From positions 1 through 45,002 of the forward strand of contig JAOQAP010000013.1 in the NCBI GenBank assembly GCA_025963465.1: 45,002 bases of DNA, read 5' to 3'. The notes beneath the pieces were generated by a model. It saw nothing but the letters and a program-made list of their open reading frames with translations, was not told where the DNA came from and did no database searches. Position 1 is the stretch's first letter. The number at the start of each line of letters is the position of its first letter. This document shows positions 1 through 45,002 of the stretch, one piece after another. This stretch comes from Flavipsychrobacter sp. GTDB taxonomy: Bacteria > Bacteroidota > Bacteroidia > Chitinophagales > Chitinophagaceae. The position numbers were made by a program, and so were the translations under genes.

Positions 1-29
1 AAAGGTCCCGATATGGGACCTTTGCTTTT
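1..29. terminator. Hairpin terminator at the left edge
   Basis: A perfect 9-bp inverted repeat (1-9 with 15-23) encloses a five-base loop and is followed by a T-rich stretch. It probably ends a plus-strand gene lying left of the window. Confidence 0.6.
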
Positions 30-60
30 ATATGTAAACAGTAAAATATTCATTACAATA

Positions 61-92
61 AAAAATGGCTGACGTATATGTCAGCCATTTTT
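61..92. terminator. Strong bidirectional terminator
   Basis: A 13-bp perfect stem (61-73 with 80-92) has a six-base loop, with five A on the left arm and five T on the right, so it can work on either strand. It lies 20 bases beyond the stop codon of the minus-strand lipoprotein gene and probably ends that transcript. Confidence 0.75.
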
Positions 93-111
93 ATTTATGT
101 TTTAAGAATTA

Positions 112-522
112 CTATTTCATTTTTGGCTTACCATTTCCTATGGTGCCGTCTTGTTTGCCTGCTTCTGTAGGCTGACCAGTCATCTTTGGTTTGCCATTGC
201 CAATTGTAGCTGGCGGCGGTACCGGTGTTGGCTCAACAGTCTTTGTTTCCGTTACAGTCTTTGTTTTAGTCTTACCGGCAGTGTGCTTAGTAGTAGACGT
301 AGTCTTAGATTCTGTTTCTTTAGCCATAGCTGCTGCTTTTTCAGCTTCTATTGCCTTTAGTGTAGAATCGTTTTTAGCAGCATTAGCAGCATTCTGCTCA
401 GCCAGTTTAGCATTTACTGCTGAATCTATCTGTGCCTGAGTTTGAGCAGGAGGAGTTTCGTTGCTACCGCAAGAAGCCAGGATAATTGCTGTGCCAGCTA
501 ATAAAAGAAATTGTTTTTTCAT
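112..522 (-). CDS. Small repeat-tailed lipoprotein
   Basis: This 136-residue protein starts with a lipoprotein signal (MKKQFLLLAGTAIILASC), so the lipidated cysteine would be residue 18. The mature part is low complexity: an Ala/Lys/Glu-rich stretch likely to form a helix, a Thr/Lys segment, a short Pro-rich linker, and two copies of the nonapeptide TIGNGKPKM near the C-terminus. No catalytic domain is visible. It probably sits in an outer or periplasmic membrane leaflet; its function is unknown. It has its own promoter and terminator and is transcribed away from the next lipoprotein gene. Confidence 0.75.
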   Translation of the reverse strand: MKKQFLLLAGTAIILASCGSNETPPAQTQAQIDSAVNAKLAEQNAANAAKNDSTLKAIEAEKAAAMAKETESKTTSTTKHTAGKTKTKTVTETKTVEPTPVPPPATIGNGKPKMTGQPTEAGKQDGTIGNGKPKMK

Positions 523-545
523 TACGAGTACATTTTAGTTTGATA

Positions 546-577
546 CAAAAATATTGTTATTATCTTAGAACCAGCAA
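546..577 (-). promoter_or_regulatory. Bacteroidota-type promoter
   Basis: On the minus strand a TTG (577-575) is followed after 21 bases by TATTTTTG (553-546), matching the TTTG / TAnnTTTG consensus. Transcription would begin around 540, just ahead of the lipoprotein start at 522. Confidence 0.55.
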
Positions 578-619
578 TAATTATTAAAAAACTTCCTCCA
601 ATATAGGGTTTTGCAATCA

Positions 620-651
620 TTTGTTGTAATTGCGTCTAAAACTTACCTTTG
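620..651 (+). promoter_or_regulatory. Bacteroidota-type promoter
   Basis: TTTG at 620-623 and TACCTTTG at 644-651 are separated by 20 bases, an excellent match to the Bacteroidota consensus. This puts transcription near 657 and excludes the longer reading starting at 630, so the next gene must start at the ATG at 681. Confidence 0.65.
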
Positions 652-680
652 GTAAAATTAATACCGAAAACAAAATTCGT

Positions 681-1241
681 ATGAGATCAATAAAACCAAT
701 AGCGCTGATCCTGTTCATTACATTTAGTGTGTTTGGGGCAGTGTTCTATTCTTCCTGCTCAAAGAGTGTATGTAGCGGGGTTACCTGTTTGCATGGTAGT
801 AAGTGTAATGGAGGTATATGTGATTCATGCCCGAGCGGAACAGGAGGAGCTAACTGTGAAATAGAATATAGAAAACGATACACGTTTACGTATAAAGGGA
901 CTTCTCTTTATAATACACCCACGTATGGCCTAAGCGGCAGAGACAGTAACAATTCTCTGACCTTTGTATTACCAGCGACTGTGACCCCTTATAATACAAT
1001 GACCGTAACATGGGATAATCCGGGCAATCCAAAGGTATCCCTGCCTATCGTTATTACTAACAGCTCTGAGAACGGTTCAAACTTTACAATTACAGAAACT
1101 CCTTTTGATACCCTGATCTATACCGGAACAGGCAGCGTAAACGGGACAACAGCATCAATAAGCCTTACAAAGTCGCGAATAAACAATCCCAGTGTGAAAA
1201 CATACGTTCAGTTCAATGATTTCAACAAAGAGACCAAGTAA
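681..1241 (+). CDS. EGF-like lipoprotein
   Basis: The product has 186 residues when started at 681; an in-frame ATG at 630 lies upstream of the apparent transcription start. The N-terminus is a hydrophobic signal ending in a lipobox-like YSSC. A short cysteine-rich stretch follows (six cysteines over about 30 residues, CSGVTCLHGSKCNGGICDSC) that resembles a single EGF-like module. The rest is Thr/Ser/Asn-rich and probably beta structure. It is likely a surface or periplasmic lipoprotein of unknown role. Confidence 0.7.
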   Translation: MRSIKPIALILFITFSVFGAVFYSSCSKSVCSGVTCLHGSKCNGGICDSCPSGTGGANCEIEYRKRYTFTYKGTSLYNTPTYGLSGRDSNNSLTFVLPATVTPYNTMTVTWDNPGNPKVSLPIVITNSSENGSNFTITETPFDTLIYTGTGSVNGTTASISLTKSRINNPSVKTYVQFNDFNKETK

Positions 1242-1293
1242 GAATGAACAACCTTTGATTTTTTAATTATTTTTACCCCAAATTTTATAAACA

Positions 1294-1671
1294 ATGGAAT
1301 TTCCAGGCACATTACATTACACTAAGGACCACGAGTGGATCAAGGTAGAAGGCAACATTGCAACTGTAGGCATTACAGAATTTGCACAGCATGAGTTGGG
1401 CGATATAGTCTATGTAGACATACCAGCAGTAGGCAAGAAGCTGGCAGCAAACGAAATATTTGGCAGCGTGGAAGCTGTAAAGACTGTATCTGACCTTTAC
1501 CTGCCAGTAAGCGGTACTATAACAGAAATGAATGGTGACCTGGAAGCAACTCCTGAGAACGTGAACAAAGACCCATATGGCGCAGGCTGGATGATAAAAA
1601 TGGAACTATCTGACCCATCTGAAGTAGATGGCCTGCTGAGTGCAGCCGCTTACAAGGAACTGGTAGGGTAA
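1294..1671 (+). CDS. gcvH: Glycine cleavage system H protein
   Basis: GcvH is the lipoyl carrier of the glycine cleavage complex and shuttles the aminomethyl group between the P, T and L proteins. At 125 residues it has normal length. The typical start (HYTKDHEWI) and the lipoylation site GSVEAVKTVSDLY with Lys63 are intact. It begins a plus-strand run with the VanZ-like gene 10 bases later; the other glycine cleavage genes are not in the window. Confidence 0.95.
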   Translation: MEFPGTLHYTKDHEWIKVEGNIATVGITEFAQHELGDIVYVDIPAVGKKLAANEIFGSVEAVKTVSDLYLPVSGTITEMNGDLEATPENVNKDPYGAGWMIKMELSDPSEVDGLLSAAAYKELVG

Positions 1672-1681
1672 GAGATAAATA

Positions 1682-2089
1682 ATGAAACGGATATTTTCTC
1701 CGGATTCTCCTTATAAGAAACAAGCAAGGTTCCTGGCGGTGCTATGGACCTTGCTTATTTTTATTGGTTGCTTTACTCCCGGCAAAGACCTTCCCAAAGT
1801 AGACATGCCGCTTATAGACAAGTGGACCCACCTTGTATTGTTTGGCGGCTTCACTTTCTTATGGCTTTGTGCGCAACCTGTTATTAAAGCAAAGCCAATC
1901 GTTATTTTATTCCTTATTTCCATTGGGCTGGGTTGTTTTATAGAAGTGATGCAAGGCGTACTTACCTTCCTAGGCAGGAGCATGGAATTGCTGGACGCTA
2001 TTGCAGATAGCATAGGTGGCATTATAGGTATAGGACTGTTTTGTTTGTGTGCTTATATTTTCAACGAGGAAAGAATACAACGACAATAG
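1682..2089 (+). CDS. VanZ-family membrane protein
   Basis: This 135-residue protein has four predicted membrane helices and the VanZ-family features: an early helix ending in a FTPGKDLP-like loop, the DKWTHLVLFGGF segment, and a C-terminal stretch with E-V-Q and D-x-x-x-D residues near GRSMELLDAIADSIGG. Family members are inner-membrane proteins, some linked to teicoplanin resistance; most are uncharacterised. It lies 10 bases after gcvH and 3 bases before the next gene, so the three probably form one transcript. Confidence 0.75.
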   Translation: MKRIFSPDSPYKKQARFLAVLWTLLIFIGCFTPGKDLPKVDMPLIDKWTHLVLFGGFTFLWLCAQPVIKAKPIVILFLISIGLGCFIEVMQGVLTFLGRSMELLDAIADSIGGIIGIGLFCLCAYIFNEERIQRQ

Positions 2090-2092
2090 ATA

Positions 2093-2860
2093 ATGCCCAC
2101 TACCGAACTTGCTAAAATACTATCGGAAGTACTAAAGTACTACTTCAGAAAAAAGCTTCCTTATGTTCCCGCTTATGAGTATACAGCAGAAGAATTAAAA
2201 GCAGCGGAAGCTTTATTTAAAAAGTGGAGCGGCAGACTACGACTAATACCGGTCATATTATACTTTGCTTTGCCAGTTATTTATGGATGGGTGTTCTATG
2301 AGCTATATCTATTCTTTTACAGCCAGTACATAAGTAGTCCCGACCTATTCTTTCCCATGGATTGGACTGTATTCATTATGCCCGGATTGTTCCTGGGAAT
2401 AGGCACTACAGACCAGGTCGCAACATATTTTCAGCGAATATTGATGAGGGGCAAGTATGATATGTTTGTAGACTATGCCAACAGGCAGGAAGGCTTTGAC
2501 AATGCAGGATCTTTCCGTTTACTTACCCGCATACTCTTGTTCCCCTTCCTTATCAGTTATATCCTGGTGATGACAACCGTATTTATTGTCTCTCCAAAGC
2601 AATTTACCTACAAGGACGTTTTTGACCTTTCATATCACACGTATAGGTATTCCCAAGTGAAGAAGGTCACCTATTTCCGCAGCTATACCAATGATAAAAA
2701 AGAAAGAGAGGCATATCCGCATCATAAAATCTTTTTCACTAACGGGACCACCTTCAGACCAGACGCATATTTTGCCGAGGATAGTTTGGCAGCACCATTC
2801 ATACAGGTGCTGCTGAACAATAAAGTCACCTTAGATACTGCAGAAACAGATTACAATTAG
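2093..2860 (+). CDS. Membrane protein of unknown function
   Basis: The 255-residue product starts 3 bases after the VanZ-like stop. A charged N-terminal stretch with a coiled-coil-like segment is followed by four hydrophobic helices at about 50-75, 85-110, 145-170 and nearby. The C-terminal 70 residues are soluble and look like a small beta domain (KIFFTNGTTFRPDAYF). I do not recognise the family. Its stop lies 9 bases from the convergent helicase gene. Confidence 0.65.
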   Translation: MPTTELAKILSEVLKYYFRKKLPYVPAYEYTAEELKAAEALFKKWSGRLRLIPVILYFALPVIYGWVFYELYLFFYSQYISSPDLFFPMDWTVFIMPGLFLGIGTTDQVATYFQRILMRGKYDMFVDYANRQEGFDNAGSFRLLTRILLFPFLISYILVMTTVFIVSPKQFTYKDVFDLSYHTYRYSQVKKVTYFRSYTNDKKEREAYPHHKIFFTNGTTFRPDAYFAEDSLAAPFIQVLLNNKVTLDTAETDYN

Positions 2861-2869
2861 CTTGCGTTA

Positions 2870-5146
2870 TCAGGATACTATTTTCAGTTTGGCAAAATTG
2901 AGCATGATCTTTTTCACGCCATGACCTGCGCCGAAGTCGATACCGGCAATGCGATTGTTGGCGCCACCTTCAAGGGTAAGTATTGTACCGAAGCCAAACT
3001 TCTGATGCTCTATCTTCATACCTACTGTCATATCTGCGGCATCGCTGGCCACAAAATCGGGTGATGGTGTGTGAGCAGGTGGTGTACCTGCCGCAAGTTT
3101 GTCTGCCAGCTTTTTGAGAGAAGGCATCTTATCAAACTTCTGATCCATCATTCCCTGGAAGCCACCGGCTGTCGGGCGATTGCTGGCGCCAGTAAATGTT
3201 TTATCGACATAGTTTGCCGGTATCTCTTCGATAAAACGACTAGGGTCGTTCTGCACAAGGCTACCAAAGCGGTAACGGCTGTTGGCATATGTAACCCACA
3301 GGCGCTCTTTGGCACGTGTAATAGCCACATAGAATAAACGGCGCTCTTCTTCCAGATCGGCACGGTCATACATACTCATTGCACTTGGAAACAAGTTTTC
3401 TTCAAGACCTACAACAAACACACATGGATACTCCAACCCTTTTGCTGAGTGAATGGTCATGAGCTTTACCACATCGGCATCCATATCGTTATTCTGATCT
3501 GCATCTGTAAGCAGTGTTATCTGCTGCAGATAGCTGCCGAGGCTTTTGTCGAGTATCTCGCCTTCTTCGTCAGGCGTTTCCGTGAATTCTTTTATTGAGT
3601 TCAGCAGTTCCTGCACGTTCTCGTAACGAGCAAGGCCTTCAACGCTTTTATCATTGTATAGCTCCTGCACTAAGCCTGTGTGCTTGCCAACTGCGAAAGC
3701 CACATCATAAGCATTCTGCTTTTCGAGCATAGTGCGGAATGACTTGATCATTGTGACAAACCCATCGATCTGAGCCGAGCGAAGACCGCTCAATTCTGAA
3801 TCCTCTATTACTTCCCAGAAAGTTTTATTGAGCTCGTTGGCGCGTATCAATATCTTTTCCTGGCTGGTCTTACCTATGCCACGGGCAGGATAGTTAATAA
3901 TACGTTTCACATTCTCCTCATCCTGTGAGTTGACTATCACACGGAGGTATGCGAGGTAGTCCTTTATCTCCTTACGCTGATAGAAGGAAGTGCCGCCTAC
4001 TAGTTTGTAAGGGATGTTCATGCGCCTGAGGCTTTCTTCAAAAGAACGGCTCTGGGCATTGGTACGGTACAGTAATGCGAAGTCTTTATTGGCATAATGA
4101 TTGCGCATTTGCTGCTCCTTGATGGCATCGGCAACGAAACGACCCTCGTCGTTGTCCGTCATAGTACGAGCCAGCACTATCTTTTCGCCTTCTTTATTAC
4201 TTGTCCAGAGCTCTTTGGGTATCTGGTTCTTATTGTTGCCTATTACATTGTTGGCAATGTTCAGGATGGTTTGTGTACTACGGTAGTTCTGCTCCAGCTT
4301 TACCACTTTTACGTCCTCGTAATCGTCCTGGAATTGCAGAATATTCTGAACAGTGGCGCCACGGAATGAATAGATACTCTGCGCATCGTCGCCTACGACA
4401 CATATATTTTCATGACGGGCACCGAGCATTTTTATAATGGCGTACTGGGCAAGGTTCGTGTCCTGGTACTCATCGATAAGTATGTATTGGAAACGGCCCT
4501 GAAATTTTGCCAACGATTCCGGATGATGTGTAAGCAGCGAATACATTTTCAGCAGCAGATCATCAAAATCCATTGCGCCATTCTTAAAGCAGCGCTTTGC
4601 GTATGCTTCGTAAATATCTCCCATTACAGGGCGATTGCTGCGGGCATCTTCCTGCTGGATAATGCTGTCTGTTTTATACATAGCCGGCTCTATAAGGCTA
4701 TTCTTGGCGGCACTGATGCGATTGTATATATAAGATGGTTTGTAGTGCTTATCGTCCAGGTTCATTTCATTTACGATCCCCTTTATGACACTCTTGGCAT
4801 CATCGGTATCGTATATGGTGAAGTTGTGCGGGTAACCCAGCTTGGTAGCCTCGCCACGCAATATGCGGGCAAACACGGAGTGAAATGTGCCTATGTATAA
4901 ATTGCGTGCTTCTGTATTGCCAAGGGCTTTTTCCACCCTCTCCTTCATTTCGGCAGCAGCTTTGTTTGTAAATGTAAGTGCAAGTATATTAAATGCATCT
5001 ACACCATTTTTCATAAGGTGTGCTATGCGCGTGGTCAATACTTTAGTTTTACCGCTTCCTGCACCGGCGATGATCATGATTGGCCCATCCACATGTTCCA
5101 CAGCTATACGCTGCTGATCATTCAAGCCCTCTAAATAATTCTGCAT
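2870..5146 (-). CDS. pcrA: ATP-dependent DNA helicase, PcrA/UvrD type
   Basis: This is a superfamily 1A 3'-5' DNA helicase acting in nucleotide-excision and mismatch repair and in removing blocked replication or transcription complexes. The 758-residue protein has the Q motif (LNDQQRIAV), Walker A AGAGSGKT at 27-34, the DEYQD motif II at 225-229, QSIYSFRGA, and the late motifs around HSAKGLEYP and YVAITRAKERL. Its C-terminus (KIEHQKFGFGTI) forms the small Tudor-like domain that in PcrA and UvrD contacts RNA polymerase. It is a single gene, convergent with the gene on its right-hand end. Confidence 0.95.
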   Translation of the reverse strand: MQNYLEGLNDQQRIAVEHVDGPIMIIAGAGSGKTKVLTTRIAHLMKNGVDAFNILALTFTNKAAAEMKERVEKALGNTEARNLYIGTFHSVFARILRGEATKLGYPHNFTIYDTDDAKSVIKGIVNEMNLDDKHYKPSYIYNRISAAKNSLIEPAMYKTDSIIQQEDARSNRPVMGDIYEAYAKRCFKNGAMDFDDLLLKMYSLLTHHPESLAKFQGRFQYILIDEYQDTNLAQYAIIKMLGARHENICVVGDDAQSIYSFRGATVQNILQFQDDYEDVKVVKLEQNYRSTQTILNIANNVIGNNKNQIPKELWTSNKEGEKIVLARTMTDNDEGRFVADAIKEQQMRNHYANKDFALLYRTNAQSRSFEESLRRMNIPYKLVGGTSFYQRKEIKDYLAYLRVIVNSQDEENVKRIINYPARGIGKTSQEKILIRANELNKTFWEVIEDSELSGLRSAQIDGFVTMIKSFRTMLEKQNAYDVAFAVGKHTGLVQELYNDKSVEGLARYENVQELLNSIKEFTETPDEEGEILDKSLGSYLQQITLLTDADQNNDMDADVVKLMTIHSAKGLEYPCVFVVGLEENLFPSAMSMYDRADLEEERRLFYVAITRAKERLWVTYANSRYRFGSLVQNDPSRFIEEIPANYVDKTFTGASNRPTAGGFQGMMDQKFDKMPSLKKLADKLAAGTPPAHTPSPDFVASDAADMTVGMKIEHQKFGFGTILTLEGGANNRIAGIDFGAGHGVKKIMLNFAKLKIVS

Positions 5147-5305
5147 GCGGCAAATTTAAGGATTTTGCGAGCAGTTTATTCTTACATAATAAGTAAGGTT
5201 GTTGGGTGACGCAAATTATATCACCCGCTTCGGGGTTTGTATCATTACTTATTTCATTTTACTATAATAATGTCATCCTTTCAGGATTTTCCTCTTTTTA
5301 TAAGA

Positions 5306-5857
5306 TTATTTTTCACCTAACAGCTCAAAGGAATTAAAGAATTTATCAATAGCAGAATTACCTTCATTTTTAGTCATGTAGCCTACCTGCAATATATAGC
5401 AACGGCTATGAATAAGATATATTTTTAAGTCCATTACGGCCTTCCCGTGAGCAAAGCTGACCTTCACCTCCTTGCCAGGAAAAGCTTTATAGGTTATGGC
5501 CTCCTGTTTAATAACATGACCATTAATGCCTGTGACAGATTTGGCTAGCGCATGCTCGAGAAAGTCGTCATTCCTTTTGTCTTTTACATCGGAATTTGCC
5601 TGAGAAGGAGGATAATCTGCATAGAGAATGCCATAAATTGAATTTTCATTAGTTGCCTGCATGGAATTGTACATGAATGATTTCCATGGTATTTTTTGTC
5701 CATCGGCATATGAGGTGTCTATATCTGTGACAGGAGCCGCAGGGAACATGGCTTTGAAACGGCCGTCGTTGTTCTGTACCATTACCCAATCTGGTGCTGC
5801 AAAGCTGCAAAACGAGATAATGAGCGAAAGAAGGAATAATGATAAGGTGCTTTTCAT
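5306..5857 (-). CDS. Secreted protein of unknown function
   Basis: The 183-residue protein has a clear Sec signal peptide (hydrophobic to about residue 20, cleavage likely after FCSFA) and no lipobox cysteine. The mature part starts with a WVMVQNNDGRFKAMFP segment and carries a single compact alpha/beta-looking domain ending in a helix (AIDKFFNSFELL). No catalytic motif is visible. A periplasmic binding or stress-related role is possible but unproven. It is transcribed divergently from comEC with 74 bases between. Confidence 0.65.
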   Translation of the reverse strand: MKSTLSLFLLSLIISFCSFAAPDWVMVQNNDGRFKAMFPAAPVTDIDTSYADGQKIPWKSFMYNSMQATNENSIYGILYADYPPSQANSDVKDKRNDDFLEHALAKSVTGINGHVIKQEAITYKAFPGKEVKVSFAHGKAVMDLKIYLIHSRCYILQVGYMTKNEGNSAIDKFFNSFELLGEK

Positions 5858-5931
5858 GAATGAGTTAATTTATGAAACTTAAAGTTAGGTGTGTTTTTCT
5901 ATTTTTATAGCTTAAATATATTTTCATTACC

Positions 5932-8001
5932 ATGAAACGGTGGCCGCTGCATACAACCAACTTCTGGGAAACTGCTCCTTTCTTCCGTATCCTGCTGCCA
6001 TTTGCGGCCGGTATATTTTGTTATGACCAAATGCAACCGGCGAAAGCAGAAGGAATCTATTTTATTGTTTTGGCGCTTTTATCGTTGCTTGTGTTTGGCG
6101 TTCTGTCTATTGCAAAAAGCGACAAAAGCATTTACGGAGGTATTGTATTTGCAGCATTGCAATTGTGCCTGTTTTTCAGCGGCCTGTCCATATCCCATTT
6201 CGGGGATGTAAGAAATAACAAATGGTGGTACGGGAAAGGTGTAAATGAAGGCAATACGTACCTGGCAAGAATAACAGACGCTCCTGCCAGAAAAGATCAT
6301 TCCTGGAAACTACCGATAGCTGTTGTCAATGTGATAAAAGATGGTAAAATATCCACGGTGACGGGTAATGCCTTTTTATACTTATACAAGGATATGCAAC
6401 CTATGCTGCTGCATAAAGGCGATACGATATTAGTGCCAGACAAATGGCAAGCCATACATAATTCAGGCAACCCTTTTGAATTTGACTATGCTACCTACTG
6501 CCGGAGAAACAATATATTATTCTCACAAAGCTGCAGTATTAAAAACATCAGACTGTATGCTACCAACGATGAAGACAATGCACCAATCGCCGAACGCGTG
6601 CATGACTGGTGTATGCACGAGCTGGACACGTATATAGCTGACACGGTGGCAAAAGGGCTGATACAGGCTATGCTGCTGGGCGATGAGGTGAACCTTGATG
6701 AAGACCTGAGACAATCTTATTCCGAAACCGGGATCATTCACATTATTGCCATATCCGGAGGCAATGTGATCATTTTCTTCACTGTCATATCTGCGTTGCT
6801 ATGGTGGCTGAAGAATAAACGCCACCTGTGGGTAAAGTATGCTATCGCACTGCCGTTGGTATGGTTCTATGTAATGATGGCAGGAGCGCCACCATCGGCA
6901 GTGAGGGCTGCTATCATGTTCTCGCTGCTGGCATTCTCTGTAATGCTGCAGAAAAACAACAGCAGCCTGAATACACTCTTTGCAACGGGATTTGTGCTAT
7001 TGTTTGCACAGCCTATGTGGCTATTTTCTGTCGGGTTTCAATTGTCGTTTGTGGCTGTGCTGTCGCTGATATTGTTCTATGCGCCCATCTACAAATGCGC
7101 ATCGCCAAAACATATAGTAACAAGAAAGCTGTGGGGTGCAGTCGCTGCTAGTATAGCAGCAGAAGTGCTGGTAGCGCCGTTAGTCATTTATTACTTTCAT
7201 ACATTTCCATTGTTATTCATAGTGGCTAATGTGGCAGCGTTCCTGTTTATGGAAGTAGTACTGGTATTGAGCATGGTAGTAATTGCGGCGAGCGTTGTCC
7301 CAGCGCTGGCCAGCATAACCGGCGCAGTGATCGTTTGGTTAGTAACTCTATTTGACCATATTGTAAAATGGTTACAAGGATTTAGCCCTGCTTCTTTCCA
7401 TTTCCTGATGATAACGGGAGTGGAGCTATTCATTATTTATGTTGTAATAACAGGCCTGTCGCTATTCCTTATCAGGAAAAAGAAACAGGCTTTATTTACA
7501 GGGATAATAGCCTGCTGCGTATTGCTGATTAGTTTCTGCAACGATGAATGGATAAGGTTGCAACAGGATCGACTGGTGGTGTATAATACGGGGAAAACGA
7601 ATCATGTGGAACTAATAAGAGGAGCGCGATTCTCCGTGTTGCATACCGACACTGCGGTAACCAAACAAGTTGCATATGCAGTAAACCCAGCCCATATAAA
7701 CTGGCGGGTCTGGAGGAAGGATAGCAATTACGTAAATGAGTTTTTTGAAGTGGGGGGCAAAACGGTATTGGTGCTTAATGAAGCTATACCTGCTGAAAGT
7801 AAATTTCCGGTTGATTATCTCATTGTCAATTATACCTGTAAGCTGAACGCTATGCAGCTGAAGAATATATTTTCGCCCAAAATGACCGTAATAGGCAATA
7901 ACTATTCTAAAAGGATGCAGGAAGACTTAGTGAAGTCCTTTACAGTGAATGGCATGTCAGTGCACAGTATAGCAAACGATGGTGCATTTATTCTTCCTTA
8001 A
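5932..8001 (+). CDS. comEC: ComEC/Rec2-like DNA uptake channel
   Basis: ComEC forms the inner-membrane channel through which single-stranded DNA enters during natural transformation. The 689-residue protein has an N-terminal membrane and soluble region of the DUF4131 type (about 10-200), then the Competence domain with the diagnostic AISGGNVIIF segment near 276-285 and a PPSAVRAAIM motif, followed by several helices to about 520. The last 160 residues occupy the place of the metallo-beta-lactamase-like domain, but I see no HxHxDH motif. Such a degenerate domain may be ordinary for this group. Confidence 0.88.
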   Translation: MKRWPLHTTNFWETAPFFRILLPFAAGIFCYDQMQPAKAEGIYFIVLALLSLLVFGVLSIAKSDKSIYGGIVFAALQLCLFFSGLSISHFGDVRNNKWWYGKGVNEGNTYLARITDAPARKDHSWKLPIAVVNVIKDGKISTVTGNAFLYLYKDMQPMLLHKGDTILVPDKWQAIHNSGNPFEFDYATYCRRNNILFSQSCSIKNIRLYATNDEDNAPIAERVHDWCMHELDTYIADTVAKGLIQAMLLGDEVNLDEDLRQSYSETGIIHIIAISGGNVIIFFTVISALLWWLKNKRHLWVKYAIALPLVWFYVMMAGAPPSAVRAAIMFSLLAFSVMLQKNNSSLNTLFATGFVLLFAQPMWLFSVGFQLSFVAVLSLILFYAPIYKCASPKHIVTRKLWGAVAASIAAEVLVAPLVIYYFHTFPLLFIVANVAAFLFMEVVLVLSMVVIAASVVPALASITGAVIVWLVTLFDHIVKWLQGFSPASFHFLMITGVELFIIYVVITGLSLFLIRKKKQALFTGIIACCVLLISFCNDEWIRLQQDRLVVYNTGKTNHVELIRGARFSVLHTDTAVTKQVAYAVNPAHINWRVWRKDSNYVNEFFEVGGKTVLVLNEAIPAESKFPVDYLIVNYTCKLNAMQLKNIFSPKMTVIGNNYSKRMQEDLVKSFTVNGMSVHSIANDGAFILP

Positions 8002-8089
8002 GGTTTTATCATAAAGTATTGCCAAAACCGCTTCAGGCACAGGGGTTACTGGCATATGTTTTTTAGATTTACATATCACACTATTTCAT

Positions 8090-8821
8090 TTGAAGGCAGC
8101 TATATACTTACTCCTGTTTTTACTATTGTCTGCCAGCGGACATGGGCAAACCTTGCTAAAGGGGATAGTGACCGATGCCGAAAGCGGCTTACCTGTATAC
8201 CAGGCCACTGTTATCAATAATGTGAACCAACTCACAGCAACTACCGATGAACAAGGCCACTATACAATTGCCGTGAATGCTGGTGATCTGCTATCTGTAA
8301 CATTTTTGGGATACCGTACATTACAGGTACGTGCGCTACCCGGCAGCTATCAACGGATAGAATTAGCGCCTCTAAGTGTGCAGCTAAAAGAATTTGTAGT
8401 AAAAGAGGCTACCCCATTCCAGAAAGACTCTATGGCACTTGCTACGCTTTATAGTTCCGAATTGAATAAAAAAGAAATAAAAACAGGATTCAGCTCTGCT
8501 AATGGCGGAGGTATAAGTGGCCTGATAGGCGGGCCAGTACAAAAAATGTCTAAAAGCTACAAGCAAAACAAACGGTTCAAAGAAAACTTCAAAAGAGATA
8601 TAGAACAGAAATATATAGATACCAAGTATACGCAAGCGCTAGTAAATTCACTTACAAATTTTACGAGAGATACACTAGTTACGTTTATGAACCTGTACCC
8701 TATGGAGTACGCGTTCGCAAGGGCCGCTACTGACCTGGAACTTAAAATGTGGATCAGGAATAATTATAAAGACTATTTGCATAAGGAAGCTATCAAAAGT
8801 GTGACCCAAAAGAAAAAATAA
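8090..8821 (+). CDS. Carboxypeptidase-like regulatory-domain protein
   Basis: The best start is a TTG at 8090, directly before the signal peptide (KAAIYLLLFLLLSASGHGQ); no ATG lies between it and the hydrophobic core. Residues 25-100 form a CarboxypepD_reg-like beta sandwich (GIVTDAESGLPVYQATV ... TTDEQGHYTI), the module that also precedes TonB-dependent receptors in this phylum. The remaining 140 residues are mostly charged helix with no transporter barrel, so the protein is a free periplasmic or surface protein of unknown role. Confidence 0.75.
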   Translation: MKAAIYLLLFLLLSASGHGQTLLKGIVTDAESGLPVYQATVINNVNQLTATTDEQGHYTIAVNAGDLLSVTFLGYRTLQVRALPGSYQRIELAPLSVQLKEFVVKEATPFQKDSMALATLYSSELNKKEIKTGFSSANGGGISGLIGGPVQKMSKSYKQNKRFKENFKRDIEQKYIDTKYTQALVNSLTNFTRDTLVTFMNLYPMEYAFARAATDLELKMWIRNNYKDYLHKEAIKSVTQKKK

Positions 8822-8972
8822 ATCACTGTTTATCATCTATCTGCATCATGTGTAATGAAATGAATAACGGAATACTGATAATATAGGAGGATAGTATATT
8901 GTTATTCGTAAAAAGTGATTAATCCCCTCCTCTTTTTGTATTTTTACGGTTTACTAATCCTAACTATTTACC

Positions 8973-11354
8973 ATGTGGCATAGCATAGCCGCTTATATAA
9001 TAAAGTTCCGTATAGCACTGCTCATTTCCCTATTGGCAGCTACCGGCATTATGGGTTATTACGCTTCCCAGATAAAACTAAGCTACGAGTTTAACAGCGC
9101 GGTACCGACAGATAACCAAAAATATATCGATTACCAGAATTTCAGGAAGCAATTTGGTGAAGATGGCAACCTGATGGTGGTGGGTGTGCAGACCAAAGAC
9201 TTCTTTTCCCCTGCTTTTTTTAATGATTACGCCCTGCTTGTAAAGCAGGTAGCAAAAGTAGATTCTGTAGAGAATGTACTGAGCATACCGGGCGCTATCA
9301 CTTTGATAAAAGACACAGTTACCGAGAAACTGAAGGTATCCCCTATAGCCGGTGATCCTCCCTTTGCTAATATAGACAGCATCAGGCAGACATTTATCAA
9401 CCTGCCATTTTATAAAGGTTTCCTATATAATACCCGCGACACGCCGGCATATATGATGGCTGTACGCATCAGCAAAAATGCGCTTAACTCGAAGGTAAGG
9501 GCTGCTATTATTAATCAAATACTGGAACTAGGCGATGCATTTGGCAAAAAGCACAATACATCGATGCACTATTCCGGGCTACCGCTGATACGTACGGAAA
9601 TGGCCCTGAAGGTGCAATCTGAAATGAGGTTGTTCCTGATACTGTCTTTCCTGCTTACTGCTGTTATCCTGGCTTTGTTCTTTCGCTCATTCATGGCGGT
9701 ATTGTCTTCTATGCTTGTAGTGGCTATAGGCGTGATATGGTCTATGGGTACTATAGTGCTGCTGGGCTATAAGATAACATTGCTTACCGCACTGATACCA
9801 CCACTGGTGGTAGTGATAGGCATACCTAACTGCGTGTACCTGCTGAACAGGTATCACTATGAGTATCATAAGAACCCTAATAAAATGCGCTCCTTGCTGC
9901 GTATGGTAGACAGAATGGGCATTGTAACCTTCTTTACTAACCTTACGGCAGCAATCGGATTTGGCGTATTTTTCTTTACGAAGAGCGTCCTGCTTAAGGA
10001 ATTCGGATTGGTAGCCGGTATCAATATCCTGGGACTGTTCGTTATATCACTTGTGTTCATCCCTGCGTTCTTCAGCTTCCTGCCTCCGCCAAATGTGAAG
10101 CATACGAGCTACCTGGAAAGCGGATGGATCAATAAGCTACTGACCCGTATCACTAACTGGGTGTTCAGCCACCGAGTATGGATCTATGGTTTTACCGGAA
10201 TAGTTTGTGTACTGTCAGTAATAGGACTTATGAAGCTGCATAATGAAGCTCATATTGTAGACGACCTTCCAAAATCGGACAAGATATATGTGGACCTCAA
10301 ATTCTTTGAAAGCAACTTCAAAGGAGTAATGCCCCTGGAAATAGTTGTGGATACCAGAAGAAAGAACGGAGTGGTGTCGCTGGATGTGCTGACCAAAATG
10401 GATGAGCTGGTACGCTACCTGCAACAATATCCTGAAATAGGACGACCACTGGCTATTACGGAAGGTATCAAATTTGCTAACCAGGCTTATTTTGGCGGCG
10501 ATACCAGCAGCTATGAGGTGCCGGGCGATATGCTGCAGGCAGCGTTTGTGCTTCCCTACCTGCGTACCAATAAGGGTGATAATAATAACAGCATGTTCAA
10601 CAAGCTGCTGCACTCTTTTGTGGACAGTACCAAGCAAAAAGCCCGCATCAGCGTAAGCATGGCTGACATAGGCTCATATAAATTGCCTAAACTGCTTGAT
10701 AAGATACGCCCTGAAGTAAACCGCATTTTCGATAGCAGCAAGTATACAGTGACATTTACAGGCACAAGTATTACATTCCTGGAAGGGAGCAAGTTTATCG
10801 TGAACAGCCTCAGGGATAGCCTTATACTGGCGTTCCTTATCATCTTCGGATGTATGATCGCATTGTTCCGTTCATGGAGGATACTACTGATGTCTATAGT
10901 GGTGAATATTGTGCCGCTGCTTATTACGGCGGGGTTAATGGGCTGGATGGGTATCAGGATAAAGCCTTCTACAGTACTTGTATTCTCTGTTGCGCTAGGT
11001 ATAACTATTGATGTGACCATAAGATTCCTGGTGAATTTCAAGCAGGAGCTCTCGCGGCATGATGATAGTATAGCGGATACTGTACATCGTACTATTCATG
11101 ATACGGGATTAAGTATAATATATACGTCCCTTATTTTAATAGCCGGTTTCGGGGTGTTTGTATTATCACAATTTGACGGCACAAAGTCATTAGGGTACCT
11201 AACCTCTATAACACTTCTGCTGGCGATGGTAACCAACCTGACCCTGCTACCCGCACTGCTGCTGTGGATGGATAAGGTAATAGAGAAGAAAAATAATGCA
11301 GCAACCTTCCTCATGGGCGAAGATGAGGATGATGTGATCAAGTTAAACGACTAA
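8973..11354 (+). CDS. MMPL/RND-family transporter
   Basis: This 793-residue inner-membrane protein has two repeats, each of one helix, a large periplasmic loop and a five-helix bundle. The first bundle carries PPLVVVIGIPNCVYLLNRYH and the second VALGITIDVTIRFLVNF, whose Asp sits where the proton-relay residue lies in RND pumps. MMPL and hopanoid-type members export lipids. The gene just downstream encodes a lipid hydroxylase, so export of a modified membrane lipid is a reasonable inference. No membrane-fusion or outer-membrane partner is nearby. Confidence 0.85.
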   Translation: MWHSIAAYIIKFRIALLISLLAATGIMGYYASQIKLSYEFNSAVPTDNQKYIDYQNFRKQFGEDGNLMVVGVQTKDFFSPAFFNDYALLVKQVAKVDSVENVLSIPGAITLIKDTVTEKLKVSPIAGDPPFANIDSIRQTFINLPFYKGFLYNTRDTPAYMMAVRISKNALNSKVRAAIINQILELGDAFGKKHNTSMHYSGLPLIRTEMALKVQSEMRLFLILSFLLTAVILALFFRSFMAVLSSMLVVAIGVIWSMGTIVLLGYKITLLTALIPPLVVVIGIPNCVYLLNRYHYEYHKNPNKMRSLLRMVDRMGIVTFFTNLTAAIGFGVFFFTKSVLLKEFGLVAGINILGLFVISLVFIPAFFSFLPPPNVKHTSYLESGWINKLLTRITNWVFSHRVWIYGFTGIVCVLSVIGLMKLHNEAHIVDDLPKSDKIYVDLKFFESNFKGVMPLEIVVDTRRKNGVVSLDVLTKMDELVRYLQQYPEIGRPLAITEGIKFANQAYFGGDTSSYEVPGDMLQAAFVLPYLRTNKGDNNNSMFNKLLHSFVDSTKQKARISVSMADIGSYKLPKLLDKIRPEVNRIFDSSKYTVTFTGTSITFLEGSKFIVNSLRDSLILAFLIIFGCMIALFRSWRILLMSIVVNIVPLLITAGLMGWMGIRIKPSTVLVFSVALGITIDVTIRFLVNFKQELSRHDDSIADTVHRTIHDTGLSIIYTSLILIAGFGVFVLSQFDGTKSLGYLTSITLLLAMVTNLTLLPALLLWMDKVIEKKNNAATFLMGEDEDDVIKLND

Positions 11355-11375
11355 TTTTTATTTTTTGCGTTAGTT

Positions 11376-11993
11376 ATGGAGGTTGATAAAATAAAGAATA
11401 AAGGCCAAGCCAGACTGTTTCGGAATGACTACATGGAAATGATGACGAAGACGCATCCTTTTGTCATTTATTCCATTTACTTCCCAATCATTGCCTTTAT
11501 GTTATACCGTGGAGCAACGCAACGAGGTATACCTGCAGGAACCGAAGCATTACTTTTTATATCAGGCATTCTTTTTTGGAGTTTTTTTGAATACCTGATG
11601 CACAGGTATCTTTTCCATATGATAGTGGAAAGTCCAAAGGCAAAGAGGTTTGTTTATACCATGCATGGCGTACATCATGAATACCCACGGGATAAAGAAC
11701 GCTTGTTCATGCCACCCGTACCCAGCCTTATTGTTTCCTGTATCCTGTTTGGTATCACCTACTTCCTGATGGGTTGGTATGCCTTATCTTTCTTCCCCGG
11801 CTTTGTATTCGGTTATATCATTTATGGATCGATGCACTATGCAATACATTCTTTTTCACCACCAAGATTTATGAAAGCATTATGGCGTAATCATCACCTG
11901 CATCATTATAAGGCTCCAGAAAAAGGTTTTGGTGTAAGCTCCGTGTTGTGGGACATAGTATTCGGGACCGTGCCGAAGAAGGAAGAATCGTGA
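11376..11993 (+). CDS. Fatty acid / sphingolipid hydroxylase
   Basis: The 205-residue membrane protein carries the histidine boxes of the fatty acid hydroxylase/sterol desaturase superfamily: MHRYLFH, HGVHH, MHYAIH and HHLHHY. These ligate a di-iron centre that hydroxylates an acyl or long-chain base. Four membrane helices surround them. The short form and the final GFGVSSVLWDIVFGT are typical of fatty-acid 2-hydroxylase-like proteins. It starts 21 bases after the MMPL gene and probably shares its transcript. Sphingolipids are common in this phylum and are the likely substrate. Confidence 0.85.
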   Translation: MEVDKIKNKGQARLFRNDYMEMMTKTHPFVIYSIYFPIIAFMLYRGATQRGIPAGTEALLFISGILFWSFFEYLMHRYLFHMIVESPKAKRFVYTMHGVHHEYPRDKERLFMPPVPSLIVSCILFGITYFLMGWYALSFFPGFVFGYIIYGSMHYAIHSFSPPRFMKALWRNHHLHHYKAPEKGFGVSSVLWDIVFGTVPKKEES

Positions 11994-12044
11994 GTAAGTT
12001 GAACGGTTGATAAGTTACTAGTCAGTATGCTTAATATCAGATAA

Positions 12045-12075
12045 AGAAGCCGCACTGTTTTGCAGTGCGGCTTCT
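12045..12075. terminator. Strong bidirectional terminator
   Basis: A 13-bp perfect stem (12045-12057 with 12063-12075) with a TTTTG loop lies between the convergent hydroxylase and the outer-membrane gene at 12118. It can end both transcripts. Confidence 0.7.
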
Positions 12076-12117
12076 CTGTTTACTAAATGAATTGTAAGAT
12101 ATTCTGTTGTAAATATT

Positions 12118-12771
12118 TTACTGCTTTGTTTCTTTCCTGGAAAAAGAGCGGATGGACATGCCTACGCTGAATATGCTCTGCTGGTCGTACCCGACATCTG
12201 CGAATAAGCTAAACTTAGGCGTGATATAATAGCGGGCTCCAACCTTAATATAAGGTGTACCGTTGTGCTGCAAGGATACTTTTGTTGTGCTATCGCTCTG
12301 CGCCAATTCGCTATGGCGAATATTGTTCAAATAGAAACCAACACCTATAAATGGATCCAGGTTTTTAACACGTATCTTTTTACCTAAATGATAGTATCCT
12401 ATAAGACCGCCACTAAAAATACGGAAATGGTCTGCCTTGTATCTTTTTACAGGACCACCGTAGCCTGAATAGAGCTGGCTATAATTGTACACAAACGCAT
12501 CGTAGCCGGCAGCAGCGGCGATACTGATGTTCTCGCCCACTCCATATTCCAGCTTGCCATAGAATAGTGCATAGCCGGATACGTTATTCTTCTCGAAACC
12601 AGCAGGCAAATTGAAATCCTGACGATGCCAGTCAATAAAGCCTGCGGATATAGTACCGGTTACGGAATTCTTTCTATAAGGTATGGTACCTGTATGCGAA
12701 ATAGCCGCAGAATCCTGCGCCATTGAATTAATACCGAGGAAAGAGAACAAGATCAGGCAATATATCTTCAT
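12118..12771 (-). CDS. Outer-membrane beta-barrel protein
   Basis: I place the start at 12771, where a signal peptide begins (MKIYCLILFSFLGINSMAQ); in-frame ATG codons at 12786 and 12828 would add an atypical leader. The mature part of about 200 residues shows alternating hydrophobic and aromatic beta strands (AGFIDWHRQDFNL, YIKVGARYYITPKFSLFADVGY) as in small eight-to-ten-stranded barrels. It ends with a charged tail rather than an aromatic residue. Its function is unknown. Confidence 0.65.
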   Translation of the reverse strand: MKIYCLILFSFLGINSMAQDSAAISHTGTIPYRKNSVTGTISAGFIDWHRQDFNLPAGFEKNNVSGYALFYGKLEYGVGENISIAAAAGYDAFVYNYSQLYSGYGGPVKRYKADHFRIFSGGLIGYYHLGKKIRVKNLDPFIGVGFYLNNIRHSELAQSDSTTKVSLQHNGTPYIKVGARYYITPKFSLFADVGYDQQSIFSVGMSIRSFSRKETKQ

Positions 12772-12881
12772 GGAAAGTTGTGTCATTTTACCTAACGGTA
12801 AATTTCGTATAATATTACTTATATCCATTCAAAAAGTAAAAAATGTTTTGAGTGACCAGCTCATCAAGCGATTTAAAAAGA

Positions 12882-12907
12882 AACGTCCCGCTGTTGAGCG
12901 GGACGTT
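12882..12907 (-). terminator. Terminator of the downstream barrel gene
   Basis: A 10-bp perfect stem (12882-12891 with 12898-12907) with a six-base loop lies just beyond the minus-strand gene ending at 12932. On the minus strand it is followed by a T-rich run. Confidence 0.7.
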
Positions 12908-12931
12908 CTATATGTTTAAGATAAGTAATTA

Positions 12932-13645
12932 TCACTCATCATCATCTCTGTTCCTTTCTTTTCTTTTTGGCTTTGGAGCTGCATCATCTTCATCTTCCAT
13001 TTTGTCAGCCTTTCTGCGATGAACTTCATCGCCTGGTTCGTGGTGGCTATGCATTTTGTGGCCAGTATTGAAGTTTTTGCTGATACCTACGTGAGCCTGG
13101 TTGCCGAAAGTAAAATTGAACGTGTTATCGCTGTTAGTTGCGCTCTGCTGTTTATCAGTTGAATAATCAAGTCCTCCGATGCTGAAGTTAAGACAAAGAC
13201 CACGACCAACATTGATACCCAATGCCGGATAGATGCCAACATAAATACCAGTGTGCTTGAAGGTTGCAGGATTACCATCATTTGTACGATAACCGCCAGC
13301 ATAATCAAAATCCATCTGAGTATACCAGAAGAAAGTTTCGCTCTTGCGTATGTAGTGAGAATAACGTGCAAACGGGCCAACCTTGTAAAGATTGTCTGTA
13401 ATATTTACACCAGCAACACTTTTAGTTGCTTTCTGACCCCACATTACCTTTAAGCCCAAAGTCCAGTTATGATTGAATTGGTACCCGATGCCGATATTTG
13501 CATCCCAATCAGTAGTTTTATTTAATGCAGGTAGTCTTTCGGTCTTCAAAGTAGCATCACCATATAACAAGATACTATGTGGCTCTTGCGCATTGGCTGT
13601 TGCCAAAGTACCCATAGCTAGTAAAGCAAGGATCAGTTTTTTCAT
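12932..13645 (-). CDS. Outer-membrane beta-barrel protein with charged tail
   Basis: The 237-residue protein has a signal peptide (MKKLILALLAMGTLATANAQ) and about 170 residues of barrel-like strands (NIGIGYQFNHNWTLGLKVMW, FWYTQMDFDYAGGY). The last 45 residues are extremely hydrophilic, starting with a His-rich stretch and continuing with alternating basic and acidic blocks to a final RNRDDDE. The barrel resembles OmpW/OmpA-like small barrels. The tail is unusual for this class and could bind metal, nucleic acid or cell wall. Its own promoter and terminator flank it. Confidence 0.7.
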   Translation of the reverse strand: MKKLILALLAMGTLATANAQEPHSILLYGDATLKTERLPALNKTTDWDANIGIGYQFNHNWTLGLKVMWGQKATKSVAGVNITDNLYKVGPFARYSHYIRKSETFFWYTQMDFDYAGGYRTNDGNPATFKHTGIYVGIYPALGINVGRGLCLNFSIGGLDYSTDKQQSATNSDNTFNFTFGNQAHVGISKNFNTGHKMHSHHEPGDEVHRRKADKMEDEDDAAPKPKRKERNRDDDE

Positions 13646-13674
13646 ATTAGAATGTGTTTTTGTTATTTAGAGAA

Positions 13675-13703
13675 CAAATATAGTAGCCTTTTTGAAAAAA
13701 CAA
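13675..13703 (-). promoter_or_regulatory. Bacteroidota-type promoter
   Basis: On the minus strand TTG (13703-13701) and TATATTTG (13682-13675) are 18 bases apart, close to consensus, and lie 30 bases ahead of the barrel gene start at 13645. Confidence 0.5.
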
Positions 13704-13783
13704 TAACTTTAACAGATATTTTTTTTATTACTAAAAGTTTTAATAACCCGCAACTGACAACATATCTGAATTGTTTGCGCAGG

Positions 13784-14299
13784 TTAATCCCTGAACCAGG
13801 AGCTATACATGAGGTAATTGTTGGCAATACGCTCTACTTCTCCTTTTAATAGCTCAGGGCTTATATCCTTGACCTTTTTTGCAGGAACACCTGCATATAT
13901 ACTCCCCGGAGGCACCTGGGTGCCCTCTAACACCACCGCACCGGCTGCAATAATGCTATTTTCCCCTACAACCACGTTATCCATGACTATAGACCCCATG
14001 CCTATAAGCACATTGTCGCCAACCGTGCAGCCATGTACGAGCGCATTATGCCCTATAGATACATTGTTGCCGATACTCAGCTTTGTCTTTTCATAAGTGC
14101 AGTGGAGGCATGCGCCATCCTGTATGTTGACCTTATTGCCAATTCGAATGCTGTTGACGTCGCCGCGCACTACAGCATTGAACCAAATACTACACTCCTC
14201 TCCCATAATCACATCTCCAACGATCGTGGCATTAGGCGCTACAAAACAGGTTGCAGGTATCTGCGGCGTGAAGCCTCTGACTGGTAAAATGACCGGCAT
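13784..14299 (-). CDS. Gamma carbonic anhydrase-like hexapeptide protein
   Basis: I choose the start at 14299 (MPVILPVRGFTPQIP), which matches how this family begins; an upstream ATG at 14368 adds an unrelated leader. The 171-residue product is a left-handed beta-helix of hexapeptide repeats. The three histidines expected for metal binding are present (His66 in LHC, His84 and His89 in GHNALVHG). Family members (YrdA/PaaY/gamma-CA) are trimeric zinc or iron proteins, not all with proven carbonic anhydrase activity. The glycosyltransferase gene lies 80 bases upstream on the same strand. Confidence 0.88.
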   Translation of the reverse strand: MPVILPVRGFTPQIPATCFVAPNATIVGDVIMGEECSIWFNAVVRGDVNSIRIGNKVNIQDGACLHCTYEKTKLSIGNNVSIGHNALVHGCTVGDNVLIGMGSIVMDNVVVGENSIIAAGAVVLEGTQVPPGSIYAGVPAKKVKDISPELLKGEVERIANNYLMYSSWFRD

Positions 14300-14379
14300 A
14301 AAAACTAGGCCCCCTGAAAGGGATTTATTTGATGGTGATAAATATTGGTTGACACAGAATACGATCAAGGATCAATATC

Positions 14380-15096
14380 CTATTTCTTAAAGACATTGTA
14401 CTTGATGATACAATAGATAGCGCGGAACGCATCTTTCATCCCTATCTTCTTACCCTCTTCATAAGTACGGCCATAGTAGGATATGCCCACTTCATAGATG
14501 CGCACCTTCGGCACACGTGATATCTTGGCAGTTACTTCGGGTTCAAAACCAAAACGTTTTTCCTCCAGCTTTATGCCCTGTATCATCTCCCTCCGGAATA
14601 CCTTGTAACAGGTCTCCATGTCAGTAAGATTGAGGTTGGTGAACATATTGGACGCCAATGTAAGCCACCTGTTACCTATAGAATGCCAGAAAAATAAAAT
14701 ACGGTGTGGTTTGCCTCCAATAAAACGGGAGCCGTAAACCACATCGGCAAAGCCACTAAGCAACGGTTTCAGCAGGATGTTGTATTCTTCCGGATCATAT
14801 TCGAGGTCGGCATCCTGTATGATCACATAATCACCGGTAGCCTTTTTTATGCCGGTATGTAGCGCTGCACCTTTCCCCTGGTTAACCTCGTGCTTGTAAT
14901 AGGAGATGGGAAGATCGGGATTTGCAGCTTGGTAAGCTAAAATCGCTTCTTCCGTATTATCCTTAGAGCAGTCATTGACGATGATCACCTCTTTTTGCAT
15001 GCCACCGTCCAACACTACCGCTTTCACCTTATTCAAAATACGATGGATAGTACGGCCTTCATTATATGCAGGGATGACAATGGATAGTGTGCTCAT
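14380..15096 (-). CDS. Glycosyltransferase family 2 (dolichyl-phosphate mannose synthase-like)
   Basis: The 238-residue cytosolic protein has the GT-A fold of family GT2: [12 protein letters not shown] at the N-terminus, [11 protein letters not shown] for nucleotide binding, [15 protein letters not shown], and the metal-binding DADLEYDP. It lacks C-terminal membrane helices, like short DPM1-type enzymes that load a sugar onto a polyprenyl phosphate. Acceptor and sugar cannot be told from sequence. It is divergent from thyA across 134 bases. Confidence 0.88.
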
Positions 15097-15230
15097 TTAT
15101 ATGGTAAGTCGTAGGTTATATGCCCAAAAGTAAAAAAAATTAACTGACTTATAGCGGTATAAGTCTTTAATTGTCCCCATGTACCTGTTTTTAGCATTTT
15201 AAGTTTTAATTTTGGCATATAAACGGACCG

Positions 15231-16025
15231 ATGCAAGCTTATTTAGATCTACTGCAACATATACTAGACACAGGCATAAAAAAAACCGACCGCACTGGCA
15301 CAGGCACTATCAGCTGCTTTGGCTACCAGATGCGTTTTGACCTGCAAAAGGGCTTTCCGCTTGTGACTACTAAAAAGCTGCATGTAAAATCTATTATTTA
15401 TGAGCTGCTGTGGTTTCTGAAAGGAGACACCAATATTGCCTACCTGAAAGAACACGGGGTGAGCATTTGGGACGAATGGGCAGATGAAAATGGGAGCCTG
15501 GGGCCTATATATGGCCACCAATGGCGCAGCTGGACAGGAGCAGACGGGCAGATATATGACCAGATAAAGGATGTGCTGCACCAGATAAAAACGAACCCTG
15601 ACAGCCGCCGTATGATCGTTAACGCATGGAATGTAGCAGACCTGCCTAAAATGAGACTGAGCCCATGCCATGCATTGTTCCAGTTTTATGTTGCTGACGG
15701 AAAATTATCCTGCCAGCTATACCAGCGCAGCGCAGACGTGTTCCTTGGCGTACCTTTCAATATCGCATCTTATGCACTGCTAACGATGATGATGGCACAG
15801 GTATGCGGATTGGAAGCAGGTGAGTTTGTGCATACATTCGGCGACGTGCACTTATACAACAACCATATAGAGCAGGCAAAACTGCAACTTACAAGACAAC
15901 CATACCCACTACCTACCCTTAAAATAAACAAGGACGTAACAGACCTGTTCTCTTTCCGGTACGAAGATTTTTCGCTTGAAAATTACCAGTTCCACCCTGC
16001 CATAAAGGCTCCGGTTGCTGTTTAG
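15231..16025 (+). CDS. thyA: Thymidylate synthase
   Basis: ThyA methylates dUMP to dTMP using methylenetetrahydrofolate. The 264-residue length equals that of the Escherichia coli enzyme. The catalytic cysteine is Cys146 in [10 protein letters not shown], and the [18 protein letters not shown] and [12 protein letters not shown] motifs are intact. A TAATTTTG -7-like element at 15207-15214 lies 16 bases before the ATG. A terminator at 16062 separates it from folA, which regenerates its folate cofactor. Confidence 0.97.
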
Positions 16026-16061
16026 TGATGAGTAGCTAGTTAATTAGTATATAGTAGTTAG

Positions 16062-16086
16062 CCCGGATTTTTTGTCCGGGTGTTTT
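16062..16086 (+). terminator. Terminator after thyA
   Basis: A 6-bp GC-rich stem (16062-16067 with 16075-16080) has a T-rich loop and is followed by TGTTTT. It lies between thyA and folA and may be leaky. Confidence 0.5.
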
Positions 16087-16100
16087 AAATCTTCAATCCG

Positions 16101-16604
16101 ATGATCATTTCCTTTATAGTTGCTGTCTCTGAGAATAATGCGATAGGCAAGGACAACCAGCTTCCATGGCATTTGCCTGAAGACCTGAAGTTCTTTAAAC
16201 GTACTACACTGGGAAAGCCTGTGATCATGGGCAGAAAAACCTATGAATCACTTGGCAAGCCGCTTCCGGGCAGGTTGAACATAGTGCTCTCCAGCAACGA
16301 AAACCTTGTATTACCTGAAGGTGTGCTTCTATATAAAAACATAGATGCTGCTCTGGAAAGACTACAACAGGAACCGACCGAAGAGGGATTTATTATAGGC
16401 GGAGGAAAGGTATTTGAAGAGACAATGTCTCTTGCAGAACGCATATATATGACCCGCGTACATACTATGATACCTGATGCCGATGCGTTCTTCCCAAGCA
16501 TAGACCACACACACTGGAAGATTACCTGGGAAGAGGATCACCACGCTGACGAAAAGCATAAGTATGCTTATACCTTTCAGCAACTGGAAAGAATAGAGCT
16601 TTAG
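16101..16604 (+). CDS. folA: Dihydrofolate reductase
   Basis: FolA reduces dihydrofolate, the by-product of ThyA, with NADPH. The 167-residue protein has the family signature IGKDNQLPWHLPEDLKFFK, the cofactor-binding MGRKTYES with LPGRLNIVLS, and the late IIGGGKVFE. Length and motifs are normal. The next gene starts 3 bases after its stop codon. Confidence 0.96.
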   Translation: MIISFIVAVSENNAIGKDNQLPWHLPEDLKFFKRTTLGKPVIMGRKTYESLGKPLPGRLNIVLSSNENLVLPEGVLLYKNIDAALERLQQEPTEEGFIIGGGKVFEETMSLAERIYMTRVHTMIPDADAFFPSIDHTHWKITWEEDHHADEKHKYAYTFQQLERIEL

Positions 16605-16607
16605 CAA

Positions 16608-17120
16608 GTGACCTTACACGCAACTATAGAATACCTGAAATACCTGTGGCTGGCCAAAGGCCGCCATGGCACACACTCCCCATATGTATATGACTTTATA
16701 GAAGCAGTGTTACAGGACAGAGGAAAGATGGTAATAGAAAATCCTGTAGCATACAATGACCTGCCCCCTGAATACAATACACTTATTGACCGCATTACCT
16801 GCCACTATAATTACAATACAATACAGTGGCTACCGGATGACGATATACAGAACACAGGCATAGTGATATTCCCGACAAAAGAACCACTACTATGGGCCTC
16901 TCTTTCAAAAAAACACATTCCTTTATTGAAAAATGACACAGTGGTTCTGATAGCCAACATTCATGAAACTGCTATGCACACGTATGAATGGAACAGGATA
17001 AGCAATGATGCCAGGGTAATGATGAGCATAGACCTGTATGGAGCAGGACTGCTTGTCTTCAGAGAGGAATTCAAAGAAAAGCAACATTTTGTATTGAAGT
17101 ATAAAGTTGAAGGCCGGTAA
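16608..17120 (+). CDS. Degenerate methyltransferase-like protein
   Basis: The gene begins with GTG three bases after folA and encodes 170 residues. The first 30 residues (WLAKGRHGTHSPYVYDF) resemble the N-terminus of a Bacteroidota class I SAM-dependent methyltransferase family. The last 90 (LKNDTVVLIANIH ... SIDLYGAGLLVFREE ... KQHFVLKY) resemble its C-terminal end. The middle, which should hold the glycine-rich SAM-binding loop and the acidic motif, is missing or replaced, so the protein is probably not a working methyltransferase. The assignment rests on remembered family features. Confidence 0.55.
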   Translation: MTLHATIEYLKYLWLAKGRHGTHSPYVYDFIEAVLQDRGKMVIENPVAYNDLPPEYNTLIDRITCHYNYNTIQWLPDDDIQNTGIVIFPTKEPLLWASLSKKHIPLLKNDTVVLIANIHETAMHTYEWNRISNDARVMMSIDLYGAGLLVFREEFKEKQHFVLKYKVEGR

Positions 17121-17146
17121 ATCCGGCTTTCAACTTTAGTTTTTTT
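17103..17146 (+). terminator. Terminator of the folA transcript
   Basis: A 15-bp stem with one G-T pair (17103-17117 with 17123-17137) and a five-base loop is followed by a run of seven T. It overlaps the last codons of the gene it ends, with the stop codon in the loop. Confidence 0.8.
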
Positions 17147-17149
17147 AAT

Positions 17150-17326
17150 TTAAAAAAGCGACTTGTCGTTATCGCTGGACTTGCCTGCGAAAAACTGATC
17201 TACAAAGCCGCTGAACATAGGCGGCACCTTGCCTTGTAAATACTCTTTCATAGCTTCTACAGCTTTCACAGCCTGCTCGTCTGTAAGGCCTGCTTTAGTC
17301 TTCATTAGTTCTACCAGTTCGTTCAT
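17150..17326 (-). CDS. Small 58-residue helical protein
   Basis: This short open frame lies 36 bases downstream of clpX on the same strand. The protein begins MNELVELMKTKAGLTDEQ, has an amphipathic helix with A-V-K-A-V-E-A-M spacing, then a KVPPMFSGFVDQFF segment and a polar tail. It resembles short proteins in Bacteroidota built on L-x-x-K-x-G-L-x-x-x-Q-A, but I cannot name the family. Codon use is ordinary and the frame is probably real. It likely shares the clpX transcript. Confidence 0.6.
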   Translation of the reverse strand: MNELVELMKTKAGLTDEQAVKAVEAMKEYLQGKVPPMFSGFVDQFFAGKSSDNDKSLF

Positions 17327-17361
17327 TGTATTAAGATTTTAGTCTGAATTATCTATAGTTA

Positions 17362-18609
17362 TTATGCAGCTTTCATGTGCTCCAACTTAGCATGCTCAAC
17401 CATTTGCTGTGCATACTCCAATGTAAGATGAAATGTACCGTCATGTTTTTCTGATGGCAGGTCGAACATTGCATCTGTGAGGATCATTTCGCAAATAGCC
17501 CTTAAGCCACGGCCGCCAAGTTTATACTGTATTGCTTTCTGCACCATGTAGTCGAGCGCCTCTTCTTCTACAGTAAGCGCTATGTCCTCGAACTCGAACA
17601 AACGAGTATACTGCTTGATGAGCGCATTTTTAGGTTCGGTGAGTATCCGCTTCAAAGAAGCCTCATCAAGCGGGTTGAGGTAGGTAACAACGGGTATACG
17701 ACCTAACAGCTCAGGGATGAGCCCGAACGTGCGCAGATCCTGTGCATTTACATATTGAAGCAGGTTTGCCCTGTCCAGGTCTTTTGTTGCCTTTATAGCA
17801 TTGTACCCTATAGATGAGGTCTGTATCCTGCGGGCGATCATTTTATCGATACCCTCAAATGCGCCTCCGCATATAAACAAGATGTTTTGTGTGTTGATCT
17901 TTATCATCTTTTGCTCCGGATGCTTTCTGCCACCCTGTGGCGGCACGAGCACTTCAGAGCCTTCCAGCAATTTGAGCATAGCCTGCTGAACGCCTTCACC
18001 ACTTACATCACGAGTGATGGATGGATTATCGCTTTTGCGGCCTATTTTGTCTATTTCGTCAATGAATATGATACCACGCTCTGCAGACGGCACATCAAAA
18101 TTGCTGGCCTGTAACAGACGGGATAGGATACTTTCCACATCTTCACCCACATAGCCGGCCTCTGTAAACACAGTAGCATCTACAATAGCAAATGGCACCT
18201 GTAACAAACGTGCAATGGTCTTAGCGAGCAGCGTTTTTCCTGTTCCTGTTTCGCCCACCATCATAATGTTTGATTTTTCGATCTCTACATCATCCTGGAA
18301 CGGCATTGTAAGGCGCTTGTAATGATTGTATATAGCTACAGACAATACCTTTTTAGCATCGTTCTGGCCAATTACATACTGGTCGAGGAACGCCTTTATT
18401 TCACGTGGTTTGTAATTCTTATTTTGTTGCAGCTCCGTACGAGCTTCTTCTTTTTTCACTTTTTCGCCGCCTGTTGCTTCTGCAAGGAGCGAATGCGCAT
18501 TTTCTATACACTGGTCGCAAATATTGCCCTTGATGCCGGTAAAAAGGATATTCACATCACTTTCCGCACGATCGCAAAAAGAACATTTTTTTTCGGTTTG
18601 CTTTGCCAT
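17362..18609 (-). CDS. clpX: ClpX, ATP-dependent unfoldase subunit of ClpXP
   Basis: ClpX unfolds tagged proteins and feeds them to ClpP. The 415-residue protein has the N-terminal zinc-binding domain (Cys9, Cys12, Cys31, Cys34), Walker A GETGTGKT at 119-126, the GYVG pore loop at 152-155, Walker B FIDE at 182-185 and the sensor-2 [10 protein letters not shown]. Its C-terminus looks complete. clpP, usually adjacent, is not in the window; upstream lies the phage-like block. Confidence 0.97.
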
Positions 18610-18876
18610 TACTGTTTACACAAGTTAATTGAAGTGCAAAGGTACGTGGATTAGATGAAAGGTAGATAGGCCATACGTTAAAACAGATCGCTATATCTGA
18701 TAGCTTACCAAGCCCAAACCACCGTTAATACACTGCGATCTGCAATAATATGTTCGGGAAAACGCGAAAATCAGCAACAAAAACGGGCTTGAGAAAATGT
18801 TGAGGTAGCAATAAGATGTAGTAACCATACAATCAATCCGTTAGAACGAAATAAAAATCTATGATAGACCGCTAGC

Positions 18877-18893
18877 TGTAGTATGATACTACA
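18877..18893. promoter_or_regulatory. Palindromic operator candidate
   Basis: Two perfect 8-base arms, TGTAGTAT and ATACTACA, flank a central G. The site lies 26 bases upstream of the -33 element of the promoter that serves the phage-like block, where a dimeric repressor or activator could bind. No regulator gene is present in the window to match it. Confidence 0.45.
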
Positions 18894-18919
18894 CTTTTCG
18901 TGTTATCACAGATCGCTCT

Positions 18920-18951
18920 TTTGCCAGAGTGAAAAATACGTTTCACCTTTG
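18920..18951 (+). promoter_or_regulatory. Promoter of the phage-like operon
   Basis: TTTG at 18920-18923 and CACCTTTG at 18944-18951 are 20 bases apart, one mismatch from the TAnnTTTG consensus. Transcription would start near 18957, so a GTG at 18951 cannot be the start codon and the ATG at 18978 is used. Confidence 0.6.
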
Positions 18952-18977
18952 TGTCACAAAACAACGATATCCCTATC

Positions 18978-19970
18978 ATGACAGACAAATTCAAGAAAAT
19001 AGACAGGCAATATGTGCTATCCGACAGCTCAGTAAATGAATACGGATTCCGGCTGCTGACATCAGGTTATCAACTGGCCTCTTTCCAAAAGAACCCTATA
19101 GGCTACTACATGCACCGGCGTGAGGACGGCATAGCGCTGAAGTGGGAAGACCTGCGTGTAGATGATGATAAAGTAATAGGAACCCCGGTTATCAACCTAT
19201 CGAACGGAAGGGGCGAGCAAACCTGCGATGAAGCAGAGAACGGTTTCCTGAATGCGGCATCGGTAGGCCATATAGTAGTGCTGGAATACAGTACAGACCC
19301 GGAACTGATGCTACCGGGACAAACGGGGCCAACCATCACAAAGTGGTATAATAAAGAATGCAGCCTTGTAGACATACCCGGCAATTGCAACGCGCTGACA
19401 CGCTTATATGACGCACAGGAAAACGAGATAAACCTGGTAGACCTGAATATAACCTCGCCAGTTATAAAAGCGCTGCAGCAAAACACAATCCAACTACTAA
19501 GTGATACGCTACACCTTGAGGGCGAACATACCGAGCAAAAACTGGTAAATGCAGTACAAGACCTGATTGCGAAAGCAGGATGTGCTGAACAGGAAAATAA
19601 ACTATTGCGAAACGACAAACAAACACTGCAACAACAGATAGACGAACTGAACAGCGCAAGAACAAAATTTGAAATAACCGCACTGCTGGACAGAGCGCTT
19701 GAAGACAAGAAAGTGACAGCAGAGTTAAGTGGTAAGCTGGCCAATGACTATGCAACAAACCCAGAAGGGCTGAGATCATTACTTGCAGCAATGCCTGCAT
19801 ACCGCTCTATAGCTACCCATCTGAGAAGCAAACAGCAGGACAATACAGAAGCACAGTGGCAATGGGATGACTATGAAAAGAACGATCCAACAGGAAAAAA
19901 ACTGAAAGAATTGCGTGCGAATGATGCGATAAAGTATAAAGAATTGTTTGACAAGAAGTTTAACTCCTGA
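18978..19970 (+). CDS. Prohead protease with fused scaffold-like domain
   Basis: The ATG at 18978 gives 330 residues. Residues 1-145 carry the features of the HK97-type prohead serine protease family: NPIGYYMH with His46, NAASVGH with candidate nucleophile Ser95, and ECSLVDIPGN at 127-136. From about 200 on the protein is charged and helical with a coiled coil (QTLQQQIDELNSA), as expected of the scaffold that such proteases often carry and then digest. Its target should be the capsid protein encoded next. It opens the operon; portal and terminase genes that usually precede it are absent. Confidence 0.75.
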   Translation: MTDKFKKIDRQYVLSDSSVNEYGFRLLTSGYQLASFQKNPIGYYMHRREDGIALKWEDLRVDDDKVIGTPVINLSNGRGEQTCDEAENGFLNAASVGHIVVLEYSTDPELMLPGQTGPTITKWYNKECSLVDIPGNCNALTRLYDAQENEINLVDLNITSPVIKALQQNTIQLLSDTLHLEGEHTEQKLVNAVQDLIAKAGCAEQENKLLRNDKQTLQQQIDELNSARTKFEITALLDRALEDKKVTAELSGKLANDYATNPEGLRSLLAAMPAYRSIATHLRSKQQDNTEAQWQWDDYEKNDPTGKKLKELRANDAIKYKELFDKKFNS

Positions 19971-20003
19971 CCCTAAAGGGCAACCATCTATTAAGCCGAT
20001 GGA

Positions 20004-20075
20004 TCACTCTCCACTAATGTAATTCTCATCTGATTTATAATATCCGCCGGGGCCGGGCAGCGGTTTTGGCTTCAT
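20004..20075 (-). other. Short antisense open frame in the protease-capsid gap
   Basis: The 272 bases between protease and capsid genes hold no plus-strand gene with a good start. On the minus strand a frame open from 20126 to a TGA at 20004 contains an ATG at 20075 and would encode 23 residues (MKPKPLPGPGGYYKSDENYI then SGE). The local sequence is richer in G and C than its surroundings. It could be a micro-gene, a decayed fragment, a structured leader of the capsid gene, or chance. Confidence 0.2.
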
Positions 20076-20242
20076 GAGGTAGGTTTTCCCCTGCCTGTGC
20101 CCACGGCATTTTTTCTCTTTGCATCCCTAACTAATCAAGCTAATACCAAAGATCTGAAGAACGCGCTATAGCTATGCGTGCTATTAAGCAGACCTATCTG
20201 TTTACTCCAATCAAGTTATCAATCACCAATCAATAATCAACT

Positions 20243-21154
20243 ATGGCAATTCAAAAAGAGATCTGGCAAGACCACATCGAAGGCAACCTGTTTAAGAACA
20301 ATGAATTCCTGCTGGCGTCAACAGATGCAGGACAGTATGTGCTGCAAGGCAAGGTAGTGCATATACCACAGGCCGGAGCACTGGCAACAATAGTGAAAAA
20401 CCGCAGCAGCATACCAGCGACCGTTGTACAGCGTGGCGACACTGATGTAACCTATACTCTTGACGAGTACACTACCGACCCGATACTGATACCTAATGCA
20501 GAAACCTTTGAGCTAAGCTACAACAAAAGGGAAAGCGTGCTGGGCGAGTACGAATCCTCCCTGAGGCAAACGGTAGCTGACAACCTGCTTATAGATTGGT
20601 GCCCTACAGGATCGACAGGAACTGTAATACGCACAACAGGAGCTAACACAGCGACACACCTGGCGGGCACAACCGGCACACGCAAGAAATTTACAGTAAA
20701 TGACCTGAAGAATGCGCAGCTGCAACTGAACAAACAGAACATACCAATGGAAGGCCGCTATGCACTGATCAGTGCTGATATGTTTCAGCAGCTGACAGAT
20801 GATATGTCTGCAACGCAGTATCGTGACTTTAGTGCAGCATATGATGTAAAAGATGGTATACTGGGCCGTTTATTTGGTTTCAACATTATGATGCGTGGCG
20901 GTGTAGCTACATACACAAATGATGCAGCACCTGTAGTAAATCCTTACGGCGCCTCTGCAGCTGTTACGGATAATGATGGCGTACTCTGCTGGCAGGTAGG
21001 CGCTGTAGAGCGCGCACTGGGACAGATCACATTCTTTGAACGTATCGGCGATCCGACTTTTTACGGAGATGTATACAGCGTGAGCGTACGCATGGGTGCA
21101 CGTATGCGCCGCAGTGATGCAAAAGGAATAATAGCAATAGTTCAGGCTGCATAA
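20243..21154 (+). CDS. Major capsid protein, HK97-type
   Basis: The 303-residue protein resembles capsid subunits of Bacteroidota Mu-like and related tailed phages: an N-arm (IWQDHIEGNLFKNNEFL), a strand GKVVHIPQAGALATI, then YTLDEYTTDPILIPNAE and a spine helix region, and a late AVERALGQITFFERIG segment. Such subunits form icosahedral shells. The length is normal and nothing suggests truncation. The scaffold-protease gene is upstream. Without a portal gene it is unclear whether the shell can be filled with DNA. Confidence 0.75.
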   Translation: MAIQKEIWQDHIEGNLFKNNEFLLASTDAGQYVLQGKVVHIPQAGALATIVKNRSSIPATVVQRGDTDVTYTLDEYTTDPILIPNAETFELSYNKRESVLGEYESSLRQTVADNLLIDWCPTGSTGTVIRTTGANTATHLAGTTGTRKKFTVNDLKNAQLQLNKQNIPMEGRYALISADMFQQLTDDMSATQYRDFSAAYDVKDGILGRLFGFNIMMRGGVATYTNDAAPVVNPYGASAAVTDNDGVLCWQVGAVERALGQITFFERIGDPTFYGDVYSVSVRMGARMRRSDAKGIIAIVQAA

Positions 21155-21205
21155 CCACGGCAGGAAAGACGGCAGCTATGTAACTCTATAAGACAACCAA
21201 GAGCT

Positions 21206-21472
21206 ATGCTTTCAGAAATTAAAATATGGATACTTATTGCGGTGGCCGGTGTAATGGCTACGATGCTGGGCTTTATAATAAATGTAGTCACCGGCCAGAT
21301 CATAAAACGACTGGATGAGATAGCGCTGGAACTAAAGCAACTAACGCAGGCGACCACTATACAGGGCCAGCAGATAAAAGGACTGCAGGAGCAGGATGCC
21401 ATGATACACCGCCGCCTCAATGAGCATTCAGAACGCATACACTCCCTGGAGTTAAAAACGGTCAAAGAATAA
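21206..21472 (+). CDS. Small membrane-anchored coiled-coil protein
   Basis: The 88-residue protein has one membrane helix at about 5-28 (IWILIAVAGVMATMLGFII) followed by a helix with heptad-like spacing (IKRLDEIALELKQLTQ ... LNEHSERIHSLEL). This layout recalls XhlA-type hemolysin/holin-associated proteins, but no specific family is certain. It is the only evident single-pass membrane protein made in sense direction by the block and lies between capsid and sheath genes. It could help release particles or tether them to the inner membrane. Confidence 0.6.
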   Translation: MLSEIKIWILIAVAGVMATMLGFIINVVTGQIIKRLDEIALELKQLTQATTIQGQQIKGLQEQDAMIHRRLNEHSERIHSLELKTVKE

Positions 21473-21554
21473 TGATGATCCTCAATAACCATATTGATGA
21501 AAAACGCTTAAAGGTCCAGCCCCTATTTCCTATCAGCAAATCAAATCACCATTT

Positions 21555-21779
21555 ATGAAACATGCTAACAACTATTTCGAAAACAACACAGTAGACCGAC
21601 TCTACTTTACCAGCGACAATCTTGCATTTTTTGATGAGCAGAATGCAAAAAATCATGCGAAGAAACTGGATGACCCGACAATAACATCGATAACCCGGGA
21701 AGAAGCCGACCAGGCCGTAAATGACCTTGTAAACGGACAATGGGACGATGATCTCTTTGACGATATCGATACACAGTAA
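21555..21779 (+). CDS. Small acidic phage protein
   Basis: The 74-residue product begins with a polar stretch and contains LYFTSDNLAFFDEQNAKNHA, a pattern I associate with short proteins beside capsid or sheath genes in Mu-like phages of this phylum, followed by TITSITREEADQAV and a very acidic end. Its role is not known; a head or neck accessory function is possible. It lies 28 bases before the sheath gene. Confidence 0.6.
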   Translation: MKHANNYFENNTVDRLYFTSDNLAFFDEQNAKNHAKKLDDPTITSITREEADQAVNDLVNGQWDDDLFDDIDTQ

Positions 21780-21807
21780 TATACAATCACTTCTAAACAA
21801 CTAAATA

Positions 21808-22995
21808 ATGGGTAGTGTAAACATTACACTGGCTAATGGCCAGCTGGGAGGAACCCTCCAGACAAATGACGGAATAACCGGGATAGTACTAACCGGCATA
21901 TCGGAAAGCGGCGGGTATACTGCCGGAACACCAATACTTGTAAACAGCCTTGCCGATGTAACAACTGCGGGTATTACGGAAGCAGATAATCCATTTGCCA
22001 TAAAGCAGCTGAAAGAGTTCTACAACCAGGCGGGAACAGGAGCCTCATTGTACATGATGCTGGTGCCAGACACTATGACTGTGGCACAGATGGCAGACAA
22101 TACGAACGCCAATGGCGCTAAAAAGCTCCTGGATTTTGCTGCCGGCAAAATAAAAGTATTGGGCTTGCTAAGCGATGACGTAGCAATAACTGCCGCAGGC
22201 GGTACAGTAACTGTTACTCACGGACTAAACGGCGACGTGTATACATCGGCAAGTAATATGGCTGTAATGAGTGCTGCCTATTTCGCTGCAGAGAAACCAT
22301 TCAGGGCTGTTATAGGAGGCTCTTCTTATAGCGGAACACCATCTGCGCTAACAGATGAGGCCACAGGCACAACAAATAACAGGACAGCCGTACTAATCGG
22401 AGATACTGTAACAGGAGCAAGCGCATGCATAGGCCTGCTGCTGGGTGTAATATCAGCTATTCCGGTTCAAAGGAAAATAAGCAGAGTAAGAAGTGGTGCA
22501 CTTACCAATACGGCTGCATTCACGGGCACATCAACTGTTGAAGCCGTAGGGGCAGGAGCACTAGCAACAATAGCAGGTAAAGGATTCATCACATTTACTA
22601 CTTACCCTAATGTAAGTGGCTATTTCTTTAGCGGAGATCCGATGTTAACTGCAACAACAGACGACTATTGCATGCTGGCAAGAGGAAGGGTGATAGACAA
22701 GGTACACATACTGGCCTATACAACATTTGTGCAGGAGGTGGATGATGAAGTACCCGTAAATACGGATGGCACCCTTGATGCAGGATTCTGCAAATGGCTG
22801 AGCCAGCAAATAGTAAACCAGGTAAACAATACCATGACTGCCAATAAAGAGATAAGTGCTGTTAGCTGCTTTATTGATCCGGCACAGAATATACTCAGCA
22901 CCAATAGACTGAATGTTGTGTTAAAGGTACTGCCTGTAGGCTACGCCACAGAAATACAGATCGACTTAGGGTTTACAAATCCGGCAAATCAGTAA
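21808..22995 (+). CDS. Contractile tail sheath protein (DUF2586-like)
   Basis: The 395-residue protein has the look of the DUF2586 sheath family of Bacteroidota phages: an N-terminal strand (GSVNITLANGQLGG), TDNGIT-like repeat turns, a domain with GTPILVNSLADV, and the conserved C-terminal part with GYFFSGDPMLT, CMLARGRVIDKVHILAYTTF and a final strand region that interlocks neighbouring subunits. Sheath contraction drives the tube through the target envelope. It is followed by the tube gene as in contractile phages. Confidence 0.8.
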   Translation: MGSVNITLANGQLGGTLQTNDGITGIVLTGISESGGYTAGTPILVNSLADVTTAGITEADNPFAIKQLKEFYNQAGTGASLYMMLVPDTMTVAQMADNTNANGAKKLLDFAAGKIKVLGLLSDDVAITAAGGTVTVTHGLNGDVYTSASNMAVMSAAYFAAEKPFRAVIGGSSYSGTPSALTDEATGTTNNRTAVLIGDTVTGASACIGLLLGVISAIPVQRKISRVRSGALTNTAAFTGTSTVEAVGAGALATIAGKGFITFTTYPNVSGYFFSGDPMLTATTDDYCMLARGRVIDKVHILAYTTFVQEVDDEVPVNTDGTLDAGFCKWLSQQIVNQVNNTMTANKEISAVSCFIDPAQNILSTNRLNVVLKVLPVGYATEIQIDLGFTNPANQ

Positions 22996-23044
22996 TGATC
23001 AACCATATATCTCCAAACAATAATCACAATTAAAAATATTATTT

Positions 23045-23476
23045 ATGCCATCAATAAATTTTTTTGATAGTAAAGATTGCGAATGGGCAGACATGACCGT
23101 AATGTTTGCCGGCGCCCCACTAACAAAGATCAGGGGAGTAAAATACAAAGCAGCAAAAGACAAACAGTTGCTACATGCTGCCGGTGATGAGCCTATAAGT
23201 ATACAAAGCGGCAACCGTACATACGAAGGACAAATAAAAGTGCTAAAAGGCGCAATAGATGATATGAATCGTGCAGCACTTGTAGCAGGAGGAGATGATA
23301 TACTGGATATCCAGTTTGATATTGTCATTACCTATAAGCCTAAAGGGACACGCCCATTGCAAACAGATACCCTGGTAGGAGTAGAAGTAAAAGACTTTGA
23401 AAAAGGATGGGAACAGGGTGCTAAGAATATGGACGTAACGCTACCGATAATATTTCTGAAGTTATTGTCTGAGTAG
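23045..23476 (+). CDS. Tail tube protein
   Basis: This 143-residue protein lies directly after the sheath gene, the usual place for the tube subunit. It has a tube-like beta pattern: SINFFDSKDCEWADMTVMF, GAPLTKIRGVKY, a loop, then QSGNRTYEGQIKVLKGAIDDMN and a final TLVGVEVKDFEKGWEQGAK with a closing strand. Its hexameric rings would stack inside the sheath. Confidence 0.75.
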   Translation: MPSINFFDSKDCEWADMTVMFAGAPLTKIRGVKYKAAKDKQLLHAAGDEPISIQSGNRTYEGQIKVLKGAIDDMNRAALVAGGDDILDIQFDIVITYKPKGTRPLQTDTLVGVEVKDFEKGWEQGAKNMDVTLPIIFLKLLSE

Positions 23477-23530
23477 TACTCCGAAATTTAGCAGTAAAAA
23501 AATATCTATCTAACAATATAAATACCTGAA

Positions 23531-23851
23531 ATGTCAAAGACCAACGAATATATAGGCCTGGCCACCGAAGCGCAAATAGGTGAATGGAAAGCAAAATACA
23601 AATATGGTATATACGCTATAGAAGTAGACGGCCACATAGCATACTTTAAAAACCCTGGCAGGAACGAGCTAAACTGCGCAATGAGCAAAGCTGACAGAGA
23701 TAAAGCACTAGACATTTTTGAGGAGCTGGCCAACGTCACTTTTATAGGTGGCAGCGAGGAAATACTAAAAGATGATCAGATGTTCATCGGCGTAAGCCAG
23801 GAGCTAAAAGTGAAACTGGACGGCAAAAAGGCAACCCTGGTAAACTTATAA
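23531..23851 (+). CDS. Tail assembly chaperone, G-like short form
   Basis: The 106-residue product lies between the tube and tape measure genes, the place of lambda gpG or Mu gp41. It is a small acidic alpha/beta protein (AYFKNPGRNELNCAMSKADRD, DIFEELANVTFIGGSEEIL) as typical for phage chaperones that coat the tape measure protein. Near its end lies a C AAA AAG stretch (23824-23830), and the -1 frame beyond it stays open for 57 codons, so a longer GT-type form is probable. Confidence 0.75.
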   Translation: MSKTNEYIGLATEAQIGEWKAKYKYGIYAIEVDGHIAYFKNPGRNELNCAMSKADRDKALDIFEELANVTFIGGSEEILKDDQMFIGVSQELKVKLDGKKATLVNL

Positions 23852-24003
23852 CGGAGTCCTGCGGGGGACCGGCGCAGGATTCCATAGGTTACCTGGAAAC
23901 ATTACTTGAATACTACTTACCGGGCCTTGACCATCATTCACTCAGCGATGAAGCTTTTGCTCAGAAGATAGCGCACTTGCAGTATATAAGAAAGCAGGAA
24001 TAA
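23824..24003 (+). CDS. -1 frameshift extension of the tail chaperone
   Basis: In the -1 frame the sequence from 23830 reads through the G-form stop codon at 23849 and runs to a TAA at 24001. It encodes a protein-like stretch (DSIGYLETLLEYYLPGLDHH, then SLSDEAFAQKIAHLQYIRKQ and a final E). That frame has no ATG, GTG or TTG that could start the extension itself. Slippage at C AAA AAG would fuse about 100 residues of the G form to 57 more. Comparable frameshifts are conserved in tail chaperones of lambda, Mu and many other phages. Confidence 0.65.
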   Translation, partial: QKGNPGKLITESCGGPAQDSIGYLETLLEYYLPGLDHHSLSDEAFAQKIAHLQYIRKQE

Positions 24004-24029
24004 TTGTATCAAAGCGTTGCAAGCACTAC

Positions 24030-24557
24030 TTAGCGATTTAGTTCTATTTCCTGATCACGGGATGATCTGCGATTAACCTTAACATTTCCGTCAGGAAGGA
24101 TATTCTCTGCTTCTATTACTATAAAGTCAAAAATCTTGTCTTTGTATCCAGAATTAAACCCGATCATGAGCATAGCCGGTTCTTTGCCTGTTGCCTTCAA
24201 ATCAAAAGGTATTATTACGTTCTCATGATATACAGCATAGTCTGAATTCTTTGCAAACAGCGTATCATATGTCTTGTACCAATTCTCAATTGATGTCAAC
24301 TTATACTTGCCAACATATTTGCGTGTAGTCTCATAATTAGCGTCAATAAGAAGTTTCAAATCATCCTTTGGCGCATCCGGATTATATCCTTCAACAAGAG
24401 TTAACACATAAAAGCGCTCATCTTTCATTATATGCTCTACAAACTCCTGAGCCATTGCAATTTTCGGATCCAGAAGACTTTCATCAATGTGTTTTGATGA
24501 GTGGTCACATCCAGATAGCAACAAGAGAAATGAGAGAAAAAATAATCGTGTTTCCAT
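24030..24557 (-). CDS. Antisense lipoprotein inside the tail operon
   Basis: I place the start at 24557, where a lipoprotein signal begins (METRLFFLSFLLLLSGC, lipid on Cys17); an ATG at 24587 precedes it. The 175-residue protein has a mature domain with alternating helices and strands (IAMAQEFVEHIMKDERFYVL, YAVYHENVIIPFDL, AMLMIGFNSGYKDKIFDFIV). I do not recognise its family. Its opposite orientation between chaperone and tape measure genes fits a moron gene. A TATTTTTG element lies 5 bases upstream of the ATG. Lipoproteins of this kind sometimes block superinfection, but that is inference here. Confidence 0.65.
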   Translation of the reverse strand: METRLFFLSFLLLLSGCDHSSKHIDESLLDPKIAMAQEFVEHIMKDERFYVLTLVEGYNPDAPKDDLKLLIDANYETTRKYVGKYKLTSIENWYKTYDTLFAKNSDYAVYHENVIIPFDLKATGKEPAMLMIGFNSGYKDKIFDFIVIEAENILPDGNVKVNRRSSRDQEIELNR

Positions 24558-24623
24558 GGTACAAAAATAAAAATATAAGTGTTTCATGAAAAAACAAAAT
24601 GCATCAGACTAAAATAAAAACTC

Positions 24624-26150
24624 ATGGTACAGATAATGGATATTAATTGGTTTCTTCCTCTACGTGCAAATTTAGAATTGCTGAACAATGCGATATACAG
24701 TATAACAGACCGGGTACAACAGCTCGACACTTCCCTGGCAAGCCTTAACAAAAGCCTCAACACATTAACTAATAATAAACTGAATCTAACTGCAATATCC
24801 GGGAAATACGCTAATGTCATCACGTCCCATGAAGACACAACTGAGACTGAACCCATACGCGCCGATAAAAATCATGGCAATAAAAAAAAGTATACAGAGG
24901 TTGCTATATCTCTTGGAGAGCTAGCGGAAAGTAACCTGAATTTAGTAAACGCATTCAGAAAATTATCTCCAGCGATGGAGGAGGTCAAAGGAGATGTTGA
25001 ATTTCTGAACGGAGGTTTGAAAGCTGTGAGCGGAATGGAAGCATTTTCGACCGCAGGAGGTTTAATAGAAAGCCTTATTGGGGCCGGCGCGATCATTGCA
25101 GGGGCAGAAGCCATAATATCTGCTGCAACGGTAATGAACCCAATAGTCTTAGGTACAGGAGCGGTGATTTTGGGAGGCGTAGCAGCAGCAGAACATGGCA
25201 AATATTTCAGTAAAAAACCTGATGTTTTAAAAAATAATTTTTCAGACGAAGCACAGCAGAAAGGAAACCAATATTCTCTAAAGGCGAAAAGTAATGATAT
25301 CCTGGCAAGCCAATATGTAGAACTGAAAAACAGGCCTAAAGAAAAGTCGGTCAGCCAGGTGACCAAAGAAGTCGAAATTCTCAAAAAAAGTTTTTTACGA
25401 CAAGGAGGCACGATATCGTTCGACCATCAAAAAACTGCAGGTAACGATCCAATATACCTCCAGGCATTAGTTGAAGCGTTAAACTATAATGACAGTTCAA
25501 AAAGGAGACCAATAACAAATGTGGAATTTGAAAAGCCCGAGGACTTACTCACATTCAGAAATCAATTTGACAAATTCAGTCATTTCCCATTGAATCTGAT
25601 CCCGTACGTAAATGACACACTACGGCTTAGTAATGAAAACAATATGAGAGGCGCGGATGCCTGGTCAAATAGTACTTCACTCGTTCCTGTAGACAAAGAA
25701 AAAGCGCGAAAGCAACCTTCATCAACGGGCAGTATTCTAAAGCCGATTCATGATATAGCCTTAACCGCTATTATCCAATCATACTTAAGTAACGGCCTTC
25801 CGTATGTTCAAAAAGAATATCAAAACTATGTAAGTCAGTTCCCAGCAACCAAGAATCAGGCTAATATAGTCTGGAAAGAATTCCAGGGAATAAAAGGCCT
25901 GATAGACAATGAACAAATTGATATAACAACCTGGCAGAATGCGGCATCTAACAATCAGATCGGAAGAAACCACAGAAGTACATTGGCCGCCACGGAGCCC
26001 ACACGTCCTGGAGTTACCATTAACTTAAATAGGCCGATGATAGGAAACTTCACGATCAACACTCGAGACATGAAAGAAGGCATGACCGACTTTAAGCACA
26101 AAGTTGAAGAAGTATTGCTGGAAATTCTAAACAGCGCAAACGTAATATAA
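24624..26150 (+). CDS. Tail tape measure protein
   Basis: The 508-residue protein follows the chaperone, the standard tape measure position. It has an N-terminal helical coiled coil (LNKSLNTLTNNKLNLTAI), hydrophobic glycine/alanine-rich segments at about 145-195 (LIGAGAIIAGAEAIISAATV), a long helical and polar middle and a C-terminal VEEVLLEILNSANVI. A length of 508 residues at about 1.5 angstrom per residue implies a tail of roughly 75 nm. It has no phage lysozyme or peptidase domain that I can see. Confidence 0.7.
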   Translation: MVQIMDINWFLPLRANLELLNNAIYSITDRVQQLDTSLASLNKSLNTLTNNKLNLTAISGKYANVITSHEDTTETEPIRADKNHGNKKKYTEVAISLGELAESNLNLVNAFRKLSPAMEEVKGDVEFLNGGLKAVSGMEAFSTAGGLIESLIGAGAIIAGAEAIISAATVMNPIVLGTGAVILGGVAAAEHGKYFSKKPDVLKNNFSDEAQQKGNQYSLKAKSNDILASQYVELKNRPKEKSVSQVTKEVEILKKSFLRQGGTISFDHQKTAGNDPIYLQALVEALNYNDSSKRRPITNVEFEKPEDLLTFRNQFDKFSHFPLNLIPYVNDTLRLSNENNMRGADAWSNSTSLVPVDKEKARKQPSSTGSILKPIHDIALTAIIQSYLSNGLPYVQKEYQNYVSQFPATKNQANIVWKEFQGIKGLIDNEQIDITTWQNAASNNQIGRNHRSTLAATEPTRPGVTINLNRPMIGNFTINTRDMKEGMTDFKHKVEEVLLEILNSANVI

Positions 26151-26154
26151 CAAC

Positions 26155-26817
26155 ATGGCAGAGATATCATTTAGCCTCGCAAATTTATTTGAGCAGACGT
26201 TCGGCTATAAAACAAAAGCGTTCGACCCCGAATTCACGCATGTAACAAATGTCAATCCCCCGAGCAGAAATGAGCAGGGCACACACGGATCATCATACTA
26301 TGCGAAAGACAAAACAGGTACAGAATATTTTATGCCTGTTACACTTACTTATACAGATATTAGCCTCTTACCTGCTTCAGCCCAGAACAAACCTGCCTCC
26401 GGGGGTAATCAAACAAGCGCAACTTTGAGAAAATGGAATTTGCCCTACCCTGTGATTTCAATTTCAAGCAGGAAAACCATTATTGAGACACCATTAACTG
26501 AAAGAAGAGGCACAGTAAAAGAGTTGATAAACATAAAAGACTATGAGATCACTATCAAAGGCTTCATTATTGGCAATAAGGACGAATTTCCCGAAGCCGA
26601 TATAACTATACTCAGAACGATATTTGAACAAAACATTCCATTATCGATACAATGCCCACTGACAGATATTTTCCTTTTAAGACCTAGCAGAAGCGGCAGC
26701 GATCACATAGTAATTACCGAATTAAAGTTACCAACTATATCAGGCGTGAAAAATATAAGACCATACGAATTGCACCTGGTGAGCGACGAACCTTTTAACC
26801 TTATATCCATATCATAA
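26155..26817 (+). CDS. Baseplate-associated protein (DUF6046-like)
   Basis: The 220-residue protein lies between tape measure and hub genes, where Mu gp43 or P2 gpU-type proteins lie. It recalls DUF6046 of Bacteroidota phages, with PVTLTYTDISLLPASAQN-type segments, ISISSRKTIIETPLTERRGT and YEITIKGFIIG. It probably caps the tail end or links the tape measure to the hub. Its TAA shares a base with the ATG of the hub gene, indicating translational coupling. Confidence 0.55.
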   Translation: MAEISFSLANLFEQTFGYKTKAFDPEFTHVTNVNPPSRNEQGTHGSSYYAKDKTGTEYFMPVTLTYTDISLLPASAQNKPASGGNQTSATLRKWNLPYPVISISSRKTIIETPLTERRGTVKELINIKDYEITIKGFIIGNKDEFPEADITILRTIFEQNIPLSIQCPLTDIFLLRPSRSGSDHIVITELKLPTISGVKNIRPYELHLVSDEPFNLISIS

Positions 26818-27863
26818 TGTTTGTATTATCCAGCGACATAACTATTGGCAAATTCCATTTCAGTGGTATAAATAATGTACTCATCAGGCGCAGTATATAT
26901 AGCATTGAAGAAACTGCGACGATAACTATTCCTTCAATTGCCAGGATAATACGTAACGGGAAAGTGCAGCCTGAATTGATAACAACAGGCAGACTGTTTA
27001 CAGAAGGAGATCCGGTGATCATTAAGCTTGGATACAATAACGCACTCCAGACGGAATTCCGAGGATTTGTAAAACGACAGAATCTAAAAATACCCCTGGA
27101 AGTAGAATGTGAGGGATATAGCTGGCAATTAAGAAGGAATAAGATAAAAGAGGTGTCAGGCGAAGTAACAATCAAAGAACTACTGAAGAACGCCGTATCT
27201 GGAATAAACAGTCGTTATAGGATATCTGTTGAATGCAAAGTAGACATTACCTTAAATAATGTGCATTTTAAGAACGAAAGCGGGTTTGATATAATTAACA
27301 GCATATCTAAATATACTGACGGAAATCTTACTTGTTTCTTTATAAGACCAGATACTTTATGGTGCGGATTGCTATACACTGAATGCGCTAAAGGCAATAA
27401 TATATTAAGTACACCACAGATCAAATACAGGCTTGGATATAATGTAATAAAAGACAATTCGCTGAAAGAGCGCTTAACGGATAGTGACCCTACACAGGTA
27501 ATTTATAGCAAAAAACTTCCTAAAGGAGAGAAAATATCCGGTACTTCTGACGCATTCAGGAAATATGTAAGGACACACAATAAGATACTGAATCAAATAA
27601 AGGAAGCACCAGTGTTAAAGAAACTTGCCAATGAAAAGGCTTACCAATTGAATTACATAGGTTATGAAGGTACGATCAACACTTTTCTTGAGCCTTATGC
27701 TATACCGGGATATGAAGCATTTATCGTTGACAGTCGGTATCCGGAGCGCAACGCTATTTATTTAATAGAAAGTGTAGAAACAACTTTCGGGATATCTGGT
27801 GCGCGTAGAAAAGTTGAGGTTGGTATAAAATTTAGTTCTGCAAAAATAATGCTACATGAATAA
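26817..27863 (+). CDS. Baseplate hub protein, gpD/gp44-like
   Basis: The 348-residue protein has the order of hub proteins: an N-terminal beta domain (ITIGKFHFSGINNVLIRR, ETATITIPSIARI), a GDPVIIKLGYN strand with a LQTEFRGFVKRQNLKI loop, and a C-terminal RRKVEVGIKF. Hubs form a trimer that joins the tube to the spike. It overlaps the preceding gene by 1 base and the spike gene by 8. Confidence 0.65.
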   Translation: MFVLSSDITIGKFHFSGINNVLIRRSIYSIEETATITIPSIARIIRNGKVQPELITTGRLFTEGDPVIIKLGYNNALQTEFRGFVKRQNLKIPLEVECEGYSWQLRRNKIKEVSGEVTIKELLKNAVSGINSRYRISVECKVDITLNNVHFKNESGFDIINSISKYTDGNLTCFFIRPDTLWCGLLYTECAKGNNILSTPQIKYRLGYNVIKDNSLKERLTDSDPTQVIYSKKLPKGEKISGTSDAFRKYVRTHNKILNQIKEAPVLKKLANEKAYQLNYIGYEGTINTFLEPYAIPGYEAFIVDSRYPERNAIYLIESVETTFGISGARRKVEVGIKFSSAKIMLHE

Positions 27864-28407
27864 GAACACTACAAGAATAAAAGACGGCATTAGAGCCTTA
27901 GCAGGAATGCCTCATGAGATCATTAGTGGAACTGTGATTGCAGGAAGCATAAATGATTCTTCATTTACGATGAGCGTACAACCCAACGACGACAGTGCGC
28001 CAATTAAACATGTAATGTTGACAACGGCTACAGAGAATGACAATGGTGTTATCCTGTTCCCCAAGGAGGGCAGCAATGTTGTAATTGGAAGTGTTGATGG
28101 TAGCGGGGAATGGGTATTGCTTAGATGCGGTGAAATAACAAAGATCAAAGCGAAGATCATCGACGTGGAGTATGAAATAGATGACGCTCAGGTAAAAATA
28201 CAAAATGGCGGATCACTGTTTAATATTGGAAGTACTGTATTCAAAATGAATACATCGGGCGAAAGCTTATTTCAGCTATTGAAAGACCTGATAACAGAAT
28301 TGACGGCACTCACAGTAACAACCAGTACCGGTATAAGCAGCACGCCGAATAATACTACAAATTTCAGCGCACTCCTAGTAAGACTAAACAATTTGCTGAG
28401 CGCATAA
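27856..28407 (+). CDS. Baseplate spike protein, gpV/gp45-like
   Basis: The 183-residue protein has an OB-fold-like N-terminus (ISGTVIAGSINDSSFTMSVQ, GVILFPKEGSNVVIGSVDGS) followed by a short stretch of repeating hydrophobic and polar residues (IIDVEYEIDDAQVKI) that can form a small triple-stranded beta-helix, then a helical end. It would tip the tube and pierce the target envelope. It has no attached toxin domain or PAAR motif. Confidence 0.65.
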   Translation: MNKNTTRIKDGIRALAGMPHEIISGTVIAGSINDSSFTMSVQPNDDSAPIKHVMLTTATENDNGVILFPKEGSNVVIGSVDGSGEWVLLRCGEITKIKAKIIDVEYEIDDAQVKIQNGGSLFNIGSTVFKMNTSGESLFQLLKDLITELTALTVTTSTGISSTPNNTTNFSALLVRLNNLLSA

Positions 28408-28420
28408 AAAGTATAATACT

Positions 28421-28720
28421 ATGGCAAGAGAAATGACTGACATAAGTCTGGATGAATCTGAAGATCTGTTAATATCCTCAGGTGATTTTATTGTAAATGA
28501 ATGCACCGCCCAGCATCAGCGCCAGCTGGTATTGAACAATAGTGGTGATTTTAAACAGAATCCAACTGTATCTGTAGGCATTGTTGACTACCTGGATGAT
28601 GAGAATTACCAGGACCTTATGAGAAAAATTAGTCTTGAATTTATCAAAGATGGTATGGATGTAAAAAGTGTGACGCTCGATGCGACAGGAGTAATAAAGA
28701 CAGATGCATACTACCAATAA
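28421..28720 (+). CDS. Baseplate wedge protein, gp25/W-like
   Basis: The 99-residue protein follows the spike gene, the position of gp25/gpW in contractile systems. Its pattern (ISLDESEDLLISSGDFIVNE, QHQRQLVLNNSGDFKQNP) agrees with the short gp25-like proteins of Mu-type phages in this phylum, and the end repeats a strand. It would link the sheath base to the wedge. Family assignment rests mainly on order and size. Confidence 0.6.
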   Translation: MAREMTDISLDESEDLLISSGDFIVNECTAQHQRQLVLNNSGDFKQNPTVSVGIVDYLDDENYQDLMRKISLEFIKDGMDVKSVTLDATGVIKTDAYYQ

Positions 28721-28759
28721 CCGGTCTAAGTCTTTACACAATCAAAACACGAAATATCT

Positions 28760-29731
28760 ATGGATAATACAATAACGGTAAAACCCAACCAAAGCATGCT
28801 TGATGTTATTCTCCAGGCTTTGGGAAGTATCGAAACAGGGATGTCCTTCTGCGCTTATAACAATATTTCAATTAGCGACACACCTATAGTTGGGACATCA
28901 TACAAAATACCTTCAACAAATGATATTCAATTATTGTCGGACCAAAGCACATTGAAATATTACGGAGAGAACGACATAGTAGTTGGCACACTTGGTTCAG
29001 CACCTCCGATATCTCTTGGAATGACCATTGTTTTAAAGCCATTCCTGAATTCAATGTATGAAGGTGGTTTTGCCCCACCAGTGCAGGGATACTATGGAAT
29101 AATATTCGACTGCACTCCTGACTTTACTAATATCAACCCACTTGTCGCTTCATATCCCGGAGACAATAAACTGACTTATGAAGAGTATTCAGCAATGTAT
29201 GCGGGGACGCCACCTACTATTACATTGGAGATCGGAGGGCTACCAATGGCAGCTAAACATCTTTGGTACCAGGTACCGTGGGTAAGTCCCCAAAATGTAT
29301 GGGTGTGGAATCCACATTTTACCGGACAAACTATAACATTTGAAGATATAGCAGGAAACACAGCGATATTTGCACCGGTTATTGTACTGATAGACAATGT
29401 TCCGCTCTTTCATGAACAGATGATTGCCAGTCTCCAGGTCGACTTTGTTTCGTCTGACAGCAATACTGTCACACTTCGTCTTACCAGGAGTCACCTACCT
29501 CCTGTTTACACAAATGTCATACCTCCTTATGGACATATGGAGATGCACTGGGTAGTAGCCGGCGCAGTACCATACGAAGATCCTGCCAATGCGGGAAATC
29601 CGGACATACAACTGATCGACCTGACACCGGGATTGCATACACTAGGTGTAGAAACGGAATACATAGATGATGTAACACCTTTTACATTTCCTGCACGCAG
29701 TCTTTGTACACAGGTCATCGAAATAGCATAA
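28760..29731 (+). CDS. LysM-like baseplate protein
   Basis: The 323-residue protein starts with a LysM-like region (ITVKPNQSMLDVILQALGSI ... VGTSYKIPS, residues 3-50). The same kind of domain precedes J genes in other Bacteroidota phages, where it is thought to hold baseplate or peptidoglycan contacts. The remaining part is rich in aromatic and Pro residues and probably beta sheet, possibly a fibre-attachment or carbohydrate-binding section; I do not recognise it. Confidence 0.5.
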   Translation: MDNTITVKPNQSMLDVILQALGSIETGMSFCAYNNISISDTPIVGTSYKIPSTNDIQLLSDQSTLKYYGENDIVVGTLGSAPPISLGMTIVLKPFLNSMYEGGFAPPVQGYYGIIFDCTPDFTNINPLVASYPGDNKLTYEEYSAMYAGTPPTITLEIGGLPMAAKHLWYQVPWVSPQNVWVWNPHFTGQTITFEDIAGNTAIFAPVIVLIDNVPLFHEQMIASLQVDFVSSDSNTVTLRLTRSHLPPVYTNVIPPYGHMEMHWVVAGAVPYEDPANAGNPDIQLIDLTPGLHTLGVETEYIDDVTPFTFPARSLCTQVIEIA

Positions 29732-29749
29732 CATTAAAAATAAAAAATA

Positions 29750-30577
29750 ATGGCAAGAACTATAGCAGAGATACAGGCTGGAATGATAGCAACAAAAGCC
29801 GCCGACACCTCCCTCTCCGGATTGACAAGTACAAGCCAATCAGCTATTTGGCTGTTGTGGACGTGGGTGGTAGCTACAGCACAATGGACGCTGGAGCAAT
29901 TATTTGACGCACATAAAAATGAAGTTGCATCGATCATTAGTACTCAAAAACCACATACGTTACAATGGTATGTGGCTATGGCCAAAGCGTACCAGAAAGG
30001 AATAACACTTCCTCCGGACACTGATGTGTACCCATTAGTACCGCCTGCAGACCCTTCGGTATTGATCGTGGCATATGCTGCTGCAGTCGAGCTCATTGGT
30101 ATTGTACGAATTAAAGTAGCCAAAAGCAACAGCGGCTCATTAGCTAAATTAGGCACAGACCTTCCCGCTTTCCAGGCATACATGACCAGGATAAAAGATG
30201 CAGGCGTACGATTGCAGATAACCAGCGATGACCCTGATACTCTGCAACTGGCATTAGGTATTTACTACGATCCATTAATACTTGATAATACCGGCGCAAG
30301 ACTAGACGGCACGTCTGCTACACCTGTGAAAGATGCGATCAGATCTTTTCTTGAAAATCTGCCCTTCAACGGATTATTTGTATTGAACTACCTCATTAAG
30401 GCTTTGCAATCGATAGAGGGTGTAAGAATAGGCGAAGTAGTGACGGCCCAGGCGCAATACGGACTGCTTCCATACACGAATATTCCTGTGGAGTATCTGC
30501 CGGATTCCGGGTATATGGCATTAGATGAAACGTTCTTTGACGCCAATATTACCTATACAGCACATACCCCCATTTAA
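29750..30577 (+). CDS. Baseplate wedge protein, J-like
   Basis: The 275-residue protein begins MARTIAEIQAGMIATKAAD and continues with a helix (SAIWLLWTWVVATAQWTLEQ), then IIS-QKPHT and a beta/helix core ending in VEYLPDSGYMALDETFFDA. This arrangement matches the shortened gpJ-like proteins of Bacteroidota Mu-like phages. J proteins form the triangular wedge around the hub. The next gene, I-like, follows by 55 bases. Confidence 0.6.
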   Translation: MARTIAEIQAGMIATKAADTSLSGLTSTSQSAIWLLWTWVVATAQWTLEQLFDAHKNEVASIISTQKPHTLQWYVAMAKAYQKGITLPPDTDVYPLVPPADPSVLIVAYAAAVELIGIVRIKVAKSNSGSLAKLGTDLPAFQAYMTRIKDAGVRLQITSDDPDTLQLALGIYYDPLILDNTGARLDGTSATPVKDAIRSFLENLPFNGLFVLNYLIKALQSIEGVRIGEVVTAQAQYGLLPYTNIPVEYLPDSGYMALDETFFDANITYTAHTPI

Positions 30578-30632
30578 TGTATATCGTACCACACTTTTAA
30601 TTAAACATATCCTCTAAAAAAGCACGGAGATC

Positions 30633-31142
30633 ATGGGACTATTCGATGTTGATTATAATAGATTATCGTGGCAGAATATGCCAGTCAGGCTACGAAAAAG
30701 TATTCATTATGCATGGCTCAAATGTTTGGTGTTACCGGTAGTTTACTTACATGGCCTGTTTACAACTAACCGGGCAAATAACTTGTACAGGCTAAATCAC
30801 AGTAGCCAGGTGTGTTATATTGAGGCATTACTAAACGATACGTTTGACAATATAGACAGAGGAATATTTATCAGTGAGATCGAGTACCATGACCCTGTAT
30901 ATATTTATGAATCGCTGGAGAATAAACCTGTTTATATAGATCTCATCAGTGAGATTGGAACGAGTATTATTCTCCCGCCGGACCCCATTCCATTGTATAC
31001 AGATGCAGAAGTAAGTTTTACCGCTCCGTTCTTTATTGTCAATGTCCCGTCAACTATCATCTTCGATATCACCAGGATGAAAGCACTAATAGATCAGTAC
31101 CGCCTTGCAGGAAGAACAATTTACCAGATCGTAACTTTTTAA
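30633..31142 (+). CDS. Baseplate wedge protein, I-like
   Basis: The 169-residue product lies between J-like and fibre genes, the place of gpI. It starts MGLFDVDYNRLSWQNMP, has a helical segment near 25-45 (YAWLKCLVLPVVYLHGLF) and a beta-rich end (DAEVSFTAPFFIVNVP, DQYRLAGRTIYQI). The role, joining the wedge to tail fibres, is inferred from order. Confidence 0.55.
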   Translation: MGLFDVDYNRLSWQNMPVRLRKSIHYAWLKCLVLPVVYLHGLFTTNRANNLYRLNHSSQVCYIEALLNDTFDNIDRGIFISEIEYHDPVYIYESLENKPVYIDLISEIGTSIILPPDPIPLYTDAEVSFTAPFFIVNVPSTIIFDITRMKALIDQYRLAGRTIYQIVTF

Positions 31143-31166
31143 TTACAACCATAAAATACTCAAATC

Positions 31167-32006
31167 GTGAAAGCAATAGATTTTACTCAGCCCGGCGGTT
31201 TCCCGCTTACACAAGACCAACTCGATTACCTGCAAAGCGCTTATACAGAGTGTCTGAACACTCTTGGCTGCCTGGGCAGCAACAATAGTACACCAGCGAT
31301 GCTTAGTGGTATGGAAAGCACACCGGGAATTGGCGGATCAACTAACGTAAGTGCAGGATGGTTTTTCTACAATGGAGAGTTGGTCCGTTTCCCGGCGCAG
31401 AGCTACCCTGCGGTATCGCCTGGCAATGCTATGTATGTAGTAATAACACCCGGGGCCGGTCCGCTTACCTACCACGACGGCAGCACACCAAATGTAATAC
31501 TCGAAAAAACGGGCTTACTGCTGCAACTGGTAAACACAACCCCAACAGATGCAACACATTTTTTGCTTGATGACATAATACCATTTGGTGTCGGGCTGGG
31601 GCTAAACAATCGCGAGGCTTCATGGAATAGCCTTGTGGTAAATACACTGCCGGCAGTAGGTGGTGTTACAGGCACCATCTTTTATAAAAAGAATTCCCTG
31701 ACAAATACATTACATATCAGGGCCAACCTGGCTGCAAACAATGCACAAAATTTTCCGCCTTCTACTGCAGCAATATATTCTTTGATGGGAACCTTACCGG
31801 CAGGTTATGTACCAAATAACATTGCACTCTTTACCGCTAGCTATTTTGCATCATTCCTTATCAAAGACGATCTGGGTGTCGCATGGGTGAAGCAAGTGAA
31901 TTGCGCTGTCAATACAGGTGGTCAAATCTTTGTCAACTGGCTACGCCCTGACATTTCAATAGGAGCTTACGGTCTTGATTTCAATACGATCATACCGCTC
32001 GACTAG
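31167..32006 (+). CDS. Tail fibre / receptor-binding protein
   Basis: The 279-residue protein is the last gene of the block. It starts with a Gly/Pro-rich attachment-like region (FTQPGGFPLTQDQLDYLQSA), then NVSAGWFFYNGELVRFP and a beta-rich C-terminus ending SIGAYGLDFNTIIPLD. Short fibres of this size are usual in phages of this phylum. No fibre-assembly chaperone follows. Its stop is one base from that of mreD on the other strand. The target receptor cannot be predicted. Confidence 0.55.
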   Translation: MKAIDFTQPGGFPLTQDQLDYLQSAYTECLNTLGCLGSNNSTPAMLSGMESTPGIGGSTNVSAGWFFYNGELVRFPAQSYPAVSPGNAMYVVITPGAGPLTYHDGSTPNVILEKTGLLLQLVNTTPTDATHFLLDDIIPFGVGLGLNNREASWNSLVVNTLPAVGGVTGTIFYKKNSLTNTLHIRANLAANNAQNFPPSTAAIYSLMGTLPAGYVPNNIALFTASYFASFLIKDDLGVAWVKQVNCAVNTGGQIFVNWLRPDISIGAYGLDFNTIIPLD

Positions 32007-32007
32007 A

Positions 32008-32553
32008 TCATATACGCGACGTGCTTTGTCTTGTAAACAAAAGCAGGTAAGCAATAATGAACAACATAGATGTAATAGCTGACGCTACGATCTTTAGTAG
32101 CAGGAATCCGAAATTGGAAAAATTCCATAATTCCAGGGTAAAGAAAACAAAATGATGCAGTATGATCAGGAAAGCGCTGTACACCAGGAACGGCATCCAT
32201 CCCATACTTTTTATTGAAGGATGCTGGCCTGCATATTCCGATAAATTCCTTGGTAGTAATGCGCTCAATACATTTGTGCGTAAATAGGCAATAAGTATAG
32301 TAGCGCATGCGTGCATACCGGCTGTATTCATAAATGTATCAACAGAAACACCCATTATAAAACCTAAGATCAGCAATGCCCACACAGGTGTTTCAAAGGG
32401 CAATAACAAAATGAAAAGCGGGTATACATAAGGAATAAATACCGGGAAGCCGGAAGGTTCACTCCACCAGCGCAGTGTTATCTTGTTCAGGATCAGCACC
32501 TGCAGCAGGATGATGATACAAAAACGCAAGATATTTTTTATGTACACGTTCAT
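32008..32553 (-). CDS. mreD: Rod shape-determining protein MreD
   Basis: MreD is the inner-membrane partner of MreC in the elongasome. The 181-residue protein has about five membrane helices (for example YVYPLFILLLPFETPVWALL) and ends in a short polar tail. Its start lies 2 bases after the mreC stop codon, so the genes are coupled. mrdA (PBP2) and rodA, which often follow mreD, are not in the window; the phage-like block lies there instead. Confidence 0.88.
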   Translation of the reverse strand: MNVYIKNILRFCIIILLQVLILNKITLRWWSEPSGFPVFIPYVYPLFILLLPFETPVWALLILGFIMGVSVDTFMNTAGMHACATILIAYLRTNVLSALLPRNLSEYAGQHPSIKSMGWMPFLVYSAFLIILHHFVFFTLELWNFSNFGFLLLKIVASAITSMLFIIAYLLLFTRQSTSRI

Positions 32554-32555
32554 GG

Positions 32556-33410
32556 CTATTTTTTTGCTGATGAATCTTCAAGCTGTTTCTTTTCAGTCAC
32601 CATCTTGTTTTCTATTACATACACATACTGCAGGTTATGAAAATTAGTTGATGACTGCAGGTATATCAGCTGCATCGTATTTTTCTTCACTGCTTCCGTT
32701 CTTACTACAGTACCTATAAGTATATCAGGGGAAAAGATGGAAAATACTGCCGTATAAATGGAGTCGCCCTTTTTTACTTTTACCTGCTGAGGCACATCTG
32801 TCATAAGCAGCGCATCGGGCTGTTTCTCATCCCACACTATATAGCCATTCGTGCCGTCTTTCAATTTTGCACTTACCTTTTGTTTGGAGCTAAGTATAGA
32901 TAAGACGCTGGAAAAATGTGCTGAAACATGCTCTACACGGCCAACTATACCGGTCCCTGATATTACTGCCATGTTTTTGGCTATGCCATCATTCGAGCCC
33001 CTGTTAATGGTTATGTAGTTATCGCTGGCATTGGTGGAATTATTGATCACACGTGCTGTGCGGTATTTATAGTCAGCAAATTTTACAATGTGTATGTTGG
33101 AATCTGTGGGATTTATACGCTTATGCACCATACTGTCTTTCAGCGTATCTATACTATGCAGATGGTCTATCTCGTTTCTCAGGTGTGCATTCTCATTCAG
33201 CAGGCTGTCATTCATTTTTCTTAGCCCGAAATAATAGACAACATCGCTTTGCTTTTTGTATACGATACCCGACACTGTATTGGCAGAGCTGACTATATCA
33301 TTGCCCTGCAGCGTATTTGTGCGTTCAATAAGAATGATACATACTATTTCCAGGGCCAGAAATAATATGAGATTGAAAAAGCGGCGAATAAATAAAATGA
33401 AATTGCGCAC
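32556..33410 (-). CDS. mreC: Rod shape-determining protein MreC
   Basis: MreC scaffolds the periplasmic side of the cell-elongation machinery. The 284-residue protein has a membrane helix near residues 10-28, a coiled-coil stretch (KMNDSLLNENAHLRNEIDHL), and the two beta domains with GIVGRVEHVSAHFSSVLSIL and VKKGDSIYTAVFSIFSPDIL. Order and spacing with mreB upstream and mreD downstream are typical. Confidence 0.92.
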   Translation of the reverse strand: MRNFILFIRRFFNLILFLALEIVCIILIERTNTLQGNDIVSSANTVSGIVYKKQSDVVYYFGLRKMNDSLLNENAHLRNEIDHLHSIDTLKDSMVHKRINPTDSNIHIVKFADYKYRTARVINNSTNASDNYITINRGSNDGIAKNMAVISGTGIVGRVEHVSAHFSSVLSILSSKQKVSAKLKDGTNGYIVWDEKQPDALLMTDVPQQVKVKKGDSIYTAVFSIFSPDILIGTVVRTEAVKKNTMQLIYLQSSTNFHNLQYVYVIENKMVTEKKQLEDSSAKK

Positions 33411-33494
33411 TTTTTGTAGCTGGGATGAGTTGTTATTATATAAGTTGTATGTACAAATTGCCTGTATTGCATTTACAATACAGGCAATTGAAAA

Positions 33495-34529
33495 TTATTT
33501 CATCAGGAATGGCATTCTTGCAATATTCTTAAGCGCCATACCGGTACCACGCACCACAGCACGAAGAGGATCGTCTGCTACATGTACGGGCAATTTTATT
33601 TTATGCGATATCCGCTTATCCAGACCACGCAGCAATGCACCACCACCTGTCAGGTACAGGCCGCGGCGATAGATATCAGATGCAAGTTCCGGTGGTGTAC
33701 TTTCCAATGCTTTCAGGATCGCTTCTTCTATTTTGAATATTGATTTATCCAGTGCCTCAGCTACTTCCTGGTAGGAGACCATGATCTGTTTAGGGATACC
33801 TGTTACCAGGTCACGTCCGTTCACAGCAATATCATCGGGTGGGTTGTCCAGCTCTTTCAGTGCAGATCCTACGTGTATCTTTATTTGTTCTGCTGTACGC
33901 TCCCCTATCATAAGACTATGGTAGCGGCGCATGGTTTCCATTATGTCACTTGTAAACTCATCGCCTGCTATTCTTATCGATTGGTCACATACTATACCAG
34001 CCAGTGCTATTACGGATATACCTGTAGTACCACCGCCTATATCAATGATCATGTTACCTGTAGGCTCTTCTACATCTATTCCTATGCCCAGCGCTGCGGC
34101 CATTGGCTCATGTATCATATACACTTCCTTGGCGCCTGCCTGCTCTGCTGAATCCCTTACCGCACGCTTTTCTACCTCTGTAATGCTCGATGGTATGCAA
34201 ATAACCATGCGCCAGCTCGGCGGGAACATTGGCTTCTTTGGATATACAAGCTTTATCATTTCCCTCAGCATTCCTTCCGCTGCATTAAAGTCGGCTATTA
34301 CACCATCTTTTAATGGTCTTATTGTTTTTAGATTCTCATGTGTTTTTTCATGCATCATCATTGCCTTTTTACCTACAGCTACTATTTTATTAGTGCTGCG
34401 GTCTATGGCAACTATAGATGGTTCATCTACCACCACCTGGTCGTTATGTATGATAAGTGTATTTGCAGTACCCAGATCTATTGCTATCTCTTGTGTCAGA
34501 AATTTAAAAAAGCCTAAAAAGCTACTCAT
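33495..34529 (-). CDS. mreB: Rod shape-determining protein MreB
   Basis: MreB is the actin-like ATPase that forms filaments at the inner membrane and organises lateral wall synthesis. The 344-residue protein has the phosphate-1 loop DLGTANT at 18-24, the phosphate-2 region DIGGGTTGISV, EEPTGNMI, and the adenosine motif LTGGGALLRG. An N-terminal amphipathic helix (FLGFFKFL) may bind membrane. It is the first gene of the mreBCD run. Confidence 0.97.
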   Translation of the reverse strand: MSSFLGFFKFLTQEIAIDLGTANTLIIHNDQVVVDEPSIVAIDRSTNKIVAVGKKAMMMHEKTHENLKTIRPLKDGVIADFNAAEGMLREMIKLVYPKKPMFPPSWRMVICIPSSITEVEKRAVRDSAEQAGAKEVYMIHEPMAAALGIGIDVEEPTGNMIIDIGGGTTGISVIALAGIVCDQSIRIAGDEFTSDIMETMRRYHSLMIGERTAEQIKIHVGSALKELDNPPDDIAVNGRDLVTGIPKQIMVSYQEVAEALDKSIFKIEEAILKALESTPPELASDIYRRGLYLTGGGALLRGLDKRISHKIKLPVHVADDPLRAVVRGTGMALKNIARMPFLMK

Positions 34530-34783
34530 TATGGCGTCAATTTTATAATAATCGCAAAGGTGCGAAAAAGAATCCCGGTTATTTCGGATAGTTTTATCCT
34601 GTGAGCAAAATTATGTAAATAATTATCCCCGATGAGGTAATTTATGAGACATGTGTACAAAATGTCAATTATTATTAAAAAGATACTCATGTTACATTAT
34701 TTTCACCTTTGTATACATATATTTAAAATAGAAAAATGCTGGCTGTTTTGCATGCGTAATCCAGGATTTTGCTCCATACAAAA

Positions 34784-34815
34784 TTCGACCTACTCATTAT
34801 TTTTTTATACTTTTG
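34784..34815 (+). promoter_or_regulatory. carB promoter candidate
   Basis: TTCG at 34784-34787 and TACTTTTG at 34808-34815 are 20 bases apart, one mismatch from the Bacteroidota consensus. Transcription would begin near 34821, giving a leader of about 150 bases before the carB start. Confidence 0.5.
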
Positions 34816-34819
34816 CACC

Positions 34820-34841
34820 TCGGGCGTTGAGCCCGATTTTT
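34820..34841 (+). terminator. Terminator-like hairpin at the 5' end of the carB leader
   Basis: A 6-bp stem (34820-34825 with 34831-34836) with a GTTGA loop is directly followed by five T. It looks like an intrinsic terminator and sits at the expected transcription start of carB. It could be an attenuator, a 5' stabiliser, or the end of an unrecognised short upstream transcript. Confidence 0.45.
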
Positions 34842-34974
34842 ATATCTGCTCATCGCTCGCAAATTCAAAAGACAAAATTCAAGCATATCTGAATTTTCTA
34901 GTGTTTTCACTTAGCCCTTTTGATCTGGTTTTTTCGTTTTATTTTATTTTATTTTTTGAATACTAATTTATACA

Positions 34975-37824
34975 ATGCCGCGCGATCTTTCTATTAAAAG
35001 TGTACTTATTATTGGTTCAGGACCAATCATCATAGGCCAGGCCTGCGAATTTGACTATTCCGGCTCACAAGCTGCCAGGAGCCTTAGAGAAGAAGGGGTA
35101 AAGGTGATCCTGATCAACTCTAACCCTGCCACTATTATGACCGATCCTATAATGGCCGACAGGGTATACCTGCTGCCATTGACCGTGGAAAGTATAGAGC
35201 AGATACTGGAGGAAAATCAGATAGATGCTGTATTGCCTACAATGGGTGGACAAACTGCACTGAACCTTGCCAAAGAAGCAGATGAACTGGGTATCTGGGA
35301 GCGCTTCAATGTAAAGCTGATCGGGGTAGACATTAAAGCAATAGATAAAGCGGAAGATCGTGAACTGTTCCGTCTTTGGATGATAGAGCTTGGCGTACCT
35401 GTGGCCACTGCAAAGACGGCGAACTCCTTGCTCGAAGGAAAAGAATTTGCACAGCAGATAGGATTGCCCATCGTAATACGCCCTTCATTTACATTGGGTG
35501 GCTCCGGTGGCGGTATTGTAATGCACAAAGACGAACTGGATGCTGCGCTTGACCGTGGGCTTACTGCGTCTCCTATGCATGAAGTGCTGGTAGAAAAGGC
35601 CATGCTGGGCTGGAAAGAGTTTGAGCTGGAACTGCTGCGCGATAAAAATGATAATGTAGTTATTATCTGTACGGTCGAGAACTTCGACCCGATGGGCATA
35701 CACACTGGCGACAGTATTACTGTTGCACCTGCTATGACATTAAGCGATACAGCTTTTCAGCTGATGCGCAATACGGCGATCATGATGATGCGCGACCTGG
35801 GCAACTTTGCAGGCGGTTGCAATGTTCAGTTCGCATTGAATCCGGATACAGAAGAGATCATAGTCATAGAGATAAATCCAAGGGTTAGCCGCTCATCAGC
35901 GCTTGCGTCTAAGGCTACAGGCTACCCTATCGCCAAGATAGCGGCTAAGCTGGCAATTGGCTATAACCTTGATGAGCTAAAGAACCAGATCACGCAAACC
36001 ACTTCAGCATATTTTGAGCCTGCGCTTGACTATGTGATCGTGAAAATGCCTCGCTGGAATTTTGATAAATTCAAAGGAGCAGATGATACACTGGGATTGC
36101 AGATGAAATCGGTGGGTGAGGTAATGGCTATTGGCCGTACTTTCCCCGAGGCCTTACAAAAAGCATGTCAGAGCCTGGAGAATAACGCTACAGGCCTTTC
36201 TTTCATCAGCACGAGCAGGCTTCGTCCTGAAGAGTTGATAGATACACTTAAACGCCCTACCTGGGATCGAATCTTCCGTATAAAGGAAGCTATGGCCGCA
36301 GGGGTTTCTATTAAAACGATCAGGGAGCTCACCCAGATCGACCCATGGTTCCTGTACCAGATTCAGGATATTGTGAACCTGGAAACAGAGCTACGTAATC
36401 ATAAGCATCTCGACAAAATACCGGAAGCGTTGCTGTTCCAGGCAAAGCAGATGGGCTTTGGCGATGAACAGATAGCCGACCTTATTAAAGACTGCACAGG
36501 CGAAGAAGTATATGAACACAGGAAGGCTCTGGGCATGACGCGTGTATATAAAATGGTCGATACCTGCAGCGCAGAGTTTGAAGCAAAGACCCCGTACTAC
36601 TATAGTACATTTGAAAGGCGCTCACTTACTGACGGTGCAGATGTAATAAGCAATGAGAGCAATGTATCTGCAAAGAAAAAAATAATTGTACTTGGTTCTG
36701 GCCCTAATCGTATTGGCCAGGGCATAGAGTTCGACTATTGCTGCACTCATGGCCTTCTGGCCATCAGGGAGTGTGGTTACGAATCTATAATGGTCAACTG
36801 CAATCCTGAGACTGTATCAACAGATTTCGATATTGCCGATAAATTATATTTTGAACCCGTTTACTGGGAGCATCTGTGGGAAATAATAGAGCATGAACAA
36901 CCGGATGGGGTCATCGTTCAACTGGGCGGACAGACCGCACTGAAGCTGGCAAAACGCCTGCATGAAAAAGGGATTAAAATAATTGGCACATCATTCGATG
37001 CAATGGACATTGCAGAGGATCGCGGGCGATTCAGCGATACGCTTAAAGAACTGAATATTCCTTACCCTAATTATGGTACCGCATATACTACCGATGAAGC
37101 TATAGAAGTGGCTAAAGAAGTAGGTTATCCTGTACTGGTTCGTCCTTCTTATGTATTAGGCGGCCAGCGCATGCGTATTGTGATCAATGACGATGAGCTG
37201 GAAAAAAGTGTAGTAAGCCTGCTCAAGCATTTACCGGGTAATAAGATATTGATAGATCACTTCCTCGATCGCTGCCAGGAAGCAGAGGTAGATGCGATAT
37301 GCGATGGAACAGATGTGCATATCATGGGCATTATGGAGCACATAGAACCGGCAGGCATTCATAGCGGCGACAGCCATGCATTACTTCCTGTGTTCAATCT
37401 CGGCCCATTGATCGTCGAAGAGATGTCAGACATTGCAAAAAAGATAGCGCTTAGCCTCAATATAAAAGGTCTCATTAACATTCAGTACGCCATTAAAGAT
37501 GGTAAGGTATTTGTGATAGAAGCAAATCCACGCGCCAGCCGAACTACTCCGTTCATAGCAAAGGCATATGGTATTCCTTACCTCAATATTGCAACAAAAG
37601 TAATGCTGGGGGAAGTAAAACTAAAGGACCTGAAACTGGTACAAAAGCTGGATGGCTTCGCAGTAAAAGAACCGATATTCAGCTTTAATAAATTCCCTAA
37701 CGTAAACAAAGAACTGGGGCCGGAGATGAAAAGCACCGGCGAAGCGATCAGGTTCATAAAAAACCTGCGCGATCCATGGTTCAGACAGTTATATAAAGAG
37801 CGAAGCATGCATTTAAGCAAATAG
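34975..37824 (+). CDS. carB: Carbamoyl phosphate synthase large subunit
   Basis: CarB makes carbamoyl phosphate from bicarbonate, two ATP and glutamine-derived ammonia, for arginine and pyrimidine synthesis. The 949-residue protein has the two homologous halves, each with a PreATP domain (VLIIGSGPIIIGQACEFDYS and VLGSGPNRIGQGIEFDYC) and an ATP-grasp core. It ends (KSTGEAIRF ... SMHLSK) where the roughly 120-residue MGS allosteric domain begins in the 1073-residue E. coli enzyme, so control by UMP or ornithine through that domain is absent. Shortened CarB is common in this phylum. The small subunit is not nearby. Confidence 0.95.
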   Translation: MPRDLSIKSVLIIGSGPIIIGQACEFDYSGSQAARSLREEGVKVILINSNPATIMTDPIMADRVYLLPLTVESIEQILEENQIDAVLPTMGGQTALNLAKEADELGIWERFNVKLIGVDIKAIDKAEDRELFRLWMIELGVPVATAKTANSLLEGKEFAQQIGLPIVIRPSFTLGGSGGGIVMHKDELDAALDRGLTASPMHEVLVEKAMLGWKEFELELLRDKNDNVVIICTVENFDPMGIHTGDSITVAPAMTLSDTAFQLMRNTAIMMMRDLGNFAGGCNVQFALNPDTEEIIVIEINPRVSRSSALASKATGYPIAKIAAKLAIGYNLDELKNQITQTTSAYFEPALDYVIVKMPRWNFDKFKGADDTLGLQMKSVGEVMAIGRTFPEALQKACQSLENNATGLSFISTSRLRPEELIDTLKRPTWDRIFRIKEAMAAGVSIKTIRELTQIDPWFLYQIQDIVNLETELRNHKHLDKIPEALLFQAKQMGFGDEQIADLIKDCTGEEVYEHRKALGMTRVYKMVDTCSAEFEAKTPYYYSTFERRSLTDGADVISNESNVSAKKKIIVLGSGPNRIGQGIEFDYCCTHGLLAIRECGYESIMVNCNPETVSTDFDIADKLYFEPVYWEHLWEIIEHEQPDGVIVQLGGQTALKLAKRLHEKGIKIIGTSFDAMDIAEDRGRFSDTLKELNIPYPNYGTAYTTDEAIEVAKEVGYPVLVRPSYVLGGQRMRIVINDDELEKSVVSLLKHLPGNKILIDHFLDRCQEAEVDAICDGTDVHIMGIMEHIEPAGIHSGDSHALLPVFNLGPLIVEEMSDIAKKIALSLNIKGLINIQYAIKDGKVFVIEANPRASRTTPFIAKAYGIPYLNIATKVMLGEVKLKDLKLVQKLDGFAVKEPIFSFNKFPNVNKELGPEMKSTGEAIRFIKNLRDPWFRQLYKERSMHLSK

Positions 37825-37886
37825 GTCGTTGTCATATTTTATATTTTGACTTTTATAAATATATTTGTGACAAATAGCAAGTATTC

Positions 37887-39050
37887 ATGAAACAAATTTT
37901 GCTCACTATATCCCTGGTACTATTAATAGTACCAGGGATATCTGCACAGGTAATCCTTACACAAACGAGTTATCCGGTTACCATCTCCGGGACAGATAGC
38001 GTTAAGGTGACGACTTATAATTCTGCATTTCCATCATTGGCTCCCATCGCAGGAGGATTGTGGGATGTGAGTATCGTAACTGACTCTACGCCACTTTTTC
38101 TCACCTGTCACCTGCCTGATTTCTCTTATCAATATGCCGATAGCAACATCAGTTACAGTCGTGGTGGTTTTGCTTACAACGGAAATGCCCGGTTCTCTGT
38201 TGCATTTGGTGGCTTATTGGAATATGGTGTTATTGTAAAAAGAGATAGCTATGATTTATTTAGTTTTACTGGCGGTGCATTTGACACACTCGTCATTACC
38301 GCGCAACATCTACTATACTCATCCCCTTGCGCTAAGATCGCTTTTCCTGCTACTTATAATACCAAATGGTCGTCATCTTACAGTTCAGACCTGGCTATAG
38401 AACTGTCTGTTGCTCCGGGCTTAAGCCATGCACCGGGCTATATGAGAAGATACGTTACGGAAGTAGACTCAGTAACAGGCTGGGGCAAAATGCGTGTCAA
38501 AGACTTCTCCGGTGTCCCTTCTGATTCATTTCATGTGCTACAGGTACAAACAAGGATCGCGACTACAGATAGCTTTTTCGTCAACGGCGCTCCATTTCCG
38601 GGCATATTGGTTACCCAACTTAACTTGCAACAAGGACAAAGCGATACCATATACCAGCAAAACTATTACCAGCCTATGCAGGTAACGCCACTTGCACAGG
38701 TCACATTTACAGACGGCACCTACTCACAACCACGAAGCGCACTGACCCAGGTAAAACAGATGATAGGTACTACCGGTAAAGCAGGAATGACAAATGAAGG
38801 CTTGGTCCATGTCTATCCAAACCCTGTTTCCGGCAACAATATATCTGTTACATTACCCAACACAAAAAGAACATGGGCATATGCACTGGTTAATATTTCA
38901 GGTAAGGTTATTAAAAAGGGGGAGTTACAAATCAATAGCATGCAGGCTTCATTAGAGTTTCCGGCATCTGTAACTACGGGCATTTACTATTTGAAGCTTA
39001 CGGACAACGAAGGGAATGAGCATATTACACCTATAGATGTAATCCGATAA
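37887..39050 (+). CDS. Secreted protein with T9SS sorting domain
   Basis: The 387-residue protein has a signal peptide (MKQILLTISLVLLIVPGISA), a mature body of beta-rich, Ser/Thr-rich sequence and a C-terminal type A sorting domain (LVHVYPNPVSGNNISVTLPN ... GIYYLKLTDNEG) of about 75 residues. This domain directs outer-membrane translocation by the type IX secretion system and release or surface attachment. The body shows no enzyme motif. It is likely a cell-surface or extracellular protein of unknown function. Confidence 0.85.
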   Translation: MKQILLTISLVLLIVPGISAQVILTQTSYPVTISGTDSVKVTTYNSAFPSLAPIAGGLWDVSIVTDSTPLFLTCHLPDFSYQYADSNISYSRGGFAYNGNARFSVAFGGLLEYGVIVKRDSYDLFSFTGGAFDTLVITAQHLLYSSPCAKIAFPATYNTKWSSSYSSDLAIELSVAPGLSHAPGYMRRYVTEVDSVTGWGKMRVKDFSGVPSDSFHVLQVQTRIATTDSFFVNGAPFPGILVTQLNLQQGQSDTIYQQNYYQPMQVTPLAQVTFTDGTYSQPRSALTQVKQMIGTTGKAGMTNEGLVHVYPNPVSGNNISVTLPNTKRTWAYALVNISGKVIKKGELQINSMQASLEFPASVTTGIYYLKLTDNEGNEHITPIDVIR

Positions 39051-39069
39051 TGCGGATATAACCTGTACC

Positions 39070-39100
39070 AAATGCTGCTATAAGAGCAGCATTTATTTTT
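39070..39100 (+). terminator. Terminator after the T9SS cargo gene
   Basis: A 10-bp perfect stem (39070-39079 with 39085-39094) is followed by ATTTTTTC, a good intrinsic terminator for the gene ending at 39050. Confidence 0.7.
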
Positions 39101-39149
39101 TCAGTACCTTGTATGCCGATCCTTTGAAAAAATTTTGTTCAGATCTCAC

Positions 39150-40586
39150 ATGGATAAAGGTCAGACCTCTTTAAAAAAATATTCATCAATAGCGCTTGCT
39201 GCACTCGCAGTGCAGGTAATATTATCCGTTATATTTTATAAGGAAAGGGTATTCTTTGCAGACGCGTCCTTTGTGTTATTCAATGTTATCAATAAAGCGA
39301 AGGTGTTCGTGCTCAACGACAGGTGGGGGTCATTTATTACTGAGCTCCCCCCTTATCTATTTATAAAACTCCACCTTCCTATAAAGCAAGTGATCTTTGC
39401 ATATGCATTAAGCTTCAACTCATTTGTAATGATAATTGCTGCGGCAATTGCATACCTGCACAAACAATACAAATTGGTCATATTGCTGGCGCTTTATAGC
39501 TTCCTGTTTGCCAGCGACTCTTTTTTCTTCCTTGCAGATACCCACGTAGGAATTGCATGGATGTTCCTGTTCTTTTCCGTGACACTTTACCTGAGAGATA
39601 AGCAGTTCCACATTCTTGTGATATCAATACCGTTTGCCATTCTTCTGTATCTTGCTGTCACTACTCATTTTATAATAATAATACCCACCGTATTCCTTTG
39701 GGTATATCTTATAGCAGATAACAATAATTGGCCCTTCTCCAGGAACAATACAATATTCCTCAGCCTGCTATTCATTGCCATAATTGCCAGTAAATTTCTG
39801 CTTGTTAACCCCGTATCATACGATAGCGATCATCTGAAGGGTGTAAAAAACATTTCGCTAAAAAGCATTCCCGAAGCTTTCGGCAAGCCCGAACTCATCG
39901 CATTTTATTACAGATGCCTGAACAATTACTGGTGGTCTGTGATCGTTTTTATACTTAGTGCTGTTTACCTCGTCAGGAGTAAAAAATATATTCTGTTATC
40001 ATGGTTCTTAGCCTCTGTTACAGGTTATTTTATACTCATAGGCATTACCTACGGCGACCCTAACAGCAATATCTTATTATGCCATGTGGAGCTTGAGTGG
40101 ATATCTTTAGGCATTATTGTGTCAGTCCCGTTTGTATTCCAATGTCTCCCTAATATAAACTTCAGGTTAGGTATCGGGATATTGGTGCTTGTATTTGTAA
40201 CCAGGACCATTTACATCTGCAATTCAATGGCAATCGTTAAAAAAAGAGAACAGGAAAAGAGCTCGATTCTGAACCAAATGAAAAAGAAAGGCATTCATAA
40301 ACTGGCTTTGCTTGAAATGTCATATACCCAATCAAAGTATCTGATTACCTGGGCAATACCTTACGAGAGCTTGCTCAAGAGTGCAATGAATAAAGATAAA
40401 CCACTCTATACCTTTTGTTTTATTAACAGGGACCATAAAGTAGAGGTTGAAATATTGAAAACACAAAATGGTTTTTGGAACTCTTATGGTGTAGACATTA
40501 CTAAGGACCTGAACACTGAATATTTCAATGTAGATACTGTGCAAAAAAATTATACAATAATGGAAGAAAGTGATTTTTATAATTAG
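39150..40586 (+). CDS. Polytopic membrane protein, first of a tandem pair
   Basis: I place the start at the ATG at 39150; a TTG at 39135 is possible. The 478-residue protein has about ten membrane helices and a soluble C-terminal part of about 110 residues. The first loop, with ERVFFADASFVLFN and RWGSFITELPPYL, recalls periplasmic loops of membrane glycosyltransferases, but the DE-type catalytic pair of GT-39 enzymes is not convincing. The next gene is a clear paralogue (shared SYTQSKYLITWAIPYESLL / VEIRSKYILTWGVPYETIL). Function is unknown. Confidence 0.7.
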   Translation: MDKGQTSLKKYSSIALAALAVQVILSVIFYKERVFFADASFVLFNVINKAKVFVLNDRWGSFITELPPYLFIKLHLPIKQVIFAYALSFNSFVMIIAAAIAYLHKQYKLVILLALYSFLFASDSFFFLADTHVGIAWMFLFFSVTLYLRDKQFHILVISIPFAILLYLAVTTHFIIIIPTVFLWVYLIADNNNWPFSRNNTIFLSLLFIAIIASKFLLVNPVSYDSDHLKGVKNISLKSIPEAFGKPELIAFYYRCLNNYWWSVIVFILSAVYLVRSKKYILLSWFLASVTGYFILIGITYGDPNSNILLCHVELEWISLGIIVSVPFVFQCLPNINFRLGIGILVLVFVTRTIYICNSMAIVKKREQEKSSILNQMKKKGIHKLALLEMSYTQSKYLITWAIPYESLLKSAMNKDKPLYTFCFINRDHKVEVEILKTQNGFWNSYGVDITKDLNTEYFNVDTVQKNYTIMEESDFYN

Positions 40587-40607
40587 ACCTCTCTACTTAG
40601 TAGCAAT

Positions 40608-42041
40608 ATGACTACAGGGCAAATCACACTCAGGATATCTTCTAAAATAGCGTTTACAGCGCTTGTAGCGCTGCTTATAATGGCTGCACTGTTTTTTAGA
40701 GAACGGTTGTTTGCAGATACTTCTTACATAGCTTTCTCAATCATTAACTCAAAACACCTTGCTATACAGGAGCACAGGTATGGTTCTTTTATTACCCAGG
40801 GAATACCATGGCTGGGCACGCAACTGCATTTACCGTTAAAAGGTATATTAATCGCTTACAATATCAGTTTTAATGTTTTCTATTGCTTGGTATGTGCTTT
40901 GTTGCTATTCAGACACAGGCAATATGGCCTGACAATATTAATGGCTCTTTGTTATACCCTATTTGTTACAGCAAGCTTTTTCTGGCCGGTAAATGAGATA
41001 AACCAGGCAATTGGATGGATGTTCCTTTTCTTTGGTTCTATTATTCATTTGGGGGGAAAGCGAAACAACTCGTTCCTGTTATTCACCTCTTTTTTGGCGC
41101 TTGCTTTCCTTACATTATCTACCCATTTTGTGATCATTATCCCTGTCACATTTTTATGGGTGTATTTCTGGCTCGAGCAAACAAACTGGCCTTTTTCAAA
41201 CAAAAAAACTGCCATTCTTAGTTTGCTGCTTATTGCTATTGCCGCATCTAAATTCCTGTTCGTCTCCTCTAACTCTTATGATGATCAGTCAATGCATAAC
41301 TTAACCCATTGCTCATTGCGGGATGTGATCCATTCGTTCAGGACACCTGTTGTTTATATGTTCCTGAAAAGGTGCATCCTGTTATACTGGCCGGCGATCA
41401 TCATTCTTATTTTAGGTCTCACGGGCCTTGTGAAGCGAAAACAAAAGTCATTATTTACATGGACGCTAGTTTCCTTAGTAGGTTACTTTATAGTGATGGG
41501 CCTCACCTATGCTACGAAAGACGAAGGGTTGCTTCTGTTTCATATTGAAAGTGAGTGGGAGTGTATCGCTATTATTGTAGCAACTCCATTTGTTTTCAGT
41601 TACCTTCCATCAATAAACTCGAGATCGGCAATATGGATTCTTGCAACATTATTCACGATTAGAATAGCGTACATTGCAAATGCATCAAGGGCTATGACAG
41701 CACGTGAGGAATATAAAAATAACGTGATGGCAAAAATGAAAAAGCTTGGAATAAGCAAATTAGCGCTATTGGAAAATGTAGAGATCCGGTCAAAGTATAT
41801 ACTTACCTGGGGAGTACCGTATGAAACGATACTCGTAAGTGCAATGAACAATAAGATGTTACAGCCAACATTTTGCTTTATATATGATCTTAAAGATAAA
41901 ATAGACGAAGCTAGCACATGTGACGGTTTCTATACTCAATTTTGGATGATCCCGTTGAAGGACCTGAACCATGAATATTTTAATATTGATACAGTACAAA
42001 GGAATTATGTAATAATGAAAGAGGCGGACTTATTGAAATAG
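40608..42041 (+). CDS. Polytopic membrane protein, second of a tandem pair
   Basis: The 477-residue paralogue starts 21 bases after the first copy ends. It keeps the same plan: FFRERLFADTSYIAFSIINS, RYGSFITQGIPWLG, ELEW/ESEWECI in the last helical region, and the same ending (NIDTVQRNYVIMKEADLL). The repeated N-terminal and C-terminal motifs and equal length show an old duplication with moderate divergence. A role in surface polysaccharide or lipid modification is possible but not shown. Confidence 0.7.
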   Translation: MTTGQITLRISSKIAFTALVALLIMAALFFRERLFADTSYIAFSIINSKHLAIQEHRYGSFITQGIPWLGTQLHLPLKGILIAYNISFNVFYCLVCALLLFRHRQYGLTILMALCYTLFVTASFFWPVNEINQAIGWMFLFFGSIIHLGGKRNNSFLLFTSFLALAFLTLSTHFVIIIPVTFLWVYFWLEQTNWPFSNKKTAILSLLLIAIAASKFLFVSSNSYDDQSMHNLTHCSLRDVIHSFRTPVVYMFLKRCILLYWPAIIILILGLTGLVKRKQKSLFTWTLVSLVGYFIVMGLTYATKDEGLLLFHIESEWECIAIIVATPFVFSYLPSINSRSAIWILATLFTIRIAYIANASRAMTAREEYKNNVMAKMKKLGISKLALLENVEIRSKYILTWGVPYETILVSAMNNKMLQPTFCFIYDLKDKIDEASTCDGFYTQFWMIPLKDLNHEYFNIDTVQRNYVIMKEADLLK

Positions 42042-42063
42042 TCCTTTCTTTAAAACAAATTTT

Positions 42064-42579
42064 ATGCAAACAAAACGACCACAAGATACCTTTATCGTAA
42101 TGTCTGAACTGGTATTACCCAATGACACAAATACTCTTGGCAACCTTATGGGTGGCCGGCTGATGCACTGGATGGATATAGCCGCGGCCATTGCTTCACA
42201 AAAGCATTGTAATTGCCCCGTAGTTACCGCCTCTGTAGACAATGTATCATTTGCGTTGCCAATAAAACTGGGCAACCTGCTTACCATTGAAGCGAAGCTT
42301 ACCCGTTCGTTCAATACTTCGATGGAGGTATACCTCCGGGTTTGGGGCGAAGACCTGTCGGCCCAGTATAAATACCTGTCGAATGAAGCATATATGACCT
42401 TTGTTGCCCTTGACCCTAACGGCAGACCTAGAAAAGTACCCGACCTTGTGCCGGAAACTGACCTGGAGCAGAAAATGTATGACGGCGCCCTGCGGCGCAG
42501 GCAACTACGGTTGATACTTGGCGGGAAAATGAAGGCTGAAGATGCCGGGGAGTTGCGCGCACTCTTTATTAAAGAGTAG
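42064..42579 (+). CDS. Acyl-CoA thioesterase, hotdog fold
   Basis: This 171-residue protein belongs to the hotdog acyl-CoA hydrolases of the YciA/ACOT type. It has the start LVLPNDTNTLGNLMGGRLMH, the N-x-x-G-x-x-x-G-G loop with the helix HWMDIAAAIASQKH, and strands VVTASVDNVSFALPIKLGNL and VYLRVWGEDL. Family members hydrolyse acyl-CoA to free acid and CoA, usually as a hexamer. The chain-length preference cannot be read from the sequence. Confidence 0.85.
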   Translation: MQTKRPQDTFIVMSELVLPNDTNTLGNLMGGRLMHWMDIAAAIASQKHCNCPVVTASVDNVSFALPIKLGNLLTIEAKLTRSFNTSMEVYLRVWGEDLSAQYKYLSNEAYMTFVALDPNGRPRKVPDLVPETDLEQKMYDGALRRRQLRLILGGKMKAEDAGELRALFIKE

Positions 42580-42621
42580 ATTTGCAGTTGAAACAATTAA
42601 AAATCTTTAAAGACATATATA

Positions 42622-43905
42622 ATGGCATTAGATCGTACGGCGGCTCCCGCAATACATGACGCAGTAGAATTTGACTATAAATTGCCGCCAATAAACAAGG
42701 AGCAATTGGATAACGGACTTCCTGTATACTGGCTGGATGCAGGAGTGCAGGACGTAGTGCAGGTAGACTGGATATTCCCTGCCGGATTGTGGTATGAGCA
42801 AAAAGCCTCTGTAGCACATGCTACTGCTGGACTATTGAAGAATGGCACATCAAAACATACCGCAGAGCAGATACATGAGGCTTTAGAATTTTATGGTGCT
42901 CAGCTGAAAATAAATGCGGGTAATGACTATGCTACCATAACGCTATACTCGTTGACCAAGCACCTGCCTGATCTGTTACCTATGGTGTACGAGATCATTA
43001 CAGATGCTACATTCCCTGAGCATGAGGTAGAGATACATAAACGAAATGCAATTCAGCGCCTGCTGGTAAACCTGCGCCAGTGCGAGTTTGTTGCCAACCA
43101 GCATATCGATGCTTTACTATTTGGCGAAACGCATCCATATGGCCGTTATTCTAAAAGGGAGAACATAGAAGCACTGACTCGTGAAGACCTGATGACTTTC
43201 TATCGTAACCATTACAACCTTGCAAATGCACAGATATTTACTGCAGGCAAGATCAGCAAGAAAGAAGTAGCACTTATAAATGATATTTTTGGCAAGACAG
43301 TTCTTGAGAAGCCTCCTGTAGTACGTGCCGAATTTTCTGACCCTGACCATTCTGAAAGAATACATAAAGTAAATAACGACCCTAATGGTGTGCAGGGCGC
43401 TATACGCATAGCCCGCCTGTTCCCTAATCGCCACCATCCTGACTATTCACCAATGGTTGTGCTTAACACCTTGTTTGGCGGCTATTTCGGCTCACGGCTA
43501 ATGAGCAACATCAGGGAAGACAAGGGATATACTTACGGCATCTACAGCTCATTGTCTCCTGAGATAAACGGCGGCTCAATGGTGATACACACCGAAACAG
43601 GACGGGATGTAGTAGACAATGCTATAAAGGAAGTATACCACGAAATGGAAGTATTGTGCAATGAACTCGTTGATGACGAAGAGCTGCTGCTGGTGAAGAA
43701 TTACCTGCTGGGTGGTCTGTTGGGCGACCTCGATGGTCCATTCTCTATCCTGCAGCGCTGGCGCACACTTATACTCAATGGCTTTACGGAAGAATACTTT
43801 AACAACAACATACGCATCTACAAAACAGTAACTGCAAAAGAGCTGCAATTGCTTGCTCAGAAATATTACAATACAAAAGACTTTTACGAAGTAGTTGTAG
43901 TTTAG
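42622..43905 (+). CDS. M16-family protein lacking the zinc site
   Basis: The 427-residue protein is one M16 half pair: the N-terminal domain with LDAGVQDVVQVDWIFPAGLW and the C-terminal with GGYFGSRLMSNIREDKGYTY. Where active members have HxxEH followed by a hydrophobic stretch, this sequence reads ASVAHATAGLLKNGTSKHT, so the metal-binding His-Glu-His is gone. It is probably the non-catalytic partner of an active M16 protein, as in mitochondrial processing peptidase. No active copy lies in the window. Confidence 0.85.
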   Translation: MALDRTAAPAIHDAVEFDYKLPPINKEQLDNGLPVYWLDAGVQDVVQVDWIFPAGLWYEQKASVAHATAGLLKNGTSKHTAEQIHEALEFYGAQLKINAGNDYATITLYSLTKHLPDLLPMVYEIITDATFPEHEVEIHKRNAIQRLLVNLRQCEFVANQHIDALLFGETHPYGRYSKRENIEALTREDLMTFYRNHYNLANAQIFTAGKISKKEVALINDIFGKTVLEKPPVVRAEFSDPDHSERIHKVNNDPNGVQGAIRIARLFPNRHHPDYSPMVVLNTLFGGYFGSRLMSNIREDKGYTYGIYSSLSPEINGGSMVIHTETGRDVVDNAIKEVYHEMEVLCNELVDDEELLLVKNYLLGGLLGDLDGPFSILQRWRTLILNGFTEEYFNNNIRIYKTVTAKELQLLAQKYYNTKDFYEVVVV

Positions 43906-43927
43906 TCGCTGCTTTCATCAAATACTC

Positions 43928-43962
43928 AACAGCTGTGACGCCTAACGTTACAGCTGTTTTTT
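43928..43962. terminator. Terminator between M16 and GNAT genes
   Basis: A 13-bp stem with one G-T pair (43928-43940 with 43946-43958) and a five-base loop is followed by TTTTTT on the plus strand. It ends the M16 gene and overlaps the last codons of the convergent acetyltransferase gene. Confidence 0.75.
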
Positions 43963-44472
43963 CATCAGCACATCTGTCTGGTCATCATCCCCCAGCCGAA
44001 ATATGTGTGAGCCGAACAGCTCAAAGCCCCAGCGTTTGTAGAAGTTCACAGCCCTGTAGTTATGTTCCCATACACCCAGCCACAGCGTATCGTGTTTCCC
44101 GTTATGAGCATAGGCTATGCAGTGCGTCATAAGAGCCGAGCCTATCCTCTTATCCAGATATTCTTTGAGCACATAAATACGCTCCAGCTCAATAGGGTTA
44201 TTACTATTAAGCCCCTCCGGTTTTTTAATGGCCCGCATCTTTGCATACCCTACCGTTGTACCATTGTACGCTGCCAGGAAGAATATATTCTCTTTATCCT
44301 TTAGTTCATTTGTCAGGGCTTCCAGGCTCATTTCTTCGGCTATGTACTTGTCCATATCCTCCTTCTTATTATCTGCCATAAAGGTTTCGCAGAAGGTAGC
44401 CACACTCAGTGAGGTAAGCAATTCGGCATCTTTTATATCTGCAGTTGTTATTATTACAGGACTAGTTTCCAT
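43948..44472 (-). CDS. GNAT-family N-acetyltransferase
   Basis: The 174-residue protein has the GNAT fold: strand, helix, then ELERIYVLKEYLDKRIGSAL with the R/Q-x-x-G-x-G/A acetyl-CoA loop (here KRIGSA), and the late LWLGVWEHNYRAVNFYKRWG. It transfers an acetyl group from acetyl-CoA to an amine; members of this RimI-like branch act on diverse small molecules or protein N-termini. The substrate is unknown. Confidence 0.85.
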   Translation of the reverse strand: METSPVIITTADIKDAELLTSLSVATFCETFMADNKKEDMDKYIAEEMSLEALTNELKDKENIFFLAAYNGTTVGYAKMRAIKKPEGLNSNNPIELERIYVLKEYLDKRIGSALMTHCIAYAHNGKHDTLWLGVWEHNYRAVNFYKRWGFELFGSHIFRLGDDDQTDVLMKKQL

Positions 44473-44567
44473 GACTGCAATTTAGTTGCTAATCAAATAC
44501 TAAAACATACGGGGTTAAAACCTTTTGACTTATTGGCTCGTTTATTATGTATAAATTTGAACTGGTT

Positions 44568-45002
44568 ATGCGTAAATTAAATCTGCTTACAGCGCTTTTA
44601 TGCTGTTTCCTTTTTTCTGATTGTACTAATGCACAAAACAATGCAGCTATGTCTGAACATGTCAATAATCCATACTACTCCCGTACAGATACCACACACT
44701 TGTGGGTAAGCAATGATGAATGGAGAAAAATACTTTCACGTGAGGTCTATGATATAGCCCGTGAACGCGGCACAGAATACGCTTTCTCCGGCAAGTACTA
44801 CAAAACAGATACTAAGGGTACGTACTATTGTGCGGTATGTGGCAACAAACTCTTTAAGTCAGATGCCAAGTTTGCCAGCAGCTGCGGATGGCCTAGCTTT
44901 TACGAGTCCATTACCCCAACCAGTGTACGGTATATACCAGACAATAGTCACGGCATGCAGCGCACCGAGGTGGTTTGTGGTCGCTGCGATTCCCATCTTG
45001 GG
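44568..45002 (+). CDS. msrB: Methionine sulfoxide reductase B, secreted, partial
   Basis: The gene runs off the right edge. I use the ATG at 44568 (MRKLNLLTALLCCFLFSDC), which starts a signal peptide directly; an in-frame ATG at 44547 is possible. The visible 145 residues contain two CxxC zinc motifs (CAVCGNKLF and CGRC) and SSCGWPSF, typical of MsrB, which reduces the R-sulfoxide of methionine. The catalytic cysteine lies past the edge. A signal peptide implies a periplasmic or membrane-linked enzyme that repairs oxidised envelope proteins. Confidence 0.88.
   Translation, partial: MRKLNLLTALLCCFLFSDCTNAQNNAAMSEHVNNPYYSRTDTTHLWVSNDEWRKILSREVYDIARERGTEYAFSGKYYKTDTKGTYYCAVCGNKLFKSDAKFASSCGWPSFYESITPTSVRYIPDNSHGMQRTEVVCGRCDSHLG

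Follow-up and report, generated by a model that had tools for sequence, protein, structure and literature searches.

Structural genes between clpX and mreDCB

The DNA analysed here is a stretch of 45,002 bases from Flavipsychrobacter sp. (the window). It contains a structural block of 16 plus-strand open reading frames (ORFs), extending from 18981 to 32006 and all open, as a preliminary description of the locus had stated (Table 1). In its own genome the block is located between clpX and mreDCB, host genes that lie outside the element. No Pfam match was obtained for mreD, which was named by its place between the fibre gene and mreC and ends 1 nt beyond the fibre gene. We place the protease start at the ATG at 18981, replacing the start given previously; the GTG at 18951 lies inside the promoter box.

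Table 1. Features of the locus, with positions in the window
Feature	Position	Strand	Basis
Host clpX, left flank, outside the element	17362..18609	-	PF07724, PF06689
Late promoter, three half-sites TATGATA, TATGATA, TATCACA, 22 nt apart	18850..18953	+	
Prohead protease/scaffold	18981..19970	+	PHROG 11321 (unknown function) E 1e-58; PHROG 617 (called major head protein) E 2e-6; PHROG 328 (head maturation protease) E 0.001
Major capsid protein	20243..21154	+	PF19821 above cut-off; PHROG 267 E 2e-31; PDB 9jwb_A E 3e-14 (profile)
Small membrane-anchored coiled-coil protein, holin/spanin-like	21206..21472	+	Weak PHROG matches only, E about 1e-3
Small protein without assigned function, present in many relatives	21555..21779	+	
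Tail sheath (DUF2586)	21808..22995	+	PF10758 E 3e-50; PHROG 907 (tail sheath) E 2e-38
Tail tube	23045..23476	+	Place and tail family match, PHROG 4579 (tail protein) E 4e-8
Probable tail assembly chaperone	23531..23851	+	Place; PHROG 19076 (unknown function) E 3e-17
Lipoprotein-like gene, insertion within the block	24030..24587	-	No family match
Tape measure, short, fast-evolving	24624..26150	+	Place
Baseplate hub-associated protein (DUF6046)	26155..26817	+	PF19512 E 1e-28
Baseplate hub	26817..27863	+	PHROG 4930 E 9e-49
Spike-like protein	27856..28407	+	Place; no match in PDB profile search
gp25-like baseplate protein	28421..28720	+	Place; no match in PDB profile search
Beta-rich baseplate-region protein without assigned function	28760..29731	+	AlphaFold2 mean pLDDT 79.7
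Baseplate wedge, gpJ-like	29750..30577	+	Place; PHROG 38413 (unknown function) E 3e-55
Wedge/tail protein, gpI-like	30633..31142	+	Place; no family match
Tail fibre-like protein	31167..32006	+	Place; followed by mreD
Host mreD, mreC, mreB, right flank, outside the element	32008..34529	-	PF04085 E 2e-37, PF06723 E 5e-126

Family matches identify the protease (weakly), capsid, sheath, tube, DUF6046 protein and hub. The spike, gp25-like, gpJ-like, gpI-like and fibre proteins gave no named match and were named from gene order, so that of the identities first proposed the spike, wedge and fibre stand by gene order only. The protease occupies the position of the annotated prohead protease of phage BK068093. 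The top PHROG match of the tube protein is 9206 (E 2e-23), a family labelled major head protein. Foldseek ranks phage capsids first for the capsid protein, with low TM-scores of 0.28-0.41; encapsulins appear only at E 0.2 or worse. Since these scores are low and the AlphaFold model is poor over residues 1-100 and 258-286, more weight was given to the capsid sequence profile. The AlphaFold model of the beta-rich baseplate-region protein has no PDB match at E 0.001. Among the 21 domesticated copies in which it aligns as a single ORF, the tape measure has 367-508 residues; the ORF in the corresponding position of six prophage-type copies has 545-667. At the position of the lipoprotein-like gene, other members of the genus carry different minus-strand ORFs.

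A packaging module elsewhere in the genome

Queries for TerL, TerS, gp36, portal, tail-completion, MuA, MuB, MuF, neck and endolysin proteins found no match in the window at E up to 0.01. The claim that packaging and portal genes are missing therefore holds for the window. It fails for the genome. A second intact module, encoding TerS, TerL, a Mu-type portal, a gp36 adaptor and a tail-completion protein, is found on another contig (G000:C235), and both this module and the structural block (contig C63) are flanked by host genes on both sides. The TerL was detected with a close homologue as query, where a search of the genome with the Pfam terminase family PF03237 gave no match. In all 33 domesticated copies TerL retains the key residues of its ATPase and nuclease, which argues against the shell without packaging machinery, perhaps loaded with protein, that had also been proposed.

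The arrangement is explained by comparison with transposable phages of Porphyromonas (e.g. BK068093 and phage012a_381OKJP) and related Mu-like prophages of Bacteroidota, which have the same two divergent late arms. In these phages, tail completion, neck, portal, adaptor, TerL and TerS are on one side, and protease and capsid on the other. Profiles of TerL, TerS, gp36, portal, tail-completion, neck, MuA and MuB match the corresponding Porphyromonas phage ORFs, with E-values of 5e-27 to 9e-185 in the case of the module proteins, and the capsids are 49% identical. In BK068093 no sheath is annotated and the portal ORF is fused to a MuF part. The two modules are such a pair of divergent arms, derived from a transposable Mu-like phage and separated at the terS/protease promoter. 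Mu neck genes are indeed absent between capsid and sheath, as noted previously, but this is no anomaly: in the nearest annotated phages by capsid the neck gene lies in the divergent left arm.

Unlike the Porphyromonas phages, which are contiguous and carry transposase and MuB, the copies in the genus are split and lack mobility genes. Searches of the Flavipsychrobacter genome for a MuA-like transposase, MuF, a CHAP endolysin and contiguous late arms found none of them, and the element is not an active Mu-like transposable prophage. The distance between capsid and TerL genes is 20-125 kb in six genomes and 5.4-6.2 kb in six others.

Both modules are present in 28/35 genomes of the genus, and TerL was matched in 31/35. 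In every one of the 23 genus genomes open to this check, mreD comes next after the fibre gene, and the cultured isolate F. stenotrophus RB1R16 shows the same order. This isolate has the structural module, in which only the counterpart of the gene at 28760 is shortened, with TerS/TerL at a distance of 11-14 kb. Prophage-type copies with MuA and MuF exist in two genomes (G009 and G012) and in pieces in a third (G022). They could mean that the domesticated parts serve intact relatives or satellites, or are exploited by them, with the host complementing or blocking incoming phages or helping another element to spread. We consider this hardly likely. A strong MuA match was found in only 3/35 genomes (those of G009 and G012 share a contig with the second, prophage-type copy), against 28 with both modules, and none of five tested structural proteins matched a defence family.

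An old defective Mu-like prophage, slowly decaying after rearrangement, is a further alternative, and several exceptions are in line with it or speak against a particle kept by the host. Two genomes (G001 and G032) have the packaging module and no detectable capsid or gpJ-like gene; another (G033) has neither module, and one (G027) has a phage-type copy only. Outside the genus, the metagenome-assembled genome L151 retains protease, capsid and a partial sheath, with no later tail genes before mreD, so domesticated copies can decay; in L144, TerL instead of mreD follows the fibre gene. The endolysin was matched in 14/35 genus genomes and is missing from the other 21, including that of the window, which also lacks the transposase. 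An extra gpJ-like fragment in G020 contains a stop. On the other side, the TerL and main gpJ-like matches of domesticated copies have no internal stops, ORF lengths are near-constant across these copies, and the location and the TerL residues are conserved as described above. The preliminary description had named two signs that would speak against a retained particle: terminase, portal and transposase genes nearby in a prophage arrangement, or loss of the block in relatives. The first was not seen, and absence of the block is confined to a few genomes (G001, G032 and G033).

The dN/dS ratio (ω) is low across the block, as would be expected of the domesticated particle or split gene transfer agent (GTA) that the same description had considered, and which the terminase and portal elsewhere in the genome and the constant location in relatives also support. 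In closest pairs ω is 0.01-0.03 for the capsid (3 pairs), 0.04-0.05 for the sheath (4 pairs), 0.06-0.07 for TerL (3 pairs) and 0.05 for the portal (2 pairs). In the four closest pairs it is below 0.25 for all genes except the tape measure, which has values of 0.23-0.63 in close pairs. These sequence comparisons indicate strong purifying selection on nearly all genes of both modules, and a decaying remnant is accordingly disfavoured as quite unlikely.

Trees of the structural and packaging modules have 11/21 splits in common (shuffles at most 2). Their agreement with the mre trees, a host tree of three genes only, is partial, at 7 and 5 of 15 splits (shuffle maximum 3). In the TerL tree one branch, weakly supported (62/19), sets the 33 domesticated copies apart; the capsid tree needs three changes, and one clade is not rejected (p 0.366). 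From these trees and the constant location beside mreD, we conclude that the modules are vertically inherited and co-diversify with the host.

A shared promoter and a family of TerS-like genes

The late promoter upstream of the protease combines its three half-sites with a -33/-7-like pair (TTTTGCC ... TTCACCTTTG), and its match to model R1 scores 70.4 bits. This element is also found upstream of terS in the packaging module (G000:C235:22976-23077). The repeat co-varies between the modules within a genome (44.9 versus 23.8; 0/20,000 permutations, with controls); for 4/24 genomes, the partner site from the same genome comes 17th to 24th in rank. A period score (7 nt, three copies) did not distinguish prophage and domesticated promoters from shuffled sequence. 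The presence of the three-part site in phages therefore rests on the promoter model, which detects it below E 0.001 in 2/12 phage-type records (L160 and L056) and not in the Porphyromonas phage L344. Within 400 nt upstream, TTATCCACA, which we take to be a DnaA-box-like 9-mer, occurs before terS in 15/32 domesticated copies and before the protease in 2/31. The small protein k9, encoded next to the packaging module, was considered as regulator of the shared promoter and rejected, since in several genomes it is not found at that place.

The common promoter also bears on the possibility of a DNA-free particle, either a headed tailocin or a protein-loaded shell. Taken on its own, the block is a capsid and contractile tail without packaging genes, and its sequence is compatible with a cargo of RNA or protein, or with an empty particle. 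The terminase, portal and adaptor genes are nevertheless conserved, under selection and joined to the block by this promoter, and the Foldseek ranking favours phage capsids over encapsulins. We regard such a particle as very unlikely.

The promoter is further found upstream of dispersed solo TerS-like genes. The TerS family has 9 matches in the Flavipsychrobacter genome and is present in 34/35 genus genomes, with 1-15 matches per genome where present, many of them preceded by the three-part site. These proteins start with a helix-turn-helix and are homologous to the module and phage TerS (profile E 1e-14 to 1e-36). Dispersed repeats form 28 exact pairs in the same genome, against 1 for the reversed control, and 0-56 across the genus. 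Two readings are considered. The three-part site may be just an operator within a wider regulon, with the TerS-like proteins acting as DNA-binding regulators outside packaging. We give this an even chance; it is compatible with a GTA. The helix-turn-helix agrees with it, as does the location of the aligned sites before a promoter-like pair, although the sites were selected by that pair. Homology to the terminase small subunit, and three-part sites without the promoter part, point away from it. Alternatively, the repeat beside terS may be a pac-like site recognized by TerS, multiplied together with terS, so that packaging would start chromosome-wide in a GTA with distributed starts. This we consider rather improbable. 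If true, it would amount to programmed, genome-wide DNA export by the host.

A candidate gene transfer agent of independent origin

Taken together, we consider it probable that the two modules encode a GTA-like particle of phage derivation, split between two loci and passed on vertically, that arose independently. Its ancestor, a transposable Mu-like phage of Bacteroidota with a contractile tail, would have been captured, probably once, in a form that has neither transposase nor MuF and, in the loci examined, no MuB or neck gene either. Separation at the terS/protease promoter would have left one arm, the structural block, to provide protease, capsid and contractile tail, and the other, elsewhere in the genome, to provide TerS, TerL, portal, adaptor and tail-completion protein. 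Since both arms have kept the late promoter with its three-part site, one regulator could fire both. We infer that the terminase would fill heads with host DNA, some cells would lyse and the tail would deliver the DNA to kin.

The definition of GTAs in section 3 of PMC9662315 accepts homology as evidence for Caudoviricete-derived proteins that build a tailed particle, and such proteins are predicted here. It also describes an endogenized genome, often over several loci, and vertical inheritance with co-diversification with the host, both of which are seen in this genus. Its further features are an own genome too large for the head, packaging of mostly random host DNA and delivery to other cells; on the first of these the spacing of capsid and TerL genes points both ways, as the modules lie far apart in six genomes and close together in six others.

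R-type tailocins are contractile tails kept by their hosts without capsid or terminase. In contrast, both are conserved in the genus, and the capsid and packaging genes present here separate it from that class. Nor is it an encapsulin-type protein shell, which is a capsid without tail or terminase. Like the Brachyspira GTA (BhGTA/VSH-1), it has a single conserved terL outside the structural cluster and co-diversifies within a genus (PMC9662315). The Brachyspira GTA belongs to another phylum, has a non-contractile tail and no homology shown, and its transfer is demonstrated, whereas the block in this genus is known from its genes. RcGTA and other alphaproteobacterial GTAs likewise have dispersed loci, vertical inheritance and selection for maintenance (PMC9662315); they have a different ancestor, and packaging of host DNA has been demonstrated for them. 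FpGTA of Faecalibacterium, a host outside the proteobacteria, is a GTA-like operon that includes TerS, TerL, portal and capsid genes, but it is podovirus-like, forms one 10.5-kb operon and has had its packaged DNA sequenced (PMC12946183).

Very few GTAs are known outside Alphaproteobacteria, according to the text of PMC12946183, and our search of open-licence papers found none described for Bacteroidota. The element occurs in most sampled species of one Chitinophagaceae genus and in a cultured relative. If our interpretation is correct, it would represent a GTA with a contractile tail and Mu ancestry that arose separately, and would open GTA domestication to testing in a new phylum. Through the co-varying promoter sites and the enlarged TerS family one could directly address how split phage modules stay in step and how host DNA is selected for packaging.

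The structural block and its packaging partner

The source genome measures 4.18 Mb in 277 contigs and is 97.5% complete; the window is an entire contig (C63, 45,002 bases). Between clpX and mreD lie sixteen plus-strand ORFs, from the prohead protease (18981) to the fibre-like gene, which ends at 32006. The spike, gp25-like, gpJ-like, gpI-like and fibre proteins are named solely from gene order. The capsid profile search led to solved phage capsids (9jwb_A, E 3e-14). For the capsid structure model, phage capsids rank first with low TM-scores, and encapsulins reach E 0.2 or worse. Minus-strand lipoprotein-like and other small ORFs ahead of the tape measure differ between genomes (same place in several of the loci L031-L052) and are possible cargo or immunity genes.

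Features of the two modules and of related loci
Feature	Location	Strand	Basis or remark
clpX	17362-18609	minus	left flank
lipoprotein-like gene	24030-24587	minus	inserted inside plus-strand block
tape measure	24624-26150
mreD-mreC-mreB	32008-34529	minus	right flank; mreD name from place only
capsid	window		PF19821; PHROG 267, E 2e-31
sheath	window		DUF2586, E 3e-50
DUF6046 protein	window		named by family match
hub	window		family match, E 9e-49
tube	window		name leans on place, because best PHROG is major head protein (E 2e-23) against a tail family match at E 4e-8
packaging locus L093	C235	minus	run of TerL, TerS, gp36 adaptor, portal, tail-completion-like protein
TerL	C235:20888-22408	minus	71% identical to query
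gp36 adaptor	C235 (L093)	minus	PF07030
Mu-type portal	C235 (L093)	minus	PF06074, E 7e-61
tail-completion-like protein	C235 (L093)	minus	PHROG 6911
solo TerS-like genes under shared promoter	C253, C214, C142, C56, C164, C220 of the own genome (G000)		L237-L240, L242, L243

The window has zero matches to packaging, mobility and endolysin queries. The preliminary description had stated that packaging, portal, mobility and lysis genes are absent. This holds within the window but not genome-wide: a search elsewhere, which it had proposed, found TerL, TerS, gp36 and portal together on contig C235. The TerL query was the large terminase adjoining the block in a sister genome (G006); a Pfam PF03237 search of the own genome missed TerL. 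The packaging run is flanked by galE-like and methylmalonyl-CoA-mutase-type host genes. On both contigs, host genes lie on either side of the module. If the contigs are right, their lengths therefore put the two modules at least about 18 kb apart in this genome.

Every one of the 33 domesticated TerL copies keeps the residues that we take to be the Walker-type lysine and serine, the Walker-B aspartates and the acidic residues of the nuclease. The portal is 362-375 residues long in the 16 domesticated copies that are uncut and 351 long in G032, versus 399-451 in five uncut prophage-type copies. Retention of an intact terminase and portal is not what one would expect of a DNA-free shell. Second TerL copies, 69% identical to the query and each near a shared promoter element, were found besides the main ones at G019:C126 and G026:C125, and appear to mark duplicated packaging modules.

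Among the 35 genus genomes, TerL was matched in 31 (24 of the 25 of good quality). The capsid query matched 28 including the own genome, G023 and G027 by phage-type copies only, and the gpJ-like query matched 30, G033 and G027 via phage-type copies. These searches combined place both modules in domesticated form in 28 genomes, counting G022 although a contig end cuts its TerL. Of the other seven, three are less than 66% complete and have neither module, as is also true of G033; G001 and G032 have only the packaging module, and G027 has only a phage-type copy. As for the proposal to look for the block at the same place in relatives, mreD comes next after the fibre gene in all 23 genus genomes with sequence reaching past it; five others with a fibre match were left out because their sequence ends within the gene. 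The gap is below 60 nt in 22 of the 23, and in G034 a shorter fibre ORF stops 756 nt before mreD. Outside the genus, mreD also follows the fibre in L148, L153 and the isolate F. stenotrophus RB1R16; in L144 TerL, not mreD, follows, and in L151 the sheath is partial and the tail genes beyond are gone. The left neighbour of the protease varies (clpX, pheS, DUF4143 ATPase, DEAD-box helicase and others). Where one contig carries both capsid and TerL, the distance between them is 5.4-6.2 kb in six genomes and 20-25 kb in four; G029 has 87 kb and G002 has 125 kb.

Two arms of a transposable phage

The nearest annotated phages by capsid are transposable phages of Porphyromonas (capsid 49% identical). 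In these, repressor, transposase and MuB are followed by a minus-strand arm that runs from tail completion through neck, portal, adaptor and TerL to TerS, and then by a plus-strand arm (protease, capsid, endolysin, holin and tail). Profiles of the genus families match the corresponding phage ORFs: TerL (E 9e-185), portal (2e-98), TerS (3e-45), gp36 (3e-38), tail completion (5e-27) and neck (9e-24), and for mobility transposase (6e-121) and MuB (7e-73). The plus arm is represented by the window and the minus arm by C235, with the cut at the divergent terS/protease promoter.

The arms are still joined in prophage-type copies of G009 and G012 and in copies of family- and order-level relatives. 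These also carry MuA, MuB, a neck protein (PF05069) and MuF, which matches PF04233 in G009; MuA, which has no Pfam match, was named via the Porphyromonas transposase. Across the 35 genus genomes searched, the MuA-like transposase is strong in three (G009, G012 and G022), matches weakly and partially in two more, and is not found in the own genome. MuF was matched in five, the G016 match being a C-terminal fragment and the G033 match lying in a genome without modules; the own genome has none. MuF of the G009 prophage-type copy (L116, 15165-16346) bears a C-terminal CdiA_C-like domain (PF18451, E 4e-11), and MuF is missing from domesticated copies.

A shared promoter and dispersed sites

The protease and terS are preceded by the same element: an A-tract, three half-sites resembling TATGATA at a spacing of 21-22 nt, ATTTG, a spacer of about 19 nt and TTCACCTTTG. 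It was derived from 51 sequences chosen by a script searching for the promoter; three protease regions in which the script saw none were not placeable (G007 and the records F101 and F102). ATTTG, the spacer and TTCACCTTTG fit the Bacteroidota promoter type. The half-site region varies among genomes but agrees between both modules of the same genome, with a mean local score of 44.9 within versus 23.8 between genomes (0 of 20,000 permutations). The best partner is the own module in 13 of 24 genomes, and in four (G003, G012, G021, G034) it comes 17th to 24th. As controls, the promoter part alone gave 19.2 versus 17.2 (212 of 20,000 permutations) and the region further upstream 18.2 versus 16.5 (97 of 20,000). 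Restricting the comparison to the 15 genus genomes whose modules are separated by more than 7 kb, or sit on separate contigs, gives 39.7 versus 22.9 (0 of 20,000). A shared DNA-binding protein would produce this pattern, and so would gene conversion between the sites. Upstream of terS, 15 of 32 domesticated copies (e.g. L103, L097) have a perfect TTATCCACA, which we take to be DnaA-box-like, about 20 nt ahead of the three-part site; before the protease it is rare (2 of 31).

In the own genome, R1, a sequence model of the element, gives 20 matches at E 0.001; ten of these places are near full length, the two modules being the best two. Five of the other eight precede solo TerS-like genes, whose products span 203 aa (one at a contig end) to 339 aa; of the remaining three, one precedes a short TerS-like piece, one an AAA_25 ATPase and one no clear gene. 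Three solo copies (L238, L240, L243) are nearly identical, and the L240 protein (G000:C56, 1673-2680) matches PADLOC mad1 (E 9e-8) across the HTH only. AAA_25 ATPase genes under this promoter (L236, G000:C174; L259, G019:C161) are possible further regulon members. At 48 places, the eight in the own genome and 40 chosen high-scoring ones elsewhere, a TerS-family gene is next downstream in 24, three of them closest to the module type. The best TerS-like locus per genome has the element on the same strand in 18 of 30 genomes. The TerS family occurs in 34/35 genus genomes, with 1-15 matches each (9 in the own genome; the counts probably include the module TerS), and in 5/64 outside, four of the five with a capsid match.

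Counts of exact paired half-sites are 28 for the own genome (reversed control 1), 56 for G008 and 40 for G010; the range is 0-56 in the genus and 0-4 outside. In 320 kb of contig C1 of G010, R1 matches three places, one being the protease promoter. In G008, a shared-promoter gene (L254, C100) encodes HNH_repeat and HNH endonuclease domains (PF18780, PF01844). Three near-identical paired half-sites with similar downstream sequence lie within 1.7 kb in G034 (L341, C92, 9163-10852) and look like a dispersed repeat family. Two of 12 phage-type records also match R1: the G027 phage-type copy and a Riemerella columbina prophage, in which the hit (E 4e-7) lies just upstream of the protease. The element was therefore probably acquired together with the phage. 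The expanded TerS proteins may be autocontrolled regulators or dispersed packaging starters.

Selection, inheritance and the nature of the element

ORF lengths are almost constant across copies, and stops are absent from best matches. The exceptions are the capsid of G031, which is frame-broken and on a 6.5-kb contig, the tape measure of G026, which is in two pieces, and a few small genes that are short. The dN/dS (omega, Nei-Gojobori) analysis suggested by the preliminary description gave low values. In the four closest pairs (G007/G014, G021/G034, G019/G026, G004/G020) omega is 0.01-0.03 for capsid (three pairs), 0.04-0.05 for sheath, 0.03-0.06 for gpJ-like, 0.06-0.07 for TerL (three pairs; G019/G026 saturated), 0.05 for portal (two pairs), 0.23-0.63 for tape measure and at most 0.22 for the remaining genes. 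Medians over all pairs with dS < 1.5 reach 0.21 for protease, 0.30 for tape measure and 0.32 for the extra gene c1; saturation affects most pairs. The tape measure is by far the fastest-evolving block gene (median dN 1.19), and its length varies. Omega this low across the genus is not expected of a decaying phage remnant. The DUF6046 genes of G004 and G020 (L032/L031) show synonymous divergence of 0.18 versus a pair median of 1.16, which suggests recent recombination within the block.

The tree of ten structural proteins and that of TerL+TerS have 11 of 21 splits in common for 24 genomes, against a mean of 0.16 and a maximum of 2 in 500 label shuffles. Since G019 and G026 each carry a second TerL, the copy used for them may not be the orthologue. 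The mreBCD tree has 7/15 and 5/15 splits in common with the structural and TerL+TerS trees, respectively (n=18; shuffle maximum 3). In the TerL tree (47 rows), all 33 domesticated copies, five from outside the genus, lie on one side of a branch with weak support (62/19). The capsid tree needs three changes, and one clade is not rejected (p-AU 0.366).

Open-licence literature, by listing, yielded nothing relevant on gene transfer agents (GTAs) in Chitinophagaceae or Bacteroidota (split, Mu-like, contractile, domesticated prophage) or on small terminase paralogs, and nothing on phages of Flavipsychrobacter. A passage search of PMC11841831 gave no occurrence of 'Bacteroid', 'contractile', 'myovir' or 'Mu-like'. 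PMC9662315 (section 3) defines a GTA by six features. Three are present in the genus element, as read from its genes, and on that basis we call it a GTA candidate, not a GTA. The simplest account is a domesticated, split GTA candidate. On this account selection jointly maintains the head, the tail and the machinery for DNA packaging at their separate loci, with the mobility genes lost and inheritance mainly vertical.
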